64,000 nucleotides of DNA, from the NCBI GenBank assembly GCA_027533425.1, contig JAPZUD010000003.1, positions 5,001 through 69,000 of the forward strand, read 5' to 3'. Position numbers and translations under genes: made by a program. Origin of the DNA: Beijerinckiaceae bacterium. Its GTDB lineage: Bacteria > Pseudomonadota > Alphaproteobacteria > Rhizobiales > Beijerinckiaceae. This document shows positions 1-64,000 of this stretch, piece after piece (position 1 is the first letter of the stretch; each line of letters begins with the position of its first letter). The notes beneath the pieces are model-generated. The model was not told the origin of the DNA. It ran no database searches and saw only the letters and a program-made list of their open reading frames with translations.

Positions 1-2
1 AC

Positions 3-1709
3 AAGCTGATCCGCAAGGTCAACCTCGTGGCAGCCCGGCAGGATTTCAAGGCGCCGGTCCAGGTCAGGATGGGCGATGCCGAGGTCACCCGCCTCGCCGC
101 CTATATCCGCCTCGCCTCGCCGCTCGCGCTCGAATCCCTTGGCTTTGCCGATTCGATTCCCGCCTTCAACCTCGCGAAACTGGTCTCGCTGGCCAGCGAG
201 GACCGCGCCCTGTTCGAAACCGATGGCAGCCTTGCCGGCGATACCGAAGTGCAGCTTGCAACCCGCGACATTGCGGCGGCGTCCGGGCTCTCGACCAGCG
301 GAATCACCCTGAATGACGACGATGCCCAATCGCAGATCATCGACGCGCTGGCGGAGCGGCGCCAGCCGAGCCAGGCGGCCGGGCAGTCCCGTCTCGCCAA
401 GGTGATGCGCGCGCCGAACGAGGGTTCGACGCTGATGGCGTTCAGCGCCGGCGTGGGCGACCCCTTCTCCAAGCTTGTCGTGAAGATGGTGCCGGAGAAT
501 GTGTCGCATATTCCCCGCCGCGATTCGGTACTCACCCCGCTGCCCATCGAGGAGAAGCTCGTCCTCTCGCGCAGCGAACAGGCAACCACCCAGACGCTCC
601 GCAATGCAGGCCTGAAACCGCAGCAGATCCGCGAGATCATTTCCGCTCTGACCCGCAACGGGAAGGCCGCGACCCTCGATGGCAACCGGATCCTCAAGCT
701 GACGCTGCAACCCTCCGAGCCGGGTTCGCCCAAGGAAGTGATGCGCGTCGAGCTCTTCGCCGACGAACAGCTCGTCGCTTCCACGGGCCGGCGCGATGAC
801 GGCTCGTTCTGGCCGGTCGAGGTGCGGGACGTCGCCACCGCCGAAGCAGCCCGGACATCGCCGCAGGGCGAGGAGGACGAAGACGAGGGCAACGAGACGA
901 ATTCCGGCCGCCTGACGCTCTATCACTCGATCCACGAGACGGCGCGGCGGCACGAAATCCCGCCTGCCGTCATCGACGAGGCCATCCGCACCGTCTTCTT
1001 CGATGTCGACCTCCAGCGCCGCGTCGCCCCGGGCGACTCGCTCGAAATGCTGGTCTCCAACAACGAGGGCGACAATGCCCGCCCGGAATTGCTGCTGGTC
1101 TCGCTTGTCACCCAGGGGGTCAAGCGCCGCTACTACCGCTTCAAGCTGCCGGAAGACGATGTCGTCGACTATTTCGACGATCAGGGTCGCTCGGTGAAGC
1201 AGTTCCTCCTGCGCAAGCCGATGGATGGCGGCGAACTGCGCTCGAATTTCGGCATGCGCCGCCACCCGATCCTCCGCTATTACCGCCTTCATTCCGGGGT
1301 GGATTGGGCCGGGCCTGTCGGTACGCCGATCCGTGCGGCCGGCAACGGCGTCGTTCGACTGGCGGAATGGGATTCCGGCTACGGCCGCCGGGTCGAGATC
1401 GAGCATAACCACGGCTATGTGACGACCTACAGCCATCTCTCCGCGTTCGGGCCCGGCATCCAGGCCGGTGCGCGCGTGCGGCAGGGGCAGATCATCGGCC
1501 GGCTTGGTTCGTCCGGCCTCTCGACCGGGCCGCATCTCCATTACGAGGTGATGATCAACGAGCGCTTCGTCGACCCGCTGGCGATCAAGCTGCCGAAGGG
1601 CCGCGAGCTGGCCGGGCGGCAGCTCGCCAATTTCCGCCGCGAGCGCGATCATATCGAGGCGGTGCTGAAACTGGCCCCCGGCGCGTCGGCGCTGGTCGCG
1701 CAGAACTGA
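3..1709 (+). CDS. M23 (LytM) family zinc metallopeptidase, 5' end outside the window
   Basis: The reading frame is open to the left window edge, so the true start lies upstream; a GTG at 27 is in frame but nothing marks it as the initiation site. The C-terminal third (about nt 1230-1600) is a LytM/M23 peptidase domain with both zinc-ligand motifs intact: RLHSGVDW (HxxxD) and GPHLHYE (HxH). M23 enzymes cleave peptide cross-links of peptidoglycan in the periplasm, so an active endopeptidase is expected. The roughly 400 residues before the domain contain an acidic stretch (EEDEDEGNE) near nt 870 and no domain I recognise. It is convergent with the downstream kinase gene, 32 bp away. Confidence 0.9.
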   Translation, partial: KLIRKVNLVAARQDFKAPVQVRMGDAEVTRLAAYIRLASPLALESLGFADSIPAFNLAKLVSLASEDRALFETDGSLAGDTEVQLATRDIAAASGLSTSGITLNDDDAQSQIIDALAERRQPSQAAGQSRLAKVMRAPNEGSTLMAFSAGVGDPFSKLVVKMVPENVSHIPRRDSVLTPLPIEEKLVLSRSEQATTQTLRNAGLKPQQIREIISALTRNGKAATLDGNRILKLTLQPSEPGSPKEVMRVELFADEQLVASTGRRDDGSFWPVEVRDVATAEAARTSPQGEEDEDEGNETNSGRLTLYHSIHETARRHEIPPAVIDEAIRTVFFDVDLQRRVAPGDSLEMLVSNNEGDNARPELLLVSLVTQGVKRRYYRFKLPEDDVVDYFDDQGRSVKQFLLRKPMDGGELRSNFGMRRHPILRYYRLHSGVDWAGPVGTPIRAAGNGVVRLAEWDSGYGRRVEIEHNHGYVTTYSHLSAFGPGIQAGARVRQGQIIGRLGSSGLSTGPHLHYEVMINERFVDPLAIKLPKGRELAGRQLANFRRERDHIEAVLKLAPGASALVAQN

Positions 1710-1741
1710 GCCTGAAAGCCGCGGTGGCCGGAAGCGCCCGG

Positions 1742-2803
1742 TCAGGCGGCCGGCTTGGTGCGGCTATCCTGCGCGCCCCGGACAGCCTCGAGAACCGCGC
1801 GGACATTGACCGGCTTGCGCACGGCGGCATCGACAAGGGCCGGCAGTCCCGGCACGGATTCGACGGGATCGGCACTGACGACAACAATGCGCGGCCGGTC
1901 CTGCGGCGGCTGCGACGCCACCCAGCGGATCAGCTCCGCCCCGTCGCCGCCAGCAAGACGCAGGTCGGTGACCAGATGGGCCGGGCGATATTCGCAGAGC
2001 AGGCGGGTGGCCTCCTCGACACTGGACGCCTCGAGGCAGGGAAGCCCGGCGGCCTGCAGGATCGTGCGCAGGACCGCACGCGAAGCGGCATGGTCATCGA
2101 CGATCAGGCAGGCCGGCTCGGCCAGATCCGCCAGGATCGGCCAGTCGAACCGGAACACAGCCCCATGGCCATCGCAATTCGGACCGCCGGCCAGAGTACC
2201 GCCCCGGGCGGCAACCAGACGGCCGGCAAGGCTCAGCCCCAGACCCGCACCGCCAGCCCGCCCGTCAAGATGTCCGCCATCCCGGATCAGGCGTCCGGCT
2301 TCGGCTTCGGTCAGGCCCGGCCCTGAATCGGACACCCGGAAAGCGAGGCGCCCGTCTGCTGCCGGCGCCACGGCCAGCACGACGCGCCCCTGTTCAGTCA
2401 AACGGATGGCATTGTCGATCAGGTTCTCGAGCACCTGCCGCAGCGGCACCGGATCGATATCGGCCGTCAACGGCAGATCGCGCGATTCGAGCAGCGCGAA
2501 CGTGATTCCCTTCTGAGCAGCCCGGGCCTCGGCGGAACGGGCCAGCCGGTTCAGGAACGGGCGCAGCATCATCCGCGCCGGCGCGGCCGCGGCCGCGGGA
2601 TCCTTCTCGCCGAGCAGTCGGTTGGCAATCTGGCGGAGGTGAAGGGCCGAGGCGCCGAGCGCCTCCAGAATCTGCGACTGTTCCTCGTCGAGATCAGTCT
2701 CGGCCAGAACCTCGATCATCGCTTGCAGGCCACCGAGGGGCGCGCGCAATTCATGCGCAAACTCGGCCATCTCCCGGGGGCTGTAGGTCGGCAAGGCAAT
2801 CAT
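1742..2803 (-). CDS. Soluble orphan hybrid histidine kinase with C-terminal receiver
   Basis: A 353-residue two-component protein. It begins almost directly with the phosphoacceptor box (AHELRAP, His17), followed by a HATPase domain with N box NLIDNAIRLT, G1 box DSGPGL and G2 box GAGLGLS, then a receiver with the acidic pair in IVDDH, phosphoacceptor Asp280 in VTDLRLAG and the conserved Lys in RKP. There is no transmembrane segment and no sensor domain, so it should be cytosolic and take its cue from a protein partner. The His-to-receiver layout recalls CckA-like phosphorelay kinases, but it is much shorter. A CtrA-like box lies 87 bp upstream of its start. No cognate regulator is adjacent. 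Confidence 0.9.
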   Translation of the reverse strand: MIALPTYSPREMAEFAHELRAPLGGLQAMIEVLAETDLDEEQSQILEALGASALHLRQIANRLLGEKDPAAAAAPARMMLRPFLNRLARSAEARAAQKGITFALLESRDLPLTADIDPVPLRQVLENLIDNAIRLTEQGRVVLAVAPAADGRLAFRVSDSGPGLTEAEAGRLIRDGGHLDGRAGGAGLGLSLAGRLVAARGGTLAGGPNCDGHGAVFRFDWPILADLAEPACLIVDDHAASRAVLRTILQAAGLPCLEASSVEEATRLLCEYRPAHLVTDLRLAGGDGAELIRWVASQPPQDRPRIVVVSADPVESVPGLPALVDAAVRKPVNVRAVLEAVRGAQDSRTKPAA

Positions 2804-2889
2804 GATCAGAGCTCGGCGCGGTTCTCGGCTGGCATCCCCGAGGGATGGCGGGCCCTGCTGGCCCTTTGCCCCGAGAGTAGGCCGGTGCC

Positions 2890-2905
2890 GTTAACCCTTG
2901 CCTAA
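2890..2905 (-). promoter_or_regulatory. CtrA-like box upstream of the hybrid kinase
   Basis: On the minus strand the sequence reads TTAGGCAAGGGTTAAC, that is TTAG, seven bases, TTAAC. The full CtrA consensus is TTAA-N7-TTAAC, so there is one mismatch. It is oriented with the kinase gene and lies 87 bp before its start, in a region otherwise poor in TTAA. Confidence 0.5.
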
Positions 2906-2962
2906 GCCGCTGCAGCAATTTCGGGATAACCCGATCGCGGAAACACTGGCCGGGGAAAAGGC

Positions 2963-3015
2963 GGGAAATCCGGAAGGGTTGATCACGGGGCGGGTTCAGT
3001 CCGGCCGGATTTCCC
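2963..3015. repeat. 11-bp inverted repeat in the leader of the AEC transporter gene
   Basis: Perfect arms GGGAAATCCGG (2963-2973) and CCGGATTTCCC (3005-3015) enclose 31 nt. A second small dyad, GGAAA/TTTCC at 3029-3044, places the Shine-Dalgarno GGGAG in its loop just before the GTG start at 3048. Both could fold in the mRNA leader or serve as protein sites; no regulator is encoded next to them. Confidence 0.5.
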
Positions 3016-3047
3016 ACTAAGGACATCGGGAAAGGGAGATTTCCGCC

Positions 3048-3980
3048 GTGCTGCTGGCCGCGCTCGCCATCGTCGCGCCGATTTTCGGCCTCGTCGCCCT
3101 GGGCTATGGCGCCGCCCGGTCGCGCCTCGTCAGTGGGGAAGCCGGCAACGCCCTGTCGGAATATGTCTTTGTGCTGGCGATTCCCGCGCTCCTGTTCCGC
3201 ACCGTCGCCAGCGCCGATTTTCCGGCCCTGAACCCCCTGCCCTACTGGATCTCCTATTTCGGCGCGCTCGCGATCTGCTGGACGATCGCCGGCCTGCTGG
3301 CCCGCCGCGATGGCCGCGATGCCCGGGAAGCGGCGGTGATCGGCTTCTCCGCCGCACAGTCGAATACCGTTCTCGTCGGCATTCCGCTGATTCTCGGCAC
3401 GATTGGCGAGGCCGGCACCTTGCCGGTCATCCTGCTGCTGGCGGTGCATTTGCCGGTGACGATGACAGCGGTGACCCTGCTGATCGCCCGCGGCGAAAGC
3501 GGGCCCGGCGCCTGGAAAGGCCTGTTGCGTTCGCTGGTCACCCATCCGATCCTGATCGCCATCGGCGGCGGGCTGCTGTGGCGCTATCTCGGTATCCCGA
3601 TCCCTGACCTGATGCGCACCCTGCTGAAATACCTTGCGGATTCGGCAGCCCCCTGCGCGCTCGCCGCGATGGGCATGTCGATGACGCGGGTCTCCCTCGC
3701 CGGCAACCGCCGGATGATCGGGCTGATTGCCGCGATCAAGCTGCTGCTCCATCCGCTGCTGGTCTATGTTCTGACCGTCCATATCATGCGCCTGCCGCCG
3801 CCTTTCGCCGGCGCGGCGATCCTCTTCGCCGCCTGCCCGACCGGGATCAACGCGTTCCTCGTCGCCGAGCGCTACCGCGTCGGTGCCAGCCTTGCCTCGG
3901 GCGCGATCACGCTATCGACGCTGCTGGCCATCGTCACGATGACCCTCGCCGTCTCGGTGACCATGGCCCTCGTCAAGTAG
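3048..3980 (+). CDS. AEC (auxin efflux carrier) family transporter
   Basis: A 310-residue, strongly hydrophobic protein with about ten membrane segments, beginning LLAALAIVAPIFGLVALGYGAAR, the usual N-terminus of AEC-family permeases, and containing VFVLAIPALLFR and a C-terminal FAACPTGINAFLVAERY half. Relatives export or import small organic acids such as malate or malonate across the inner membrane; the substrate here cannot be told. The start is GTG at 3048, preceded by AAAGGGAG. Its 3' end overlaps the convergent gluQRS gene by 69 bp. Confidence 0.9.
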   Translation: MLLAALAIVAPIFGLVALGYGAARSRLVSGEAGNALSEYVFVLAIPALLFRTVASADFPALNPLPYWISYFGALAICWTIAGLLARRDGRDAREAAVIGFSAAQSNTVLVGIPLILGTIGEAGTLPVILLLAVHLPVTMTAVTLLIARGESGPGAWKGLLRSLVTHPILIAIGGGLLWRYLGIPIPDLMRTLLKYLADSAAPCALAAMGMSMTRVSLAGNRRMIGLIAAIKLLLHPLLVYVLTVHIMRLPPPFAGAAILFAACPTGINAFLVAERYRVGASLASGAITLSTLLAIVTMTLAVSVTMALVK

Positions 3981-4838
3981 CCGATCGATTCCGGCAAGCG
4001 CGCGGATCTCCGCCGGGCTGCCCCCCTCCGCCCGGTACTGGCGCAGCGGCTTCGAGGCGAGGGATTTCGAGAGCTTCTTCCCGTCCGGCCCGGCAATCAG
4101 CGGATGGTGCCAATAGACCGGCGCCGGCAGGCCGAGGATCTGCTGGATCAGGCGGTGGATGGCAGTGGCGGCGAAAAGATCCTGCCCGCGCACCACATGC
4201 GTCACCCCCTGCAGGGCATCATCCAGCACCACGGCGAGATGATAGCTGGCCGGGATTTCCTTGCGGATCAGCACGCAATCCCCCCAGATGGCGGGGTCGG
4301 CCGGAAGGTGCCGGGCCGGACCCGTTCCGGGAAATCCGCCTTCTGTCCAGCCGGGCGGCACGGGAAAACGGGTTAGCGCCTTCGCCATGTCGAGCCGCAG
4401 GGCGAACGGCTCTCCGGCCTCACGTCGCCGAGCCTGTTCCGCCAGATCGAGACGCCGGCAGGTGCCGGGATAGAGCGTCGCGCCATCCGGGTCGCGCGCG
4501 GCCAGCGGCCCGGTGGCGCGGATCATCTCGCCGCGCGTGCAGAAACAGGGATAGAGCAGCCCCTCGGCTTCCAGCCTCTCCGCCACCGCGCGATAGGCCG
4601 GGAACCGCGTGCTCTGCCGCAGGACCGGCTGTTCCCAGGCAAGCCCGAGCCAGGCGAGATCCTCGAGGCAGGCCTCGACGAGATCCTCGCGGCAGCGCGT
4701 GGTGTCGATATCCTCGATCCGCACGAGGAATCGCCCGCCCGTCCGCCGGGCCAGCTCGTCATTGAGCAGCGCCGAACAGGCATGGCCGAGATGGAGATGG
4801 CCGTTCGGGCTGGGGGCAAAGCGGAAGACAGGAGACAT
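3912..4838 (-). CDS. gluQRS: Glutamyl-Q tRNA(Asp) synthetase
   Basis: A truncated glutamyl-tRNA-synthetase-like enzyme of 308 residues that charges glutamate onto queuosine of tRNA-Asp. Visible are the class I signature FAPSPNGHLHLGHA, the catalytic VRIEDIDTTRC segment, the zinc-site CFC...YPGTCRR arrangement and the KKLSKS loop. There is no anticodon-binding domain, which separates it from GltX. I start at the ATG at 4838; a longer frame upstream adds 17 non-conserved residues. The last 22 codons are read from DNA that also encodes the end of the AEC transporter on the other strand. It is divergent from the glycosylase gene, with 62 bp between the starts. Confidence 0.93.
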   Translation of the reverse strand: MSPVFRFAPSPNGHLHLGHACSALLNDELARRTGGRFLVRIEDIDTTRCREDLVEACLEDLAWLGLAWEQPVLRQSTRFPAYRAVAERLEAEGLLYPCFCTRGEMIRATGPLAARDPDGATLYPGTCRRLDLAEQARRREAGEPFALRLDMAKALTRFPVPPGWTEGGFPGTGPARHLPADPAIWGDCVLIRKEIPASYHLAVVLDDALQGVTHVVRGQDLFAATAIHRLIQQILGLPAPVYWHHPLIAGPDGKKLSKSLASKPLRQYRAEGGSPAEIRALAGIDRLLDEGHGHRDGEGHRDDGQQRR

Positions 4839-4900
4839 TGTCACGAAATCGGGTTGCCAAGCGCGGCCAACCGGCTTTGGCTGGGACAAACGAGGGTGCC

Positions 4901-5545
4901 ATGAGCGTGATCACGAATGACGACGACATCAAGCGGGGAATGGATGTCCTCGCCGGAATCTGCCCGCATATGCGGATGATCGGCGAAACCATTGGCCCGC
5001 CGCCCCTGCGCTGGCGCGAGCCGGGCTTTGCCGGCCTCGTCTCCACCATCACCGCGCAGCAGCTCTCCGTCTCGAGCGCGAATGCGATTCGCACCAAGCT
5101 GATGGCCCGGCTCGATCCGCTCACCCCAGGGGCGCTGCTCGGCGCCAGCGAGGAGGAGCTGCGGGCCTGCGGCCTGTCCGGCCCGAAGATCCGCACGCTG
5201 CGGGCCCTGGCCGGCGCGATCGTCTCGGGCGACCTGCCTTTCGACCGGCTGGCGGACATGCCGGTGCCGGAGGCGCAGGCCGCGCTTGTCCGCGTCCATG
5301 GCATCGGGCCCTGGACGGCGGAGGTTTACATGATGTTCTGCCTCGGCGTGCAGGACATTTTTGCCCCGGCCGATCTCGCCCTGCAGGAAGGCGCGAAACT
5401 CGCCATGGGCCTCCCCGCCCGCCCGACCACGAAGGAAATGGCGGAGATCGCCACCCGCTGGGCGCCCTGGCGCGCTGTTGCCGCCCGCATGCTCTGGGCC
5501 TGGTATGGGCATGTGAAGCGCCGGCAGGGCATTGTCAGCGCGTAG
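4901..5545 (+). CDS. DNA-3-methyladenine glycosylase II (AlkA-type HhH-GPD)
   Basis: A 214-residue base-excision repair enzyme. The helix-hairpin-helix VHGIGPWTAEVYMMF is followed by FAPADLAL, which carries the catalytic Asp of the HhH-GPD superfamily. It removes alkylated purines and leaves abasic sites. It lacks the N-terminal regulatory domain of E. coli AlkA and resembles the short DNA glycosylases common in alphaproteobacteria. The frame is open upstream to 4838, but the ATG at 4901 behind CGAGGG fits the family N-terminus better. Confidence 0.9.
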   Translation: MSVITNDDDIKRGMDVLAGICPHMRMIGETIGPPPLRWREPGFAGLVSTITAQQLSVSSANAIRTKLMARLDPLTPGALLGASEEELRACGLSGPKIRTLRALAGAIVSGDLPFDRLADMPVPEAQAALVRVHGIGPWTAEVYMMFCLGVQDIFAPADLALQEGAKLAMGLPARPTTKEMAEIATRWAPWRAVAARMLWAWYGHVKRRQGIVSA

Positions 5546-5594
5546 GGCAGCCGGCGGAAGGCGCCGCTCCCGGGCACCGGATGAGCCTCCCGCC

Positions 5595-5635
5595 TTGCGA
5601 TAGCGCAATGACATATTCATGATCTGTGATACGAT
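5595..5635 (+). promoter_or_regulatory. CRP/FNR-family box and -10 element before the DUF2892 gene
   Basis: TTGCG, four bases, CGCAA (5595-5608) is a perfect dyad of the NnrR/DNR subtype of the CRP/FNR superfamily. A -10-like TACGAT lies at 5630-5635. If +1 is near 5642, the box is centred about -40.5, which is class II activator spacing. The ATG follows at 5666. Confidence 0.45.
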
Positions 5636-5665
5636 CCCCCGTCATCATCCAACGGGAGATCTGCC

Positions 5666-5875
5666 ATGACGAAGAACATGGGAACCCTCGACCGCGCGCT
5701 CCGCGTGATCCTCGGCCTCGTCCTGCTGGCCTATGCGCTGAAATTCATCGGCGCCGGCTCGTCCTGGTCCTGGATCGGCTGGATCGGCGTCGTGCCACTT
5801 CTGACCGCCCTGATCGGCAATTGCCCGGCCTATTCGATCTTCGGGATCTCGACTTGCCCAGTGGAGCGCAAGTAA
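5666..5875 (+). CDS. DUF2892 (YgaP transmembrane-like) inner-membrane protein
   Basis: A 69-residue protein with two hydrophobic segments (VILGLVLLAYALKFI and WSWIGWIGVVPLLTALIGNCPAYSIFGISTC), ending in the family-typical GNCPAYS...STC pattern. DUF2892 proteins are small inner-membrane proteins of unknown function, sometimes fused to rhodanese domains as in YgaP; no rhodanese is present here. The ATG has GGGAG in front. The CRP/FNR-type box upstream suggests control by oxygen or nitrogen oxides. It is convergent with the DUF2314 gene, 13 bp away. Confidence 0.85.
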   Translation: MTKNMGTLDRALRVILGLVLLAYALKFIGAGSSWSWIGWIGVVPLLTALIGNCPAYSIFGISTCPVERK

Positions 5876-5888
5876 TCCGACCGGCCTG

Positions 5889-6482
5889 TCAATCGCAATG
5901 TAAGCCGGTCGCTTCGGCAAAACGCTGCCGGTCCGCGCGGGGCTGTTTCATCAGGATCGCGCAGCCGGTGAAATTTCCGACGAGGCGCCCAGTCCGTGTA
6001 TCGCGATAGGACCAGTCGACGATCTGCTGCCGGGTGAACGTGACGGTATCGCCCATCGAAAGATTTGGCGCGTAGTTCGGCCGGTTACCGAGCCTGCCGG
6101 AATAACCTGCAGACGTCTTGCGAAGATCAGCGACCCATATGAATTCCGTGCGTTCCCCGGCAGGAAATCCAAGCTTCACAGCCATTCCCTCGACATGCTC
6201 CGGCGGTGCGGCCAGGAGCTTCAGAAAGCGAGGAAGGGTCGAACGGGCTTTGGCATAAGCCGCTCGCATCGCAGGATCATTCCCAGAAACATCCGTCGTT
6301 CGCCCGCTTTGCTGACGCTCGAGTATTGTCTGCGCCTCGACGGCCACGAGACCGGAGAAAGTGAACAACAGCAGGAAAACAGCACAATACGGACGGGCCA
6401 CCAACGGAATGCTCCGAACACGGGTCTTTGCTGCGCGAGACCATAACAAAAGGACGGGCACGGACAACCGATCGCAACGCAT
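5889..6482 (-). CDS. DUF2314 (YegJ-like) exported protein
   Basis: The last ~130 residues match the DUF2314 pattern: NDPAMRAAYAKARSTLPRFL, then ERTEFIWVADLRK, GYSGRLGNRPNYAPNLSMGDTVTF and IVDWSY. A hydrophobic stretch (YCAVFLLLFTFSGLVAVEAQ) before it looks like a signal peptide that would release a periplasmic protein. The start is unsure: the ATG at 6482 gives an unusually long n-region of about 30 residues, and no better in-frame start with a clear ribosome site was found. The function of the family is unknown. Codon use is less G+C-rich than in the flanking genes. Confidence 0.75.
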   Translation of the reverse strand: MRCDRLSVPVLLLWSRAAKTRVRSIPLVARPYCAVFLLLFTFSGLVAVEAQTILERQQSGRTTDVSGNDPAMRAAYAKARSTLPRFLKLLAAPPEHVEGMAVKLGFPAGERTEFIWVADLRKTSAGYSGRLGNRPNYAPNLSMGDTVTFTRQQIVDWSYRDTRTGRLVGNFTGCAILMKQPRADRQRFAEATGLHCD

Positions 6483-6560
6483 CGCCAGCGGGAATGACTT
6501 GGGTCATCCACAAGGCGGTGCATGCTTGGCTGTCCGCCCTGCAAAAATCGGCAAAGGCGG

Positions 6561-6589
6561 TTCACGTTTCGGCCGGGAGCCATTATAGC
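6561..6589 (+). promoter_or_regulatory. Probable sigma70-type promoter of purL
   Basis: TTCACG (6561-6566) and TATAGC (6584-6589) are separated by exactly 17 bp. The expected +1 near 6596 gives a leader of about 11 nt that begins at the Shine-Dalgarno AGAGG before the ATG at 6607. Confidence 0.5.
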
Positions 6590-6606
6590 ACCCCCAGAGG
6601 TGCCGC

Positions 6607-8823
<2,217 letters not shown>

Positions 8824-8834
8824 CCCACCCCTCC

Positions 8835-8957
8835 CGGACCCGCCGGGTCCGCGAGCCGAACGAGAACACCCGCTGACCCTTCCGAAGGCCAAATGGCCGC
8901 CGGGCGGTCAGCCCGGAAAAGCCGCGCAAGCGGCAAAGCAAAAGCCGCGCAAGCGGC
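8835..8957 (+). repeat. Four hairpins, two of them tandem GCAA-tetraloop copies, between purL and bolA
   Basis: The 147-bp gap holds four perfect dyads: CGGACCC/GGGTCCG (8835-8851), CCGGGC/GCCCGG (8900-8916), and two copies of GCCGC-GCAA-GCGGC (8921-8934 and 8944-8957). The last two sit inside a perfect 20-bp direct repeat (8917-8936 and 8940-8959). No U tract follows, so these are not ordinary terminators; they may form a structured leader of bolA-grxD or an RNA-processing site. Confidence 0.6.
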
Positions 8958-8970
8958 AAGGACAAAAACC

Positions 8971-9201
8971 ATGCCGATGCAAGCCGCCGATATTGAACGC
9001 ATGATCAAGGAAGCCATCCCCGATGCGAAGGTCGAGATCAAGGATCTGGCCGGCGATGGCGATCACTATGCCGCCACCGTGGTGTCGAGCGCCTTCAAGG
9101 GCCTGCCGAAAGTGAAGCAGCACCAGATGGTCTATGCCGCGCTCAAGGGCAATATGGGCGGCGTGCTGCATGCGCTGGCCTTGACGACAAGCGCCGAGTA
9201 G
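8971..9201 (+). CDS. BolA/IbaG family protein
   Basis: A 76-residue BolA-fold protein: IERMIKEAIPDAKVEIKDLAGDGDHYAATVVSSAF, then GLPKVKQHQMVYAALKG and a conserved C-terminal His in VLHALAL. BolA proteins share a [2Fe-2S] cluster with monothiol glutaredoxins and help to sense or deliver iron-sulfur clusters. The partner GrxD is encoded 63 bp downstream. I use the ATG at 8971; the frame is open to 8893 but the extra residues would be translated from the hairpin repeats and are not BolA-like. Confidence 0.9.
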   Translation: MPMQAADIERMIKEAIPDAKVEIKDLAGDGDHYAATVVSSAFKGLPKVKQHQMVYAALKGNMGGVLHALALTTSAE

Positions 9202-9264
9202 CCTTCAAAAGAGACCAGCCAATCTCGGGGGATCACGCCGGCCTTGACCCGGCAGGAGAGAACA

Positions 9265-9600
9265 ATGACCGATATCAATGCCTTCATCGACAACGAAGTG
9301 AAGTCCAACGACGTGGTGCTCTTCATGAAGGGCACGCCGCAATTCCCGATGTGCGGGTTTTCCGGCCAGGTCGTGCAGATCCTCGATTATGTCGGCGCGC
9401 CCTACAAGGCCCATAACGTGCTCGAGAATGCCGATCTCCGCCAGGGCATCAAGGATTACGCCAACTGGCCGACGATCCCGCAGCTCTATATCAAGGGCGA
9501 ATTCGTCGGCGGCTGCGACATTATCCGCGAGATGTTCCAGTCCGGCGAACTCCAGCAGACGCTGACCGAGAACGGCATCGCGGTGAAGAAGGCCGGCTGA
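9265..9600 (+). CDS. grxD: Grx4-family monothiol glutaredoxin
   Basis: A 111-residue single-domain monothiol glutaredoxin with the CGFS active site in PMCGFSGQ and the glutathione/cluster-binding segments NWPTIPQLYIKGEFVGGCDI. It binds a bridging [2Fe-2S] cluster as a homodimer or with BolA and passes clusters to targets. The ATG at 9265 follows AGGAGAG. It is cotranscribed with bolA by position. Confidence 0.96.
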   Translation: MTDINAFIDNEVKSNDVVLFMKGTPQFPMCGFSGQVVQILDYVGAPYKAHNVLENADLRQGIKDYANWPTIPQLYIKGEFVGGCDIIREMFQSGELQQTLTENGIAVKKAG

Positions 9601-9607
9601 TCGGCGC

Positions 9608-9895
9608 GTGATCGTCGAATTCACCGCGCCGCTGAAGGTCTGGTCGGGCCCGGCGGCGTGGTACTTCCTGCCATTGCCTCAGGCCGAAGCCGGAATGATC
9701 CGGCTCGCCGTTCCCCGGCGCGGATTCGGCTCGGTCCGGGTCAGGGCCCGGATCGGCGGATCCCGCTGGGCCACCTCGATCTTTCCCGATACCAAGGCCG
9801 GCACGTACCTGCTGCCGGTCAAGGCCGCCATCCGCAAGGCGGAGGGCCTGTCCGACGGCGATCCGGTGAGCGTGGAACTCCTCATCGACGCCTGA
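9608..9895 (+). CDS. DUF1905 domain protein
   Basis: A 95-residue protein matching DUF1905 over its length: VEFTAPLKVWSGPAAWYFLPLP near the start, GFGSVRVRARIGGSRWATSIFPD in the middle and YLLPVKAAIRKAEGLSDGDPVSVEL at the end. The fold is a small beta barrel of unknown function; in some proteins it precedes a YdeI-like domain, absent here. It starts with GTG seven bases after the grxD stop, so it is probably read from the same transcript. Confidence 0.85.
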   Translation: MIVEFTAPLKVWSGPAAWYFLPLPQAEAGMIRLAVPRRGFGSVRVRARIGGSRWATSIFPDTKAGTYLLPVKAAIRKAEGLSDGDPVSVELLIDA

Positions 9896-9911
9896 ACCGG
9901 CGCAGGCGCGC

Positions 9912-10583
9912 TCAGCGCGGCCGCACAGCCCGGGCGAAACCCGTCACGGCGCCGACCATGCGGCCATCGATCCCTGCAAAGCCATGATACCCGCGCGCCT
10001 GACAGGGATCACCCTCATCGCGCCCGCCCTCCAGCCAGACCACGCGCACCCGCGCCGCGCCCCATTGCTGGAACGGCGGCACGAGGCCGGGCAGAGTGAC
10101 GCGGCAGGAATCCTGCCGGTGATGGATGATGAGTGTCGGCGGGAGCGCGTCCGGCGAGCCGACATTCGACTGGAAATGGTCAAGCATGCCCGAGGTGATC
10201 ACCAGCCCGTCCGCCTCGAGTGCGCGGTGCATCCGGGTGGCGGCCCGGCTGGTTCCGACCACGACAACCGGCCGCGCGATCTTCCGCATGGCGGCAATGG
10301 CGCGGGAAGGGCTGCCGGAGGAGGAAAGCGAGAGCGTGGCGAAGCCGGCGGCGGCGAAGCTGCGCCGGTTGCGGATCAGCGAATTGCCCATCAGGCTGGT
10401 GATCTCGCCGCTGGCGGTGATGCCGAGATCGCCATCGCCCCCGCCCATCAGGATGATCGAGCCGCGCGGCTTGCCGGCGGGCCGGTCGAGCACGGCATCG
10501 GTGCCGAGCTCGGGCAGGATCTCGCCCGCGCGGGCGACCGAGGTGGAGAGCAGGGCAACCAGAAGCGGAAGCAGGATGCGCAT
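9912..10583 (-). CDS. Secreted alpha/beta-hydrolase-like protein
   Basis: A 223-residue protein with a clear signal peptide (RILLPLLVALLSTSVARAGE). The body reads as an alpha/beta-hydrolase-like fold: GSIILMGGGDGDLGI near the N-terminus, a candidate nucleophile turn VVGTSRAAT, PTLIIHHRQDSCR (acid strand) and GYHGFAGI (possible catalytic His). The nucleophile turn lacks the classical GxSxG, so activity is uncertain. Start ATG at 10583 with CGGAGG upstream. It is convergent with the DUF1905 gene; the two stop codons are 16 bp apart. Confidence 0.7.
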   Translation of the reverse strand: MRILLPLLVALLSTSVARAGEILPELGTDAVLDRPAGKPRGSIILMGGGDGDLGITASGEITSLMGNSLIRNRRSFAAAGFATLSLSSSGSPSRAIAAMRKIARPVVVVGTSRAATRMHRALEADGLVITSGMLDHFQSNVGSPDALPPTLIIHHRQDSCRVTLPGLVPPFQQWGAARVRVVWLEGGRDEGDPCQARGYHGFAGIDGRMVGAVTGFARAVRPR

Positions 10584-10700
10584 GGCCCCCTCCGATGCGT
10601 GACGGGAACGCAAGGACAGCGCCGAGGCTAGACCTGCCGGGCCGGAATGGCAAATGGCGGCGGATGCCACTCAGCCCGCGGGGAAAGGCGGGCACCCGGC

Positions 10701-10788
10701 CGTCATGCCCGCCCTTGGGGCGGGCATCCACGACTTCACTGTACCGGCAGAAAAGTCGTGGATGGCCGGGCCAAGCCCGGCCATGACG
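10701..10788. repeat. REP-like compound palindrome
   Basis: Outer ends CGTCAT and ATGACG are inverted. Inside are three perfect hairpins: ATGCCCGCCC / GGGCGGGCAT (10705-10727), CCACGACTT / AAGTCGTGG (10728-10761) and ATGGCCGGGC / GCCCGGCCAT (10762-10784). This is the bipartite look of bacterial REP/BIME elements. The right half matches the copy at 18380-18410. Confidence 0.8.
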
Positions 10789-10822
10789 TCGAGAACAGCG
10801 AAAGGAAGTCTACGGTTGCCCT

Positions 10823-11500
10823 CTACCGCCCGAGCGCCGCGCGGATGAAAGCCAGTGCATCCGGGCTCGCCCATTCCGCCGGGCCGGCGAGCCAGGCCAG
10901 CTCGCAGCCCTGCGCATCGATGAGGAGCGTCGTCGGCATGCCGAAAGCGCGGCCGGCCGCCTTGAGGTCCTGGAAGATCTTCGCGCTGGGATCCGAGAAA
11001 TAGGCCAGCTTCTGCACCTTGATCTCGTCGAGGAACTGCTTCGGCTTGTCGAAATTCCGGGTGTCGATATTGACCGCGACCACCTCGAAATCCGCCCCGC
11101 CGAGTTCAGCCTGAAGCTTGTCCAGAGCCGGCATTTCATGCCGGCAGGGGGCGCACCATGTCGCCCAGAGGTTGAGCAGCACAGCCTTGCCCCGGAAATC
11201 AGCCAGGGTCACGCCCTCACCCTTCGCATTGCGGAACGAAAGCGGCGTGGCGGAAGCCGGGCGTTCCGGAACCTGCAGGGCCGCGATCTCGCCTTTCACG
11301 AGGGGTTTCAGCCGCTGCGCCACGGGTTGAGCGGCCCGGCATTGTGCCGATTCTCCGGTGCCCCTCCCTTGCAGGAGGTTGCCGATCCCGCCAAAGGCAT
11401 ATAGCGAAGCGCCGAAAAGGAACGCGAGCACGATCAGCGGCGCGAGGGGCAAGCCTCTCCGGGTCGGTGCGGGTTTCGGGTTCTCCGACGGTTCACTCAA
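10823..11500 (-). CDS. tlpA: Membrane-anchored thiol:disulfide interchange protein TlpA
   Basis: A 225-residue TlpA-type thioredoxin. One N-terminal anchor ([24 protein letters not shown]) puts the thioredoxin domain in the periplasm, where [15 protein letters not shown] carries the WCxxC redox site; GMPTT is the cis-proline loop. TlpA reduces apo-cytochrome/oxidase copper sites and Sco proteins in Bradyrhizobium. A cysteine (ESAQCRAAQ) between anchor and domain may pair with one near the C-terminus (AQGCELAW). I prefer the TTG at 11500, preceded by AAGGG, over the TTG at 11539, which would overlap the argH start. Confidence 0.9.
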
Positions 11501-11532
11501 CGGTCTGTTCCCTTTTTCATCGAGGTAGTCAC

Positions 11533-12948
11533 GTGGCAAACGAAATGTGGGGCGGCCGCTTCGCCGAAGGCCCGGCGGCCATCATGCAGGAGATCAACGC
11601 ATCGATCGGCTTCGACAAGCGCCTCGCCGCGCAGGATATCCGCGGCTCAATGGCGCATGCCGAGATGCTGGCCGCACAGGGCATCATCGATCCGCAATCT
11701 GCCGAAGCGATCATCCAGGGGCTCGGCAAGGTCAAGCAGGAAATCGACGCAGGCGCGTTCACATTCAAGACATCCCTCGAGGACATCCATATGAATGTGG
11801 AAGCCCGGCTCGCCGAGATCATCGGCGCCCCGGCCGGCCGCCTCCACACCGCACGCTCGCGCAATGACCAGGTGGCAACCGATTTCCGCCTCTGGGTGCG
11901 CGACACGATCGACGCGATCGACGCTGCCCTCGGCGATCTGCAGCAGGCGCTGTGCGAGAAGGCGCTGCAGCATTCCGGCACCGTGATGCCCGGCTTCACC
12001 CATCTGCAGAGCGCACAGCCAGTGACCTTCGGTCATCACCTGATGGCCTATGTAGAAATGCTCGGGCGCGATCGCGGCCGATTCCGCGATGCCCGGGCGC
12101 GGCTCAACGAATGCCCGCTTGGCGCTGCGGCCCTGGCCGGCACCTCCTTCCCGATAGACCGGATGCGCACGGCCCAATGGCTCGGCTTCGATCGTCCCAC
12201 AGCGAATTCGCTCGATTCGGTCTCGGACCGCGATTTCGTGCTGGAAACGCTGGCGGCGGCCTCGATCCTTGCGATGCATCTCTCGCGCTTCGCCGAGGAG
12301 ATCGTGATCTGGACCACGCCGCAATTCGCCTTCATCACGCTGTCCGACAAGTTCACCACCGGCTCCTCGATCATGCCGCAGAAGCGCAACCCCGATGCGG
12401 CCGAACTGGTCCGCGCCAAGACGGGGCGGATCTTCGGGGCCATGGTCGGCATGCTCACCGTGATGAAGGGCCTCGCCCTCGCCTATGCGAAGGACATGCA
12501 GGAGGACAAGGAACCGACCTTCGACGCGCTCGATGCCCTCGCCCTCGCGCTTGCGGCAACAGCCGGAATGGTGCGCGACATGGAACCCGATGCAAAGCGC
12601 CTGAAAAAGGCGGCCGGATCGGGCTATGCCACCGCGACGGACCTTGCGGACTGGCTGGTCCGGACCCTGAAAATGCCGTTCCGCGAGGCGCATCACGTAA
12701 CCGGGCGGATTGTCGGACTTGCTTCCGAACGCGGGGTCGAACTCGAAAAGCTCAGCCTGGCCGAGATGCAGGGTATCGAGCCGCGCATCACGGCGGAGAT
12801 CTTCGAGGTGCTCGGGGTGCTGAACTCCGTCAGGAGCCGCACGAGCTATGGCGGCACCGCCCCGGCCAATGTCCGGTCCCAGGCGAAGCGCTGGCTGGCG
12901 CGCCTCGCGAAGGACAGCCTCGCCAGGCAGGCGCGGGGCCTCGCCTGA
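11533..12948 (+). CDS. argH: Argininosuccinate lyase
   Basis: A 471-residue enzyme of the fumarase/aspartase superfamily that splits argininosuccinate into arginine and fumarate. It has the N-terminal EMWGGRF motif, [22 protein letters not shown] and the signature loop [12 protein letters not shown] with the catalytic Ser. The start is GTG at 11533 with GAGGTAG at 11522-11528; an internal ATG at 11545 would cut off conserved residues. The divergent tlpA start is only 32 bp away. It heads the conserved alphaproteobacterial block argH-lptM-lysA. Confidence 0.97.
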
Positions 12949-13004
12949 GGCGGGGCTTCGTGCTAACGCTTCGCCCATTGGACGTCCTTGCTCCGGGAAA
13001 CAGC

Positions 13005-13247
13005 ATGTCTCGACCTGTTCGCCTCGCCTTCATCACGATCCTGCTCGCCGGCGGCCTCGCGGCCTGTGGCAAGCGCGGTCCGCTGGAGCCGCCGCCCGGT
13101 AGCGAGGCAGCCCGGCCCAATCAGGAGCAGGCTGGCGCGGCGACCACTGGTGCCCGGCCGGCCGGCGAGACGCGGATCGGCGGCAACAAGCGGGTTCCCA
13201 TCAACCCACCGAAACGCGAATTGCTGATCGACCGCCTGCTCGACTGA
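13005..13247 (+). CDS. lptM: LptM-type small lipoprotein
   Basis: An 80-residue lipoprotein: a short signal peptide (RLAFITILLAGGLAACGKRGPLEPPP) with the lipobox LAAC followed by the CGKRGPL...P motif that defines LptM (formerly YifL). In E. coli LptM helps the LPS translocon LptDE mature at the outer membrane. The C-terminal half is a Pro/Arg/Gly-rich tail. Its place between argH and lysA is conserved in alphaproteobacteria. Confidence 0.88.
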   Translation: MSRPVRLAFITILLAGGLAACGKRGPLEPPPGSEAARPNQEQAGAATTGARPAGETRIGGNKRVPINPPKRELLIDRLLD

Positions 13248-13277
13248 CCCGCAGAGTTCCAGCCCGCAGAATTCCAG
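13248..13277. repeat. 15-bp tandem duplication between lptM and lysA
   Basis: CCCGCAGAGTTCCAG (13248-13262) is followed at once by CCCGCAGAATTCCAG (13263-13277), one mismatch. It fills most of the gap between the lptM stop and lysA start and is probably a slippage duplication. Confidence 0.7.
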
Positions 13278-13293
13278 CCCATACGAGGCTCCG

Positions 13294-14568
13294 ATGCACC
13301 ATTTCGACTATCGCGACGGCATCCTCCATGCCGAGGACGTGCCGCTTCCCGCGCTCGCCGACCATGTCGGCACGCCGACCTATGTCTATTCCAGCGCCAC
13401 GCTGGAGCGGCATTACACCGTCTTCCGGGATTCCCTCGGCCTGAAGGACCCGCATATTTTCTATGCCGTGAAGGCCAACGGCAATCTCGGCGTGCTGATG
13501 ACGCTGGCCCGGCTCGGCGCGGGCGCCGATACCGTGTCGGAAGGCGAGATCCGAAAGGCACTCGCGGCCGGCATCCCGGCGGGCCGGATCGTCTTTTCCG
13601 GCGTTGGCAAGACCGCAGCCGAACTCGCCTTCGCGGTCGAGGCCGGGATCTACCAGGTCAATGTCGAGAGCGAGGGCGAACTCGACCTGCTTTCGCAGGT
13701 TGCTGCCGCCCGCGGCAAGCGTCAGCCCATCGTGCTGCGCGTGAACCCGGAAGTCGGGGCCGGCGGCCATGCCAAGATCACCACCGGCGGGGCAGCCAAC
13801 AAGTTCGGCGTGTCCTTCTCCGAAGCCGAGCGGCTCTATGCCCGTGCGGCCAACATGCCCGGCGTTTCCGTGCAGGGCCTCGCTGTCCATATCGGCAGCC
13901 AGATCCTGAAGCTGGACGCGCTGGAGGCAGCCTTCCGCAAGCTGCGCGGCATCATCGAGACGCTGCGGGCCCAGGGCCATGGCGTGACCCGGCTCGATCT
14001 CGGCGGCGGCCTCGGCATCCCCTACCAGATGCAGGCGCCCTATGCGCATGGCCCGGAACTGCTGCAGGATTACGGCGCCATGGTCCGCGCCGTCACCGAG
14101 GGGCTGGATGTCGAGCTCGGCTTCGAGCCCGGCCGCCTGATCGCCGGCAATGCCGGCATCCTGATGGCTCGCGTCCTCTATGTGAACGAGCGCGCCGACA
14201 AGCGCTTCCTGGTGATCGACGCGGCGATGAACGATCTCGTCCGGCCGGCCATGTATGATGCCTATCACGAGATCTGGCCGGTGAAGGCACCCACCCCCGG
14301 TATCGCGCCGGTCGCCTATGACGTGGTCGGTCCGATCTGCGAATCGGGTGATACGTTCACGACCAACCGGCTGCTGCCGCCCATGGCCCCGGGAGACCTG
14401 CTGGTCTTCAAGACCGCCGGTGCCTATGGCGCGACGATGTCCTCGACCTACAATCAGCGCCTGCTGGTTTCGGAGGTCCTGGTCCGCGGGTCTGATTTTG
14501 CCGTCACGCGGCCCCGGCAGACCTATGAGCAATTGCTCGGGCAGGACCGCGCGCCGGACTGGCTCTGA
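13294..14568 (+). CDS. lysA: Diaminopimelate decarboxylase
   Basis: A 424-residue PLP enzyme that decarboxylates meso-diaminopimelate to lysine. The PLP lysine lies in FYAVKANGNLGVL; the glycine loop DLGGGLGIPY, the substrate segment GFEPGRLIAGNAG, and GPICESGDTF followed by GAYGATMSSTYNQR complete the fold-III alanine-racemase barrel and C-terminal beta domain. Start ATG at 13294. It is likely cotranscribed with argH and lptM, joining arginine and lysine synthesis genes. Confidence 0.97.
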   Translation: MHHFDYRDGILHAEDVPLPALADHVGTPTYVYSSATLERHYTVFRDSLGLKDPHIFYAVKANGNLGVLMTLARLGAGADTVSEGEIRKALAAGIPAGRIVFSGVGKTAAELAFAVEAGIYQVNVESEGELDLLSQVAAARGKRQPIVLRVNPEVGAGGHAKITTGGAANKFGVSFSEAERLYARAANMPGVSVQGLAVHIGSQILKLDALEAAFRKLRGIIETLRAQGHGVTRLDLGGGLGIPYQMQAPYAHGPELLQDYGAMVRAVTEGLDVELGFEPGRLIAGNAGILMARVLYVNERADKRFLVIDAAMNDLVRPAMYDAYHEIWPVKAPTPGIAPVAYDVVGPICESGDTFTTNRLLPPMAPGDLLVFKTAGAYGATMSSTYNQRLLVSEVLVRGSDFAVTRPRQTYEQLLGQDRAPDWL

Positions 14569-14713
14569 ACGCATCCCGAACCTGTTGATCACGCGATTGC
14601 GACAGCATGGCTGCCGGTTTGGCACTGGTCAGATCGTGCAGCCGTGCTAGCTTGGGGTGATCCGGGTATGGGGAACGGGGGCCCCTTTCCCGCCTGAAAT
14701 GGATGGGAGCGCC

Positions 14714-17395
14714 ATGGCCGATCAGCCCCGCGACGCCGCGCCGGACACATTGCCGACACAAGCCGGCACGCCTCCCGCGCCGGCCCTGCCGCTGCGCTTT
14801 CCCGCCTGGACCTGGCGCCGGACCGCCATCGGCCTGACGCTCGAGTCCATCCTGCCCGCCTTGCTCGCGCCCGCAGCGATCCTCATCGCCTTCCTCGTCA
14901 CCGCCTGGCTGGGCCTGTTCGGCGAGATTGAGCCGCTCTGGCGCGCCGCCGTGACCGGCCTGTTCGGCCTTGCCTTCCTCGCCTCGCTGCGGGGCCTGCT
15001 CGGCATCCGCCTCCCGGATGAAGCGGCGATTCGCCGCCGGCTGGATGGTTCCCGCCCTGATCTCCACCGCCCGCTCGCCACGCTCGGTGACCGGCTGGCC
15101 GCGAAGGGGGATGCCTTTGCCGAAGCGCTCTGGCTGGTCCACCAGCGCCGCGCCGAAGCCGCCAGCCTGGCCCTTGCCGCCGTGCCTGCTGACGCGCGGA
15201 TCCGCCGGCGTGACCCTGTCGCCCTGCGTGCCTTTGCCGTGCTGGCCCTTGTGGCGGCGGCCTTTGTTGCCGGCGAGGACCGGCAGGCCCGCCTCGCCCA
15301 GGCCTTCGACTGGACAACGCCCGTCATCCCGCCGGTGCCGCCGCGCCTCGATGCCTGGATCGACCCGCCCGCCTATACCGGTCGTCCGCCCATCTTCCTT
15401 TCAGCCACCGCCGATGAGGTGATCCGCGCGCCGCTCGGCTCGACCATCACGGTTCGCTCGACTGCGCCGCGTGTCGAGGGGCGGGAGAGCCTGCCGCCTG
15501 CCATCTCCGTCACGCATGGCCCGGGCCTCGAGACCCCGAAGGCGGAAGCACCGGCGGAAGGCGCCACGGCCGCGCCCGCTACGCCGCCGCGTGCGAATCC
15601 CGGCATCGTCGTCGAGAAGCGCGTCCTCAAGGCAGATGCCGATCTCCGCGTGCTGCGGCAGAACCAGGAAATCGCCCGCTACCAGCTGGCCGTCATCCCG
15701 GACCTGCCGCCCAGCGTGGCGCTGAAGGAAGTCCGCGCCGAATCGGCCAATGCCGAACGCCAGAGTCCCGGCGGTATCCGCCTCGCCTACGAAATGACGG
15801 ACGATTACGGGATCGCGAAGGCCGAGCTTGTGATCGAGCGGGCCAGCGCGCCGTTCAGCCGCCATCCGCGCACCTTGTTCCCGGCCCCGACCACCTCGCT
15901 GCCCCTGCGGCTCGGCGCGGGCGAGGCCGCCCTGCCCACCGAGGATCACCCCTGGGCCGGCGAGGAGGTTCGTGTCCGGATCAAGGTCGAGGATGATGTC
16001 GGCCAGAGCGCCTTCAGCGAATGGAAGACGGTGATGCTGCCGCAGCGTCCCTTCAGCCAGGCCTTGCCGCGCGCCCTTGTGGAGCAGCGCCGGCTGCTGA
16101 ATTTCTCGCCGATGGACCTCGCCTCGATCCGCCTCGCCTTCGATGCGTTACTGTTCGAGCCGGAGAAATTCACCCCGCGCGTGGGTGATTTCATCGCGCT
16201 TGACATGATCCGCACCGGCCTGCGCACCTCCCGCAGCGAGGACAGGCTGCGCGGAATTGCCGACCAGATCTATGATTTCGCGCTTTACCTCGAAAATGGC
16301 GACATGACCGATGCCGAGCGCCGCCTGCGCGAGGCCGAGGCCCGCCTGCGCGATGCGCTGGAACGCGGCGCCTCGCCCGAGGAGATCAAGCGCCTGGCCG
16401 AGGAGCTCCGGCGCGCGATGGACCAGTTCCTGCGCGAATTCGCCGAGCGTTCGCTGCGCGACCAGGACCGCAATGCGCGGGACCAGAGCCCGGTTTCGCC
16501 CGAGCGTCTGCTCACCCAGCGCGATCTGGCCGAGATGCTGCGCAAGATCGAGGAAATGGCGCGCTCCGGCAATACGGCGGAAGCGCAGCGCCTGCTCAAT
16601 GAATTGCGGCAGATGATGGAGAATCTCCGTTCCGCCCGCCGGCAGGATGTCGATCCGCGCATGCGCGAACTCGGGCAGCAGCTCGAGGAACTCGACCGGC
16701 TGCAGCGCGAGCAGCGTGACCTGCGCGACCGCACCTTCCGCGAGGGCCAGCAGCAGCGCGGCCAGCGCCAGCAGGGACAGCAGGGCCAGCGGCAACAGGG
16801 CCAGCAAGGCCAGCAACAGCGTGGCCAGCGCCAACCCGGCCAGCAGGGGCAGGAAGGCGGCAGCCTGGAGGAGCAGCAGCAGGCCTTGCGGGACCGGCTG
16901 CGCCAGCTCCGCGAACGGCTCCAGCAGCGCGGCATGCAGGAAGGCGAAGGGTTCGGCGAGGCCGAGGAGGGCATGGGCGATGCGCAGGGCCAGCTTGGCC
17001 AGGGCAATCCCGGTGATGCCACCGAAGGCCAGCAGCGCGCACTTGACGGCCTTGGCCGCGCGGCGCAGGGCATGGCACAGGAGCTCCAGCGCCAGCTCGG
17101 CCAGGGTAACGAGCCCGGCGAGGGCGAAGGGGAAGGCCCCGGTCTCGGCCAGCCCGGACCGGGCCAGCGTGGCCGCGCCGAGAACCGGATGGACCCGCTG
17201 GGCCGGCCTCAGGCCAACCAGCGCCGTGATTTCGAGGACAATACCACCAATCCGGATATTGGCAGAAACGACCTGCAGGGTTCGATCAGCGAGCGCGCCG
17301 AACGAGTGCTGCGCGAATTGCGCCGCCGGCTCGGCGAATTCGACCGGCCCCAGGGTGAACTCGACTATCTCGACCGCCTGCTGCGCCAGCGCTGA
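14714..17395 (+). CDS. DUF4175 (TIGR02302) large membrane protein with Gln/Gly-rich tail
   Basis: An 893-residue protein of the alphaproteobacterial TIGR02302 family. Two or three hydrophobic segments lie in the first ~190 residues (LLAPAAILIAFLVTAWLGL; LFGLAFLASLRGLLG; FAVLALVAAAFVAGE). A large periplasmic region follows, then long charged helices likely to form coiled coils (EIKRLAEELRRAMDQF), then a low-complexity stretch of QQG/GQR repeats at about nt 16750-16860 and a Gly/Glu-rich region. Function unknown. Start chosen at the ATG at 14714, behind GGGAG; the frame is open to 14657. Its place after lysA is conserved. Confidence 0.88.
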   Translation: MADQPRDAAPDTLPTQAGTPPAPALPLRFPAWTWRRTAIGLTLESILPALLAPAAILIAFLVTAWLGLFGEIEPLWRAAVTGLFGLAFLASLRGLLGIRLPDEAAIRRRLDGSRPDLHRPLATLGDRLAAKGDAFAEALWLVHQRRAEAASLALAAVPADARIRRRDPVALRAFAVLALVAAAFVAGEDRQARLAQAFDWTTPVIPPVPPRLDAWIDPPAYTGRPPIFLSATADEVIRAPLGSTITVRSTAPRVEGRESLPPAISVTHGPGLETPKAEAPAEGATAAPATPPRANPGIVVEKRVLKADADLRVLRQNQEIARYQLAVIPDLPPSVALKEVRAESANAERQSPGGIRLAYEMTDDYGIAKAELVIERASAPFSRHPRTLFPAPTTSLPLRLGAGEAALPTEDHPWAGEEVRVRIKVEDDVGQSAFSEWKTVMLPQRPFSQALPRALVEQRRLLNFSPMDLASIRLAFDALLFEPEKFTPRVGDFIALDMIRTGLRTSRSEDRLRGIADQIYDFALYLENGDMTDAERRLREAEARLRDALERGASPEEIKRLAEELRRAMDQFLREFAERSLRDQDRNARDQSPVSPERLLTQRDLAEMLRKIEEMARSGNTAEAQRLLNELRQMMENLRSARRQDVDPRMRELGQQLEELDRLQREQRDLRDRTFREGQQQRGQRQQGQQGQRQQGQQGQQQRGQRQPGQQGQEGGSLEEQQQALRDRLRQLRERLQQRGMQEGEGFGEAEEGMGDAQGQLGQGNPGDATEGQQRALDGLGRAAQGMAQELQRQLGQGNEPGEGEGEGPGLGQPGPGQRGRAENRMDPLGRPQANQRRDFEDNTTNPDIGRNDLQGSISERAERVLRELRRRLGEFDRPQGELDYLDRLLRQR

Positions 17396-17495
17396 CAGCG
17401 TCCAAAAGTAGCGGGACCGCCCCCTTCCCGGCGCGGTTCCGCTCGCCTAAAGAAAGGTATGCCCGGGCAGGGCATCACGGAAGCGAGGGGGAAAC

Positions 17496-17678
17496 ATGAT
17501 GAATGCCGTCGTCGGCGTGGCCGTCGGAGCCGTCACCCTCGTCTTGCTGCTGGGCCTCGTGAATATGATGCGCGGCGGATCGCCCAACCGATCCCAGCAA
17601 TTGATGCGCTGGCGCGTCGGCCTGCAATTCCTCGCCGTTGTCATCATGATGGGCGTCATCTGGGTCAAGAGCGGCTGA
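17496..17678 (+). CDS. HIG1-domain twin-transmembrane protein
   Basis: A 60-residue protein with two membrane helices joined by the HIG1 loop: GLVNMMRGGSPNRSQQLMRWRVGLQF. Mitochondrial HIG1 proteins stabilise respiratory supercomplexes; bacterial ones are uncharacterised small inner-membrane proteins. ATG codons at 17496 and 17499 both follow GAGGGG. In Hyphomicrobiales it commonly precedes the cobalamin adenosyltransferase gene; here pagL is inserted between them. Confidence 0.88.
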   Translation: MMNAVVGVAVGAVTLVLLLGLVNMMRGGSPNRSQQLMRWRVGLQFLAVVIMMGVIWVKSG

Positions 17679-17738
17679 TCGCGGCCGACCGGCAGCCTTC
17701 CTGCTTTTCCATTCGGTTAACCTTAACGATTTCTCGCC

Positions 17739-18320
17739 ATGGTCTCCGGCATGGAGACCCTGCGACGCCTGCTCGCGGCTGGCCTTTTCCTCATGGCAGG
17801 ATCCGCCGCGGCCGCTGACCCCCCTGTTCTCGCTGGCCCTCGCCCGCCGGGCGGCTGGCTGGCCGAAGCGCGCATCGGCCTGGCTGCGCATGACCCATGG
17901 AGCCCGGAAGCAGGCTCGGCCAATCTCGCCGGGCTGCTGCTGTTCCGCCGGCCCTTCCTGCCCGCCCATGCGCCGGCAGCACTGGTCCCCCTGCCCCATC
18001 TCGGCCTTTCGGCCAGCCTCGGCGGCAAGACCAGCCATGTCCATGCCGGGCTGACCTGGCAGGTTGAACTCACCACCCGGCTGTTCGTCGAAGGAAGCGC
18101 CGGCATCGCGCTCCATGATGGCCATACCGGCCGGGCCATCCCCGCCGGCCGCGTCGCGCTCGGCTGCCGCGCCCTGTTCCGCGAGGCGGCCTCTGTCGGC
18201 TACCGGCTCGACGGCGGCTGGACCATCACAGCCGGGCTCGAGCATCTCTCGAATGGCGGCCGTTGCAACGCCAATCGCGGATTGACGAATGTCGGCATGA
18301 TGCTGGGCTACCGGTTCTGA
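17739..18320 (+). CDS. PagL-like lipid A 3-O-deacylase (acyloxyacyl hydrolase)
   Basis: A 193-residue outer-membrane protein with a signal peptide (LLAAGLFLMAGSAAAA) and amphipathic beta strands ending in LGYRF, the terminal aromatic of outer-membrane barrels. The C-terminal EHLSNGGRCNANRGLTNVG carries the PagL catalytic His-Ser pair and the conserved Asn/Gly pattern. PagL removes the 3-O acyl chain from lipid A. Upstream is TTAACCTTAAC, a possible but badly spaced CtrA site. Confidence 0.85.
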   Translation: MVSGMETLRRLLAAGLFLMAGSAAAADPPVLAGPRPPGGWLAEARIGLAAHDPWSPEAGSANLAGLLLFRRPFLPAHAPAALVPLPHLGLSASLGGKTSHVHAGLTWQVELTTRLFVEGSAGIALHDGHTGRAIPAGRVALGCRALFREAASVGYRLDGGWTITAGLEHLSNGGRCNANRGLTNVGMMLGYRF

Positions 18321-18379
18321 GGGTTGGGGCCATCGGAAACGGGCAATGGGCAGTCGGCGATCGGGATACCCACAGGGTT

Positions 18380-18410
18380 CGTCATGGCCGGACCAGGCCC
18401 GGCCATGACG
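18380..18410. repeat. REP-like palindrome, second copy
   Basis: Perfect 12-bp arms CGTCATGGCCGG (18380-18391) and CCGGCCATGACG (18399-18410) with a 7-nt loop, between the pagL-like gene and pduO. The right arm is the same sequence as the right end of the element at 10701-10788. Flanking GGGCAATGGGCAG and CTGCTGCCCAC look like decayed inverted ends. Confidence 0.75.
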
Positions 18411-18497
18411 GTGTGGGCGGATCCAGACTGCCTCCTGCCTGCTGCCCACTCCCCCGTTCCCCTTGAAATTCCGGCGCCCCCGGCCATAGTGCCCGGC

Positions 18498-19094
18498 ATG
18501 GTCAAGCTCAATCGAATCTACACCCGCACCGGCGATGCCGGCACGACCGGCCTCGGCGATGGCGCCCGCGTGCCGAAATTCGACCTTCGCGTCGAATCCT
18601 ACGGAACAGTGGACGAAACCAATGCCGCGATCGGCCTTGCCCGCCTGCACAGCGCGGCCGAACCGGAGATCGACGCGATCCTCGCCCGCATCCAGAATGA
18701 TCTGTTCGATCTCGGCGCCGATCTCTGCACGCCGGATCGCGGCCAGCCCCTGGGCTGGGAGCCGTTGCGCATTGTCGACAACCAGGTCGCGCGGCTCGAA
18801 AGCGAGATCGACCGCATGAATGCCCGGCTCCGGCCGCTGAAATCCTTCACCCTGCCCGGTGGCAGCGCCCTCGCGGCCTATCTCCATCTCTCCCGCACCA
18901 TGGCGCGCCGGGCCGAACGGCAGATGTGCCGGCTCGCGGCGATCGAGGGCGAACCGGTCAGCCCGGCAGCGCTGAAATACATCAACCGTCTCTCCGACCT
19001 GCTCTTCGTCCTGTCCCGCAACGCCAATGGCGATGGCGCCGGCGATGTGCTCTGGGTGCCCGGCCTGACGCGGGACCAGCCTGCGGCGGAATAA
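18498..19094 (+). CDS. PduO-type cob(I)alamin adenosyltransferase
   Basis: A 198-residue ATP:corrinoid adenosyltransferase. Diagnostic segments are IYTRTGDAGTTGLGDG (ATP site), SYGTVDETNAAIGLAR, LPGGSALAAYLHLSRTMARRAER and INRLSDLLFVLSR. It makes adenosylcobalamin for enzymes such as methylmalonyl-CoA mutase. The reading frame runs back to 18324 through the REP element, but the family start is the ATG at 18498. It precedes etfBA in the usual Hyphomicrobiales order. Confidence 0.93.
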   Translation: MVKLNRIYTRTGDAGTTGLGDGARVPKFDLRVESYGTVDETNAAIGLARLHSAAEPEIDAILARIQNDLFDLGADLCTPDRGQPLGWEPLRIVDNQVARLESEIDRMNARLRPLKSFTLPGGSALAAYLHLSRTMARRAERQMCRLAAIEGEPVSPAALKYINRLSDLLFVLSRNANGDGAGDVLWVPGLTRDQPAAE

Positions 19095-19207
19095 GGCGGA
19101 ATTCATGAGGCAGGGTCGTCTACTTGACAGAAACGGCAGCGTCCTTGACCTATTTCCCGCTCCGGCGGCATCCCGGCGGGACGAAACGGAAGCACTTCCC
19201 TTTGCCG

Positions 19208-19229
19208 GATAGTTCATATATAAACTATC
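19208..19229. promoter_or_regulatory. AT-rich dyad (operator candidate) upstream of etfBA
   Basis: Perfect 7-bp arms GATAGTT and AACTATC separated by the eight bases CATATATA, a strikingly A+T-rich patch in a G+C-rich region and 64 bp before the etfB start. It is the size of a TetR/GntR-type operator or an operator overlapping a -10 element. A TTGACA lies further up at 19124-19129. Confidence 0.5.
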
Positions 19230-19241
19230 TGAGATCAAGCC

Positions 19242-19264
19242 GGTTCCCGATCCGTCCGGGAACC
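19242..19264 (+). promoter_or_regulatory. Leader hairpin before etfB
   Basis: GGTTCCC and GGGAACC pair perfectly around a 9-nt loop, 29 nt before the etfB ATG. It would lie in the mRNA leader if transcription starts at or near the upstream AT-rich dyad. No U run follows, so it is not a terminator. Confidence 0.4.
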
Positions 19265-19293
19265 TTCAAGAGGAAACAGACAGGACGAACGCC

Positions 19294-20043
19294 ATGAAGA
19301 TTCTGGTCCCCGTGAAGCGGGTGGTCGACTACAACGTGAAGATCCGGGTGAAGCCGGATGGGTCGGGCGTCGAACTGGCCAATGTGAAGATGTCGATGAA
19401 CCCGTTCGACGAGATCGCGGTGGAAGAGGCCCTGCGGATCAAGGAAGCCGGCAAGGCGACCGAAGTTGTCGTGGTGTCGATCGGCCCGGCCCAGGCGCAG
19501 GAAACCATCCGCACCGGCCTCGCCATGGGCGCGGATCGCGGCATCCTTGTGAAAACCGACGCAACGGTCGAGCCGCTCGCCGTGGCCAAGCTCCTCAAGG
19601 CGGTGATCGCCAGCGAGGGCCCAGGCCTGGTGATCCTCGGCAAGCAGGCGATCGATGACGACATGAACGCGACCGGCCAGATGCTCGCCGCGCTGCTCGG
19701 CTGGGGCCAGGGCACCTTCGCCTTCAAGGTCGCGGTCGAGGGCGAGACGGTCGCCGTCACGCGCGAGATCGATGGCGGCCTGCAAACCGTGTCGCTGGCG
19801 CTGCCGGCCATCGTGACCACCGATCTCCGCCTCAACGAGCCGCGCTACGCCTCGCTGCCGAACATCATGAAGGCCAAGAAGAAGCCGCTCGACGAAACCT
19901 CGCCGGAAGCCCTCGGCGTCGATATCAGCCCCCGCCTCGAGGTGCTGAAGACGGCCGAACCGCCGACCCGCAAGGCCGGCGTGAAAGTGGGCTCGGTGGC
20001 CGAGCTGGTGCAGAAACTCAAGACCGAAGCCGGAGTGATCTGA
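19294..20043 (+). CDS. etfB: Electron transfer flavoprotein subunit beta
   Basis: A 249-residue ETF beta chain: [23 protein letters not shown] at the start, [34 protein letters not shown] and the ETF-beta signature near [21 protein letters not shown]. With EtfA it carries FAD and AMP and passes electrons from acyl-CoA dehydrogenases to ETF-ubiquinone oxidoreductase. The etfA ATG follows its stop after one base. Confidence 0.97.
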
Positions 20044-20044
20044 C

Positions 20045-20974
20045 ATGGCGATCCTCGTTCTCGCGGAACATTCGAATGCGGCCCTCAACGAGGCGACCGC
20101 CAAGGCCGTCACCGCTGCGGCGGCGATGGGCGGCGACGTTCATGTGCTGGTGGCCGGTAACGGCGCCAAGCCGGCGGCCGAGGCTGCAGCCAAGCTTGCC
20201 GGCGTCGGCAAGGTGCTGCTGGCCGAGGGCGAATCGCTTGGCCATGCGCTGCCGGAAACCGTGGCGGACCTGCTGGTCAGCCTCGCGCCGGGCTATGACG
20301 GCATCGTCGCCCCGGCCACGGCCAACGGCAAGAACATCCTGCCCCGCGCGGCGGCCCTGCTCGATATGCAGGTGATCTCCGGCGTGACCAAGGTGATCGC
20401 CGGCGACACATTCGAACGCCCGATCTATGCCGGCAACGCCATCCAGACCGTGAAATCGCGCGATGCGAAGAAGCTGGTCTCGATCATGACCGCCAGCTTC
20501 GCGGCCGCCGGTGCCGGCGGCTCGGCCACCATCGAGAGCGTGGCGGCGCCGGCGGCCTCGGCCAAGGCCCGCTTCGTCTCGGAAGAGGTCGCGAAATCCG
20601 ACCGGCCGGAACTCGCCTCGGCGAAGATCATCGTCTCGGGCGGCCGCGCCATGGGCTCGGCGGAGAAGTTCCGCGAGGTGATCGAGCCGCTGGCCGACAA
20701 GCTCGGCGCGGCGATCGGCGCCTCCCGCGCGGCGGTCGATGCCGGCTATGCCCCGAATGACTGGCAGGTCGGCCAGACCGGCAAGGTGGTGGCGCCGGCG
20801 CTCTATATCGCCTGCGGCATTTCCGGCGCGATCCAGCATCTCGCGGGGATGAAGGATTCGAAGGTCATCGTCGCGATCAACAAGGATGCCGAGGCCCCGA
20901 TCTTCCAGGTCGCCGATTACGGCCTCGTGGCCGATCTCTTCGAGGCCGTTCCGGAGCTCGAGAAGTCGCTCTGA
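20045..20974 (+). CDS. etfA: Electron transfer flavoprotein subunit alpha
   Basis: A 309-residue ETF alpha chain that binds the FAD. The C-terminal FAD domain is clear: [70 protein letters not shown], then [22 protein letters not shown]. Translationally coupled to etfB. It serves the beta-oxidation enzymes, including 3-hydroxybutyryl-CoA dehydrogenase pathways encoded next door and the acyl-CoA dehydrogenase at 39784. Confidence 0.97.
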
Positions 20975-21131
20975 TCCCGGCAGGACGGGCGGAACAGGAC
21001 CGGGCCAGCCCGGATCCGTGCCTCTTCCTGTTTCGATTGGGACAAATTTGACGAAATGGCATTCCGGCGCTTGAGCCGGAATGCGGGCCGTCCTACCCTT
21101 GCCTCCGGTGCTTCGAAGGAAAAACAGGGCC

Positions 21132-22013
21132 ATGCAAGGCGGAATTCGGAAAGTGGGCGTCATCGGCGCCGGGCAGATGGGCAGCGGCATCGCCCATGTG
21201 GCGGCGCTTGCCGGCCTCGATGTCGTGATCAACGATATCAGCGAGGAGCGCGTGCAATCCGGCCTCGCGACGATCAATGGCAATCTCTCCCGCCAGGTCC
21301 AGAAGGGCAGCGTCACCGACGAGGCCCGCCATGCCGCCCTTGCCCGCATCACCGGCTCGCCGGATATGGCCGCCCTCGCCCAGTGCGATCTCGTGATCGA
21401 GGCCGCGACGGAGAACGAGGAGGTCAAGCGCAAGATCTTCCAGACGGTCACCCGCACGCTGAAGCCCGAAGCCCTGCTCGCCACCAACACCTCGTCGATC
21501 TCGATCACGCGGCTCGGCGCCGCGACCGACCGGCCGGAGCAGTTCATCGGCATCCATTTCATGAATCCGGTGCCGGTGATGCAGCTGGTCGAGATCATCC
21601 GCGGCATCGCCACGGACGACAAGACCTTCGCGCTCAGCCGCGATTTCGTGCAGGCCCTCGGCAAGACCGTGACGATGAGCGAGGATTTCCCCGCCTTCAT
21701 CGTCAACCGCATCCTTCTGCCGATGATCAACGAGGCGATCTACACGCTCTATGAGGGTGTCGGCACGGTCGAGGCCATCGACACCGCGATGAAGCTGGGC
21801 GCCAACCATCCGATGGGCCCGCTCCAGCTGGCGGATTTCATCGGGCTGGATACCTGCCTCTCGATCATGCAGGTGCTGCATGACGGCCTCGCCGACAGCA
21901 AGTATCGCCCCTGCCCGCTTCTGGTGAAATATGTCGAGGCCGGCTGGCTCGGCCGCAAGACCAAGCGCGGCTTCTACGATTATCGCGGCGAGAAGCCCGT
22001 GCCGACGAGGTGA
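21132..22013 (+). CDS. 3-hydroxybutyryl-CoA dehydrogenase
   Basis: A 293-residue NAD(P)-dependent 3-hydroxyacyl-CoA dehydrogenase (hbdA/paaH type). The Rossmann loop is VGVIGAGQMGSGIAHV; the catalytic His lies in GIHFMNPVPVM; the C-terminal dimer domain has NRILLPMINEAI, GVGTVEAIDTAMKLGANHPMGPLQLADFIGLD and GRKTKRGFYDY. It oxidises 3-hydroxybutyryl-CoA to acetoacetyl-CoA or the reverse. The ATG at 21132 is preferred over an in-frame extension to 21081. Its stop is followed after 28 bp by the foreign SIR2-like gene. Confidence 0.93.
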   Translation: MQGGIRKVGVIGAGQMGSGIAHVAALAGLDVVINDISEERVQSGLATINGNLSRQVQKGSVTDEARHAALARITGSPDMAALAQCDLVIEAATENEEVKRKIFQTVTRTLKPEALLATNTSSISITRLGAATDRPEQFIGIHFMNPVPVMQLVEIIRGIATDDKTFALSRDFVQALGKTVTMSEDFPAFIVNRILLPMINEAIYTLYEGVGTVEAIDTAMKLGANHPMGPLQLADFIGLDTCLSIMQVLHDGLADSKYRPCPLLVKYVEAGWLGRKTKRGFYDYRGEKPVPTR

Positions 22014-22041
22014 GGGGCAAAGATTTGTTCGGACATCAAGG

Positions 22042-23097
22042 ATGTTAAGGCACACGACCACTTTTGTAATCGGAGCTGGCGCCAACTATGACTTGGATAT
22101 GCCGCTAGGCGTTAGGCTCGCCGATGAAATAAGAGACATTTCAAACAATATAAATCTGTATTTGAATTTTGGACAAAAGAATTCTAGCGATATTTACATT
22201 CAATGCGCCAGGAATGCTGGACTTACGATTGGCGAAATATCTGAAGCCATAAATTTGATTCGTCGCGGTATATTAGGACAAAACTCAATAGATGATTTCT
22301 TACATATTCATCACGACAACAATATTTTAGTTAAGATTTCTAAAATTATTATATCTGGTGCGATATTGAATTTTGAGAATAAATCAAAACTATTAAAAGA
22401 AAAAAATAGAGAGTCGAGCATAGAATTCGACTTTTCTGATATAAGATCATCTTGGTATCACTCGTTTTTTAAATTACTGTTTGGGAATGTCAGAAAAGAA
22501 CAAATTACAGAAAACTTGGAAAGATCAAAATTTGTAATTTTCAATTACGATCGCTGCTTTGAATATATAATGTATAATGGTATTCAGAAACTATATGGCG
22601 AATCACCTGAGTTCGCTAGTGGCATAATGGAAAAATTCCAGATATCACATCCATATGGTCATCTTGGCCCAATATTCTCATCGAATCTCCTGACGCAGAA
22701 AAGCAATCTTGGGCTTACATTAAAATTTAATGACAATGTACATCGAATTACATTGGGCGCAGAGCGAATCAAAACATACATGGAAGATCAGTCTGAAAAT
22801 AGTGAAATAAAAATATCAAAAAGAGCAATCGAGTCATCCGATTATATAGTTTCCCTAGGATTTGGCTTTCATCGACAAAATCTAGAAATATTGAGGCCAA
22901 ATTACAAAAGTAATTTACGTTTTTTTGGCACAGCGATGAAATTTTCAGAAGAAAATATCCAAGCTATTGAGTCAGATATTCGTTCAATTTTCTGCGACTC
23001 ATCTGATGCAGCGCAGTTTCACAAATTCTCTACGCGATTGCTAAATTCAAGTTGCGCCGATTTCATTGAGCGCCTGTCGCGAACGCTCTTCACATAG
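22042..23097 (+). CDS. SIR2-like domain protein, horizontally acquired, defence candidate
   Basis: A 351-residue protein with SIR2-fold signatures: N-terminal TTTFVIGAGANYDLDMPLG (NAD-binding GAGAN at 11-15), FVIFNYDRCFEY (Asn168, Asp170), ISHPYGHLGP (His203/His207, where the catalytic His is expected) and SLGFGFHRQNLEIL. Bacterial proteins of this type act mainly as NAD-depleting effectors against phage. By eye its G+C is about one third against about two thirds around it, and codon use is wholly different, so it is a recent transfer. No partner gene (TIR, HerA, Argonaute, sensor STAND ATPase) is next to it. AAGG sits immediately before the ATG, an unusually short ribosome-site spacing. Confidence 0.75.
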   Translation: MLRHTTTFVIGAGANYDLDMPLGVRLADEIRDISNNINLYLNFGQKNSSDIYIQCARNAGLTIGEISEAINLIRRGILGQNSIDDFLHIHHDNNILVKISKIIISGAILNFENKSKLLKEKNRESSIEFDFSDIRSSWYHSFFKLLFGNVRKEQITENLERSKFVIFNYDRCFEYIMYNGIQKLYGESPEFASGIMEKFQISHPYGHLGPIFSSNLLTQKSNLGLTLKFNDNVHRITLGAERIKTYMEDQSENSEIKISKRAIESSDYIVSLGFGFHRQNLEILRPNYKSNLRFFGTAMKFSEENIQAIESDIRSIFCDSSDAAQFHKFSTRLLNSSCADFIERLSRTLFT

Positions 23098-23106
23098 CCC
23101 CCCCCC

Positions 23107-23148
23107 TTGATCCAAATCAACGACAGCCCCGGCCTCGCTGGGCATTCT
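23107..23148 (+). promoter_or_regulatory. Perfect FNR/FixK box with class II promoter spacing
   Basis: TTGATCCAAATCAA (23107-23120) is the exact TTGAT-N4-ATCAA anaerobox. A -10-like CATTCT lies at 23143-23148. With +1 at 23155 the box is centred at -41.5, the textbook class II position. It points rightward into the terminated segment that ends at 23344. Confidence 0.65.
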
Positions 23149-23154
23149 CTCCCT

Positions 23155-23344
23155 GCATCGTGGAGGAACGGGTCCGGCCCCACTCCGTGGCGCGGGAGCC
23201 GGCAGCCGCCCCCTCGGCAACCGGCAGGGTTCCGGCCCCTCCGTCCGAAACCCCGCACCATCGGAACAACCGGACAGGTTCCCCCTCCCCTGACTGGTTC
23301 CCCGCTTGAACCGACGCCGGCGTCCCCCGCCGGCGTTTTGTTTT
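23155..23344 (+). ncRNA. Candidate FNR/FixK-controlled small RNA of about 190 nt
   Basis: The segment starts at the +1 predicted from the FNR/FixK box and ends in a strong intrinsic terminator. It has no convincing gene: one GTG frame of 49 codons (23160-23309) would start about 5 nt from the 5' end without a ribosome site. It contains a hairpin GGTTC/GAACC (23296-23312) just before the terminator and a C/U-rich stretch (CCCCCTCCCC, about 23281-23290) able to pair with Shine-Dalgarno sequences, as in CUCCUCCC-motif alphaproteobacterial sRNAs. This is an inference from promoter and terminator geometry. Confidence 0.45.
23314..23344 (+). terminator. Strong intrinsic terminator
   Basis: Nine-bp perfect stem ACGCCGGCG / CGCCGGCGT around a 5-nt loop, followed directly by TTTGTTTT. 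It stops rightward transcription 56 bp before the kelch gene, thereby separating that gene from the promoter at 23107. Confidence 0.9.
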
Positions 23345-23376
23345 CGGCCTCTCGACGCGGCCCGAAATTCCGCTAG

Positions 23377-23394
23377 CCTCCGGAAAAACGGAGG
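23377..23394 (+). promoter_or_regulatory. Hairpin enclosing the Shine-Dalgarno of the kelch gene
   Basis: CCTCCG and CGGAGG pair around the loop GAAAAA. The 3' arm contains GGAGG, five bases before the ATG at 23400, so folding would hide the ribosome site. It may control translation, or may simply be chance in G+C-rich DNA. Confidence 0.4.
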
Positions 23395-23399
23395 AAGCC

Positions 23400-24464
23400 A
23401 TGCTCTCGCGTCGTTCGCTTCTCGCCGGCCTGGGGGCCGCTGCCGCCGGCCCGGCCGTGGCGCAGAACCCCCATGCCCATCATGCCGGCCAGTTCGAGCG
23501 ACTGAACCAGCCGGGCCGGATCGATACGCCCGAGCTGCATTTCCAGCATGCGGTGACCGAGAGCCCCGCCCCGAAAGCGGCGCGGCAGGGACGCTGGGCA
23601 CCGCGCGCGCCACTGCCGCTGCCCCGCACCGAAATGGCCTGGGCGGTGGAGTTTCGCGGTCGCATGCATCTGGTCGGCGGCTATGCCGAGCAGCGCGTCG
23701 ACAAGCCCTATCACCATGCCTATGACCCGGCCTCCGACCGCTGGGAGGAATTGCCCCGGCTGCCGCGCGGGGCGAACCATGTCGGCGTCGCCACCCTGGG
23801 CGACCGGCTCTATGCCTTCGGCGGCTTCATCGAGCAGAACCGCACCCCGCATGACGAATCCTTCGTCTTCGACGGCACCGCCTGGAAGCCGGTCCGCCGC
23901 CTGCCGGAAGCCTGCGGCGCCATGGCCTGCATCGCGCTGGACGGGGTGATCCATATCATCGGCGGGGCGATCGGCTCCGATAACCGCCGCTCGATCGACT
24001 GGCACCTCGTCTATGATCCGAAGGCCGACCGCTATACCCGCCGCCAGCCCATGCCGCTCGGGCGCGATCATTGCGGCATCGTGGCGGTGAATGGCCGGGT
24101 GCATATCATCGCCGGTCGGGTGGATACGTTCCACACCAATTCGAACCTGCACCATGCCTATGACCCGAAGACCGACCAATGGGCCTTCCTCGCGCCCATT
24201 CCCACGGCACGGTCCGGCCATGGCACGGTCTGGTTCGGTGACCACATCTTCTGCATGGGCGGCGAGGGCACCAACCGCGTCTATGGCCAGAACGAGAGCT
24301 ATGACCCCGCCACCAACCGCTGGGAAAGCCATGCGCCGATGCTCACGCCCCGGCATGGCATGGGGGCGGTGGTGATCGGCAATGCGATCTATGTCGCCGG
24401 CGGCGGGCCGCAGATGGGTGGCGGCGTGAAAAGCGCGATCAACGAGGCCTTCACCCTGGCCTGA
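23400..24464 (+). CDS. Exported kelch-repeat beta-propeller protein
   Basis: A 354-residue protein. The N-terminus MLSRRSLLAGLGAAAAGPAVAQ has the SRRSLL pattern of a Tat signal peptide. Six kelch-like blades follow, each with a GG pair and a Y-D-P...W motif: HLVGGYAEQ, YAFGGFIEQ, HIIGGAIGS, HIIAGRVDT, FCMGGEGTN and YVAGGGPQM. Kelch propellers are usually binding or enzyme scaffolds; bacterial examples include galactose oxidase-like and sialic-acid mutarotase (NanM) proteins, but no such active site is obvious. It stands alone, behind a terminator and an SD-masking hairpin. Confidence 0.88.
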   Translation: MLSRRSLLAGLGAAAAGPAVAQNPHAHHAGQFERLNQPGRIDTPELHFQHAVTESPAPKAARQGRWAPRAPLPLPRTEMAWAVEFRGRMHLVGGYAEQRVDKPYHHAYDPASDRWEELPRLPRGANHVGVATLGDRLYAFGGFIEQNRTPHDESFVFDGTAWKPVRRLPEACGAMACIALDGVIHIIGGAIGSDNRRSIDWHLVYDPKADRYTRRQPMPLGRDHCGIVAVNGRVHIIAGRVDTFHTNSNLHHAYDPKTDQWAFLAPIPTARSGHGTVWFGDHIFCMGGEGTNRVYGQNESYDPATNRWESHAPMLTPRHGMGAVVIGNAIYVAGGGPQMGGGVKSAINEAFTLA

Positions 24465-24507
24465 GCGCCGGGCGGGGTGCCATCCCCGCCTGCGACCGGC
24501 CTCCCCC

Positions 24508-24537
24508 TTCACAGGGCTGTCACATCGGCCCTACACT
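24508..24537 (+). promoter_or_regulatory. Possible promoter of the HNH nuclease gene
   Basis: TTCACA (24508-24513) and TACACT (24532-24537) with 18 bp between, each matching four of six consensus bases. The leader to the GTG start would be about 105 nt. Confidence 0.35.
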
Positions 24538-24648
24538 AAGGGACAATCGAGAGAGGTGGCGATTCGTCGTTGCCCGACAGAAGAAGCGAGACTGCGTATC
24601 CGAGCATTTGTGTAATCCACGACCAGCGTATCGATTTGGGGGCCTTGC

Positions 24649-25218
24649 GTGACGATCCATGTCCACCCATTCGTCTCTCCGGAAGCCTGCCCGGCGCTTG
24701 TGCTGAACGCCGATTACCGGCCGCTTTCCTATTACCCGCTCTCGCTCTGGTCCTGGCAGGATACGATCAAGGCCGTCTTCCTCGACCGGGTGAACATCGT
24801 CTCCGAATATGACCGCGCGGTCTGCTCGCCCTCCTTCTCGATGCGGCTGCCCAGCGTCGTCTCGCTCAAGACCTATGTGAAACCCTCGCGCATTCCCGCC
24901 TTCACGCGGTTCAACGTGTTCCTGCGTGACCGCTTCACCTGCCAGTATTGCGGTGCCCGCGAGGACCTGACCTTCGACCACGTGATTCCGCGCTCGAAAG
25001 GCGGACTGACCACCTGGGAGAATGTCGTCGCGGCCTGCTCGCCCTGCAACCTGCGCAAGGGTGATCGCCTCCCCCATGAGGTGGAGATGCTGCCCTTCCA
25101 GAAGCCCTACGCGCCCAGCGTGCAGGACCTGCACCAGAACGGCCGGCTCTTCCCGCCGAACTACCTGCATGACAGCTGGATGGACTATCTCTACTGGGAT
25201 ACCGAGCTGGAGCCCTGA
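24649..25218 (+). CDS. HNH endonuclease
   Basis: A 189-residue HNH-family nuclease common in alphaproteobacteria. The core is intact: CQYCG zinc knuckle, DLTFDHVIPRSKGG (the DH of HNH), TTWENVVAACSPCNLRKGD (Asn and second CxxC-type pair). The N-terminal half (ALVLNADYRPLSYYPLSLWSWQDTIKAVFLDRV) is conserved in the group and of unknown role. Its housekeeping function is not known; it is not associated here with a restriction methylase or phage genes. Start GTG at 24649. The stop codon abuts the convergent dsbB stop. Confidence 0.92.
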   Translation: MTIHVHPFVSPEACPALVLNADYRPLSYYPLSLWSWQDTIKAVFLDRVNIVSEYDRAVCSPSFSMRLPSVVSLKTYVKPSRIPAFTRFNVFLRDRFTCQYCGAREDLTFDHVIPRSKGGLTTWENVVAACSPCNLRKGDRLPHEVEMLPFQKPYAPSVQDLHQNGRLFPPNYLHDSWMDYLYWDTELEP

Positions 25219-25719
25219 TCAGCCCCGGCGAAAAAGCTGCGCCGCCCGTGCGAACAGCCCGGCCACGGCGAGCGAGGCCACCGCATTCCACCCCGCGAAG
25301 GACAGGCCGAGCACGCGCATCGGCGCCTCGTCGCACAGGACAACCCGGGCCTTCTGCAGCGATTTCTGGAAATCCTGGAAGCTTGGCGCGGCAAGCTCCA
25401 CCCGCCCGCCGCAGCCCGCCGGCCCGGCCCAGAGCTTCCACTCGACGCCGGCATGATAGAGGCCGAGCCCCGCCGAGACGAGGAAGAGCAGCGCCAGCCC
25501 CGGCACCAGCCAGCCAAGCGCGCGGGGGCCTTTGCCCGTGGCGACGAGCAAAAGGGCCAACAGAGCCGGCAGCGCCGCGGCATAATAGGGCATCCGCTGC
25601 CACAGGCAGAGCATGCAGGGCACATAGCCGAGGCCAAGTTCGGAGAACCACGCGCCGCCAATGGCCGCGCTGGCCAGCGCGATCCCGGCGAGGAGGAGCG
25701 GAACGGGGCGGTCGAGCAT
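25219..25719 (-). CDS. dsbB: Disulfide bond formation protein DsbB
   Basis: A 166-residue four-helix inner-membrane protein that reoxidises DsbA and passes electrons to quinone. The first periplasmic loop has the CMLC redox pair in GYVPCMLCLWQRMPYY; the second loop has the two further cysteines (AGCGG and VVLCDEAP). The ATG at 25719 is preferred to the longer frame. Ten bp separate it from the end of the yqaA-type gene, so both are read as one minus-strand unit. Confidence 0.92.
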   Translation of the reverse strand: MLDRPVPLLLAGIALASAAIGGAWFSELGLGYVPCMLCLWQRMPYYAAALPALLALLLVATGKGPRALGWLVPGLALLFLVSAGLGLYHAGVEWKLWAGPAGCGGRVELAAPSFQDFQKSLQKARVVLCDEAPMRVLGLSFAGWNAVASLAVAGLFARAAQLFRRG

Positions 25720-25729
25720 GGGCGGGACT

Positions 25730-26311
25730 CTAGAAGAAGAATTTCGCCGCGGCAAAGCCGCCGATGATCGCAACCACCGTGACAATGCCGACAAGCGTGA
25801 GATTGCCCTCGATGAAGCGGCGGATCGGCCCGCCGAACCGGTTCATCACCCCGGCAACAAGGAAGAAGCGCGCCCCGCGTGTGATCGCCGAGAGCAGCAC
25901 GAACATCAGGAAATCATACCCGGCGAGGCCGCTGGCAATGGTGATCAGCTTGAACGGGATCGGCGTGAAGCCCTTGATCAGGATGATCCAGTGCCCGTGC
26001 TGCTGGTAGAGCGCGCGGAACGCATCCATCTTGTCGCCATAGCCATAGAGGCGGATCAGCCAGGCGCCGAGCGTGTCATAGAGCAGCGCGCCGATCAGGT
26101 AGCCGGCAATCCCGCCCAGCACCGAGGCGAGAGTGCAGATCGCGGCGTATTGCCAGGCCCGTTCCGGCCGGGCCATCGTCATCGGCACCAGCATCACATC
26201 CGGCGGAACGGGAAAGAACGAGCTCTCCGCGAACGAGACCGCCGCCAGCGCCTGCGGTGCCCGCCGCGAATTGGCGAGCCCGATCGTCCAGTCATAGAGC
26301 TGCTTGAACAT
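25730..26311 (-). CDS. YqaA-family (SNARE-associated/DedA-like) membrane protein
   Basis: A 193-residue protein with four to five membrane segments. Recognisable parts are SFAESSFFPVPPDVMLVPM, GGIAGYLIGALLYD, and GHWIILIKGFTPIPFKLITIASGLAGY, all typical of YqaA/DedA-type proteins thought to act in lipid scrambling or membrane homeostasis. Start ATG at 26311 behind CAGGA. First gene of the yqaA-dsbB unit. Confidence 0.9.
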   Translation of the reverse strand: MFKQLYDWTIGLANSRRAPQALAAVSFAESSFFPVPPDVMLVPMTMARPERAWQYAAICTLASVLGGIAGYLIGALLYDTLGAWLIRLYGYGDKMDAFRALYQQHGHWIILIKGFTPIPFKLITIASGLAGYDFLMFVLLSAITRGARFFLVAGVMNRFGGPIRRFIEGNLTLVGIVTVVAIIGGFAAAKFFF

Positions 26312-26458
26312 GCCGGATCCTGCCACCCGCTTCGTGCTGCCGCTTCATAGATCATTTCCAGTGCCGGAGCCTATGGCCGGGGCCGGAAAAACACCGTCAG
26401 GGTGAAGATTCTGACCTGCGGCCGGCAGAGCAGGCGGGAAGCCGATCTCGCATCGGAA

Positions 26459-26486
26459 TTGACCAGCCGGTCAAACGCATGATACG
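26459..26486 (+). promoter_or_regulatory. Possible promoter of tRNA-Leu
   Basis: TTGACC (26459-26464), 16 bp, GATACG (26481-26486); the expected +1 lies about 20 nt before the tRNA. Confidence 0.4.
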
Positions 26487-26512
26487 CGAAGCGCGCATTC
26501 GGCCCGGCCGAT

Positions 26513-26597
26513 GCCCCTGTGGCGGAACTGGTAGACGCGTCCGACTCAAAATCGGATTCCGCAAGGAGTGCTGGTTCGATTCCGGCCAGGGGCACCA
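26513..26597 (+). tRNA. tRNA-Leu (anticodon CAA)
   Basis: Acceptor arms GCCCCTG (26513-26519) and CAGGGGC (26587-26593) pair fully; discriminator A and an encoded CCA end follow. The anticodon stem TCCGA/TCGGA holds the loop CTCAAAA with anticodon CAA at 26547-26549. A long variable arm (about 26557-26570) marks a class II tRNA, as expected for Leu. It reads UUG codons, rare in this G+C-rich genome. It is the only RNA gene of known type in the window. Confidence 0.96.
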
Positions 26598-26638
26598 TTT
26601 CTGAACAAAAGTGCGTTCCTTTGCCTGGCGCTTTGTGG

Positions 26639-27997
26639 CTAGCGGATATTTGGGCAGGTTTTCACATCCTCGACCGCCTTAATGACGCAGAAGCCCGAGA
26701 ACCCGGCACCTTTTGGCGCAACAATAACCGTGCCGACCGAGTTACCTGCCAGCCCCTTTTTTACACCTGCATTGACCTCGACGAGCGTCAAGGCTGCAAG
26801 ACGGTCGGGGAAGGTTTCAATAAAATCCGCCGGCCGCCCTTCAAAGAGAGCGCTGCGGAGCAAGTTTGCAACCGCAGGCGGACGGCGGATGCCTTCATCG
26901 AATTCCGTTCGCAACCGCTGACGCTCGGAATCAAGCTCGTTCTGGCTCAAGCCGTCGGCCAGGAATTTCTGATGCTCCTTGCGCATCGTATCCAAGGCTT
27001 CGATTGCCCGGTCATGCGCGACCATCGAATGGAGAGAAAAAATCACAGGCTCGGCGATGAGCGGTACAACTTGGGCTGCCGCCGCATAGGTTGCGCCAAG
27101 CTTTTCGCGCAACTCACGTTGCAGCCTTTGTTGTAAGGCTCTTGCGGCAAGGAGAGCGATGGTTTGGTCCAAACCACGATCGAAGCTGCTCCAGCCACCC
27201 ATCAGAATCATGGTTTGCGGGACATCGGCTTCGATCAAGACAGCATCCTTGGCGGCTTTCCGCGGAAAGACTGGCGCTGGCAATTCGTTGCCAGTGGGAG
27301 GGAGGTCAACAAACAGTTCGTCAATTTGAAGTGCTGCCTGTTCAACAGTTGCCGGGCCCGCCGCTGCGATCACCAAGCCTTTGCGAGAGAGAACAGCACG
27401 GCGCCACACTTCGATCTCCGCTAAGGAGGTCCCTGTAAAATGGTATGGATCATCTTTGGTCCAACCGAGGATCGGACTATCTTCCCACTGCAAATGGGCT
27501 CCCACGCGATTGGCAAGCATCAGCGGCTGCCGTTCGGCTTGCGTGATGGCCGCAAGGTGCGCTTTCCGGAGATCCTCCAGCCTGGCGGGATCCATCGCGG
27601 GATTTGAGAGCGTCGTCGCGAACAGTTTGAGCGCCGCCGGGAATTTCTGGGGCGGAGCAAACACGCCTCCAATCGTGTATTCCGGCGTGGAGGCAATATA
27701 CATCTGCCCCTGCGTATCTTTGACGTCCTCGACAAACTCGGCCCGGTTGCTGCCCTTCGGACCTTGCATGACAAGTGCTGGGCCGAAAACGGCAATCCCC
27801 TTGCCGTTCGCACGTTGCGCGGCCCAACCATCCTTCCAGCCAAACTGGATCGATTGTGTCTGCCCGCGCGGCAACTGCACATAACGGAACGCCAATCCGC
27901 TGGGTGTGACATGATCGGCTGCGCGCCAGAGAACCTGCGCCGAGGCCGGGTTCAGAACCGCCAAAACAAAAATAAGTGGAGCAATCAGATTTCTCAC
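26639..27997 (-). CDS. M16 family peptidase homologue, non-catalytic partner subunit
   Basis: A 452-residue exported protein (signal VRNLIAPLIFVLAVLNPASAQ) with the M16 fold but no HxxEH zinc motif. It keeps the hallmark of the second M16 subunit, LREKLGATYAAAA, whose Arg/Tyr pair binds the substrate peptide of the catalytic partner. The start is GTG at 27997, overlapping the stop of the upstream M16 gene by four bases (GTGA), so translation is coupled and a heterodimer is likely, as in mitochondrial processing peptidase. G+C is lower than in the surrounding housekeeping genes. Confidence 0.88.
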   Translation of the reverse strand: MRNLIAPLIFVLAVLNPASAQVLWRAADHVTPSGLAFRYVQLPRGQTQSIQFGWKDGWAAQRANGKGIAVFGPALVMQGPKGSNRAEFVEDVKDTQGQMYIASTPEYTIGGVFAPPQKFPAALKLFATTLSNPAMDPARLEDLRKAHLAAITQAERQPLMLANRVGAHLQWEDSPILGWTKDDPYHFTGTSLAEIEVWRRAVLSRKGLVIAAAGPATVEQAALQIDELFVDLPPTGNELPAPVFPRKAAKDAVLIEADVPQTMILMGGWSSFDRGLDQTIALLAARALQQRLQRELREKLGATYAAAAQVVPLIAEPVIFSLHSMVAHDRAIEALDTMRKEHQKFLADGLSQNELDSERQRLRTEFDEGIRRPPAVANLLRSALFEGRPADFIETFPDRLAALTLVEVNAGVKKGLAGNSVGTVIVAPKGAGFSGFCVIKAVEDVKTCPNIR

Positions 27998-29352
27998 GGT
28001 TTTGCCCTCTCTGGAGGAAGAACTGTGCCAGTGACCAATCGGCCCGGACCGGAAAAAGCCGCATAGAATGCGCCAATTTCCGCATCCGATACGCGTTCGA
28101 GATGCTCCGGCATGGTCCGGAAATCCGCAAAGGATCGTCCCGCAGCCAGCCATTGCACAAGCTGCGGATAAACCCGTTCCGGCGCTTTCTCCGTCTCCCG
28201 CGCCGCGTCCAGGGAACGGCGGCGCATGCGCTCGATGTTGCGAGCACTTGGTGCAAGCCGGGGAGCCTCGCTGAGAAAGGCCCCCATAGCAGCCTCGATC
28301 TGCGCTGCATCGATGCCTTCCGCCACGTCGGTCCTCAGGTCCAGTAGGAACAATCCCGGCTGGATGCGCGACAGCGAGGCGGCTATCTGTTCATTCGCGA
28401 TCTTTTTCTGCTCGACGACAAAATCGTGCAGCGAACCCGGGAGGCGACTTCCCAACAGATGATTGAGCACCGTAACAGCCGCAAGCTCCGCCATTTCGTC
28501 GCGCGGTGTCATTCGAACGAGCTTGCGCATCACGATTGAGCGCCGCGTGGCCTTTACCTCACGAACGAAAAGATCGAGGCGCTGGTCGCTCGCTTCTACA
28601 GGTTCGGCGGAGGGGCGCGCGGGAAGCTTTGCCGAGTTTGGCAAACCCGCAAGGGCGTTCTCGGCGATGCTTCTCAAGAAATCAGGCGCGAGATTTCCCC
28701 GGACCACGAACGCGACATTCGGCAGATGGTACCAACTCGCATGGAACGCTCGCGCATCAGCGGCCGTCAGCGCTAGGATTTCATTGCGCTGCCCGATCGG
28801 CCACGCACCGAGCGGATGCCCGGCGAAAAGCTGCTGATCGATACGCCGCAACATCGGTGCGATCGGGCTCGAACCGAGCCGCCAATCATATTCCTGCAAG
28901 ACAATCTGGCGCTCGCGCTCCTCGATCACCTTGTTAATCTCGAAGGGTTGGAGCCGTGCGACATAGAACCGGAAAAGGCGTTCGAGCGCGGATTTCGGGT
29001 CTTGTCCGGTGAGAGGAATGCGATGTGTGTAGGCTGTGGCGCGAGTGGTCGTCCAGCCATTCGAGACCATGCCAGGGAAGGTCGGGAGCGCGTTGCTCTC
29101 CCCCCTACTGTCACGCCCGGCCAGGATGAGATGCTCGAGATAATGCGCGATCCCACGGCAACCGCCTGCTTCATCCGCGCAGCCCGCACGCACCACCATC
29201 TGGAAATCGATGAAACTGGCCTGCGGGTCTTCGACCAAAAACACGTTGTCGTTCACCCGAACTTGAGCCCGTGCAGTGGACAAGGTCGACGCCAGTATTG
29301 CTCCCGCCAACGCAAGAGCCATCCATCGGCATGAAAAAGAACGCATCATCAT
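27994..29352 (-). CDS. M16 family zinc peptidase, catalytic subunit
   Basis: A 452-residue exported insulinase-type peptidase. After a signal peptide (RWMALALAGAILASTLSTARAQ) comes GIAHYLEHLILAG with the inverted zinc motif HxxEH (His70, Glu73, His74), and the third ligand Glu lies downstream in ERERQIVLQEYDWR. The enzyme should act in the periplasm on short peptides or misfolded outer-membrane proteins. Three consecutive ATG codons (29352, 29349, 29346) begin the frame and no strong ribosome site distinguishes them. It forms a coupled pair with the following inactive subunit. Confidence 0.88.
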   Translation of the reverse strand: MMMRSFSCRWMALALAGAILASTLSTARAQVRVNDNVFLVEDPQASFIDFQMVVRAGCADEAGGCRGIAHYLEHLILAGRDSRGESNALPTFPGMVSNGWTTTRATAYTHRIPLTGQDPKSALERLFRFYVARLQPFEINKVIEERERQIVLQEYDWRLGSSPIAPMLRRIDQQLFAGHPLGAWPIGQRNEILALTAADARAFHASWYHLPNVAFVVRGNLAPDFLRSIAENALAGLPNSAKLPARPSAEPVEASDQRLDLFVREVKATRRSIVMRKLVRMTPRDEMAELAAVTVLNHLLGSRLPGSLHDFVVEQKKIANEQIAASLSRIQPGLFLLDLRTDVAEGIDAAQIEAAMGAFLSEAPRLAPSARNIERMRRRSLDAARETEKAPERVYPQLVQWLAAGRSFADFRTMPEHLERVSDAEIGAFYAAFSGPGRLVTGTVLPPERAKP

Positions 29353-29568
29353 GTGCTTAGGGGTAGAGCGCCGCAAAAATTCCGTCAAAATCTTTCTTGA
29401 ATCAATGTAATCAAGCGAATTGTGTTGGATTGAGCCTCCAGCTTCTAGAAATCGACGAATGTCCCGCCCGCAAAAAAATCCGAGGACACAAAAGCCATTT
29501 GAACGCGGTAGCCTTGAGGAGAGGGCCTTTGGTAATCCTAAAGATATCAGGCACAAAGGATAAATTGC

Positions 29569-30546
29569 GTGGTGCCCCTCCTGCTTCTTGCATCGATTTT
29601 CGTCGTAGCTCTTGTTTCCACTGGCTCAGCGCAAATGAATAACTCCTTCCTGATTGAGGCGCCAGGCCCTGCCGGACCGTTGTCGGGCACAGCACTTGGC
29701 ACCCCGGACAATGATGCCCCTGTTGTTCTGATCGTTCCCGGTTCAGGGCCGACCGATCGCAATGGTAACAACCCCCTTGGGGTAAGGGCAGCCCCATACC
29801 GCCTGATCGCAGAGGGATTGGAGACGCATGGGATCCGGAGTGTCCGTATCGACAAGCGAGGGATGTTCGGAAGCTCCCGCGCTGTTCCGGACGCCAATTC
29901 TGTCGTCATGGATGATTACGCGGCTGATATTCACACCTGGGTCGCAACCATTCGCGAAAGAATGGGTGCTGCATGTGTATGGGTTCTGGGTCATAGCGAA
30001 GGCGGCCTGTCCGCCCTCATCGCCGCCCGACAACATCCTGGCATTTGCGGATTGCTTCTGGTGTCGACGCCTGGTCGTCGATTGGGTGACATTCTCCGCG
30101 AGCAGATCGCAGCCAACCCGGCCAATGGCCCCGTCCGCGACCAGGCCGAAAGCATCATTGCACAACTGGAGGCCGGCAAGCGTGTCGAAGCGACAGCGGT
30201 CCATCCGGCACTGCTTCCACTGTTCCGACCAGAGGTTCAGGGGTTCCTGATTAGCGCCCTAGCGATCGACCCGGCGAGGTTGATTGCCGATTACCGTGGA
30301 CCTGTTCTGATCCTGCAAGGATTACGAGACATCCAGGTTGGGCAGGCCGACGCTGAACGCTTGCACCGGGCGCGCCCCGACGCGAAGTTGGCCTTACTCC
30401 CCGACGTCAATCACGTTTTGAAGTCCGTCTCGATCGACGATCTCGCCGCAAATCTTGCCGCGTACAAGGACGCTGAACGCCCGCTTGCTAACTGTGTCGT
30501 CGAGACGCTCGCGGTCTTTATCAAGGCGCAGAACAATGACCGCTAA
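29569..30546 (+). CDS. Exported alpha/beta hydrolase (S33-like)
   Basis: A 325-residue hydrolase with a signal peptide (LLLLASIFVVALVSTGSAQ). The oxyanion segment VVLIVPGSGPTDRNGNN, the nucleophile elbow GHSEGG, the acid strand PVLILQGLRDIQV and the late His in LPDVNHVLK give a complete Ser-Asp-His triad. Relatives are esterases or aminopeptidase-like enzymes of broad specificity. The GTG at 29569 has AAAGGA in front. It is divergent from the M16 pair, with 216 bp between starts, and may belong to the same imported segment behind tRNA-Leu. Confidence 0.85.
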   Translation: MVPLLLLASIFVVALVSTGSAQMNNSFLIEAPGPAGPLSGTALGTPDNDAPVVLIVPGSGPTDRNGNNPLGVRAAPYRLIAEGLETHGIRSVRIDKRGMFGSSRAVPDANSVVMDDYAADIHTWVATIRERMGAACVWVLGHSEGGLSALIAARQHPGICGLLLVSTPGRRLGDILREQIAANPANGPVRDQAESIIAQLEAGKRVEATAVHPALLPLFRPEVQGFLISALAIDPARLIADYRGPVLILQGLRDIQVGQADAERLHRARPDAKLALLPDVNHVLKSVSIDDLAANLAAYKDAERPLANCVVETLAVFIKAQNNDR

Positions 30547-31050
30547 CGAGTTCGCTGTGGCTTTCAGCCAGCAACAGAAACGGAGGCTATACCGGCAGAA
30601 AAGATATCTGATCTTGCCTGCAATTTGGTTCCGAAAAGCGGAATCGAATTGCAATCGCCCCGCGCTCAATTATTTTATCGAGAAATTTCAACGACATAGA
30701 TGTTCGCATCTTTATTCGATACGGGGCACCACATCACTCTCCACTGATGTTCGCCGACGTCCGTAAGCGTCTGCCGTACAGGCCGAAATCAAGCATTCCG
30801 CTTCTGCGGCTGTCTTGTGGTCAATGAACGGTCTCTACTGGATGATCCGTATGGAAGGATGGCGCGCAGGCGGCGCCTGGGCGAAGGCGGGCGGCGCAGC
30901 CGGATTGGCTTGCTGCGCCGGCAGCACATTCGCCCGGGCAAACGCGGGCCAAAGCAAACGTGGACCAAGGCAAACCGGTTCAGGCTGCCAGGTCCCACAT
31001 GCCCATCCGAAGAACACCCTCCTCCCCTGAAGAAGGAGGGCCGGGCATCC
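30547..31050. other. About 500 bp without a recognisable gene
   Basis: The first half is comparatively A+T-rich and the second half G+C-rich. Short frames exist on both strands but none has a family signature or ribosome site. CCCTCCT and AGGAGGG (31017-31040) form a hairpin past the fasciclin stop codon on the minus strand, a possible weak terminator. The rest may be gene debris. Confidence 0.5.
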
Positions 31051-31539
31051 TCAGAACGAGGGCAGCAACACCTTGTCGATGACATGGATGATGCCATTAT
31101 CGGCCCTGATATCCGCCTTGATGACCCGTGCATTGTCCACGGTCACGCCGCCGCCCTGACGCCGGACGGCAACCGAACGATCGCCGGCCGCCTTCAGGGT
31201 CCGGACATGGGTGCGCTCGGTGGGGATCTTCGCGGCCGGGATGGCGCGGCCGACAACGTGATAGCTGAGGATGGCCGCGAGCTTGTCCTTGTTTTCCGGG
31301 CGGAGCAGCGACTCGACCGTGCCCGGCGGCAGCGCGGCAAAGGCGGCATCCGTCGGGGCAAAGACCGTGAGATGGCCTTTCGTGGCGAGGAGATCGGCCA
31401 GTCCGGCGGCCTTGGCGGCGGCGATCAGCGTCTTGAACGTGCCGGCATTGCTGGCTGTCTCGACGATGTTCGCGGCAAAGGCCGGCGCCGGGATGGCGAG
31501 GCAGGCAAGAATGGCAGCAGCTTTGAGGGTGGTCTTCAT
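31051..31539 (-). CDS. Secreted fasciclin (FAS1) domain protein
   Basis: A 162-residue protein: signal peptide (LKAAAILACLAIPAPAFAA) and one FAS1 domain with both conserved boxes, H1 HLTVFAPTDAAFAALP and H2 near NGIIHVIDKVLLP, plus LSYHVVGRAI. FAS1 proteins mediate adhesion or surface interactions. ATG codons at 31542 and 31539 are both possible; AAGGAG is best spaced for 31539. It lies beside an ECF sigma/RskA-type anti-sigma pair, the same company FAS1 proteins keep in mycobacteria. Confidence 0.92.
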   Translation of the reverse strand: MKTTLKAAAILACLAIPAPAFAANIVETASNAGTFKTLIAAAKAAGLADLLATKGHLTVFAPTDAAFAALPPGTVESLLRPENKDKLAAILSYHVVGRAIPAAKIPTERTHVRTLKAAGDRSVAVRRQGGGVTVDNARVIKADIRADNGIIHVIDKVLLPSF

Positions 31540-31741
31540 CATGGTCTCCTTCGTCCTCGCAAATGGTCGGGACAGGGAGGATACGGGCCGTTTCCCGGGA
31601 AGTTGCAGGCAAGGCGGCGCGCCAGTGGCAAACTTAATGTGATCGCAGCAGCATGATCCGCTATCCGCAAAGGATCGTAGAGGGATGGGGCAATTCGTTC
31701 CCGAAAGCAGGCTCGGCCGCCGAACGGCCGTGGGAGGATGA

Positions 31742-32026
31742 ATGCGATTACTGAATTGGGGTGTTCTGCTGGCCACGATCCTCGCGCCAGCTCTGGCACG
31801 GGCAGAGGAAATTCCGCAATTCGACGCGCGGATCTTCTGTGTCTCCACGGGAGATGCCGGCTGTGTGCAGGACGAGGCCCGGCGGCGCGGCCAGCTTGCA
31901 GAACGCTGGAACCTGTACCCCGCGCAGCGCAAGCATTTCTGCGTCCAGTCGGTGCGGTTCATGCGCGAGGATCGCCGCTCCTATCTGCGGCTGGCTTCCT
32001 GCCTCAACGACCCCTTGATCAGCTGA
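31742..32026 (+). CDS. Small secreted four-cysteine protein
   Basis: A 94-residue protein with a signal peptide (LLNWGVLLATILAPALARAEE) and a mature part that fits a pattern I have seen in many Bradyrhizobium-type hypothetical proteins: C...C, a DEA/EAR segment, RW..YP..R..FC and SYLRLASCL near the end. Four cysteines could form two disulfides in the periplasm. The ATG at 31742 follows GGGAGG. Function unknown. It is divergent from the fasciclin gene. Confidence 0.75.
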   Translation: MRLLNWGVLLATILAPALARAEEIPQFDARIFCVSTGDAGCVQDEARRRGQLAERWNLYPAQRKHFCVQSVRFMREDRRSYLRLASCLNDPLIS

Positions 32027-32067
32027 TCAGACCGGCAGGAGCCTCTTCCTGTGCCACGTCGGGTTTC

Positions 32068-32808
32068 CTAGAATCCTCGAAGCTTGCCATGGGCCAGAAC
32101 CTCGCCGCGTGCGTCGCGCAGGGGCGGTGTCTCACCCGGCTCGAGCGTAACAACCAGTCCCGAACCGGGCTTCATCCCCGGCGCAAGCGCAGCGTCGATG
32201 GCGATGAGGGTTTCGCCTGCACGTCGCAGCGGGCCCAGATCGACCGGCTCGCCGACATCATCCGGAACCAGCCAGAGCCTTGGCGTGCCGAGGGCCGGCA
32301 TCGTCTCGGCCTGGGCAGAGACAACCAGCAATTGCCGGGCCTGGGGGTTGTACACGCCGAGATAAAGCGCCGCACCCTCGCGCGGCAGCAGCGAGACGAC
32401 GAGCGGCGGAGCGGAAATCTCCTGCGCCACAGCGGGAGGCCTGTCAGGGCGCATGTCCGGGGCCGGCACGTTGCTGCGCGGCAGCAGGAGCAGCGCAAGG
32501 CAGGCCGCGACCGCCCCGCCCGCAAAGAGCCGCCACAGGGCAAGGCTGTCGAACAGCCGCCGGACGAGCGATGGCTTTGGCGCGATCTGGGTTCGCAGGG
32601 CAGCCCAGAGCCGCGGATCGGGAGGCAGCGGCGGCAGGTGCTCGGCCAGCCCGGCGAGATCATTCTCCCAGAACTCGATGGCCGCCCGCAACCCGGGATC
32701 GCCACGCAGCGCGGCCTCATAGGCCTCGCGGCCATGCAGGCCAAGCGCAAGCTCTGCCGCAAGGATCGACTGGTCTTCCGACGGGAAGGGGTTCGGATCG
32801 GTCGTCAT
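32068..32808 (-). CDS. RskA-type anti-sigma factor
   Basis: A 246-residue membrane protein. The N-terminal ~90 residues (LAAELALGLHGREAYEAALRGDPGLRAAIEFWENDLAGL) resemble the anti-sigma domain of RskA-like proteins; a single helix (LFAGGAVAACLALLLLP) crosses the membrane; the periplasmic part (ARQLLVVSAQAETMPALGTPRLWLVPDDVGEPVDLG) matches the RskA C-terminal domain. It should hold the ECF sigma factor encoded just upstream until cleaved. Its ATG overlaps the sigma stop by four bases. Confidence 0.92.
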   Translation of the reverse strand: MTTDPNPFPSEDQSILAAELALGLHGREAYEAALRGDPGLRAAIEFWENDLAGLAEHLPPLPPDPRLWAALRTQIAPKPSLVRRLFDSLALWRLFAGGAVAACLALLLLPRSNVPAPDMRPDRPPAVAQEISAPPLVVSLLPREGAALYLGVYNPQARQLLVVSAQAETMPALGTPRLWLVPDDVGEPVDLGPLRRAGETLIAIDAALAPGMKPGSGLVVTLEPGETPPLRDARGEVLAHGKLRGF

Positions 32809-33386
32809 GGGCGTTGATCCAGGCAGTGACGCAGCCTGGCGAGGCCCCGGCGGATCCAGCTCTTCATCGTGCTCAGCGGCACGCCCAGCCGCCGGGCCAG
32901 CTCGTCATAGGTGAAGCCATCGTAGAACGCTGCCATGATCATGCCGCGCTGCCGCTCTTCCAGGGCTTCGATACAGGACTTCAAGGCCTGGCCCCTTTCG
33001 TGTTCGAGCATGGCATCCAGCGGGAGCAGGCCCTGATCGGCAACGTCGATATCGTCGATCGGGGCGTGGACCGGAGCAGAGGTCCGGTTCAGGCGCAACC
33101 GGTCAATAGCACGGTTCCGGGCAATCGCGATCATCCAGGTCATGGGCTTGGCACGCCCGCTCGAATAGGATTCGCTGCGGTTCCAGATGTTCAGATAGAC
33201 CTCCTGCAGCACATCCTCGGCCGATCGCTCATCCCTCAGGATCCGGGTGACCAGCGCGTTGAGGCGGGGTGAGGTCAGGCGGTAGAGCTGCAGGAAGGCC
33301 GCCCGGTCACGTGAGCCGGCCACCCGCGCCAGAAGCGCGGCAATCGTTTGCTGCAAGGGATCCCAGTCGGGGGTTTCCGCGCTCAA
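32805..33386 (-). CDS. ECF sigma factor (SigK-like)
   Basis: An ECF sigma factor of 193 residues. Region 2 is clear in SAEDVLQEVYLNIWNRSESYSSGRAKPMTWMIAIARNRAIDRLR and region 4 in YDGFTYDELARRLGVPLSTMKSWIRRGLARLRHCL. I use the TTG at 33386, preceded by AGGAC; an upstream TTG at 33428 is also in frame. Coupled to the RskA-type anti-sigma gene. Likely targets include its own operon, the fasciclin gene and possibly the outer-membrane protein upstream. Confidence 0.92.
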   Translation of the reverse strand: MSAETPDWDPLQQTIAALLARVAGSRDRAAFLQLYRLTSPRLNALVTRILRDERSAEDVLQEVYLNIWNRSESYSSGRAKPMTWMIAIARNRAIDRLRLNRTSAPVHAPIDDIDVADQGLLPLDAMLEHERGQALKSCIEALEERQRGMIMAAFYDGFTYDELARRLGVPLSTMKSWIRRGLARLRHCLDQRP

Positions 33387-33486
33387 GGTCGATGTCCTGG
33401 AAAAGGGGCCGATTGATGCCGCGGGCAACGGATCACGGGATCGGTGGCCAGCGGCTGTCCGGCAGTCGGACAGGTTGTCCGGAGGG

Positions 33487-34305
33487 TCAGAAGGCGTAGT
33501 TCAGGCCGGTCCGGATGATGTGGCCGGATGCCCGGATCCGCGCATCGTAGGCTACGCCCGGCACGGCCGCGGCGGCGGCGGCATTCGGCGTGGTCCGGAT
33601 GGTCTGCCGCCCGAGATCGTAATAGAGATACTCGCCCTTGATCGACCAATTCGATGTCAGCCTGTATTCCGCGCCGGCGCCGAGCGCATACCCCGCCTTC
33701 ACCTCGTTCCGGCTACCGTTCCAGCCGAGAGCCGGGGCCAGGACACCATTGACCGAGGCCCGCGAGTCTATGCCACCATAGGCAAGACCGCCAGTGACGT
33801 AGAGCAACACCTTGTCCGTCGGGAGGAACCCGGCCCTGCCGCGGATCGTCCCGAGATAATCCAGCCGCGACCGCGCGGCGGTCGTGAGCGGGGTGCCGAG
33901 GACGGGGTTCCCGGTGAAGCTGGCGCTCTTGCCCGCATCCTGCAGCTGGATATCGGTCTCCAGGCCGAGAACGAAGCGACCGGTCTGGATATTGTAGCCG
34001 GCCTGCACGCCTCCGGTCACACCTTCGCGCCGGAGCTTGAGCTGACCGGGCACGATCCCGCCGGGGACGAGGCCGACGAAACCCGGGGTCCCGATGGTCC
34101 GGGCCGTATCCGAGCCGCCGAATGCATAGCCGATCGTCCCGCCCAGATAGGCCCCGGACCAATTGCTGACCGCAACCGGATTGCCGAAAGCCTGCACCGC
34201 AGAACGCTCCCGCCGCAGATCGGCCGCCTCGACCGGCTTCCCGGCCGCGATGCCGAAGGCGACGAGCAGCCCGGCCAGCAGGATGCCATTTCCATTCAAT
34301 GTCAT
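33487..34305 (-). CDS. Outer-membrane beta-barrel protein (Omp25/Omp31-like)
   Basis: A 272-residue protein with signal peptide (LLAGLLVAFGIAAGKPVEAA), then NWSGAYLGGTIGYAFGGSD, GGVQAGYNIQTGRFVLGLETDIQ, RGRAGFLPTDKVLLYVTGGLAYGGI and a last strand ending NYAF with terminal Phe. This is the small eight-stranded barrel family abundant in Hyphomicrobiales. Start ATG at 34305 with GAGGAA in front. A CTGTCCG/CGGACAG hairpin (33455-33473) follows its stop. Confidence 0.88.
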   Translation of the reverse strand: MTLNGNGILLAGLLVAFGIAAGKPVEAADLRRERSAVQAFGNPVAVSNWSGAYLGGTIGYAFGGSDTARTIGTPGFVGLVPGGIVPGQLKLRREGVTGGVQAGYNIQTGRFVLGLETDIQLQDAGKSASFTGNPVLGTPLTTAARSRLDYLGTIRGRAGFLPTDKVLLYVTGGLAYGGIDSRASVNGVLAPALGWNGSRNEVKAGYALGAGAEYRLTSNWSIKGEYLYYDLGRQTIRTTPNAAAAAAVPGVAYDARIRASGHIIRTGLNYAF

Positions 34306-34789
34306 GAGCCATTCCTCAATTCTGTCACGACGCCTCCCCGGCCTTCGGAGATTGGCGCCGTCTAGGGTACGGAATGGGCCGGAGAAAGACGCAACGGTCG
34401 AACGCTGTCCGCGAGCAACCTCGCCGGACACGGCATCCGGATCCCCGTCGCCGCCGCCCTGCTCGTCGAGCATCGTCCGGAACGTGTCGAGGGGTGCGGT
34501 CATGGCCGGTCCGGCCGCGATCAGAGCGTCTCGGTCGAGCCACTCGCCAGGTCACGTTGACCCCATGGGAGGGACCTTTCGCTCCCGGACGCTCGGTCAC
34601 AAGAAAGGGAAAGCGAACGGCACAGCGGACAGAAACCAAATTTTCTTTCAGGATATCAATATTATAGGAAATCGAAACTCCGTCCGGCGCCGGGCACTGC
34701 CGGCACATCGCGAACCGTCCGGAATCAACCAGGCACGGCGGGTTCCGTCGAGGAGACGGAGGTTCGCCTCCCCGGCGCGGACAGGCCGA
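34306..34789. other. 484-bp gap upstream of the outer-membrane protein gene
   Basis: No gene recognised. On the minus strand an exact TATAAT lies in an AT-rich patch near 34662 with no good -35 partner; it could drive the outer-membrane protein gene with a long leader. GGAGG and CCTCC around TTCG (34758-34771) form a small hairpin past the stop of the flavin-fold protein gene. Confidence 0.4.
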
Positions 34790-35383
34790 TCAGGCCAGCA
34801 ACGCCTCCAGCTCGGCGATGCGGGCATCCCGCTCGGCTAGGGCATGCGCGACATCCTCGGCTTCAAAACGCTGGGGAATATGCTGCGGGCAATTCGCATC
34901 CCAGGCGGCAACACGGAAGATCAGGACCTGCTCTGGCCGCGCGCTGGATCGAGCCGGCATCAGACGGTCGATGAGCTCACGATCACCCTCGACCACGCGT
35001 GCTGTACCCCAGAGCTTGATCCGGCGACGATGCGCGTAATCCATCAGGAAAATGAAAGCTTGCGCATTCTCTTCCAGATTGCCTTGCGTGATGAACTGCC
35101 GGTTCCCCGTGAAGTCGACGAAAGCAAGCGTCCTCTCGTCGAGAACATGGAGGAATCCCGGAGGACCCCCGCGATGCTGGATATAGGGCTGGCCTTCCGC
35201 ATTGGCGGTGGCAAGGTAGAAGCTCCGGACCTTGCCGATAACGCCTTCGAGCTCCGGCGTGATGGTCGTCTGCCAGCCTCCCCTCGCCTCCATCTGCGCG
35301 TAGCCATGGCGTGAACCCTTGCGCTGCTGGATGGCCTTGACGGTCGGTGTAAAGGCAATATCGCTCGACGGGGTTTTCGGCAT
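34790..35383 (-). CDS. Pyridoxamine 5'-phosphate oxidase-fold flavoprotein
   Basis: A 197-residue split-barrel protein of the PNPOx-like flavin family: FTPTVKAIQQRKGSRHGYAQME, then SFYLATANAEGQPYIQHRGGPPGFLHVLDERTLAFVDFTGNRQFITQGNL, which is the FMN-binding core. The last 25 residues form a charged helix. Members often reduce peroxides, F420 or electrophiles, but the substrate is unknown. ATG at 35383 behind GGAGAG. It follows the AhpD-like gene by 53 bp and is divergent, with it, from the LysR regulator. Confidence 0.87.
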   Translation of the reverse strand: MPKTPSSDIAFTPTVKAIQQRKGSRHGYAQMEARGGWQTTITPELEGVIGKVRSFYLATANAEGQPYIQHRGGPPGFLHVLDERTLAFVDFTGNRQFITQGNLEENAQAFIFLMDYAHRRRIKLWGTARVVEGDRELIDRLMPARSSARPEQVLIFRVAAWDANCPQHIPQRFEAEDVAHALAERDARIAELEALLA

Positions 35384-35436
35384 GGCGCTCTCCGGAGGGT
35401 GGGGAACGGGGCGCCGCAACGGGCGCCCCGGGTTGT

Positions 35437-35988
35437 TCACGCCGCAAGGTCGACGGGCACCGCGGGGAAATCCACGGCAGTGTCGAAGACCTCATTGATG
35501 TAATTGGTGAGCGTGTTCAGCGCGACATGCGCGACAATCTCGACAAGCTCGGCATCCGAATAGCCAGCCGCCCGAACTGCCGCAATATCCGCGTCGCTGA
35601 TCGCGCCGCGCGCCCGTGTGACCGCTGCCGCAAAACGCACTGCGGCATCCGCCTTCGGGTCTGTCGAATGGCCGGCACGGCTGGCCGCGATGTCCGCATC
35701 GCCCAGCTTGGCGACGTTCCTGCCGAGATAGGTATGCGCGGCGAGGCAGTAGCCGCATCCGTTGATCTGCGCGACAGCCAGCGCGATGCGTTCCCGTGTT
35801 GCCGCGTTGAGAACGCCCTTGGCGAGCGCGCCGTTGAGGCTCAGGTAGCCTTCGAGCGCGGCAGGACTCGTCGCGGTGAGGCGGAACAGGTTCGGGACGG
35901 AGCCGATCTGCTTCTTCACGGCTTCCAGCAAGGGCTGGGCGGCAACCGGCGCGGCTTCGATGGTGGCGGGGGTCGGAATGCGGGACAT
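35437..35988 (-). CDS. AhpD-like / carboxymuconolactone decarboxylase family protein
   Basis: A 183-residue all-helical protein with the redox motif INGCGYCLAAHTYLGR (CxxC followed by His three residues on) that AhpD-like peroxidase-associated proteins use as a thiol relay. Preceding LNAATRERIALAVAQ is the usual lead-in helix. ATG at 35988 behind AGGAG. Together with the PNPOx-fold gene it looks like an oxidant- or electrophile-response unit under the divergent LysR regulator. Confidence 0.9.
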   Translation of the reverse strand: MSRIPTPATIEAAPVAAQPLLEAVKKQIGSVPNLFRLTATSPAALEGYLSLNGALAKGVLNAATRERIALAVAQINGCGYCLAAHTYLGRNVAKLGDADIAASRAGHSTDPKADAAVRFAAAVTRARGAISDADIAAVRAAGYSDAELVEIVAHVALNTLTNYINEVFDTAVDFPAVPVDLAA

Positions 35989-36110
35989 GGTGTTCTCCTG
36001 TTTCGGGGCACGAAGGGCGGCGTGCTTCACGAGGAGAACATGATCTTTCTGTCATTAGATGATAATATAGCGAAACAGGTGATCATCATTGCAGAATTCG
36101 GGATAATGAC

Positions 36111-37016
36111 ATGGACCGTTTCGACGCGATCAGCGCCTTTGTTGCCGTGGCGGATCACAGGGGGTTCGCCCCGGCAGCCCGCAGACTCGGGCTCTCCACC
36201 TCGGCAATCACGCGCTACGTCTCGGCCCTGGAAGAGCGGCTGGGTGTTCGTCTCCTCAACCGCACAACCCGCGCCGTGAGCCTCACGGATGCCGGACAGC
36301 GCTTTCTCGAGCGCAGCCGCCGCATTCTCTCCGATCTCGATGAGGCCGAACAGATGGCGGAGAGCGAGCGAGGGGAGCCCCTGGGGCGCTTCGTGGTCTC
36401 GGCTCCGCAGGTCTTCGGGCGGTTGCATGTCGCGCCGTTGATCTGCGAGTTCATGAACCTTCACCGCAAGCTGCGCGGCGAACTTCTGCTCTCCGACCGG
36501 ATGGTGAACCTCGTGGAAGACGGTGTGGATGTCGCGATCCGCATCGGCCATCTCACCGATTCAAGCGATATCGCCCGCAAGGTGGGGGCTGTCCGCCGCG
36601 TGCTCGTGGCTGCGCCGGCTTACCTGGCGGAAGCAGGCGTGCCGGATTCCCCCGACGCGCTGGGGGATCACCGGCTGATCGCCTTCACAGCGCTCACCGC
36701 CCCGCAACTCTGGCATTTTCAGCAGCACGGCGGATCCCTCGGGGTCGAAGCCAGCCCCAGTTACATCTCGAACAGCGCTGACGCCGCCATCTGGCACGCC
36801 ATGCAGGGCGGCGGGATCACCATGGCGCTGTCATATCAGGTCGCAGACCACCTCCGGGATGGCCGGCTCTCCCTGGTGTTGCCCGATTTCGAACCCGCGC
36901 CCTACCCGATCCATGTCGTCTATCCGAGTTCGCGGCTGCTTTCGCTCAAAGTCCGCGCCTTTCTGGAGCTTATCCTTGCCACCCGGGACTGGAATTTCCT
37001 CCGTCTTCCGGATTGA
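36111..37016 (+). CDS. LysR-family transcriptional regulator
   Basis: A 301-residue LysR protein. The winged helix-turn-helix is at 1-60 (FDAISAFVAVADHRGFAPAARRLGLSTSAITRYVSALEERLGVRLLNRTTRAVSLTDAG), and the effector domain follows (GRFVVSAPQVFGR onward). It most resembles the group acting beside small oxidoreductase genes. The 122-bp divergent gap to the AhpD-like gene holds ATGAT and ATCAT half-sites around an AT-rich core (about 36057-36090), where it probably binds and controls both directions. Confidence 0.93.
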   Translation: MDRFDAISAFVAVADHRGFAPAARRLGLSTSAITRYVSALEERLGVRLLNRTTRAVSLTDAGQRFLERSRRILSDLDEAEQMAESERGEPLGRFVVSAPQVFGRLHVAPLICEFMNLHRKLRGELLLSDRMVNLVEDGVDVAIRIGHLTDSSDIARKVGAVRRVLVAAPAYLAEAGVPDSPDALGDHRLIAFTALTAPQLWHFQQHGGSLGVEASPSYISNSADAAIWHAMQGGGITMALSYQVADHLRDGRLSLVLPDFEPAPYPIHVVYPSSRLLSLKVRAFLELILATRDWNFLRLPD

Positions 37017-37176
37017 GCCGGCCATGCTGCCTTCTTTGCCTGTTCTGCCGCCGGGGCTGGATGGCGCCGCTTGTCCTCAGGCGGGAAGGCCCCGGCATGA
37101 CGCGGTTGCAAGAAAGGCTTTTGCTTGCTCGGCCGGCATCGCCCGCAGAACCCGGAACAGCCCCGCTTGATCAGCT

Positions 37177-38742
37177 TCAGGGCAATGCAGCCATCGCCTT
37201 TCCACGCCGGTAATCATCCCGGATCTGGCGCTTCAGCAACTTACCGGTCGGGGAGCGGGGGAATTCCTTCCGGAAATCCACACTCCGCGGGCATTTGATC
37301 GCCGAGAGCCGTTTCCGGCAGAAGGCGACCAGCTCGTCGGACAGGGCCTCGCTGGCCTCCCGCCCGTCGACCAGTTGAACCACCGCTTTCACCTCCTCGC
37401 CGAATTCCTCGTTCGGAATGCCGATCACCGCAGCATCAAGCACGGCTTCGTGCTGGAGGAGCAGGTTCTCCACTTCCTGCGGGTAGATGTTCACGCCGCC
37501 GGAAATGATGACAAAGGACTTGCGGTCGGTGAGATACAGATATCCCTCCTCGTCCAGCCGTCCGATATCGCCGAGGCTGGTCCAGCCCCGGCCATTCCGG
37601 CTGGACCGGGTCTTGGCCGGGTCGTTGTGATACTCGAACTGGTGCCCGTTCTCGAAGAAGACCTCGCCTTCGGCACCGGCGGGCATTTCCACGCCGTTCT
37701 CGTCGCAGATATGGATGACCCCCAGCTTGGCCCGCCCGACGGAGCCGACATGTCCGAGCCATTCCTCGGTCGTCAGGGCAGTGAAGCCGTTATTCTCCGT
37801 ACCGGCATAATATTCATGGATGATCGGCCCCCACCAGGCGATCATGCGGCGTTTCACATCGACCGGGCACGGCGCCGCGGCATGGACCGCCATGACCATC
37901 GACGCGGTCGAGTAGCGGAGGCGGGTCTCCTCCGGCAGTTTCAGCAGGCGCACGAACATGGTCGGCACCCATTGGCTATGGGTGATCCGCTCGGATTCGA
38001 TCAGGGCAAGGGCCGTTTCGGCATCGAATTTCGGCATGATCACCGCAGAGCCGCCGGTGCGGATCGTCACCATCGTGTGCCGGAGCGGCGCCGCATGATA
38101 GAGCGGCGCCGGGCAGAGATAGCGGGTCTCCGGCCCGTAGCCGAACAGGCCCGACAGCAGGTCGATCAGCATGGACGGGCTGCCGACAGGCTGGTCGGGC
38201 AAGGCCCATTTCACGCCCTTGGGCCGCCCGGTCGTACCGGACGAATAGAGCATGTCGAGCCCCTGCGATTCATCGGCAATCGGGGTGACGGGCGCAGCCG
38301 CCGCCATCACGCCGAAGCCCGGCAGGCCGGCGCCCTCCTGCCCGACCACGAGGACGGGGCATTGGCGCCGGAGCTCGTCGGCAAAAGGCGCGATCCGCGT
38401 GACGAGCGCATCCGAAACCAGCACCAAAGCCGCGCCGCAATCCTCGATGATATGGCGGATCTCGTCATCGGCGAGATGCGTGCTGGCTGTGGTGTAATAG
38501 AGGCCGGTCCGGTCCGCCGCGAAACAGAGTTCGAGGAATTCGCGCCGGTTCTCCATCAGGATGACGAGATGGTCGCCGCGCTTCAGCCCGAGCTGGCGGA
38601 ACACATGGGCGGCCTGGTTCGCCCGGGCCTCGAGCTCCGCGAAGGTGACGGCCTCGCCGCCCGTGCTGATCCGGAAGGCAACGGCGTCGGGCCGTTCCAG
38701 CGCATGGCGGCGGGGATGGAAGGGCGGAAGGTCAGGATTCAT
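37177..38742 (-). CDS. Acyl-CoA synthetase (AMP-forming, FadD-like)
   Basis: A 521-residue ANL-family ligase that activates a carboxylic acid to its CoA ester. Seen are the P-loop LYSSGTTGRPKGV, the A5 motif YYAGTENNGFT, GWTSLGDIGRLDEEGYLYLTDRKSFVIISGGVNIYPQEVE (hinge and A8) and the catalytic Lys in SPTGKLLKRQ. Last gene of the minus-strand importer operon; its ATG at 38742 overlaps the end of the oxidoreductase gene by 11 bp. With the ABC importer upstream, its substrate is probably an imported medium-chain, branched, aromatic or alicyclic acid. Confidence 0.92.
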   Translation of the reverse strand: MNPDLPPFHPRRHALERPDAVAFRISTGGEAVTFAELEARANQAAHVFRQLGLKRGDHLVILMENRREFLELCFAADRTGLYYTTASTHLADDEIRHIIEDCGAALVLVSDALVTRIAPFADELRRQCPVLVVGQEGAGLPGFGVMAAAAPVTPIADESQGLDMLYSSGTTGRPKGVKWALPDQPVGSPSMLIDLLSGLFGYGPETRYLCPAPLYHAAPLRHTMVTIRTGGSAVIMPKFDAETALALIESERITHSQWVPTMFVRLLKLPEETRLRYSTASMVMAVHAAAPCPVDVKRRMIAWWGPIIHEYYAGTENNGFTALTTEEWLGHVGSVGRAKLGVIHICDENGVEMPAGAEGEVFFENGHQFEYHNDPAKTRSSRNGRGWTSLGDIGRLDEEGYLYLTDRKSFVIISGGVNIYPQEVENLLLQHEAVLDAAVIGIPNEEFGEEVKAVVQLVDGREASEALSDELVAFCRKRLSAIKCPRSVDFRKEFPRSPTGKLLKRQIRDDYRRGKAMAALP

Positions 38743-39763
38743 GGGCTTCGAACCGGATGACGGTCTTGCCGATGCCGGACGGGCGGGCCGTCTCGTCGAG
38801 CGCGGCCTTGAGCTCGGCAAAGGCGAAAACCTTGCCGATGACGGGGCGGACCTCATGCAGCGCCATCGCCCTCAGCATCGCCTCGAACCCGTCACGATGA
38901 CCGACAGTCACGCCCTGCAGCCGGACCTGCCGGGTCACGATCGCACCGAGCGGCAGGGTCGGCGCGAGGCCGGACAGGACACCGATCAGGGCGATCGTGC
39001 CGCCGACTCGAATGCACTTGATCGACTGGCCCAACGTCGCTTCGCCACCAAGTTCGATGATCGTGTCATAGCCACCCCGGCCGGCCGCGATCTCCCGCCC
39101 CGGCCGCGACCATTCGGGCATGGTCTGGTAGTTGATCGTCGCATCGGCGCCGAGCGCCTTCGCCCGGTCCAGCTTGGCATCGCTGGAGGAGATCACCGTC
39201 ACATGCGCGCCGTGCAGCTTGGCGAAAGCGAGCGCGAACAGGGCGACACCGCCGGTCCCCTGGATCAGCACATGATCGCCGGGGCGGGTTGCAGCCAGCC
39301 CGGCAACCGCGCTCCAGGCAGTCAGGCCGGCACAGGGCAAGGTGGCCGCTTCCTCGTCCGTCAGATAATCGGGAACGCGGACGACGCCCTCTTCGGAAAG
39401 GCAGACGAGATCGGCCATGACGCCGTCCAGCGGCCCGCCAAGGGCCGTGGCAAAGCGCTCGGCCGAGGGCTCCCCGGCGATCCAGCCCTGGAAATAGGTC
39501 GGGCAGACCCGGTCTCCGACCTTCACCCGCGTCACGCCCGGGCCGGTGGCGATGACGGTGCCGACGCCATCCGAAACCGGAATCAGCGGCAGTTCTCCCG
39601 TTGCCCGGCCATAGCCCCGGAGCGGGACGATGAGGTCGCGGGCATTCAGCGCGGCCGCCCGCATGCGGATCAGAACCTGCCCGGCCTGCGGAACCGGTTC
39701 CGGCCTCTCGGCGAGAACCAGATGGTCGAAGCTCCAGCCCCCGTCGATCTGGAATACGCGCAT
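38732..39763 (-). CDS. Zinc-type alcohol dehydrogenase-like NAD(P)-dependent oxidoreductase
   Basis: A 343-residue MDR-superfamily protein. The N-terminal GroES-like part (GQVLIRMRAAALNARDLIVPLRGYG) lacks the catalytic zinc cysteine, as in quinone-oxidoreductase-like members; the Rossmann turn is LIQGTGGVALFALAFAKLHGAHV. ATG at 39763 is preferred to a GTG at 39787 that would overlap the acyl-CoA dehydrogenase stop. Within this operon it may reduce an enoyl or carbonyl group of the imported acid. Confidence 0.9.
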   Translation of the reverse strand: MRVFQIDGGWSFDHLVLAERPEPVPQAGQVLIRMRAAALNARDLIVPLRGYGRATGELPLIPVSDGVGTVIATGPGVTRVKVGDRVCPTYFQGWIAGEPSAERFATALGGPLDGVMADLVCLSEEGVVRVPDYLTDEEAATLPCAGLTAWSAVAGLAATRPGDHVLIQGTGGVALFALAFAKLHGAHVTVISSSDAKLDRAKALGADATINYQTMPEWSRPGREIAAGRGGYDTIIELGGEATLGQSIKCIRVGGTIALIGVLSGLAPTLPLGAIVTRQVRLQGVTVGHRDGFEAMLRAMALHEVRPVIGKVFAFAELKAALDETARPSGIGKTVIRFEAHES

Positions 39764-39783
39764 GCGCCTGTCCCTTCCCACAT

Positions 39784-40923
39784 TCACAGGTTGATTGGCG
39801 TGGGATCCCAGCGCCCGAGCCGGTCCAGCAGCATGGCGGTACTGCCATCGGTCAGGGCCGCAATCTGGGCGGCGCCGACATGCCGGGCGAAGGGATAGGT
39901 CTCGCGCAGGCCCTCGGCCCCCATGGCATGCAGGAGGGTCGGCAATTCGCGCTGGGCAAGCCCGACCGCGTTGACCTTGGCCGCGGCGGCGAGATGCCGG
40001 ACATCACCACGCGTCTCCGTGGCAAGAATGGCCGTCTCGACCAGGGCCCAGGCCGCCGCGAGCGCAGTCGCGCAGGAGGCCAGCTTCTCGCGCCAGCTGG
40101 CATGCTGGTTCAGGGGTTTGCCGAAGGTCTGCCGTGTTTCGCCATAGCTCTGGGCAATCCTCAACGCCGCCGAGACCATGGCGCAGCACATCGCGGCAAC
40201 ATAGATCCGCGCGCCGTTGATCTCCTCGAGGATGGCCTTGAAGGCGGTCCCGGCCGGCAGGAGCAGGCGTTCATCCGGCACGGGGCAACGGTCGAGCCGG
40301 AACCCGCCGGTGCCGATACTGGCCTGCGGGATGGCGGAATCCACCGGATACCGCGTGACGGCCGGATCCGTCAGATCGACGAGAAAAGCGGCGATGCCGG
40401 CGCCTTGGCCCGGTTCGCCGCATTGGGCATAGACAATCGAATGCCGGGCGTGCCGGGCATTGACGATCCAGCTCTTCTCGCCCTTGAGGACCCAGCCGCC
40501 AGGTACCGTTTCGGCCCGGCATTGCATGGCCGCGGCATCCGAGCCGGCCCCGGGCTCCGTCAGGGCTGTACAGGCACTGGCCGTGCCGGACAGCAGGTCC
40601 GGCAGCAGGGTGCGGGCGAGATCGGGCGGAGCGGAGAGAACGATGCGCCTGGCGACGTTATGCGTATTCACCAGCGCCATCGCGAGGCCGAAATCGACGG
40701 CGGCAAGGATGGCGCAGGCCTCGACCTTGGCCCGGAACGACAGGCCGAGCCCGCCGAAGGCTGCCGGCACCTCGATCGACGTCAGGCCGATCCCGGCCGC
40801 GCGGGTGAAAAGGGCCGGATCCACCGCCCGGCCCCGCGCCCATGCTGGCGCCTCGGGGGCAACCACATCGCGCGCGAAGGCCCTGACTTCGGCGAGGAAA
40901 AGCCGGCTGGCATCATCCGCCAT
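39784..40923 (-). CDS. Acyl-CoA dehydrogenase
   Basis: A 379-residue flavin-dependent acyl-CoA dehydrogenase-family protein. Visible are the FAD/substrate segment TALTEPGAGSDAAAMQCRAE, KGEKSWIVNARHA, the middle beta domain and the C-terminal helices with RQTFGKPLNQHASWREKLA. It should introduce a double bond next to the CoA ester and hand electrons to EtfAB. The start ATG at 40923 overlaps the livM-type stop by 11 bp. Confidence 0.92.
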   Translation of the reverse strand: MADDASRLFLAEVRAFARDVVAPEAPAWARGRAVDPALFTRAAGIGLTSIEVPAAFGGLGLSFRAKVEACAILAAVDFGLAMALVNTHNVARRIVLSAPPDLARTLLPDLLSGTASACTALTEPGAGSDAAAMQCRAETVPGGWVLKGEKSWIVNARHARHSIVYAQCGEPGQGAGIAAFLVDLTDPAVTRYPVDSAIPQASIGTGGFRLDRCPVPDERLLLPAGTAFKAILEEINGARIYVAAMCCAMVSAALRIAQSYGETRQTFGKPLNQHASWREKLASCATALAAAWALVETAILATETRGDVRHLAAAAKVNAVGLAQRELPTLLHAMGAEGLRETYPFARHVGAAQIAALTDGSTAMLLDRLGRWDPTPINL

Positions 40924-41860
40924 GTCGGACCTCCCGGCGCGCGATCCGGGCGAAGGCGGCCTTGATGATGCCGACAATGCCGATCGGCATGAAGATCGTC
41001 GCCAGGACGAGGATCAGCCCGTAGAGGATCAGCCGGAAACTGTCGGCGAAGCGCAGGAATTCCGGCAGGAAGACCACGAGGAAGGCGCCGATCGCCGGCC
41101 CGGCAATCGTGCCTGATCCGCCGAGGATCACCGCGAGGATGGCATCGAGCGATTGCGCGACACCGAAGATCTCGGGGTTGATGAAGCCCTGGAAATGCGC
41201 ATAGAGCGCGCCGCCGAGGCCCGCATACATGGCCGAGATGACAAAGGCGAAGAGCTTGTACTTCCACGCGGCGATGCCGAGCGCAGCGACGAGATCCTCG
41301 TTCTGGCGGATGGCGAGCAGGATCTCGCCCACGCGGGACCGGGCGATCAGCGCGGCCAGCAGCGTCAGCGAGGCGGCCAGCACGAGCGCGAGATAGTAGA
41401 AGGCCTCGCGATTGCCGCCCCAGGGCTTCGGGATGTTCGAGATCCCCGCCTCGCCCTTGGTCAGCTCGGAATAGTTCACGAGCACGATCACGATGATCAG
41501 GTTGAAGGCCAGCGTGACGATGGCGAAGTAATGGCCCTTGACCCGCAGGCTCGGATAGCCGGTCGCAAGGGCGAACAGGGCGGTGATCAGCGGCGCCATG
41601 ATCATGGTGGCCCAGAGCGGCCACTGGAAATTGAGCCCCATCAAGGTGGAGCCATAGGCACCGATGCCCATGAAGCCCGCCTGCACGATGGAGACATAGC
41701 CGGTAAAGCCCTGGATGAGGTTCTGCCCTTGCGCAACGATCACCCAGATCAACGCGAGGATGCTGAGATGGAGATAGTACTTGACCGTCAGCACCTGCGG
41801 CAGGACCGCAAGCAGGGCCAGCGCCAGAAGCCAGGGAAGGAGGGGAAGGATCCGGTTCAT
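40913..41860 (-). CDS. livM: Branched-chain-type ABC transporter permease (LivM)
   Basis: A 315-residue permease with about ten membrane helices: TVKYYLHLSILALIWVIVAQGQNLIQGFTGYVSIVQAGFMGIGAYGSTL is the conserved N-terminal block, and GLGGALYAHFQGFINPEIFGVAQSLDAILAVILGGSGTIAGPAIGAF contains the EAA-like contact loop for the ATPases. Translationally coupled (ATGA) to livH. The substrate class is amino acid or carboxylate, as for the whole HAAT family. Confidence 0.93.
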   Translation of the reverse strand: MNRILPLLPWLLALALLAVLPQVLTVKYYLHLSILALIWVIVAQGQNLIQGFTGYVSIVQAGFMGIGAYGSTLMGLNFQWPLWATMIMAPLITALFALATGYPSLRVKGHYFAIVTLAFNLIIVIVLVNYSELTKGEAGISNIPKPWGGNREAFYYLALVLAASLTLLAALIARSRVGEILLAIRQNEDLVAALGIAAWKYKLFAFVISAMYAGLGGALYAHFQGFINPEIFGVAQSLDAILAVILGGSGTIAGPAIGAFLVVFLPEFLRFADSFRLILYGLILVLATIFMPIGIVGIIKAAFARIARREVRHGG

Positions 41861-42720
41861 GGCGCGCGTCCCAGCAGGCCCTGCGGCCGGATCAGCAGCA
41901 CGAGGATCATCACCACGAAGGCGATGACATCCTTGTAGGCCGAGGAAATGAAGCCGGCAGCGATGGATTCGGTGATCCCGAGCACGGTGCCGCCGAGGAT
42001 GGCGCCGGGGAAGGACCCCAGCCCGCCGAGGATCAGCACCGCGAAACCCTTGACGACCAGCCCCTCGCCGATGCCGGGGGCGATCGCGAAAAGCGCCCCG
42101 ACCATGATGCCGGCCGCGACGCCGAGCGCGGTCGACATACCGAACACGATCAGCGGGATGGTGCGCACATTGACGCCCATCAGGATGGCCGCGTCGCGGT
42201 TCTCGGCCACGGCGCGGATCGCCTGGCCGGTCTTGGTGCGCTCGACGAAAATCATCATCGCCACGACCAGCACGATGGCAGCGACGATCACGTAGAGGCG
42301 GAGTTCCGGAACGGTAATCCCACCCAGCCTGAAGACCCGGCTCAGTCCGGTGGGGATGACAACCTGTTCGTGGCCGAACAGCTGGAGATTGATGCCCTCG
42401 ACCATCATGGTCAGGCCGAGGGCAACGATGAAGGCGTTGATATGGTTGGCATTCCGCACGGGACGATAGGCGAGGATCTCGACCAGCAGCCCCAGAAGGA
42501 TCCCGGCGGCCAGCGCCACCGGAATGGCGGCGAGGACCGGAAGCCCCTGCGCCGTCACCAGGAAATAGGTGAGATAGCCGCCGAACATCGAGATCGAGCC
42601 ATGGGCGAAATGGGCGATCCCGAGAATGCCGAAGACGGTGGTCAGGCCGAGGGCGATCAGCACATAGACGCCGCCGATCGCCAGACCGTTGATCGTCTGC
42701 TGGAGGATTTCGATCAGCAT
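41857..42720 (-). CDS. livH: Branched-chain-type ABC transporter permease (LivH)
   Basis: A 287-residue permease: QQTINGLAIGGVYVLIALGLTTVFGILGIAHFAHGSISMFGGYLTY is the classical LivH opening, AVAENRDAAILMGVNV the ATPase-contact loop, and GKGFAVLILGGLGSFPGAILGG-like sequence closes the protein. Forms the membrane channel with LivM. Sixteen bp after the binding-protein gene. Confidence 0.94.
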   Translation of the reverse strand: MLIEILQQTINGLAIGGVYVLIALGLTTVFGILGIAHFAHGSISMFGGYLTYFLVTAQGLPVLAAIPVALAAGILLGLLVEILAYRPVRNANHINAFIVALGLTMMVEGINLQLFGHEQVVIPTGLSRVFRLGGITVPELRLYVIVAAIVLVVAMMIFVERTKTGQAIRAVAENRDAAILMGVNVRTIPLIVFGMSTALGVAAGIMVGALFAIAPGIGEGLVVKGFAVLILGGLGSFPGAILGGTVLGITESIAAGFISSAYKDVIAFVVMILVLLIRPQGLLGRAP

Positions 42721-42736
42721 CGGCCTGCCCGATCCG

Positions 42737-43951
42737 TTACTTCAGCGTGCTGAGGAACTGCGAATAGGCCTTCGAATCCGAGGGAAGATCCTCGACGAAC
42801 ACCCATTTGCCCTTCTGCCACTGGAAGGCACCGTTGGAGGTGTAGGCCTGCCCGTTGACGTCGAACATCTTTCCGTCGACCGGCTGGTACTGCATGACAA
42901 CCTGCGGCGGCACGGCAAGGTTGCGCAGGGCCTTGGCAACGGCTTCCGTATTGTCCACCGTGCCGGCCGCCTCGATCGCCGCTTTCAGCGCATAGAGCTG
43001 GTCATAGGCGTAGGGCGAGCTGGGCGACGGCGAGGCATTGTATTTCTTGGTATAGTTCGCATGGTAGGCGATGCCGTTCTTGCTGGCGGACAGCAGCGTC
43101 AGCTCGGTGGGGCGGAGATCCCAGACCCCTTCCATCTGTTCCGAGGTCGTGACGCGGAGGAACTGCTCCTCGCTGCCGCTGGTGAAGCCGTAACGCGGGA
43201 TGTTCATGCCCAGCTCGACCGCCTGGCGATAGACGAAGGCGGCGGGCTCGACATAGCCGACGACGAGGATGGCATCGGGGTTGAGCCCGCGGATCTTCGT
43301 CAGCTGCGGGGTCATGTCGCGGTCCTTCAGCGAGAAGACCTCGCGGGCGATGATCTCGCCGCCGACCTTCTTGATCTCGCGTTCGACCGAATCGACATAC
43401 TGGGCGTAGAAGCCGACATCGAGCGCGCCGAGCACGGCGATGCGCTTCTGGCCCTTCCGCGCGATAAAGGTGCCGGCCGCCTGGCCGGTATAATCCGCCG
43501 GCGGGCGCGTGCGGACAAGATTGGGAATCTTCTTCGTGGTGATCGAGCGCTCGGCGGCGTTGCCGACCAGCATCACCGCCTTCTCGTTGCCGATGAAGGA
43601 GGCAACCGCGCTGGTCGAACCCGAGCAGCAGAAGCCGAGGATGTATTTCACGCCGTCGCGGTCGATCAGCTTCCGGACCGCGTTGGTAGCCTCGGTCGGG
43701 TTGGCCTTGTCGTCATAGGCGATCACATCGATCTTGTAGATATCCGGGCCGACCTTGATGCCGCCGGCCGCATTGATTTCCTCGGCCGCCATCTTGACGG
43801 CATTGGCCTGCGGCAGGCCATAGACGGCGCCGCCCCCGGTCAGGGCATCAGCAACACCGACCGTGAGCTTCTTTTCCGCCGCCAGCGACGAGCCGGCGAC
43901 GAGAGTCAGCGCCAAAGCGGCACAGGCACGCGTGAACTTGTGTTTGGACAT
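42737..43951 (-). CDS. ABC transporter periplasmic binding protein (LivK-like)
   Basis: A 404-residue type I periplasmic binding protein. Signal peptide KFTRACAALALTLVAGSSLAAE; mature part starts LTVGVADALTGGGAVYGLPQANAVKMAAEEINAAGGIKVG, the standard HAAT ligand-cleft lead. It captures the transported compound. Because the operon also encodes a CoA ligase and acyl-CoA dehydrogenase, the ligand is more likely a carboxylic acid than an amino acid. ATG at 43951 behind GGAGG. Confidence 0.93.
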   Translation of the reverse strand: MSKHKFTRACAALALTLVAGSSLAAEKKLTVGVADALTGGGAVYGLPQANAVKMAAEEINAAGGIKVGPDIYKIDVIAYDDKANPTEATNAVRKLIDRDGVKYILGFCCSGSTSAVASFIGNEKAVMLVGNAAERSITTKKIPNLVRTRPPADYTGQAAGTFIARKGQKRIAVLGALDVGFYAQYVDSVEREIKKVGGEIIAREVFSLKDRDMTPQLTKIRGLNPDAILVVGYVEPAAFVYRQAVELGMNIPRYGFTSGSEEQFLRVTTSEQMEGVWDLRPTELTLLSASKNGIAYHANYTKKYNASPSPSSPYAYDQLYALKAAIEAAGTVDNTEAVAKALRNLAVPPQVVMQYQPVDGKMFDVNGQAYTSNGAFQWQKGKWVFVEDLPSDSKAYSQFLSTLK

Positions 43952-43979
43952 GGTTTCCTCCGTTGTCGTTTCTTGTCGG

Positions 43980-44681
43980 TCAGTGACCGAGATAGGCACG
44001 CATCACGTCCGGGTGGTTCCTGAGGGTGCCGGCAGCGCCCTCCATGACGATCCGCCCGGCTTCGAACAGGTAGGCGCGGTCCGCGAGGTTCAGCGCCATC
44101 ATCGAATTCTGCTCCACCAGCAGGATGGTCACGCCCATCGCCTTGATCCGGGCGAGGGTCTCGAACACGCTGGCGACAATCTTCGGCGCGAGGCCGAGAG
44201 AGGGCTCGTCAAACAGGCAGATCCGGGGCCGCGCCATGAGTGCCCGCGCAATGGCCAGCATCTCCTGCTCGCCGCCGGAGAGCTTCCCCGCCGCCTGGGA
44301 TTGCCGCTCCCGGAGGATCGGGAACATGTCCATCATCCGGGAGAGATCGGCTTCCTGCTCGGGATCGGTGCGCGTATAGGCCCCCATCCGGAGGTTCTGG
44401 ATCACGCTCATCTGCGGGAAAACCTGCCGCCCCTCGGGACACATGGTGATGCCGGCCCGGACAATCGCATGGCCGCTCGCCCGCGTGATATCGTTCCCCT
44501 CGAACGAGATCGATCCGCCCGAGGCCGGCACCAGCCCGCAAATCGCCTTCAGGGTGGAGGATTTCCCGGCACCGTTCGCGCCGATCAGCGCCACGCATTC
44601 GCCAGCGGCCACATCGAGGCTGACCCCGTGGACAACCTCGATGCCGCCATAGCTGACCTTGAGATCGCGGACACTCAGCAT
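43980..44681 (-). CDS. livF: ABC transporter ATPase (LivF)
   Basis: A 233-residue ATPase: Walker A GANGAGKSS, signature LSGGEQEML, Walker B ICLFDEPSLGLAPK and the switch region. The short C-terminus (NHPDVMRAYLGH) is typical of LivF. It begins one base after the livG stop, with ATG at 44681. Confidence 0.95.
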   Translation of the reverse strand: MLSVRDLKVSYGGIEVVHGVSLDVAAGECVALIGANGAGKSSTLKAICGLVPASGGSISFEGNDITRASGHAIVRAGITMCPEGRQVFPQMSVIQNLRMGAYTRTDPEQEADLSRMMDMFPILRERQSQAAGKLSGGEQEMLAIARALMARPRICLFDEPSLGLAPKIVASVFETLARIKAMGVTILLVEQNSMMALNLADRAYLFEAGRIVMEGAAGTLRNHPDVMRAYLGH

Positions 44682-44682
44682 A

Positions 44683-45450
44683 TCAGGCCGCCTCGCCGAG
44701 ATAAGCATCGATGACGGCCGGGTTGGCCCTGATCTCGGCCGGGCTGCCCTCGGCGATCTTGGCGCCGAAATTGAGCACGACGATCCGGTCGCACAGGGCC
44801 ATGATCAACGCCATGTGATGCTCGATGATCACCACGGCGATACCGCGCTGGCGGATCCCGCGGATCAATTCGGCGAGTTCCTGCCGTTCGTGCTCCACCA
44901 GCCCAGCCGCCGGTTCGTCGACCAGCAGGATGCGTGGCCGCGCGGCCAGCGCCGTGGCGATCATCAGGAAGCGCTGCTGGCCGGAAGAAAGGCTGGCGAC
45001 AGGGCGATCCGCAACCGGATGGAGCGCGCAGAGCCGGAGAACCTCATCGACCCGGGCGTCGATATCGGCCTGTTCGCGCCGCCAGCTCCCGAATGGCAGG
45101 ATCGACGCAAACGGATTGACCTGCCGGATCGCATGGCATCCCATCGCCACATGCTGGCGCACGGTGAATTCAGGGAAGACACGCGCTGTCTGGAAGGTGC
45201 GGCTCAGGCCCCGGCCGACGCGCTGCGCTTCCGGCAGGCCCTCGATCGGCTCTCCGGCCAGGATGATCGAACCCGAAGTCGGCGGAAACACACCCGACAG
45301 GACATTGACCGTCGTGGATTTTCCGGAACCGTTCGGCCCGATCAGCCCGAGGATTTCGCCCGCCGACACCGTGAAGGACAGGTCCCGCACAGCCCTGACG
45401 CCGCCGAAACTCTTGGCAAGGCTGTCCACGCGAAGGATCGGCTCGGTCAT
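44683..45450 (-). CDS. livG: ABC transporter ATPase (LivG)
   Basis: A 255-residue ATPase: Walker A GPNGSGKST, signature LSSGQQRFL (Ser-Ser in place of the usual Ser-Gly-Gly), Walker B ILLVDEPAAGL, and the LivG-specific insert SRTFQTARVFPEFTVRQHVAMG with the ending PAVIDAYLGEAA. First gene of the eight-gene importer/catabolic operon and divergent from a LysR regulator. Confidence 0.95.
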   Translation of the reverse strand: MTEPILRVDSLAKSFGGVRAVRDLSFTVSAGEILGLIGPNGSGKSTTVNVLSGVFPPTSGSIILAGEPIEGLPEAQRVGRGLSRTFQTARVFPEFTVRQHVAMGCHAIRQVNPFASILPFGSWRREQADIDARVDEVLRLCALHPVADRPVASLSSGQQRFLMIATALAARPRILLVDEPAAGLVEHERQELAELIRGIRQRGIAVVIIEHHMALIMALCDRIVVLNFGAKIAEGSPAEIRANPAVIDAYLGEAA

Positions 45451-45513
45451 GATGCGGTTCCACCAGCGACACTACCCGCAGGAGTGTAGGCAGGTCCGGT
45501 GCCGGCGGGGTAT

Positions 45514-45527
45514 CGCAAAGATTTGCG
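45514..45527. promoter_or_regulatory. Dyad operator candidate between livG and the LysR gene
   Basis: CGCAAA and TTTGCG are perfect arms around GA in the 137-bp divergent gap, 61 bp before the LysR start. LysR proteins bind such dyads, often holding T-N11-A; autoregulation and control of the importer operon would both be possible from here. Confidence 0.5.
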
Positions 45528-45587
45528 CTAGATATTCAATTTTTCGATGATACTCTGGCACCAGAACAGAAGCCTTCAAGGCCGCCC

Positions 45588-46478
45588 ATGGTCCGCATCC
45601 GGAACATCAATTCCATCCATGTGTTTGACAGCGTTGCGCGATTTGGCAGCGTGACAAAGGCGGCCCATCATTCGGGCAGCACGCAGAGCTCGGTCAGCTA
45701 CCATATCAAGAAACTCGAAGCCGATCTCGGCGTGGTGCTGTTCCGGCGCACGGCCCACGGGCTTGAGCTGACCGAGGACGGGGCGAGGCTGGCCAGCCAT
45801 GTCGATGCCGGCCTCCGGCAGATCGGCAAGGGGATCGAAGAGGTCGCGCGGCGCCATGCCACGGTCCGGGTGGCACTGGTGCCGATGTTCGCGAGCCGCT
45901 TCGTCTCCTCGCGCATCAGCCGGCTCCAGCAATCCTGCCCGGATGTCGAGGTCGTGCTGCTCAACCACAACAACACATTCGTCGATTTCCCGGACCCGCG
46001 CAGCTTTGCCGATTTCGGCATCCAGTGGGGCCGTGGCAACTGGCCGAAATTCCACGCGGTCCGGCTGTGGGACGAGCGGCTCGTCGCGGTCTGCAGCCCG
46101 GATTACCGGGCGCGGCTCGCCATCGGACAACCGGCGGATGTCCAGCGCTGCACCCTGCTGCATGTCGATGACAAGCGGATGTGGGCGGAATGGATGGAGC
46201 GCTGCGGCACGACCCTGCGGGCCGAGCAGTCCAGCATGATGCTGGAAGACCGGCATTTCCAGCTCAGCTCGACCATCAACGGCCTCGGAATTTCCCTGTT
46301 CGCGGAATGGCTGGTCCGGGGCGAGCTCGCCTCCGGGGCGCTGGTCAACCCGTTCGGCCAATCCTGGCCGACAAGCTTCAGCTACCACCTCGTGACGCCG
46401 AAGGGCGCGCCCCTGCCCCCCGGCGCCAAGCGTGTCCGGGACTGGTTCCTCAAGCTGGCCAGCGAGACGGCGCGGTAG
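45588..46478 (+). CDS. LysR-family regulator (GcvA-like), divergent from the importer operon
   Basis: A 296-residue LysR protein. The DNA-binding domain is INSIHVFDSVARFGSVTKAAHHSGSTQSSVSYHIKKLEADLGVVLFRRTAHGLELTEDG; the effector domain (ATVRVALVPMFASRFVSSRISRLQQSCPDVEV) is of the GcvA subgroup. By position it should respond to the compound imported and degraded by the operon at 37177-45450. Confidence 0.93.
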   Translation: MVRIRNINSIHVFDSVARFGSVTKAAHHSGSTQSSVSYHIKKLEADLGVVLFRRTAHGLELTEDGARLASHVDAGLRQIGKGIEEVARRHATVRVALVPMFASRFVSSRISRLQQSCPDVEVVLLNHNNTFVDFPDPRSFADFGIQWGRGNWPKFHAVRLWDERLVAVCSPDYRARLAIGQPADVQRCTLLHVDDKRMWAEWMERCGTTLRAEQSSMMLEDRHFQLSSTINGLGISLFAEWLVRGELASGALVNPFGQSWPTSFSYHLVTPKGAPLPPGAKRVRDWFLKLASETAR

Positions 46479-46504
46479 CGCTGGGGCCGGCCCGGGCCGC
46501 CCTG

Positions 46505-48220
46505 TCAGGGCAGGAAATAACGGATCTCGAGGCCGCGCCTGTCGAAGCGGGCATGCCAGCTCTCCACCGTGTAGTTCTGCAGGAACACCCCGCGAGAGGA
46601 GCCATTCGAGTAGATTTTCGTCTTGCCGACAGGCACGGCCGGCTCCCCGACAATGCCGACATGGCCGGTCACGCCGCCGGCTGTGGGAGAAATGACGATC
46701 GCCCCGGCAACCAGCGCGTTTTCCGGCAGTTCCTGATGGCTGGCCACCAGCACCTTCGCCATGGCCGCCGTTGCGAGATTGCCGCCGATCGGCTTGCCGA
46801 GTGCCTGGCTGGCCAGCGTGTTGACCGCCCAGGCACAGGCCAGCTGGCCGTTATTCGTGCCTTTGACATGGCGCGAGACCAGCGTGTTAACCGCAGCGAC
46901 GGCAGCGGCAAACAGCCGGGCGGCGCGATCGCTGGCGGGAACCGTGATGCCGGGTGTTTTCCCGACAGGGTCGGGGCTCTCGATATCGCCTTCGAGATCC
47001 GCAACGACCTCGGAGGGCAGACCCAGGCCTTTCAGCGGCACGACCAGCGTATCGCGCTTGAGGACGCGCATCTCCCCGTCCGGGCGCTGCTCGATCAGGA
47101 CCTGGCCGGGCACCTCGCCGCCCTCGCCGACAAGCCAGAACTGCCGCTTGCCGGCATGCGCGCTGGCGAGCACGCGGAAGGGCACGGCGACCTGCAGGAG
47201 GTCGGTCGCCTTTGCCGGCAGAGGGCTGATGGCGGCACCGGGCTGGCCACCGGCCCGGTAGAGATCGAGCGCGAGGGTGGCCCAACGTTCCCGGCTGGGG
47301 AAGTTCTTCACCCCCGCCTTCTCGTAAGTGGCTTCGAAACGCTCCACCGCGGCGGAGAGCGTGGTGGTCTTGCGCAATTCGGTGATCGCGACGGCATGCG
47401 TCGTCTGCAACTCATGCATCAGGAAGCCGAAATTGGCTTCGTCCGAATAAACCGTCAGGCCCCTTTCCGCGGCGAAGGCCTCGAAGGCAGCCCGCCGCGT
47501 CTTGGACCATTGCGCCCAGCCGAGTCCACCCGTGGCGGGGCTCATTCCTTTCTCGTGCATGTCCCGGAAGCCGGCGCATTCATGCCCGAGATTGCCGAGG
47601 ATCCCGGCCACCTGGAACCCGGTCAGATCGAAGGCGTCCACCAGCCGGACCATGATCCAGAGGCACTTCTCGGCGAACAGTTTCTCCGATGGCTGGATGC
47701 CGGGGCCGGCACCGTCACCTGTCCGGGGTGGAATGTTGGGATCGGCGCCGCCAAGCTCCGCATCGTCGGCGGTCGTGGCGGGGTAGAGCACGGCAAAGGC
47801 ATCGACAATCTCCGCCCGGGTCGCGTCGAGCGCGGCCTGCAGGCGGGTTTCGAACCCCGCAACGGCGATATCCGGATCATCCGGCCAGCCCGCCTTGTAG
47901 AGTTCGACGCTCGTCGGGTGCCGGCCCTGTTCGAGCGAGAAGGCCTGGCTGACCCGCAACGTCCGGATGGCGGCATGCAGCACCTGCACGAAGGGGAATT
48001 TCCGCCGGTCGGCACCGAGATGGATCTGCAGCTCCGGATGCGATCCATCCGCATTCCATTCCGCTTCCGTCACGCGGTAGGGGCCGATCGCCTCGCCGGT
48101 CTTCCTGTTGACGATCCCGCTGCGGAACTGGGCCAGGGCCATCAGGAAATGGGGCTGGACGCCCACCCATACCCCGCTCTCGACGCATTGCTGGGCAAAG
48201 TCCTCGCGGTTGATGGCCAT
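46505..48220 (-). CDS. Two-domain peptidoglycan hydrolase: phage-tail-lysozyme-like plus CHAP-like
   Basis: A 571-residue protein with no signal peptide. Residues ~1-170 form an unrecognised N-terminal domain. About 185-320 is a phage-tail-lysozyme-like domain with the catalytic-type Glu214 in ILGNLGHECAGF and the family GLGWAQWSKTRRAAF. The C-terminal part, from about 440, carries Cys462 in ACAWAVN and His520 in GHVGIV, as in CHAP/NlpC-type amidases. It could thus cut both glycan and peptide bonds. Last gene of the seven-gene cluster; ATG at 48220 behind GGAGG, ten bp after the lipoprotein gene. Export or injection must come from another route. Confidence 0.75.
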   Translation of the reverse strand: MAINREDFAQQCVESGVWVGVQPHFLMALAQFRSGIVNRKTGEAIGPYRVTEAEWNADGSHPELQIHLGADRRKFPFVQVLHAAIRTLRVSQAFSLEQGRHPTSVELYKAGWPDDPDIAVAGFETRLQAALDATRAEIVDAFAVLYPATTADDAELGGADPNIPPRTGDGAGPGIQPSEKLFAEKCLWIMVRLVDAFDLTGFQVAGILGNLGHECAGFRDMHEKGMSPATGGLGWAQWSKTRRAAFEAFAAERGLTVYSDEANFGFLMHELQTTHAVAITELRKTTTLSAAVERFEATYEKAGVKNFPSRERWATLALDLYRAGGQPGAAISPLPAKATDLLQVAVPFRVLASAHAGKRQFWLVGEGGEVPGQVLIEQRPDGEMRVLKRDTLVVPLKGLGLPSEVVADLEGDIESPDPVGKTPGITVPASDRAARLFAAAVAAVNTLVSRHVKGTNNGQLACAWAVNTLASQALGKPIGGNLATAAMAKVLVASHQELPENALVAGAIVISPTAGGVTGHVGIVGEPAVPVGKTKIYSNGSSRGVFLQNYTVESWHARFDRRGLEIRYFLP

Positions 48221-48230
48221 GGATGCCTCC

Positions 48231-49283
48231 TCAGCGCTTGCAGGTGACGCCGTCGCTCTTCATCTGCCGGAAGATGGCGCCATCGAGCGGCGTCAGCCGG
48301 TCCTTCTCGCTCGGGTCCTTGAAGACCTCGCCCTTCGAATTGTTGCCGTTGAGGAAGGCCAGCAGGCCTTCGCGCACCGGCTTTGTCAGCGCCCCGGAAG
48401 GTTTCAGGCAGGCGATCGTCTCGAATTGCCGGATCAGCGGAGCGCGGAGGCCGACTTCGTAGGCTCCCAGCGGCTCGCCCTTCGGCGGCGGCGGAGGCGG
48501 CGGCCGGACCGGGCCGACAGGGTCGCCCGCCGAGCCGATAATGGTCGCCTCGATGGTCGAACCATCGATCAGCGGCGAGCGAACCATGCCGCCCCGTTCG
48601 AGAGTCGTGAGCGTCGTGTTGATCTCGGTCTCGATGGTGAAGGGCATGCACAGGCGGAGATATTGCCGCATCGCATGCACCGCATCGGGCCGGTTGGTGA
48701 TGAGGAGCGGCCGGATCTCCTCGCGAAGCCGCCTCTGCGCACCCAGCACGATGGACTGGACCGTGGAATGATTGACCTCCAGCACAAGACGGGACTGGAA
48801 ATTCGTGAAGCTGCTGGTTGCGAAGCCGAAAGCCGCGCTGACAATGGCGATCGGGTCGACGCCGACCCCGCTCGCGGCGAGGATCGCCGTTGTCGCGGTG
48901 CGGGCATCAGCCAGCTGCTGCTGGATGGGCCTGGCCGAACGCCTTTTGTCATCCAGCCAGGCGAGATAGGCATCGCAACGCGCATCGATATCGTTGAGGC
49001 CGGCCTGGACGATCAGCTTCCAGTCGGAGGGGCGCGTCGGCCGGCATGTCTCGGCCGGGCCGGGAAATCCGGCCTGGACGCAGAGCTGGCCGAGATACTG
49101 GTCCTGCATCGCCATGGCATCGGACTGGCCCTCCCAGGCCAGGGTCGTGCCGGCTCCCTCGCGCATCCGCTTCACATCGCCCATGCAGGCCGAAAGGAAC
49201 AGCAAGGGCAGAAGGACCATCCAGAACCGGGGGAGAACCCGTCCATGGATCTGCACCGGTATGCCGGGATGCCCTGCCCTCAT
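48231..49283 (-). CDS. Lipoprotein of unknown family
   Basis: A 350-residue protein. The N-terminus ends in FWMVLLPLLFLSACMGD, a lipobox (LSAC), so it should be anchored to a membrane by its Cys. The mature part is helical and Cys-containing (QLCVQAGF, DARCDAYLAW, LRLCMPF, TIACLKPS, VTCKR) with a proline run (PPPPPPPKG) about three quarters along. No domain recognised. ATG at 49283 follows GAGGGGG; a start further downstream would give a more normal signal length. Member of the seven-gene cluster. Confidence 0.7.
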   Translation of the reverse strand: MRAGHPGIPVQIHGRVLPRFWMVLLPLLFLSACMGDVKRMREGAGTTLAWEGQSDAMAMQDQYLGQLCVQAGFPGPAETCRPTRPSDWKLIVQAGLNDIDARCDAYLAWLDDKRRSARPIQQQLADARTATTAILAASGVGVDPIAIVSAAFGFATSSFTNFQSRLVLEVNHSTVQSIVLGAQRRLREEIRPLLITNRPDAVHAMRQYLRLCMPFTIETEINTTLTTLERGGMVRSPLIDGSTIEATIIGSAGDPVGPVRPPPPPPPKGEPLGAYEVGLRAPLIRQFETIACLKPSGALTKPVREGLLAFLNGNNSKGEVFKDPSEKDRLTPLDGAIFRQMKSDGVTCKR

Positions 49284-49390
49284 GCTCGCCCCCTCTGCCG
49301 AAGGTCTCGCCGGATCTGCCTTTTCCAGCCTAGGCGCATGCCGTCCGTTGTCGGTGGGGATTCCCACAAAGATGAACAGGACGTTACGAT

Positions 49391-50548
49391 TCAGAGCTCG
49401 ACCGGCACCGAGAGCGCATCCGGCTTGCGGAAATTCAGCGCAATCCGGCCATTCGAGGCAGCGGCCATGGCCTTGAGGAAGGCGGTCTGGGCCGCGGTTG
49501 CCGGATGGGTTTCCTCATAGGTCAGATGCACAGTGAACCGGTTCTGCCCGCAGGCCTTTTTCAGCGCCTCAAGGGTGAACATGTCCGGGTTGTCATGCTT
49601 GCCATTGGCGCAGAACACATAATGCCGGGCCGGAAAAAGCCGGAAGAAGGCCTCGCAATTATTGGCCGACGAGCCGTGATGCGGAACTTTCATCAGGTCG
49701 ATCGGAAACGGATCGGTCGTGCCCGTCCGTTCCTTCCAGCCTTCGATGATGTGCTCGGCGAGGCCATCGCCGGTCAGGAGCAGGGTCTTCTGCGCGATCG
49801 TGGCGAGAAACACGATCGAGGAGAGATTGGCGACGGAAGTATCGATCCGGCCACGGACGAAGGCCTGCAACGCGGCGTCCGACCCTGTCGCTTCCGCCCA
49901 TTTTGTCCTGAGCGCGTCGAGCCTTGCCTGCGTCGGCGTCAGGATCTCCAGTTTCGGCCCGTTCGCGCCGAACCGGATCACACGGGGCGCCAGCGCCTTC
50001 TGGTGCGCCTCGCTCCCGAAACTCTGGTTGAGCGTTTGCGGCACGCGCCCGCCCGCCTTCAGCGCGCCGAGATTCCGGAGCAGCGTCTCGCCATCGCGGA
50101 CGCCCTGGATGAACATGGCCGTCTCCGGCCCGGGAGCGCTGGCCATGAACACATCATTGCTGGCCAGCGAAGCCACCGAACCGCCCGCCTGCGCCGTCGT
50201 GCCGAAGGTCGCCTGGAAGCCGTTGAACCAGAATTCCTGGAACCGGACATCCGGCGTGCCGGCCGGTGGCGGGTTCAGAGCCATGGCGCCGATCAGCTTG
50301 CCCATGCCGTCGATATGGTCATCGTCGATATGGGTCACCACGCCCAGCCGGATCCGCAGCGGGCCGTTCCCGCCCTGCGAGGCCTGAAGCTCGCGCAGCC
50401 GCGGGGCAAGGGCCCTTGGATAGGTCTCGGTTGGCCCGCCATCGATCAGCCAGAGCTGCTTTTGCGGCTGGCCGGTCTCGTCATTCTGGGAATAATGCAC
50501 CATCAGGCAATCGCCATGGGCGGCATCCAGCGCCTCGAACGTAACCAT
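49391..50548 (-). CDS. ComEC-like metallo-beta-lactamase-fold hydrolase
   Basis: A 385-residue soluble hydrolase. It opens FEALDAAHGDCLMVHY, the ComEC-type HGDC start, then LWLIDGGP and VVTHIDDDHIDG with the metal site His73-x-Asp75-x-Asp77-His78; a second ligand region is KVPHHGSSANN. Stand-alone members of this family are thought to act on nucleic acids, nucleotides or phosphoesters. No signal peptide, so cytosolic. It sits directly after the subtilisin-like protease gene, 24 bp apart, in the seven-gene cluster. ATG at 50548 behind AAGGAGAGG. Confidence 0.85.
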   Translation of the reverse strand: MVTFEALDAAHGDCLMVHYSQNDETGQPQKQLWLIDGGPTETYPRALAPRLRELQASQGGNGPLRIRLGVVTHIDDDHIDGMGKLIGAMALNPPPAGTPDVRFQEFWFNGFQATFGTTAQAGGSVASLASNDVFMASAPGPETAMFIQGVRDGETLLRNLGALKAGGRVPQTLNQSFGSEAHQKALAPRVIRFGANGPKLEILTPTQARLDALRTKWAEATGSDAALQAFVRGRIDTSVANLSSIVFLATIAQKTLLLTGDGLAEHIIEGWKERTGTTDPFPIDLMKVPHHGSSANNCEAFFRLFPARHYVFCANGKHDNPDMFTLEALKKACGQNRFTVHLTYEETHPATAAQTAFLKAMAAASNGRIALNFRKPDALSVPVEL

Positions 50549-50572
50549 CGGCCTCTCCTTCCTTCTTCGTCG

Positions 50573-52804
50573 TCAGACCGATTGCAGCGCCCTGAGCGCA
50601 TCGAGCAGTCCCGCGCCCTGAAAGGCCGGCAGCCGGCCGAGATCCATCGCCGAATCCATCAGGATCGTCTTGATCCGCTGCGGCTGGCCGATCAGTTCGC
50701 GGTTGCGCGCCATCAGCATCGCGGCCACCGCGCTGACATGCGGCGCGGCCATGCTGGTGCCGTCGAGCAGTTTCAGCGCGTCATTTCCCGGCACCGGACC
50801 AAGGATCTTTTCTCCCGGCGCGACCAGATCCGGCTTCATCCGGCCATCCGCCGTCGGGCCGCGTGAGGAAAAATAGCTGACACCATAGGTATGCGGCTTG
50901 TCCCGATGGGTCGCGCCGACCGTGATGACGAGATCCGCATTGCCGGGATCGGTAATGCTGATGTCGCGCGCATTCTGTCCGGTCGAGAGGAGGCCGGGAT
51001 CGCCCTCGAACCCCATGTTTCCAGCCGCCGCGACGACCACCACACCGGAACGCACCAGCTGGTTGCTGGCCTGGCAGACAAGCGTCTGCCCGCAGGCATA
51101 GGCCTGCACATCATGGCCCACCGCCAGCGAGAGATTGACGCCATGGATCACCGGCTGGGTGCTGGAGCGGTTGAGATGCTCGATGAATTGAAGCGCATAG
51201 ATCAGCGTGTCCTCACGGCCGCGCCCGTCTGAATCAAAGGCGCGGATATCGTAGAGAGCAAGCCGCGGGCACACGCCCTGGAACCCTTCCGGACCGCATT
51301 CCGCGCCCTGTGCGGTCCGGCTGGCCTCGGGCCAGTCTCCCGCGAGAATACCGGCCACATGCGTGCCATGCTCGTTCAGCGGCGGCCGGTAATGTGGCGC
51401 GGCATGGGGGATTTCGAGCAGCGGCTCGATCAGCGACCAATCCACCGGCGCGCCGCTCTCGCGGCGGATCGCCACCCGTTCAAGCGCAACGGAATGCCGG
51501 TTCGTCACCGAGTTCAGGAATTCAGCCCAGCGGTTCTGGATGGCCTGAAGCTCGCCGTTCCAGCCGGCAATCTCCATGTCGAAGGCCAGGCGCCGCGGCG
51601 GAGGCAGATCGGCATGATCCTCACCCTGAAGGATGGCATCGAGCGCCCTGCGGTTCATCGCCGGCAGGTCGGGCGCGATGACCGGCAGCCGGGCCGTGGC
51701 GAGCAATTCCCGTGCATAGGTGAAATCATAGCTCCTGACGATCCGGCTGCTGTCGATCACCATGCCACCTTGATGGTCGCCCTCCCTGCCGCCGAAGGCG
51801 GCGTGGCGCGCATCGATGCCGCTGTCGACCACCGCCCAGCGGATCCCGGTCGTGTCGGTCTGGAACAGGCGATGGGTGGCATCGGCCTTCACGGTCCGGC
51901 GCGAGCGCGTGGCCGCATGTTCGGCCCGGCGGTTGAGGGCGATGCTGTGGATGCGGAGCCGGGCCAGATCGCCCTGCTGCTGGACAAGACGGTCGGCACC
52001 GGAGCGCTGGCTGCCACCCTGGAGGCGGACGCAGCCTTCGTCGATCGTCCGGAGAACGATGCCCATGGCCTCGTTCAGCACCGCAAGCAGGCCGGGCAGC
52101 GCGACATCCGGGTTGGTCAGCGACCGCGCCACCCCCAGCATGACCTGCCGGGTTTCCAGCACCGCAGTGAGGCTCGCCCCGGCCGCATCCGGCCCGAGCC
52201 GCCGCTGCCAGAGCACGGTGAAGCTGGCCAGCGCCACGAACCGGTAGAGCTGGAACGACGTTCGCCTTTCCTTGATCGCATCATCGACCGTGTAGCGGCT
52301 GCCCCGGTCCCGCAGGGACGCGGCGAACTCGTTCACGGACTGGAGCAGCTCGCGGCCCAGCGAGCCGACCGGCACGACTTCCTCCATCGGAAGCGAGGTT
52401 GTGCCGGTCTCCGCAAGGCGATGCCACCAGTCCGTCATTGGCACGACAGCCCGAAGTAGTTCCGTGACCGTCAGATGCGCATGCACTGTCGAGCGGGAAT
52501 AGGCGAGCTGCGTCCGCCGCCGCATGGAAAGTTTCAGGGCCGGGTTGTCGGGATTCTCGACGAGGTTGAGTTCCATCGCCACCGCCACGCTGCCCGCCGG
52601 AACGCCGTCGCGCGGCTGGATCATCAGGTCGGGACGCGGATCGACAAGGCCCTGCGCAAGATCTTCCCAGAGCATCAGCCAGACATCGGGCCTCACCGGG
52701 CTGTCCTGCGTGAAGCGGCTGTGGCCGAAAGTGCGGTGCACAAGATCGGTCAGGACAGCGCGTTCCTCGCGGGCGAGAGGGGCGGCATTGCGGCCTGTCT
52801 CCAT
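50573..52804 (-). CDS. Subtilisin-like (S8) serine protease with N-terminal extension and large D-H insert
   Basis: A 743-residue protein without signal peptide. Residues 1-320 are an unrecognised, mostly helical region. The S8 triad is complete: Asp327 in AVVDSGID, His479 in NEHGTHVAGI and Ser684 in GTSMAAPHVS. Asp and His are 152 residues apart, against 32 in subtilisin, so about 120 residues are inserted there (including LPPPRRLAFDMEIAGWNGE). Such cytosolic S8 enzymes in accessory clusters may be effectors or processing proteases. ATG at 52804 behind GAGGAGGGG, ten bp after the preceding gene. Confidence 0.85.
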   Translation of the reverse strand: METGRNAAPLAREERAVLTDLVHRTFGHSRFTQDSPVRPDVWLMLWEDLAQGLVDPRPDLMIQPRDGVPAGSVAVAMELNLVENPDNPALKLSMRRRTQLAYSRSTVHAHLTVTELLRAVVPMTDWWHRLAETGTTSLPMEEVVPVGSLGRELLQSVNEFAASLRDRGSRYTVDDAIKERRTSFQLYRFVALASFTVLWQRRLGPDAAGASLTAVLETRQVMLGVARSLTNPDVALPGLLAVLNEAMGIVLRTIDEGCVRLQGGSQRSGADRLVQQQGDLARLRIHSIALNRRAEHAATRSRRTVKADATHRLFQTDTTGIRWAVVDSGIDARHAAFGGREGDHQGGMVIDSSRIVRSYDFTYARELLATARLPVIAPDLPAMNRRALDAILQGEDHADLPPPRRLAFDMEIAGWNGELQAIQNRWAEFLNSVTNRHSVALERVAIRRESGAPVDWSLIEPLLEIPHAAPHYRPPLNEHGTHVAGILAGDWPEASRTAQGAECGPEGFQGVCPRLALYDIRAFDSDGRGREDTLIYALQFIEHLNRSSTQPVIHGVNLSLAVGHDVQAYACGQTLVCQASNQLVRSGVVVVAAAGNMGFEGDPGLLSTGQNARDISITDPGNADLVITVGATHRDKPHTYGVSYFSSRGPTADGRMKPDLVAPGEKILGPVPGNDALKLLDGTSMAAPHVSAVAAMLMARNRELIGQPQRIKTILMDSAMDLGRLPAFQGAGLLDALRALQSV

Positions 52805-52814
52805 CCGCCCCTCC

Positions 52815-53444
52815 TCAGCGCCGGTTGGCGGGGCAGGTGACCGGCGCCACCTCTGCCCAGCTGTTGAGCTGGCCCTTCACGGTCGTGATGACCTTCAGGC
52901 AATCACCCGGTGCGACCTGCCCGACAACCGGGTTGTTGGTTGCTGTGACCGAGGTGTTGCTCTTGCGGACATTCACCTGCCAGCGCGGCTCGATGATCGC
53001 GCCGACCTCGTCTGCGCTGGACTGCGGCTTGTCGAGCCTGTCGAAATTGGTGTCACTGTAGCGCTGCGGCGGAATCCGCCCGGTCGCGACCCAGCCGAGC
53101 CTGGAGGCGGGCGGCTCGTTCGTCTCCATCGCATCGACGAGCATGGACAGGGCCGGGCCCTGCGCCGGCTTCCACGAACTCTTGATGTAGCGGAGCCGGT
53201 CCTCGCCGAGCGCGCCGCAGGCCTTGCCAAAGGTTTCGAGGCGGTAATCGACAAGGTTGTTGGTGCGGTCCGTCAGGCTGTTGGCGCTGACGAAATCGAG
53301 GATCTTCGAGAACATCTCGTCGCAGGACTTGCCGATCGTCACATTCGCCTGCTCGCGCGAAAGCAGATACCCGCCGAAAGCCAGCGCGATGGCGACAACA
53401 CCCTTCTGCGCGATATCGGCCAGCTTCTGCAGGGTCTCAAGCAT
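52815..53444 (-). CDS. Membrane-anchored protein with a possible C-terminal SH3-like domain
   Basis: A 209-residue protein with one membrane segment near the start (QKGVVAIALAFGGYLLSRE). The middle is helical (CDEMFSKILDFVSANSLTDRTNNLVDYRLETFGKACG). The end, NNPVVGQVAPGDCLKVITTVKGQLNSWAEVAPVTCP, has the G-x-L-x-V...W-x-x-V spacing of bacterial SH3 domains, with two cysteines that could pair. No named family. Between the patatin and protease genes, with gaps of about ten bp, in the seven-gene cluster. Confidence 0.65.
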   Translation of the reverse strand: MLETLQKLADIAQKGVVAIALAFGGYLLSREQANVTIGKSCDEMFSKILDFVSANSLTDRTNNLVDYRLETFGKACGALGEDRLRYIKSSWKPAQGPALSMLVDAMETNEPPASRLGWVATGRIPPQRYSDTNFDRLDKPQSSADEVGAIIEPRWQVNVRKSNTSVTATNNPVVGQVAPGDCLKVITTVKGQLNSWAEVAPVTCPANRR

Positions 53445-53453
53445 GGCCGGCCC

Positions 53454-54575
53454 TCACCTGTCATCCAGCGGGAAGGCCGGCACGGGGAGAGCGGCCGGAG
53501 GGGCGGCCCCGGGAACGAGGAATGACCGCACGGCGACATCCATCGCGAGCCAGCCCCAGTTGATCAGGCGTCCCTGTTCGGCCTCAGAGAACGGGTTCAG
53601 CCGCGTCCTCAGCCGGGCCAGCGCGCTTATCCGGGCAGGACCGGCCTTGAGCACCTGAGGCGCTGGATAATCCGCCGGATCGCCGTCGATCCCGGCATAG
53701 ACCGGCTGCCGGCCGCTGCCGGCGCATTCGGCGAACAGCAGTCGCTTGCGCAGGCCGCGTGCCTGGTCTGTCGCGATATCGAGCGCGCGCATCGCCTGTT
53801 TGGGCCAGAAGCTGCTGGCCTCTTCCTCGGTGCCGAACGGCGCTCCGGCATCGCTGACAACGATCGTCCGGAAACTGTCGACCGTTTCAAGCCCGAGATT
53901 GTCATAGGCGCCACCATCGGTAAGCGACAACCGGCGCGTATAGGCCGGATCACCATGATGGATCGCCCCGTTCAGCTTCCGCCATGCGGCAGGATCCGTC
54001 TCGATCTCGACCGGCGAAAGCACCGGCGGGAAGGCGCTGGATGCCGCCACCGCGACAGCCAGCCGGACTTTCGGGTTGGGAATTTCCCCGATCGTGTAAT
54101 CCGCCAGCCGGCGTTTCTGCAGCCGGACAAGGCGCCCGGTCTGCAGGTTGGTGGCGTTGAACACGAATTGCGGCGAATCCGGCAGGTCCTGCAGGGTGAC
54201 GCCCTTGAACAGGTCGTCATAGGCATCGGCCAGCATGTCGCCGACACTGACGCCCGGGAGAAGGGCACCCCAGCCGACCGCGGATGTATCCAGAGACCGC
54301 GTGCAGAAGATGCGCAACGGGTCGATCACTGCAGCGCCGAGATTCGCGATCACACCATCCTTGATGACAAGGCGCTTCCAGGCGGCGGCCAGCATGCCGG
54401 CAGCGATCGACCCGCCGGAAACGGAGGAGATCCGCTCGAAACCCGTCAGCAGGCCCAGTTCGTTCAGCCGGATCAGCGCGCCGCAATGGAACAGGGTTGC
54501 CCGGAATCCGCCGCCCGAAAGGGCGAGGGCAGGCTTGCTCCTGTCGGCACTGTGTTGGACATCAAGGTCCGGCAT
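53454..54575 (-). CDS. Patatin-like phospholipase
   Basis: A 373-residue patatin-family acyl hydrolase. The oxyanion loop is SGGGFRATLFH; the nucleophile turn ISSVSGGS has Ser53; the catalytic Asp220 lies in LTDGGAYDNLG, giving the Ser-Asp dyad. Such enzymes cleave membrane phospholipids; in CBASS systems the CapV effector is of this type, but no cyclase is encoded here. ATG at 54575, six bases after AGGGGAGG, is better than a GTG at 54581. Second gene of the seven-gene cluster. Confidence 0.87.
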   Translation of the reverse strand: MPDLDVQHSADRSKPALALSGGGFRATLFHCGALIRLNELGLLTGFERISSVSGGSIAAGMLAAAWKRLVIKDGVIANLGAAVIDPLRIFCTRSLDTSAVGWGALLPGVSVGDMLADAYDDLFKGVTLQDLPDSPQFVFNATNLQTGRLVRLQKRRLADYTIGEIPNPKVRLAVAVAASSAFPPVLSPVEIETDPAAWRKLNGAIHHGDPAYTRRLSLTDGGAYDNLGLETVDSFRTIVVSDAGAPFGTEEEASSFWPKQAMRALDIATDQARGLRKRLLFAECAGSGRQPVYAGIDGDPADYPAPQVLKAGPARISALARLRTRLNPFSEAEQGRLINWGWLAMDVAVRSFLVPGAAPPAALPVPAFPLDDR

Positions 54576-54602
54576 GGCCACCCTCCCCTTCCGGCAGGTC
54601 TT

Positions 54603-55445
54603 CTAGATGCGGTGGACGAGATCGATGATCGCCCGCCCCGCGAAACGCCCGACAAAGATCGTGTCCGTCCGAATGGCCTGTTCGCGGGTCTGGTCGCGCT
54701 GGACCATCCGGGCTGCGCGGGCCGTGATCCGGTAGACGGGGCCGGCTTCCACCGAATAGCCGCCGGAGGGCGGAAAGCGCAGCGGATCGGTCATGAAGAC
54801 ATCGCGAAAGCGTGCGCCGATGCCCTTTTCGCCAAGAACGCCGGAGAGCGGCGCGGTGGCCTGCTCCTCCTCCGTCGGGCTGGCGACCTTCTCGATGAAG
54901 ATCTCGACCGGCCCGACCAGGCTGATCGGCTGGATCCGGACGGAAACCCAGGCGCGGTCCTGCGGCGGCAGGGGTCGCTCGGCCTCCGGCTTGACGGGCG
55001 AGCGCAGACCGAGCCGGGTGAAAAGCTCGAAGACCGCAGCACTTCCACCTGCCAGCACAAGCGCCGAGAGGATGCCGGAAACAGGCGACACCGCCTCCTT
55101 GCCGCCGGAAAAGACGATGATCCTCGCCATGACGTCATAGCCGAAGACCGACACGATGATCCCGCCGAACAGGACCATGACAACGGTCTTCACCGCGCGT
55201 CCGTTGAAGAATTCCCGGTAGAGCCGCCAGTTGAACAGGGTGGTCAGCGCGGTTTCCATCACCGTCGCCACGGCCAGCAATCCGGCCAGTTCCGGCAGGA
55301 GCTTGTCGGTCAGGACCTTGGGCAGCCCCGACGGGTCCGGTGCCGGGTTCTGCGCAAGGGCAGTGCCGAGGCAGGCCACGGTGATCAGGCTCGCAACCCC
55401 CAGTTGCCTTGTCCAACCTGCCTTCATGGTCCAACCTGCCTTCAT
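54603..55445 (-). CDS. Exported three-helix membrane protein of unknown family
   Basis: A protein of 280 residues from the ATG at 55445. After a signal-like N-terminus (LGVASLITVACLGTALAQ) come three membrane segments (LLPELAGLLAVATVMETALTTL; TVVMVLFGGIIVSVFGYDVMAR; GILSALVLAGGSAAVFELFTRLG) and a C-terminal soluble domain of about 120 residues (WVSVRIQPISLVGPVEIFIEKV onward). No domain recognised. The start codon lies in a perfect 18-bp tandem duplication, so two in-frame ATGs exist (55445 and 55427). First gene of the seven-gene cluster, divergent from the chemoreceptor. Confidence 0.7.
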   Translation of the reverse strand: MKAGWTMKAGWTRQLGVASLITVACLGTALAQNPAPDPSGLPKVLTDKLLPELAGLLAVATVMETALTTLFNWRLYREFFNGRAVKTVVMVLFGGIIVSVFGYDVMARIIVFSGGKEAVSPVSGILSALVLAGGSAAVFELFTRLGLRSPVKPEAERPLPPQDRAWVSVRIQPISLVGPVEIFIEKVASPTEEEQATAPLSGVLGEKGIGARFRDVFMTDPLRFPPSGGYSVEAGPVYRITARAARMVQRDQTREQAIRTDTIFVGRFAGRAIIDLVHRI

Positions 55446-55446
55446 G
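55411..55446. repeat. 18-bp tandem duplication spanning a start codon
   Basis: GTCCAACCTGCCTTCATG occurs twice in a row (55411-55428, 55429-55446). On the minus strand each unit encodes MKAGWT, so the start codon and five following codons are duplicated in frame. Confidence 0.9.
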
Positions 55447-55621
55447 CCGCACCCCATCCACCGTTGCTGCATTCGCGCAAGCGGAGCCTGGGCCGGAGCG
55501 GAGCTCCTGTCTGTGGCAATCGCCACATCCGGGGCGACCCAGCCCGAGGCGGTCCCGGACAGCAAATGGATTTCGGACTCTCCTGAAATTGCGAAACTTT
55601 CTGTCCGGCGGCTTGCCGGAA

Positions 55622-55637
55622 TTATGTTTCTATTAAC
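55622..55637 (+). promoter_or_regulatory. CtrA-like box upstream of the chemoreceptor gene
   Basis: TTATGTTTCTATTAAC reads TTAT, seven bases, TTAAC, one mismatch from the full CtrA consensus, and ends 42 bp before the chemoreceptor start. CtrA controls motility and chemotaxis genes in many alphaproteobacteria. Confidence 0.5.
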
Positions 55638-55679
55638 AAGTCTGGCCGCACTGTGTTCAAATCCATGAGGAGATCATCG

Positions 55680-57425
55680 ATGAAACACGAAGATCTTGCC
55701 AAGCATTCATCCAATAACTGGTTCGCCAATCTCAAGCTGGTCTACAAGATCATTGTAGCACTCGCGGCCCTTCTGGTACCGTTGACTGCGTCAACAATTT
55801 ACTCGATGCAACAAGTCAACATCGCTGACCGGAAGATCGACCATGTCGCCGAGCAGAGACTGCCGACCTTGACACATCTCTCCACCATGGCGTTCGAACT
55901 TGCGGATTCGGTTGGCGCGGCACGCGGATACATGCTCTCCGGCGATCCCGCCTTCCGCGAGGCGCGGGCAGCGTCGTGGAAGTCCCTCGAGGAACATCGC
56001 AACGCCTATCGCGAGGAAGCCAAGACCTTCACACAGGAGATCAACCGGACGCGCTGGGCTGAGCTTGATGCCCTCCTTTCCGAGATCCGGACCCTGCAGG
56101 ACAGGCTCGAAGCCTCGATCCCCGTCAACACGCGCGCCAGCGAGGCTCAGGTCAGGAGTTATGGCGAGACCCAGGCACCGAAGATCAACCGTGCCATCGA
56201 GATCATCGAGGGCGACGGCAAGGGTGACGAGGGCCTGAAGAAACGTCAGGTCGCCCTTGCGGTCGGAGAGATCCGCGAAGCCCGGGCGACGATCGATCAC
56301 ATGATCATCGCGAACGAGGTGCTCGCCGGCCTTGCGCTGCTGGTCGCGGCGATCGTTGTCTTCCTGATGGTCCGCACGATCTCGCGCCCGATCGTGGCCA
56401 TGACCGCGGCGATGCGCGCAGTCGCGGCGAAGGAATACAGCGTCACCATTCCGGCGGTTGGCCGGCGCGATGAACTCGGTGCCATGGCCGGCGCCCTTGC
56501 CACGTTCCGTGACGGGCTGGTCGCCAATGACCGGATGGAAGAGGAAGCCGCGCGCCGGCGCGAGCAGGATGCCCGCCGCGCGGCGGAGATCGAGGCCGCC
56601 ATCGCCGAATTCGAGCGAACGGCGGAATCCGTCATGCTGACCATTTCCTCGGCCTCGACCGAACTCGCCGCCGCGGCCGACGATCTGACAAAGTCCGCCA
56701 GGGAATCAACCATGCAAGCCGCCAGCGTCGCAGCGGCTTCGCAGCAGGCCAGCACCAATGTCAGCGGTGTCGCGGCAGCCGGTGAGGAACTCAACGCCAC
56801 AGCGGGCGAGATCGCGCGGCAACTGGAATCGGCGACGCATTCCATCCGCTTCTCGGTCGAGCGGATGCGCGCGACCGATACCGACATCCAGGCCCTTGCC
56901 CTCGCCGCGGACAAGATCGGCACGGTGGTCGAACTCATCAACAACCTCGCCGCCCAGACCAACCTTCTGGCGCTCAATGCGACCATCGAGGCCGCCCGCG
57001 CCGGCGAGGCGGGCCGCGGCTTCGCGGTTGTTGCCTCGGAGGTCAAGAACCTGGCGGCGCAGACCGGCAGGGCCACGACCGATATCGCCACGATCGTGAC
57101 CGAAATCCGGAATGTGACCAACTCGACCATCGACTCGATCCAGGCGATCGATGGCTCGCTCCAGAGCATCGACCGCGTCAGCACCGAGATTTCCGGCACG
57201 GTCTCGCAGCAGCAGAGCGCAACGCTGGAAATCGCAGCCAATGTCCGCGAGGCCGCCAAGGGCACCGAGGATGTCACCCAGTCGATCGGCCATGTCTCCA
57301 GCGCGGCCGGCAACACAGCCGCAGCCTCGAGCCAGGTTCTCAGTGCGGCAACGGAACTCGCGCAGCAGGCCGAATCCATGCGCGAGAACGTCTCGAGTTT
57401 CCTGGCGCGGGTGCGCGCGGCCTGA
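55680..57425 (+). CDS. Methyl-accepting chemotaxis protein
   Basis: A 581-residue transmembrane chemoreceptor. First helix [24 protein letters not shown], then a periplasmic all-helical sensor of about 150 residues with no ligand signature I recognise, second helix [21 protein letters not shown], a HAMP domain ([35 protein letters not shown]) and the signalling hairpin with the conserved tip [39 protein letters not shown]. Start ATG at 55680 has GAGGAG seven bases upstream; earlier in-frame GTG/ATG codons lack one. No CheR-docking pentapeptide at the C-terminus (ends LARVRAA). Confidence 0.95.
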
Positions 57426-57446
57426 CCGCGCGGCCCGCCGGTCCCC

Positions 57447-58565
57447 TTACGGCGCCCGGAAGAGGTTCCGGTACCGCGCCGGATGGGCACGGAGATATTG
57501 CGACGCGGCGTTGACCGTGCCGCCGAGATGCGCGGCGGCATGCCAGGGCCAGCGCGGATCGAACAGCATCGTCCGCGCCAGGCCGATCATGTCGGCATCG
57601 CCATTGGCGACGATCGCCTCGGCATGTTCGAAATCCGTGATCAGCCCTACCGCCGCGACCGGCATGTCCGCACCCTCGCGGACGCGCCGGGCCAGCGGCA
57701 CCTGGTAGCCGGGACCGATCGGGATCGAGGCGCGGGGATCGATGCCACCGCTCGAGACATTGATCGCGGCGCACCCCCGCGCCTTCAGTTCCCGCGCGAA
57801 CCGGATCGAGCTGTCGATATCCCAGCCGCCGTCGATCCAGTCCGTCGCCGAAATGCGCACGGTGACGGGCCGCCCGGCCGGAACGACAGCGCGCACGGCG
57901 TCAAAAACCTCAAGCGGAAAGCGCATGCGGTTCTCGAGGCTGCCGCCATAGCCATCCTCGCGCCGGTTCGAGATGGGCGAGAGGAAATTGTGCAGCAGAT
58001 AGCCATGGGCGGCATGGAGCTGGATCCCGTCCAGCCCGAGCCGCATGGCGCGCCGGGCCGAGGCCACGAAGGCATCCCGGATGCGCTCCATCCCCGCCCG
58101 GTCGAGGATCTCGGAGGGATGGTCGCCCTCGATCATCGGATGGGCGCTGGGTGCGACGGACTGCCAGCCATCGGCCGCATCCGGCGGGATCTGCCGCCCG
58201 CCCCGCCAGGGCCGGTCCGACGAGGCCTTGCGCCCGGCATGCGCGAGCTGCAGCACAAGCGGCATACCTGACCATGCGCGGACGCTGTCCAGCATGGCCT
58301 TCATGGCCGCTTCCGTGGCGTCGTCATACAGCCCGACGCAGGCCGGCGTGATTCGGCCGATCGGCTCGACCGCGGTTGCTTCGATGGTCAGCGCGCCGGC
58401 GCCGGACTGGGAAAGCATCCCGTAATGCTGGATATGCCAGGCATTCATGCAGCCATCGATCGCCGAATACTGGCACATCGGGGAAATGACGATCCGGTTG
58501 GAGAGATCGAGGCCGCCGACATGGAGCGGCGTGAACAACTGGGGCGAAGCCAAGGGAGGACTCAT
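57447..58565 (-). CDS. NADH:flavin oxidoreductase, old yellow enzyme (YqjM-like)
   Basis: A 372-residue FMN-dependent TIM-barrel ene-reductase. Markers are LSNRIVISPMCQYSAIDGCMNAWHIQHYG (the Cys of the thermophilic-like/YqjM class), QLAHAGRKAS, GLDGIQLHAAHGYLLHNFLSPISNRREDGYGGSLENRMRF and DMIGLARTMLFDPRWPWHAA. It reduces activated C=C bonds of small electrophiles. The frame extends far upstream, but the ATG at 58565 gives the normal family length. Convergent with the chemoreceptor gene. Confidence 0.93.
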   Translation of the reverse strand: MSPPLASPQLFTPLHVGGLDLSNRIVISPMCQYSAIDGCMNAWHIQHYGMLSQSGAGALTIEATAVEPIGRITPACVGLYDDATEAAMKAMLDSVRAWSGMPLVLQLAHAGRKASSDRPWRGGRQIPPDAADGWQSVAPSAHPMIEGDHPSEILDRAGMERIRDAFVASARRAMRLGLDGIQLHAAHGYLLHNFLSPISNRREDGYGGSLENRMRFPLEVFDAVRAVVPAGRPVTVRISATDWIDGGWDIDSSIRFARELKARGCAAINVSSGGIDPRASIPIGPGYQVPLARRVREGADMPVAAVGLITDFEHAEAIVANGDADMIGLARTMLFDPRWPWHAAAHLGGTVNAASQYLRAHPARYRNLFRAP

Positions 58566-58805
58566 CCGTACGGGGAGGGAAACCGGGGGCGACAGACAGG
58601 CCGCGCGCATGGCCAGCCGTTTGAATACATTATGCATGCCGCTTTCGAGGAGGCAATCCGGCAGGCGCGGGCGGGAACCATGGCGCCAGTGATCCGGCGG
58701 ATTTCCGCCACCTCGCCGGCCCAGCCCGGCGGAATTCCGCCGGCCCGGAAACACGGCCAAGCCTCAAAGCATTGAAATAGCAGAATTATCCTGAGAATTC
58801 ACCTC

Positions 58806-58821
58806 TGGCATGATGCGTGCT
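58806..58821 (+). promoter_or_regulatory. Sigma54 (-24/-12) promoter
   Basis: TGGCATGATGCGTGCT matches the TGGCACG-N4-TTGCW consensus in ten of twelve defined positions, with the essential GG and GC dinucleotides at the right spacing. It lies about 60 bp upstream of the binding-protein gene. Two dyads just upstream, TCAA/TTGA at 58764-58775 and GAATT/AATTC at 58783-58800, could be activator sites. Confidence 0.65.
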
Positions 58822-58879
58822 GAGCCTGCCGGTGGAAATGCGCCGACCCGAGAATGCGCATCCATCAAGGGAGTTGACC

Positions 58880-59875
58880 ATGTTCAAGCCGATCCGCCTT
58901 CTTGCCAGATCCGTCCTTGCCACCTCGATCCTCGCGCTGCTTCCGGCCACCGCCGCTTGGGCGCAAGCCTACCCGTCCAAGCCGGTCTCGCTGATCGTGC
59001 CTTTCGCGGCCGGCGGCCCGACCGACACCATCGCCCGGCTTTATGGCGAACAGCTTTCCAAGACACTCGGCCAGCCCTTCCTCGTCGAGAATGTCGTCGG
59101 CGCCGGCGGCGTGACGGGCACCAACCGCGCCGTCAAGGCCGCACCGGATGGCTACACCTTCCTCGTCCACAATGTGGCACCGCATGTGGCCGGCCCGGCG
59201 CTCTATGCTGGCGCCACCTACAACCCGGTCTCGGATTTCGAGCCCGTCGCCTCGCTGGCCGAAGCGGCGATCTACATCGTCGTCCGCAAGGATTTCCCGG
59301 CGAAGACGCTCAAGGAATTCCTCGATTACGGCAAGGCCAATCCGGGCAAGATCAGCTTCGCCTCGGCCGGTTCGGGCTCGGCCACGCATCTCGCCTGCGA
59401 ATTGCTGAAGCTGAAGGCCGGCATCGACATGCTGCACATCCCCTATCGCGGCACGGGCCCTGCGCTCAATGACCTGATCTCCGGCAAGGTCGACATGATG
59501 TGCGACCAGGGCCTGAATGTCGGCCAGCAGCTCAAGGCTGAAACCGTCCGGGCGCTGGCGATCGCGCAGGATTCCCGCTCGAAGGCGTTCCCGGAAGTCC
59601 CGACCACCAGGGAAGCCGGCCTGGAAGGGCTGATCGTCAATGCCTCGACCGCGATCTATGCGCCGAAGGGCACGCCGGCGCCGGTCATCAAGGCGGTAAG
59701 CGAGGCGCTTGACCAGGCCGGACGTTCCGACCTGATCCTCCAGCGGCTCGAGCAGCTGGTCTCCGAGCGCCCCTCGGGTGACCGGATGACCCCGGACGGC
59801 CTGAAGCGCTTCACGGCCGAGGAATTTGCCAAGTGGACAACCACCATCAAGTCCTCTGGAATCAAGATCAACTGA
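58880..59875 (+). CDS. Tripartite tricarboxylate transporter substrate-binding protein (Bug family)
   Basis: A 331-residue exported binding protein: signal LLARSVLATSILALLPATAAWAQ and mature start YPSKPVSLIVPFAAGGPTDTIARLYGEQL, the Bug-family signature, later FLVENVVGAGGVTGTNRAVKAAPDGYT. Bug proteins bind carboxylates for TctAB-type importers or serve as sensors. No tctA/tctB gene follows; instead a DctB/DctD-type pair does, which suggests a sensing role or an unlinked importer. Preceded by a sigma54 promoter. ATG at 58880 behind AAGGGAG. Confidence 0.93.
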   Translation: MFKPIRLLARSVLATSILALLPATAAWAQAYPSKPVSLIVPFAAGGPTDTIARLYGEQLSKTLGQPFLVENVVGAGGVTGTNRAVKAAPDGYTFLVHNVAPHVAGPALYAGATYNPVSDFEPVASLAEAAIYIVVRKDFPAKTLKEFLDYGKANPGKISFASAGSGSATHLACELLKLKAGIDMLHIPYRGTGPALNDLISGKVDMMCDQGLNVGQQLKAETVRALAIAQDSRSKAFPEVPTTREAGLEGLIVNASTAIYAPKGTPAPVIKAVSEALDQAGRSDLILQRLEQLVSERPSGDRMTPDGLKRFTAEEFAKWTTTIKSSGIKIN

Positions 59876-59945
59876 GGGTAATGTCGGTCCGGGCGGCCCT
59901 CCGGCTGCCCCGGGATGACGGATCGTGCAGCCAGCGCCGAGACCC

Positions 59946-61706
59946 ATGCGAACCGCGATGACATCCGCCCTGATGGCGGGTGTCATCCTGTTTCTGGCGG
60001 CCGGCGCTGCGCTCTGGGCCTGGCTCTGGACCGGTCGGTCCATTGTCGACACGGCGCGTGACCGGCTGACCCTGTACGAAACCTCGCTCGATGCCGCGGT
60101 GGAGCGCTTCCGCTACCTCCCGGAATTCATGGCCCTGACGGAGCCCGTACGGGCCCTGCTCGACGCGCCCGATCCGACCCGTGCTGTGCAGGCCGATGCC
60201 CATCTCCTGCGCATCGCCCGTTCCGCCGGCGCCGACGTTCTCTTCGTGATGAATGCGGACGGGCTGACTCTTGCCGCCAGCAATGCCGGCGAACCCACCT
60301 CCTTCGTCGGACAGAACTACGCCTTCCGGCCCTATTTCCGCGCCGCCATCGAGTCCGGCTCCGGCCGCTACTATGCCGTGGGCGCGACAACCGGGAAGCC
60401 CGGCTATTTCCTGGCCTCGCGGATCGACGGGCCGCAGGGCCCGCGCGGGGTAGCGGTGGTCAAGGTCGATCTCGCGCCGCTGGAAGCCGAGTGGCGCCGC
60501 ACGGCCGAGAAGGTCGCGCTTGTCGACGAGCAGGGCGTCGTCTTCCTCGCCACCGATCCGGCATGGCTCTACCACCCGCTGGCGCCGCTGACGCCGCAAG
60601 CCCTGCATTATCTCGAGGAGACGCGGAAATACGGCTCACCGCCGCAGATCGGCCCGCCCTTGACGCAGGGCAGCAGCACCCGCCTCGGGCTTGCCCTGAC
60701 CACGCTCGAACCCTCGCCCGGGCAGGCCGAGACCCTGTTCGAAATGGCCCATTCCCTGCCTGGCCATGGCTGGCGGCTGATGCTGCTGGCCCCGGTGACG
60801 CGGGCCAGTGAAATGGCCTCGCTCGCCGCCTTCTCCGTGCTGGTCCTCGGTCTTGTCGCCTTTCTCGCCAGCACGGTCCTCGCCCAGCGCCGCGCCCATG
60901 CCCGGGCGCGGGAACGCGCCCATGCCGAGCTGGAGCGGCGGGTTGAGGAACGCACCCTCGCCCTTCGCGAAGCACAGGACGGGCTGGTCCAGAGCGCGAA
61001 ACTCGCAGGCCTGGGACAGGGCCTCGCCGGTATCGCCCATGAAATGGCACAGCCTCTCGCGGCAATGCGCGTCTCGCTGGCCAGCCTGGCCCATTTCATC
61101 GGCACCGGCGACAAGGCCAAGGCGCTGGGGACCACCGAGGGCCTCGCCGCCATCGCGGACCGGGTCGAGAAACTGGGCGCCCAGCTGCGGAACTTCGCCC
61201 GGCCCGACACCGAAGCGCCGCGGCAGGTCAGCCTGCAGGATCTCGTCCATGGCGCGGTCTCGCTGATCGAGCATCGCCTCAAGGCGCAGGACATCACGCT
61301 CGCGCGGCATCTCCCGGCCGGACCAGTGGTTGTCGAGGCAAGGCCGAACCGTCTCGAGCAGGTCATCGTCAACCTGCTCGCCAATGCGATCGATGCCAGC
61401 GAGGAAGCGGCGCGGCTGGAGCCGCGCGCATGCCGGATCGATGTCACGCTGGCCGTCGAGGGGAACGAGGCCGTCCTCCGCGTCGAGGATGAAGGCCCGG
61501 GCCTCGGTGACCTTGCCCCGGACCGGGTGTTCGAGCCCTACTTCTCCACCAAGGCCTCCGGGCGCGGCCTCGGCCTTGGCCTGTCGATCTCGCGGGGCAT
61601 CATGGCGGAGCATGGCGGCCGGCTGGCCCTTGCCCCACGCGTTGCGCGCGGCGTTGCGGCCGAATTGCGATTGCCCCTCGCACCCAGGGAAGGCGATGCC
61701 CGATGA
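59946..61706 (+). CDS. DctB-type C4-dicarboxylate/carboxylate sensor histidine kinase
   Basis: A 586-residue membrane kinase with the DctB plan: first helix SALMAGVILFLAAGAALWAWLW, a double-PDC periplasmic sensor (FVGQNYAFRPYFRAAIESGSGRYYAVGATTGKPGYFLASRI is the DctB ligand segment), second helix SLAAFSVLVLGLVAFLAST, then a coiled coil, H box GIAHEMAQPLAAMR, N box NLLANAIDAS, G1 DEGPGLG and G2 GRGLGLGLS. It should sense a carboxylate, possibly delivered by the preceding binding protein, and phosphorylate the DctD-type regulator with which it overlaps by four bases. Confidence 0.92.
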   Translation: MRTAMTSALMAGVILFLAAGAALWAWLWTGRSIVDTARDRLTLYETSLDAAVERFRYLPEFMALTEPVRALLDAPDPTRAVQADAHLLRIARSAGADVLFVMNADGLTLAASNAGEPTSFVGQNYAFRPYFRAAIESGSGRYYAVGATTGKPGYFLASRIDGPQGPRGVAVVKVDLAPLEAEWRRTAEKVALVDEQGVVFLATDPAWLYHPLAPLTPQALHYLEETRKYGSPPQIGPPLTQGSSTRLGLALTTLEPSPGQAETLFEMAHSLPGHGWRLMLLAPVTRASEMASLAAFSVLVLGLVAFLASTVLAQRRAHARARERAHAELERRVEERTLALREAQDGLVQSAKLAGLGQGLAGIAHEMAQPLAAMRVSLASLAHFIGTGDKAKALGTTEGLAAIADRVEKLGAQLRNFARPDTEAPRQVSLQDLVHGAVSLIEHRLKAQDITLARHLPAGPVVVEARPNRLEQVIVNLLANAIDASEEAARLEPRACRIDVTLAVEGNEAVLRVEDEGPGLGDLAPDRVFEPYFSTKASGRGLGLGLSISRGIMAEHGGRLALAPRVARGVAAELRLPLAPREGDAR

Positions 61707-63088
61707 GCCCCAACCCCGCCCCGCCGCAACCCGGACGTATCCTCGTTGTCGAGGATGACCGCATGGTCCGCCGTGCCCTTGTCGAATGGCTCGGCATTGC
61801 CGGCCATACCGTGACCGAGGCGGAGGATGCCGAGTCCGCCCTCGCGCATTGCGCACGTGCCGCGCCGGAACTCGTCCTGTCGGATATCCGCATGCCCGGC
61901 CTCTCCGGCCTCGACCTGCTGGCCCGGATCCGCGCCATCGATTCCGACCTTCCGGTGGTGCTCGTCACCGGCCATGGCGACGTCCCGATGGCGGTCGCCG
62001 CGATGCAGGGCGGCGCGCATGATTTCGTGACGAAGCCTTACGACCCGGACCATCTCGCCGCGATCATCGCGCGGGGCCTCGCCTTCCGCCGGCTGCGGGC
62101 CGAACTGGCCGCCCTGCGCAGCGGTGCGGCGGGTGCGAGCCCGATCGAGACGCGGCTGCTCGGCCCCTCGCGGGCAATGGAGCAGGTCCGGCGGCAGGCG
62201 CTGAAACTGGCGGCCCTGCCGGTGGATGTCCTTGTCGCCGGCGAGACCGGCACCGGCAAGGACGTTCTCGCCGAGGCGCTCCATGCCGCAAGCCCGAGGG
62301 CGCGCGGGCCGTTTGTGGCACTCAACTGTGCCGCGATCCCCGCCGACCTCGCCGAAAGCGAGCTGTTCGGCCACGAGGACGGCGCCTTCACCGGCGCGCG
62401 GGCTGCACGGGCCGGCAAGTTCGAGGCTGCCCAGGGCGGCACGATCTTCCTCGACGAGATCGAGAGCATGCCGCTGGCGCTCCAGGTCAAGGTGCTGCGC
62501 GTCCTGCAGGAAAGGCAGGTCGAACGCCTCGGGTCGAACAAGCCGCGCCCGCTCGACCTGCGCATCATCGCCGCCACAAAGGCGGATCTGCGCAAGGCCA
62601 GCGAGGACGGGCGCTTCCGGTCGGATCTCTTCTACCGGCTGGCCGGCGCCGAATTGACCCTGCCTCCGCTCCGCGTCCGGGATCAGGATGCGCTCCTGCT
62701 CTTCGAGCTTTTCGCCAGCCGGGCGGCCCGCAGCCAGAACCTGCCGGTGCCGCAACTTGCCCTCGCGGATCGGGAGGCAATCCTCGCGCATGGCTGGCCG
62801 GGCAATGTGCGCGAACTCAAGGCCGTGGCCGAACGCTTCGCCTATGGGCTCGTCGAGCCGCAGGGCGGGCTGGCGCGGCTCGTTGCCGGCGCGGATGCCC
62901 CGGCAGCCAGCGACGCTGGCCTGATCCCGCGGCTGGAAGAGTTCGAGCGCATGCTTATCCGCGCCGCTCTGGCGGAAACCGGCGGCACCGTCTCTGCCGC
63001 AGCCGAGCGGCTCGGCCTGCCGCGCCGCACGCTCAGCGACCGGATGGCCCGTCTGGGCATGGCCCCGCCGCGCGAGGCGAGCAGCTGA
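61703..63088 (+). CDS. DctD-type sigma54-dependent response regulator
   Basis: A 461-residue NtrC-family activator. Receiver with acidic residues in VVEDD and phosphoacceptor Asp61 in LVLSDIRMPG; AAA+ domain with Walker A GETGTGKD, the sigma54-contact loop ESELFGHEDGAFTGA and Walker B GGTIFLDEIES; C-terminal Fis-type helix-turn-helix TVSAAAERLGLPRRTLSDRMARLGM. The sigma54 promoter before the binding-protein gene is its obvious target, closing a feedback loop within the operon. Confidence 0.95.
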   Translation: MSPNPAPPQPGRILVVEDDRMVRRALVEWLGIAGHTVTEAEDAESALAHCARAAPELVLSDIRMPGLSGLDLLARIRAIDSDLPVVLVTGHGDVPMAVAAMQGGAHDFVTKPYDPDHLAAIIARGLAFRRLRAELAALRSGAAGASPIETRLLGPSRAMEQVRRQALKLAALPVDVLVAGETGTGKDVLAEALHAASPRARGPFVALNCAAIPADLAESELFGHEDGAFTGARAARAGKFEAAQGGTIFLDEIESMPLALQVKVLRVLQERQVERLGSNKPRPLDLRIIAATKADLRKASEDGRFRSDLFYRLAGAELTLPPLRVRDQDALLLFELFASRAARSQNLPVPQLALADREAILAHGWPGNVRELKAVAERFAYGLVEPQGGLARLVAGADAPAASDAGLIPRLEEFERMLIRAALAETGGTVSAAAERLGLPRRTLSDRMARLGMAPPREASS

Positions 63089-63106
63089 CACGGGCGAGAG
63101 CAGGCC

Positions 63107-63829
63107 TCAACCGGCCTTCAGCCGGGCCGTCAGCCGTTCTGCCGCCCCCAGCACAAGCCCGGTCAGGCGGGGGATCTCCGCCGCATCGAACCGGGTGATC
63201 GGGCCGGACAGGCCGAGCGCGCCGAGCAGGTGCCCGTCCTCGCCGAAAACCGGTGCTGCCACGGCCGCGCTGTCCGGATCGCGCTCCCCCCGCGACACGG
63301 CGTGGCCAGCCGTGCGAATTTCCGCCGCCTGCGGATGGCCGGCGCCGGACCAGACCGAGAGGACATGGCCGCTGGCCCCGATGGCGAGCGGCAGGAGGCT
63401 CCCCTCCTCGAGATGCGAGCGCAGGGGGCGCGGCCCGTTGACCCGGTAGAGGCAGAGCCGTGCCTCGCCCTCGCGGATGTAGAAGGCAGCCGTTTCACCC
63501 GCCTCGCGCGCCAGCGCCTGCAATTCGGGCCGGATGATCCCCTCGAGCGGGACGCCGAGCCGGTAGACCCGGGCCAGCGGCAGCACGGCCGGGCCCAGCC
63601 GGAAGCGCCCGTCAGCCTCACGGCGGAGATAGCCGAACCGTTCCAGCGACCCGGACAGCCGGAGCACGGTGCTGGGATAAAGCCCTGCCGCCTCGCCCAG
63701 CTCCTTGAGGGTGAGATGCGTGCGCCCCTCGCCGAAACAGGCGAGCAGGGCGAGCGCCCGCTCCACTGCTTCGACGCGCGGCAGCTCCGAAGTATCCCCC
63801 TTGCGCGGCTTGGGTGGTCGCCCGGCCAT
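63107..63829 (-). CDS. IclR-family transcriptional regulator
   Basis: A 240-residue IclR protein. Winged helix: VEAVERALALLACFGEGRTHLTLKELGEAAGLYPSTVLRLSGSLERFGYLRREADGRFRLG; effector domain: AREAGETAAFYIREGEARLCLYRVNGPRPLRSHLEEGSLLPLAIGASGHVL and later PVFGEDGHLLGALGLSGP. ATG at 63829 behind GAGGGG. Divergent from the HMG-CoA lyase gene, which it probably controls through the dyads in the gap. Confidence 0.93.
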   Translation of the reverse strand: MAGRPPKPRKGDTSELPRVEAVERALALLACFGEGRTHLTLKELGEAAGLYPSTVLRLSGSLERFGYLRREADGRFRLGPAVLPLARVYRLGVPLEGIIRPELQALAREAGETAAFYIREGEARLCLYRVNGPRPLRSHLEEGSLLPLAIGASGHVLSVWSGAGHPQAAEIRTAGHAVSRGERDPDSAAVAAPVFGEDGHLLGALGLSGPITRFDAAEIPRLTGLVLGAAERLTARLKAG

Positions 63830-63854
63830 GATTCCCCTCACTCCTCTTGACGAC

Positions 63855-63895
63855 AGACCGTCGATGGTCTTTTCTAAAAATAGAATAATAATTCT
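63855..63895. promoter_or_regulatory. Two dyads between the IclR gene and the HMG-CoA lyase gene (operator candidates)
   Basis: AGACCGTCGATGGTCT (63855-63870) is a 16-bp palindrome with one mismatched pair, and AGAAT/ATTCT around AATA (63882-63895) is a perfect dyad in an AT-rich patch that should also hold the promoter. IclR proteins bind such paired palindromes. Confidence 0.5.
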
Positions 63896-63912
63896 GTCTA
63901 GTGGAATTTTTA

Positions 63913-64000
63913 ATGACCCAACCGGACATCATCATCAGCGAGGTCGGCCCGCGGGACGGGCTGCAGAGCATCGCCCGGATCATGCCAACCGAGGCAAAGA
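63913..64000 (+). CDS. Hydroxymethylglutaryl-CoA lyase, 3' end outside the window
   Basis: Only the first 29 codons are visible: the ATG at 63913 begins MTQPDIIISEVGPRDGLQSI. The ISEVGPRDGLQ stretch is the N-terminal HMGL/DRE-TIM metallolyase signature, with the catalytic Arg-Asp. These enzymes split HMG-CoA in leucine degradation, or related 3-hydroxy-3-methylacyl-CoAs. There is only a weak ribosome site (GTGGAA). The divergent IclR gene suggests substrate-induced expression. Confidence 0.8.
   Translation, partial: MTQPDIIISEVGPRDGLQSIARIMPTEAK

Follow-up and report, generated by a model that had tools for sequence, protein, structure and literature searches.

The window, a 64,000-nucleotide stretch of DNA from a Beijerinckiaceae bacterium, contains at 46505..55445 seven genes, all on the minus strand (ORF listing of the window), that most likely form a suicide or defense device, because tightly packed genes held in one block pair a protease with a probable antiviral-type nuclease and add lipid and wall enzymes (Table 1). 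The reading preferred here, and judged somewhat probable, is a self-killing cassette, probably anti-phage, with a protease–nuclease core. We infer the role against phages as well as the two arms of the cassette: a DNA arm appears fairly probable, and the balance tips slightly against an envelope arm acting as a coupled effector.

Table 1. The seven genes of the cluster, the block that contains them, and the flanking genes
Feature	Coordinates	Strand	Basis
P0001, peptidoglycan hydrolase: lysozyme (Glu214) and C-terminal CHAP-like domain	46505..48220	-	PF18013 6.6e-21; CHAP 0.0047
P0002, lipoprotein, lipobox LSAC by reading	48231..49367	-	relatives in L202, L203
P0003, MBL-fold hydrolase of the Avs1a/LmuA/RTasMBL kind, probable pro-nuclease	49391..50548	-	PADLOC; clade of S8-linked MBLs
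P0004, S8 protease with family-specific N-terminal region of ~300 residues	50573..52804	-	PF00082 7.5e-36
P0005, N-terminally anchored protein, C-terminal region faintly SH3-like	52815..53444	-	SH3_3 E 0.14; 12-residue hydropathy peak 2.22
P0006, patatin-like phospholipase, Ser55/Asp222, without signal-like N-terminus	53454..54581	-	PF01734 1e-19; hydropathy
P0007, signal-like N-terminus, three TM segments, C-terminal domain of ~135 residues	54603..55445	-	hydropathy; alignment A4
Block absent in sister genome G002	46500..55620	.	genome comparison with G002
LysR-type regulator (by reading), flank, outside the unit	45588..46478	+	8/17 genus genomes at E <= 1e-60
Methyl-accepting chemotaxis protein (by reading), flank, outside the unit	55653..57425	+	adjoins the LysR gene in G002

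The seven reading frames lie where the earlier note had placed them, on the minus strand only. With the longest ORF of the lipoprotein, the intergenic gaps are 10, 23, 24, 10, 9, and 21 bp; the true start of that gene is probably an internal ATG, with which the previous count of five gaps out of six between 9 and 24 bp agrees. In G002, 170 bp are found between the same two flanking genes, where the window has 9.1 kb. Within the genus, the seven genes are present or absent jointly, as one 9.1-kb block, and the distribution is patchy (4/17 genomes). The seven genes are one unit and their clustering goes beyond chance, because of this one-block presence or absence and of the recurrence of gene sub-sets elsewhere. 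The previous description as one device is thus borne out as regards the unit, a single 9.1-kb block gained or lost together. The recognizable active sites are intact, as had been described, with motifs found in the S8 protease, the patatin, the MBL, and the lysozyme.

The most widely shared pair of the module is S8 and MBL. The two genes are neighbors, with conserved order and strand, at 11 loci that span Alphaproteobacteria, one actinobacterium, and one planctomycete. Scattered homologues without linkage, an outcome that the earlier note had allowed for, are not what is observed: the MBL adjoins S8 in all six plasmids whose S8 relative spans over half of P0004 (30 of 169 records being listed) and for three of the four long S8 relatives in genome contigs (among the matches listed; the number of such relatives is at least this, the family being under-sampled). 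Distances among the S8 proteins correlate with those among the MBLs (r 0.56, 0/9999 shuffles as high, n = 10 pairs, including L013, where S8 is a C-terminal piece only). A long S8 relative occurs in L027 with no MBL found; in L030–L035, the match is to the catalytic part of S8 only and no MBL was seen. At 12 other loci, related MBLs are coupled to a metalloprotease. Plasmid records H23, H24, H26, and H27, with a 24% MBL match over features annotated MBL and S8, may constitute a further S8-linked set.

The MBL matches the PADLOC models LmuA (2.8e-45), Avs1a (4.7e-27), and RTasMBL (1.1e-20). All four S8-type MBLs scanned (P0003, L014, L029, L188) match these three models, which come from Lamassu, Avs1, and DRT. 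In Pfam and NCBIfam, P0003 stays under the cut-off (Avs1a 2.5e-35, 122 of 420 bits). Residues H73-D75-D77-H78 and D261 are invariant in a seven-row alignment (A1), and 186 residues separate HxDxDH from TGD. The nearest solved relative is the ComEC nuclease (9ic4), with an offset of ~90 residues before the C-terminal half (profile position 225 aligning with chain residue 135, if the numbering of 9ic4 is taken as is). Such an offset would leave room for gates; the stretches of low conservation do not resolve into two clean loops. In the tree, the 11 S8-linked MBLs group together as a single clade (support 100/98). At E <= 1e-20, with at most four candidates scored per genome, profile A1 is matched in 3 of 385 class genomes, namely the window's own, G397, where S8 accompanies the MBL, and G410 (L189), where no S8 is seen within the stretch examined. 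In viral contigs, P0003 has no match; two distant MBLs occur there, one of them before an Avs1b gene. Judged from these relationships, the MBL is of the anti-phage pro-nuclease kind, with a probable role as DNase. DNA is likely the first target of the module, because the MBL groups with anti-phage pro-nucleases. The previous label of an envelope-targeting device therefore holds only in part: a conflict or self-killing unit is favored over housekeeping, but the envelope as sole target is not, since S8 and MBL are the most shared pair.

In the S8 protease, the triad Asp327, His479, and Ser684 is invariant (alignment A2), and the N-terminal region can be aligned across relatives (alignment A3). 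The protein matches the PADLOC model "subtilase" (1.2e-40) and also non-defense models (mycosin, 2.9e-25; a PHROG protease, 1.2e-39). The A3 profile finds only the window's own genome among 385 class genomes; since at most six candidates per genome were scored, this is no measure of rarity. Viral contigs contain S8 relatives at 24–35% identity only.

Tuck et al. (2025; PMC12799240) showed MBLs of this type to be pro-nucleases, activated by a trypsin or caspase as partner; such nuclease–protease pairs are known from Hachiman, AVAST, Lamassu, DRT, and canu. The window cluster looks like an S8-driven variant of these. As in those pairs, the MBL matches the Avs1a, LmuA, and RTasMBL models and the protease gene is adjacent, with the nuclease gene downstream from the protease as in canu. 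However, the protease is an S8 enzyme, neither trypsin-like nor caspase, the MBL is not fused to HamA, Avs, or LmuA and belongs to a separate clade, and a lipase and a wall hydrolase are added. System 3 of Kaur et al. (2020; PMC7159879), found mainly in alphaproteobacteria, combines trypsin and NucA, sometimes with S8, and has lysozyme and papain-like wall effectors linked to the adaptor EAD1, which is present in a subset of the systems. The protease–nuclease core with wall-attacking effectors is common to both, and proteins of the P0007 family adjoin trypsin–NucA in L196 and L214; in the window, by contrast, MBL and S8 replace NucA and trypsin, and lipases are present. Family profiles find neither NucA nor trypsin among the seven proteins, and EAD families give no Pfam match at E <= 1, a search that a diverged EAD could escape. 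With AVAST type 1 (Avs1a/Avs1b), the cluster shares a related MBL but not the STAND protein, the Avs1a score being 122 vs. a cut-off of 420; no Avs1b is matched among the seven proteins (PADLOC), nor is there a further large minus-strand gene in the unit. IetAS consists of an AAA ATPase and an S8 protease. The use of S8 in defense is common to IetAS and the cluster, where IetS matches are weak (best 1.6e-10 vs. 1.2e-40 for "subtilase"), no AAA ATPase is seen, and the partner is an MBL. A literature search of published articles, not extending to supplementary material such as fig. S2 of Tuck et al., listed nothing on S8–MBL combined with a lipase.

The patatin has the motifs SGGG-22, SVSGGS at 53-58, and DGG-222. 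Its nucleophile, previously given as Ser53, is Ser55 counted from the GTG start, the lower number holding from an ATG two codons on. It has no match among PDB sequences at E <= 0.01. In P0007, the TM segments are at 53-71, 82-103, and 121-143, and the ORF could begin as far upstream as 55565. Its alignment has nine members, and the family is a recurrent partner without a name: Pfam and PHROG give nothing over the cut-off or below E 0.003 (SURF4 is sub-threshold at 0.0038). For P0005, previously described as an anchored SH3-like protein, the anchor stands and SH3 is a mere hint (E 0.14); among the loci scanned, its relatives are confined to L019–L021, in the window's genus.

Relatives of the lipoprotein occur directly before wall hydrolases in L202 (phmmer 2e-29) and L203 (2e-11). 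In the wall hydrolase P0001, Glu214 lies within GHECAG, and the CHAP-like domain, with a match below the cut-off (0.0047), contributes Cys462 and His520; we take all three residues to be catalytic. By hydropathy, P0001 is without a signal-like N-terminus, and none was found in any of the 11 wall-hydrolase candidates tested. Endolysins often have no signal. The likeness to phage holin–endolysin lysis extends to the membrane-breaching proteins, among them the three-helix membrane protein, but the lipase and the protease–nuclease core set the unit apart, and no phage context was found.

In the self-killing cassette preferred here, an infection signal, perhaps sensed by the N-terminal region of S8, would switch on the protease, which would cleave insertions that shut the MBL active site; the freed DNase would then destroy phage and host DNA. 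The patatin, perhaps with the membrane protein, would breach the inner membrane, and the signal-less lysozyme–CHAP enzyme could then gain the wall, like an endolysin after a holin, with the lipoprotein and the anchored proteins holding or restraining this envelope arm. A more specific version, tentative and on the whole unlikely, is a suicide device owned by the host and triggered by S8, with three targets, in which the DNase, the phospholipase, and a holin-like three-helix protein would be unlocked in parallel. The lipid breach would admit the cytoplasmic lysozyme–CHAP enzyme to the wall, and the cell would shred phage DNA and burst before progeny mature. The proteases (S8, metalloprotease, trypsin), as well as the lipases (patatin, LCAT-like, Tle1-like) and the wall hydrolases, would be interchangeable components of a common design carried on plasmids of soil bacteria. 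If true, subtilisin-type proteases and metalloproteases would join trypsin and caspase as initiators that activate nucleases, and nuclease, phospholipase, and wall hydrolase effectors would be united in one swappable plan, a bacterial counterpart to the parallel execution arms of programmed cell death. The families of the membrane protein and the lipoprotein offer new handles for locating loci of this kind, and the holin–endolysin analogy becomes directly testable through a lysozyme that has no signal and lies behind a lipase.

The lipase, the three-helix membrane protein, and the lipoprotein–wall hydrolase pair recur beside protease–nuclease pairs, but not at every locus. Of the 11 S8–MBL loci, 6 have a lipase nearby and 5 a wall hydrolase; therefore, the envelope arm is optional. 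For the patatin family, a protease–nuclease pair is nearby at 10 of 15 fetched loci (34 records) and missing at 5; of the 11 plasmid loci fetched for the P0007 family (13 records), 9 have one within 10 kb and 2 have none (L017, L190, and L191 enter both tallies). Partners can also be swapped, with FRG in L013 and L014 and, in L016, a Tle1-like catalytic domain (PF09994 9.2e-61). Such incomplete association at the S8–MBL and patatin loci, together with the swaps, is what one would expect if S8–MBL were a defense pair of its own, and the patatin, the membrane protein, and the lipoprotein–lysozyme were separate conflict genes accreted on shared plasmid hot spots and brought into one operon only here. 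This appears distinctly unlikely, given the six short gaps on one strand, the gain or loss as a single block in the window's genus, and the identical partner families that recur beside two MBL clades and beside trypsin–NucA.

A lysis cassette of a prophage or a gene-transfer agent could account for the endolysin-like wall hydrolase without signal, for PF18013 being a phage tail lysozyme family, and for the PHROG profiles that match portions of P0001 (1.1e-5, tail tape measure), P0003 (6.8e-12, tail protein), and P0004 (1.2e-39, protease). Those matches, however, each concern one domain of a larger phage protein, no phage-like neighbor was noticed in 44000-58000, and among 50,697 phage records P0001 is matched over 24–28% only (eight records) and P0003 once, weakly. 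Such a cassette, raised in the earlier note as a possible outcome, is rejected for the window's genus on these partial matches and is hardly credible in general. A role as injected effectors, delivered into rival bacteria by a type VI or phage-tail-like system, is slightly less remote and still very improbable: it would fit the Tle1-like domain of L016, the occurrence of the lysozyme domain in phage tails, and the T6SS elsewhere on the R. phaseoli R630 plasmid, but the MBL matches defense families and no immunity gene was recognized. VipB is found in 2/17 genus genomes, both non-carriers, and is absent from the carriers G000, G012, G013, and G015; a phage sheath is found in 1/17, also a non-carrier. 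With no contractile sheath in the four cluster-bearing genomes, sheath-based cargo is rejected for the genus. The secreted toxin set envisaged previously is likewise not supported, as S8, MBL, patatin, and lysozyme are without signal-like N-termini and the four carriers have no sheath. Quite unlikely too, if less so than injection, is a host module for programmed lysis or development that no phage triggers, serving for example cargo release or kin signaling. Enzymes against wall, membrane, and DNA in one set, next to a regulator and chemotaxis-like genes, would suit it, but the cluster is patchy in the genus and its relatives reside on plasmids, several with defense-named neighbors. None is present in L016, L017, or L018. 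By a crude count, with names judged by eye at eight selected loci out of those fetched (L013, L015–L018, L192, L198, L199), 18 of 103 non-cluster genes have defense or toxin–antitoxin names; two control stretches, taken from the L198 plasmid and from the L014/L194 plasmid, have 3 among 93.

The seven ORFs reported in the earlier note are sound: all lie on the minus strand, with intergenic gaps of 10, 23, 24, 10, 9, and 21 bp, and encode, in transcript order, a three-helix membrane protein (P0007), a patatin (P0006), an anchored protein (P0005), an S8 protease (P0004), an MBL-fold hydrolase (P0003), a lipoprotein (P0002), and a lysozyme–CHAP protein (P0001). By a simple hydropathy test, signal- or anchor-like N-termini occur only in the membrane protein, the lipoprotein, and the anchored protein, and the S8 protease, the MBL hydrolase, the patatin, and the lysozyme look cytoplasmic. 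The cluster is best read as a putative S8-driven protease–pronuclease defence pair bearing an envelope-lysis arm. The first interpretation, a device attacking phospholipid, protein, and cell wall, pointed in the right direction but missed the core, the S8–MBL pair.

In the genus, the S8 gene occurs in 4/17 genomes, the window's counted (G000, G013, G015, and G012, the last counted up to the contig end), with 81%–100% identity over the aligned part, and the lysozyme gene in 3/17, counted likewise. In G013 and G015, the entire block is collinear with the window. In the sister genome G002, both flanks are collinear and 170 bp apart, so the 9.1 kb holding the seven genes came or went in a single step. 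A different gene adjoins the cluster in G012, where it is not behind the LysR-type regulator gene and thus occupies another site.

Features and their coordinates
Feature	Sequence	Positions	Strand
Seven-gene cluster	window	46505–55445	minus
Left flank, collinear in G002	window	42469–46499	
Right flank, collinear in G002	window	55621–59418	
ORF in low-GC stretch	window	21931–23097	
Two M16-like ORFs	window	26639–29556	minus
tRNA-Leu	window	26513–26597	
Cyclase, E2-domain, and TIR genes	L015 (Methylorubrum pCMU01)	4373–7619	
Long S8/metalloprotease frame	L202 (R. etli IE4771)	4395–8288	
CHAP-like and caspase-family genes	L204 (pRle248d)	7602–10322	
Two consecutive upstream genes	L194	5103–8111	
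Two consecutive upstream genes	L200	3638–6239	
Wall-hydrolase candidate	L200	13706–14521	

S8 matches occur in 169 plasmid records. In six of the best 30, the match spans over half of P0004, and in 6/6 of these an MBL gene adjoins the S8 gene, S8 first (two Rhizobium, Methylorubrum, Sinorhizobium, Paroceanicella, and the actinobacterium Miltoncostaea). On genome contigs, among the matches listed, an MBL accompanies three of four long S8 relatives (Phycisphaerae L026, Qipengyuania L028, and an unplaced proteobacterium, L029; none at the L027 locus); at L030–L035, the S8 match is confined to the catalytic part and no MBL was found. In G397, from the class sample, the MBL lies behind an S8 matching P0004 weakly (2e-9). 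With the window, this gives 11 S8–MBL loci among the matches listed (six plasmid, three genome-contig, the window, and G397). Their MBLs form one clade (100/98), separate from the metalloprotease-linked MBLs (eight rows, 100/99); two trypsin-linked MBLs also fall outside it (few rows, one long-branched). S8 distances correlate with MBL distances (r 0.56, 0/9999 shuffles as high, n = 10, including L013, whose S8 is a C-terminal piece only).

P0003 and three other S8-linked MBLs match the PADLOC models LmuA, Avs1a, and RTasMBL, and the closest solved structures by sequence profile are ComEC nuclease domains. Relative to ComEC 9ic4, the motif spacing is offset by ∼90 residues before the C-terminal half, which leaves room for putative gate insertions. 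Tuck et al. (PMC12799240) showed that the MBLs of Hachiman and AVAST are DNases held off by insertions that the partner trypsin cuts, and that in canu, with the same gene order as the S8–MBL pair, a caspase performs the unlocking. Further protease families are mentioned in that text without names, and a term search of the main text returns none of "subtilisin," "subtilase," "patatin," "phospholipase," or "peptidoglycan." The S8–MBL pair fits the protease–pronuclease scheme as laid out there. It departs from described protease–nuclease pairs in the class of its protease, in the clade of its MBL, and in its partners.

A second pair, with a large metalloprotease-like protein immediately upstream of the MBL, is found at 12 loci on rhizobial plasmids (L190–L192, L194, L195, L198–L202, L212, and L216). 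The protein has the motif HETTHAxLDG (by reading) and no convincing Pfam family in a Pfam search; its MBLs carry HxHxDH (eight rows checked). One or both genes are broken in L190, L200, and L212. In L202, a single long frame has matches to S8 as well as to the metalloprotease family and is followed by an MBL and a P0007-family membrane gene.

Partners recurring near both pairs, not at every locus, are P0006-family patatins, LCAT-like or Tle1-like lipases, the P0007 membrane family, and wall hydrolases (lysozyme, amidase, CHAP, Hydrolase_2, and DUF2272 by Pfam; GH25 by annotation). Outside the genus, relatives of the P0002 lipoprotein lie immediately upstream of wall hydrolases in L202 and L203, among the loci scanned. 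The P0007 family also adjoins, in L196 and L214, trypsin–NucA genes, given as the core of System 3 in the text of Kaur et al. (PMC7159879). A protease–nuclease pair occurs within 10 kb of the P0007 family in 9/11 fetched loci (13 records in all; not in L203 and L213) and of the P0006 family in 10/15 (34 records in all; not in L193, L197, L215, L217, and L218). The Niveispirillum locus L213, with no searched partner family within 10 kb of its membrane gene, is a test case for P0007-family function on its own. On pRle248d, a caspase-family gene has as its neighbour a gene with a match to the CHAP-like C-terminal part of P0001.

Near the 11 S8–MBL loci, a lipase is present at six (window, L016, L017, L018, L028, and L029, where it is a DUF2235-like gene identified by reading alone); a wall hydrolase is present at five (window, L013, L014/L194, L028, and L017, the last by annotation and outside the hydropathy test). 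A signal-like N-terminus is absent from 11/11 wall-hydrolase candidates tested, P0001 included (one, in L200, owes its name to annotation alone, with no Pfam match); their 12-residue hydropathy maxima are 0.49–1.83, versus 2.32–2.79 in five membrane and lipoproteins. As long as the membrane holds, a non-exported wall hydrolase should do no damage; by analogy with endolysins, it would act in a second step, after a lipase or a pore. The three-helix membrane protein may resemble class I holins in topology; P0007 has no holin family match in Pfam or PHROG.

The metalloprotease set adjoins Hachiman-type genes in L192 (Agrobacterium, HamA and HamB confirmed by PADLOC) and L198 (R. leguminosarum), and CBASS genes in L198 and L199. 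FRG and SIR2-type genes lie alongside in L013 and L014, the SIR2 assignment in L013 being by reading. Upstream of the S8–MBL pair of L015, at a distance of ∼290 bp, are cyclase, E2-domain, and TIR genes, possibly a Pycsar-like set or else an alternative front end to the pair. In a rough count by name, defence- or toxin-named neighbours make up 18/103 in eight selected loci versus 3/93 in control stretches, with zero in L016, L017, and L018; with loci selected and genes judged by name, the count weakly favours a defence context. Two consecutive genes lie upstream of different protease–MBL clusters in L194 and L200, the first annotated at equal length (1371 bp) in both and the second, in L194, reading like a SARP-type regulator.

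Elsewhere in the window, the early part of an ORF in a low-GC stretch (∼0.49 vs. 0.66), FVIGAGANYDLDMPLG, reads like a SIR2-type protein, and this ORF is possibly a single-gene defence element, to judge from the motif by reading. Just past the tRNA-Leu, two ORFs within a GC dip (0.57–0.59) read like M16 peptidases.
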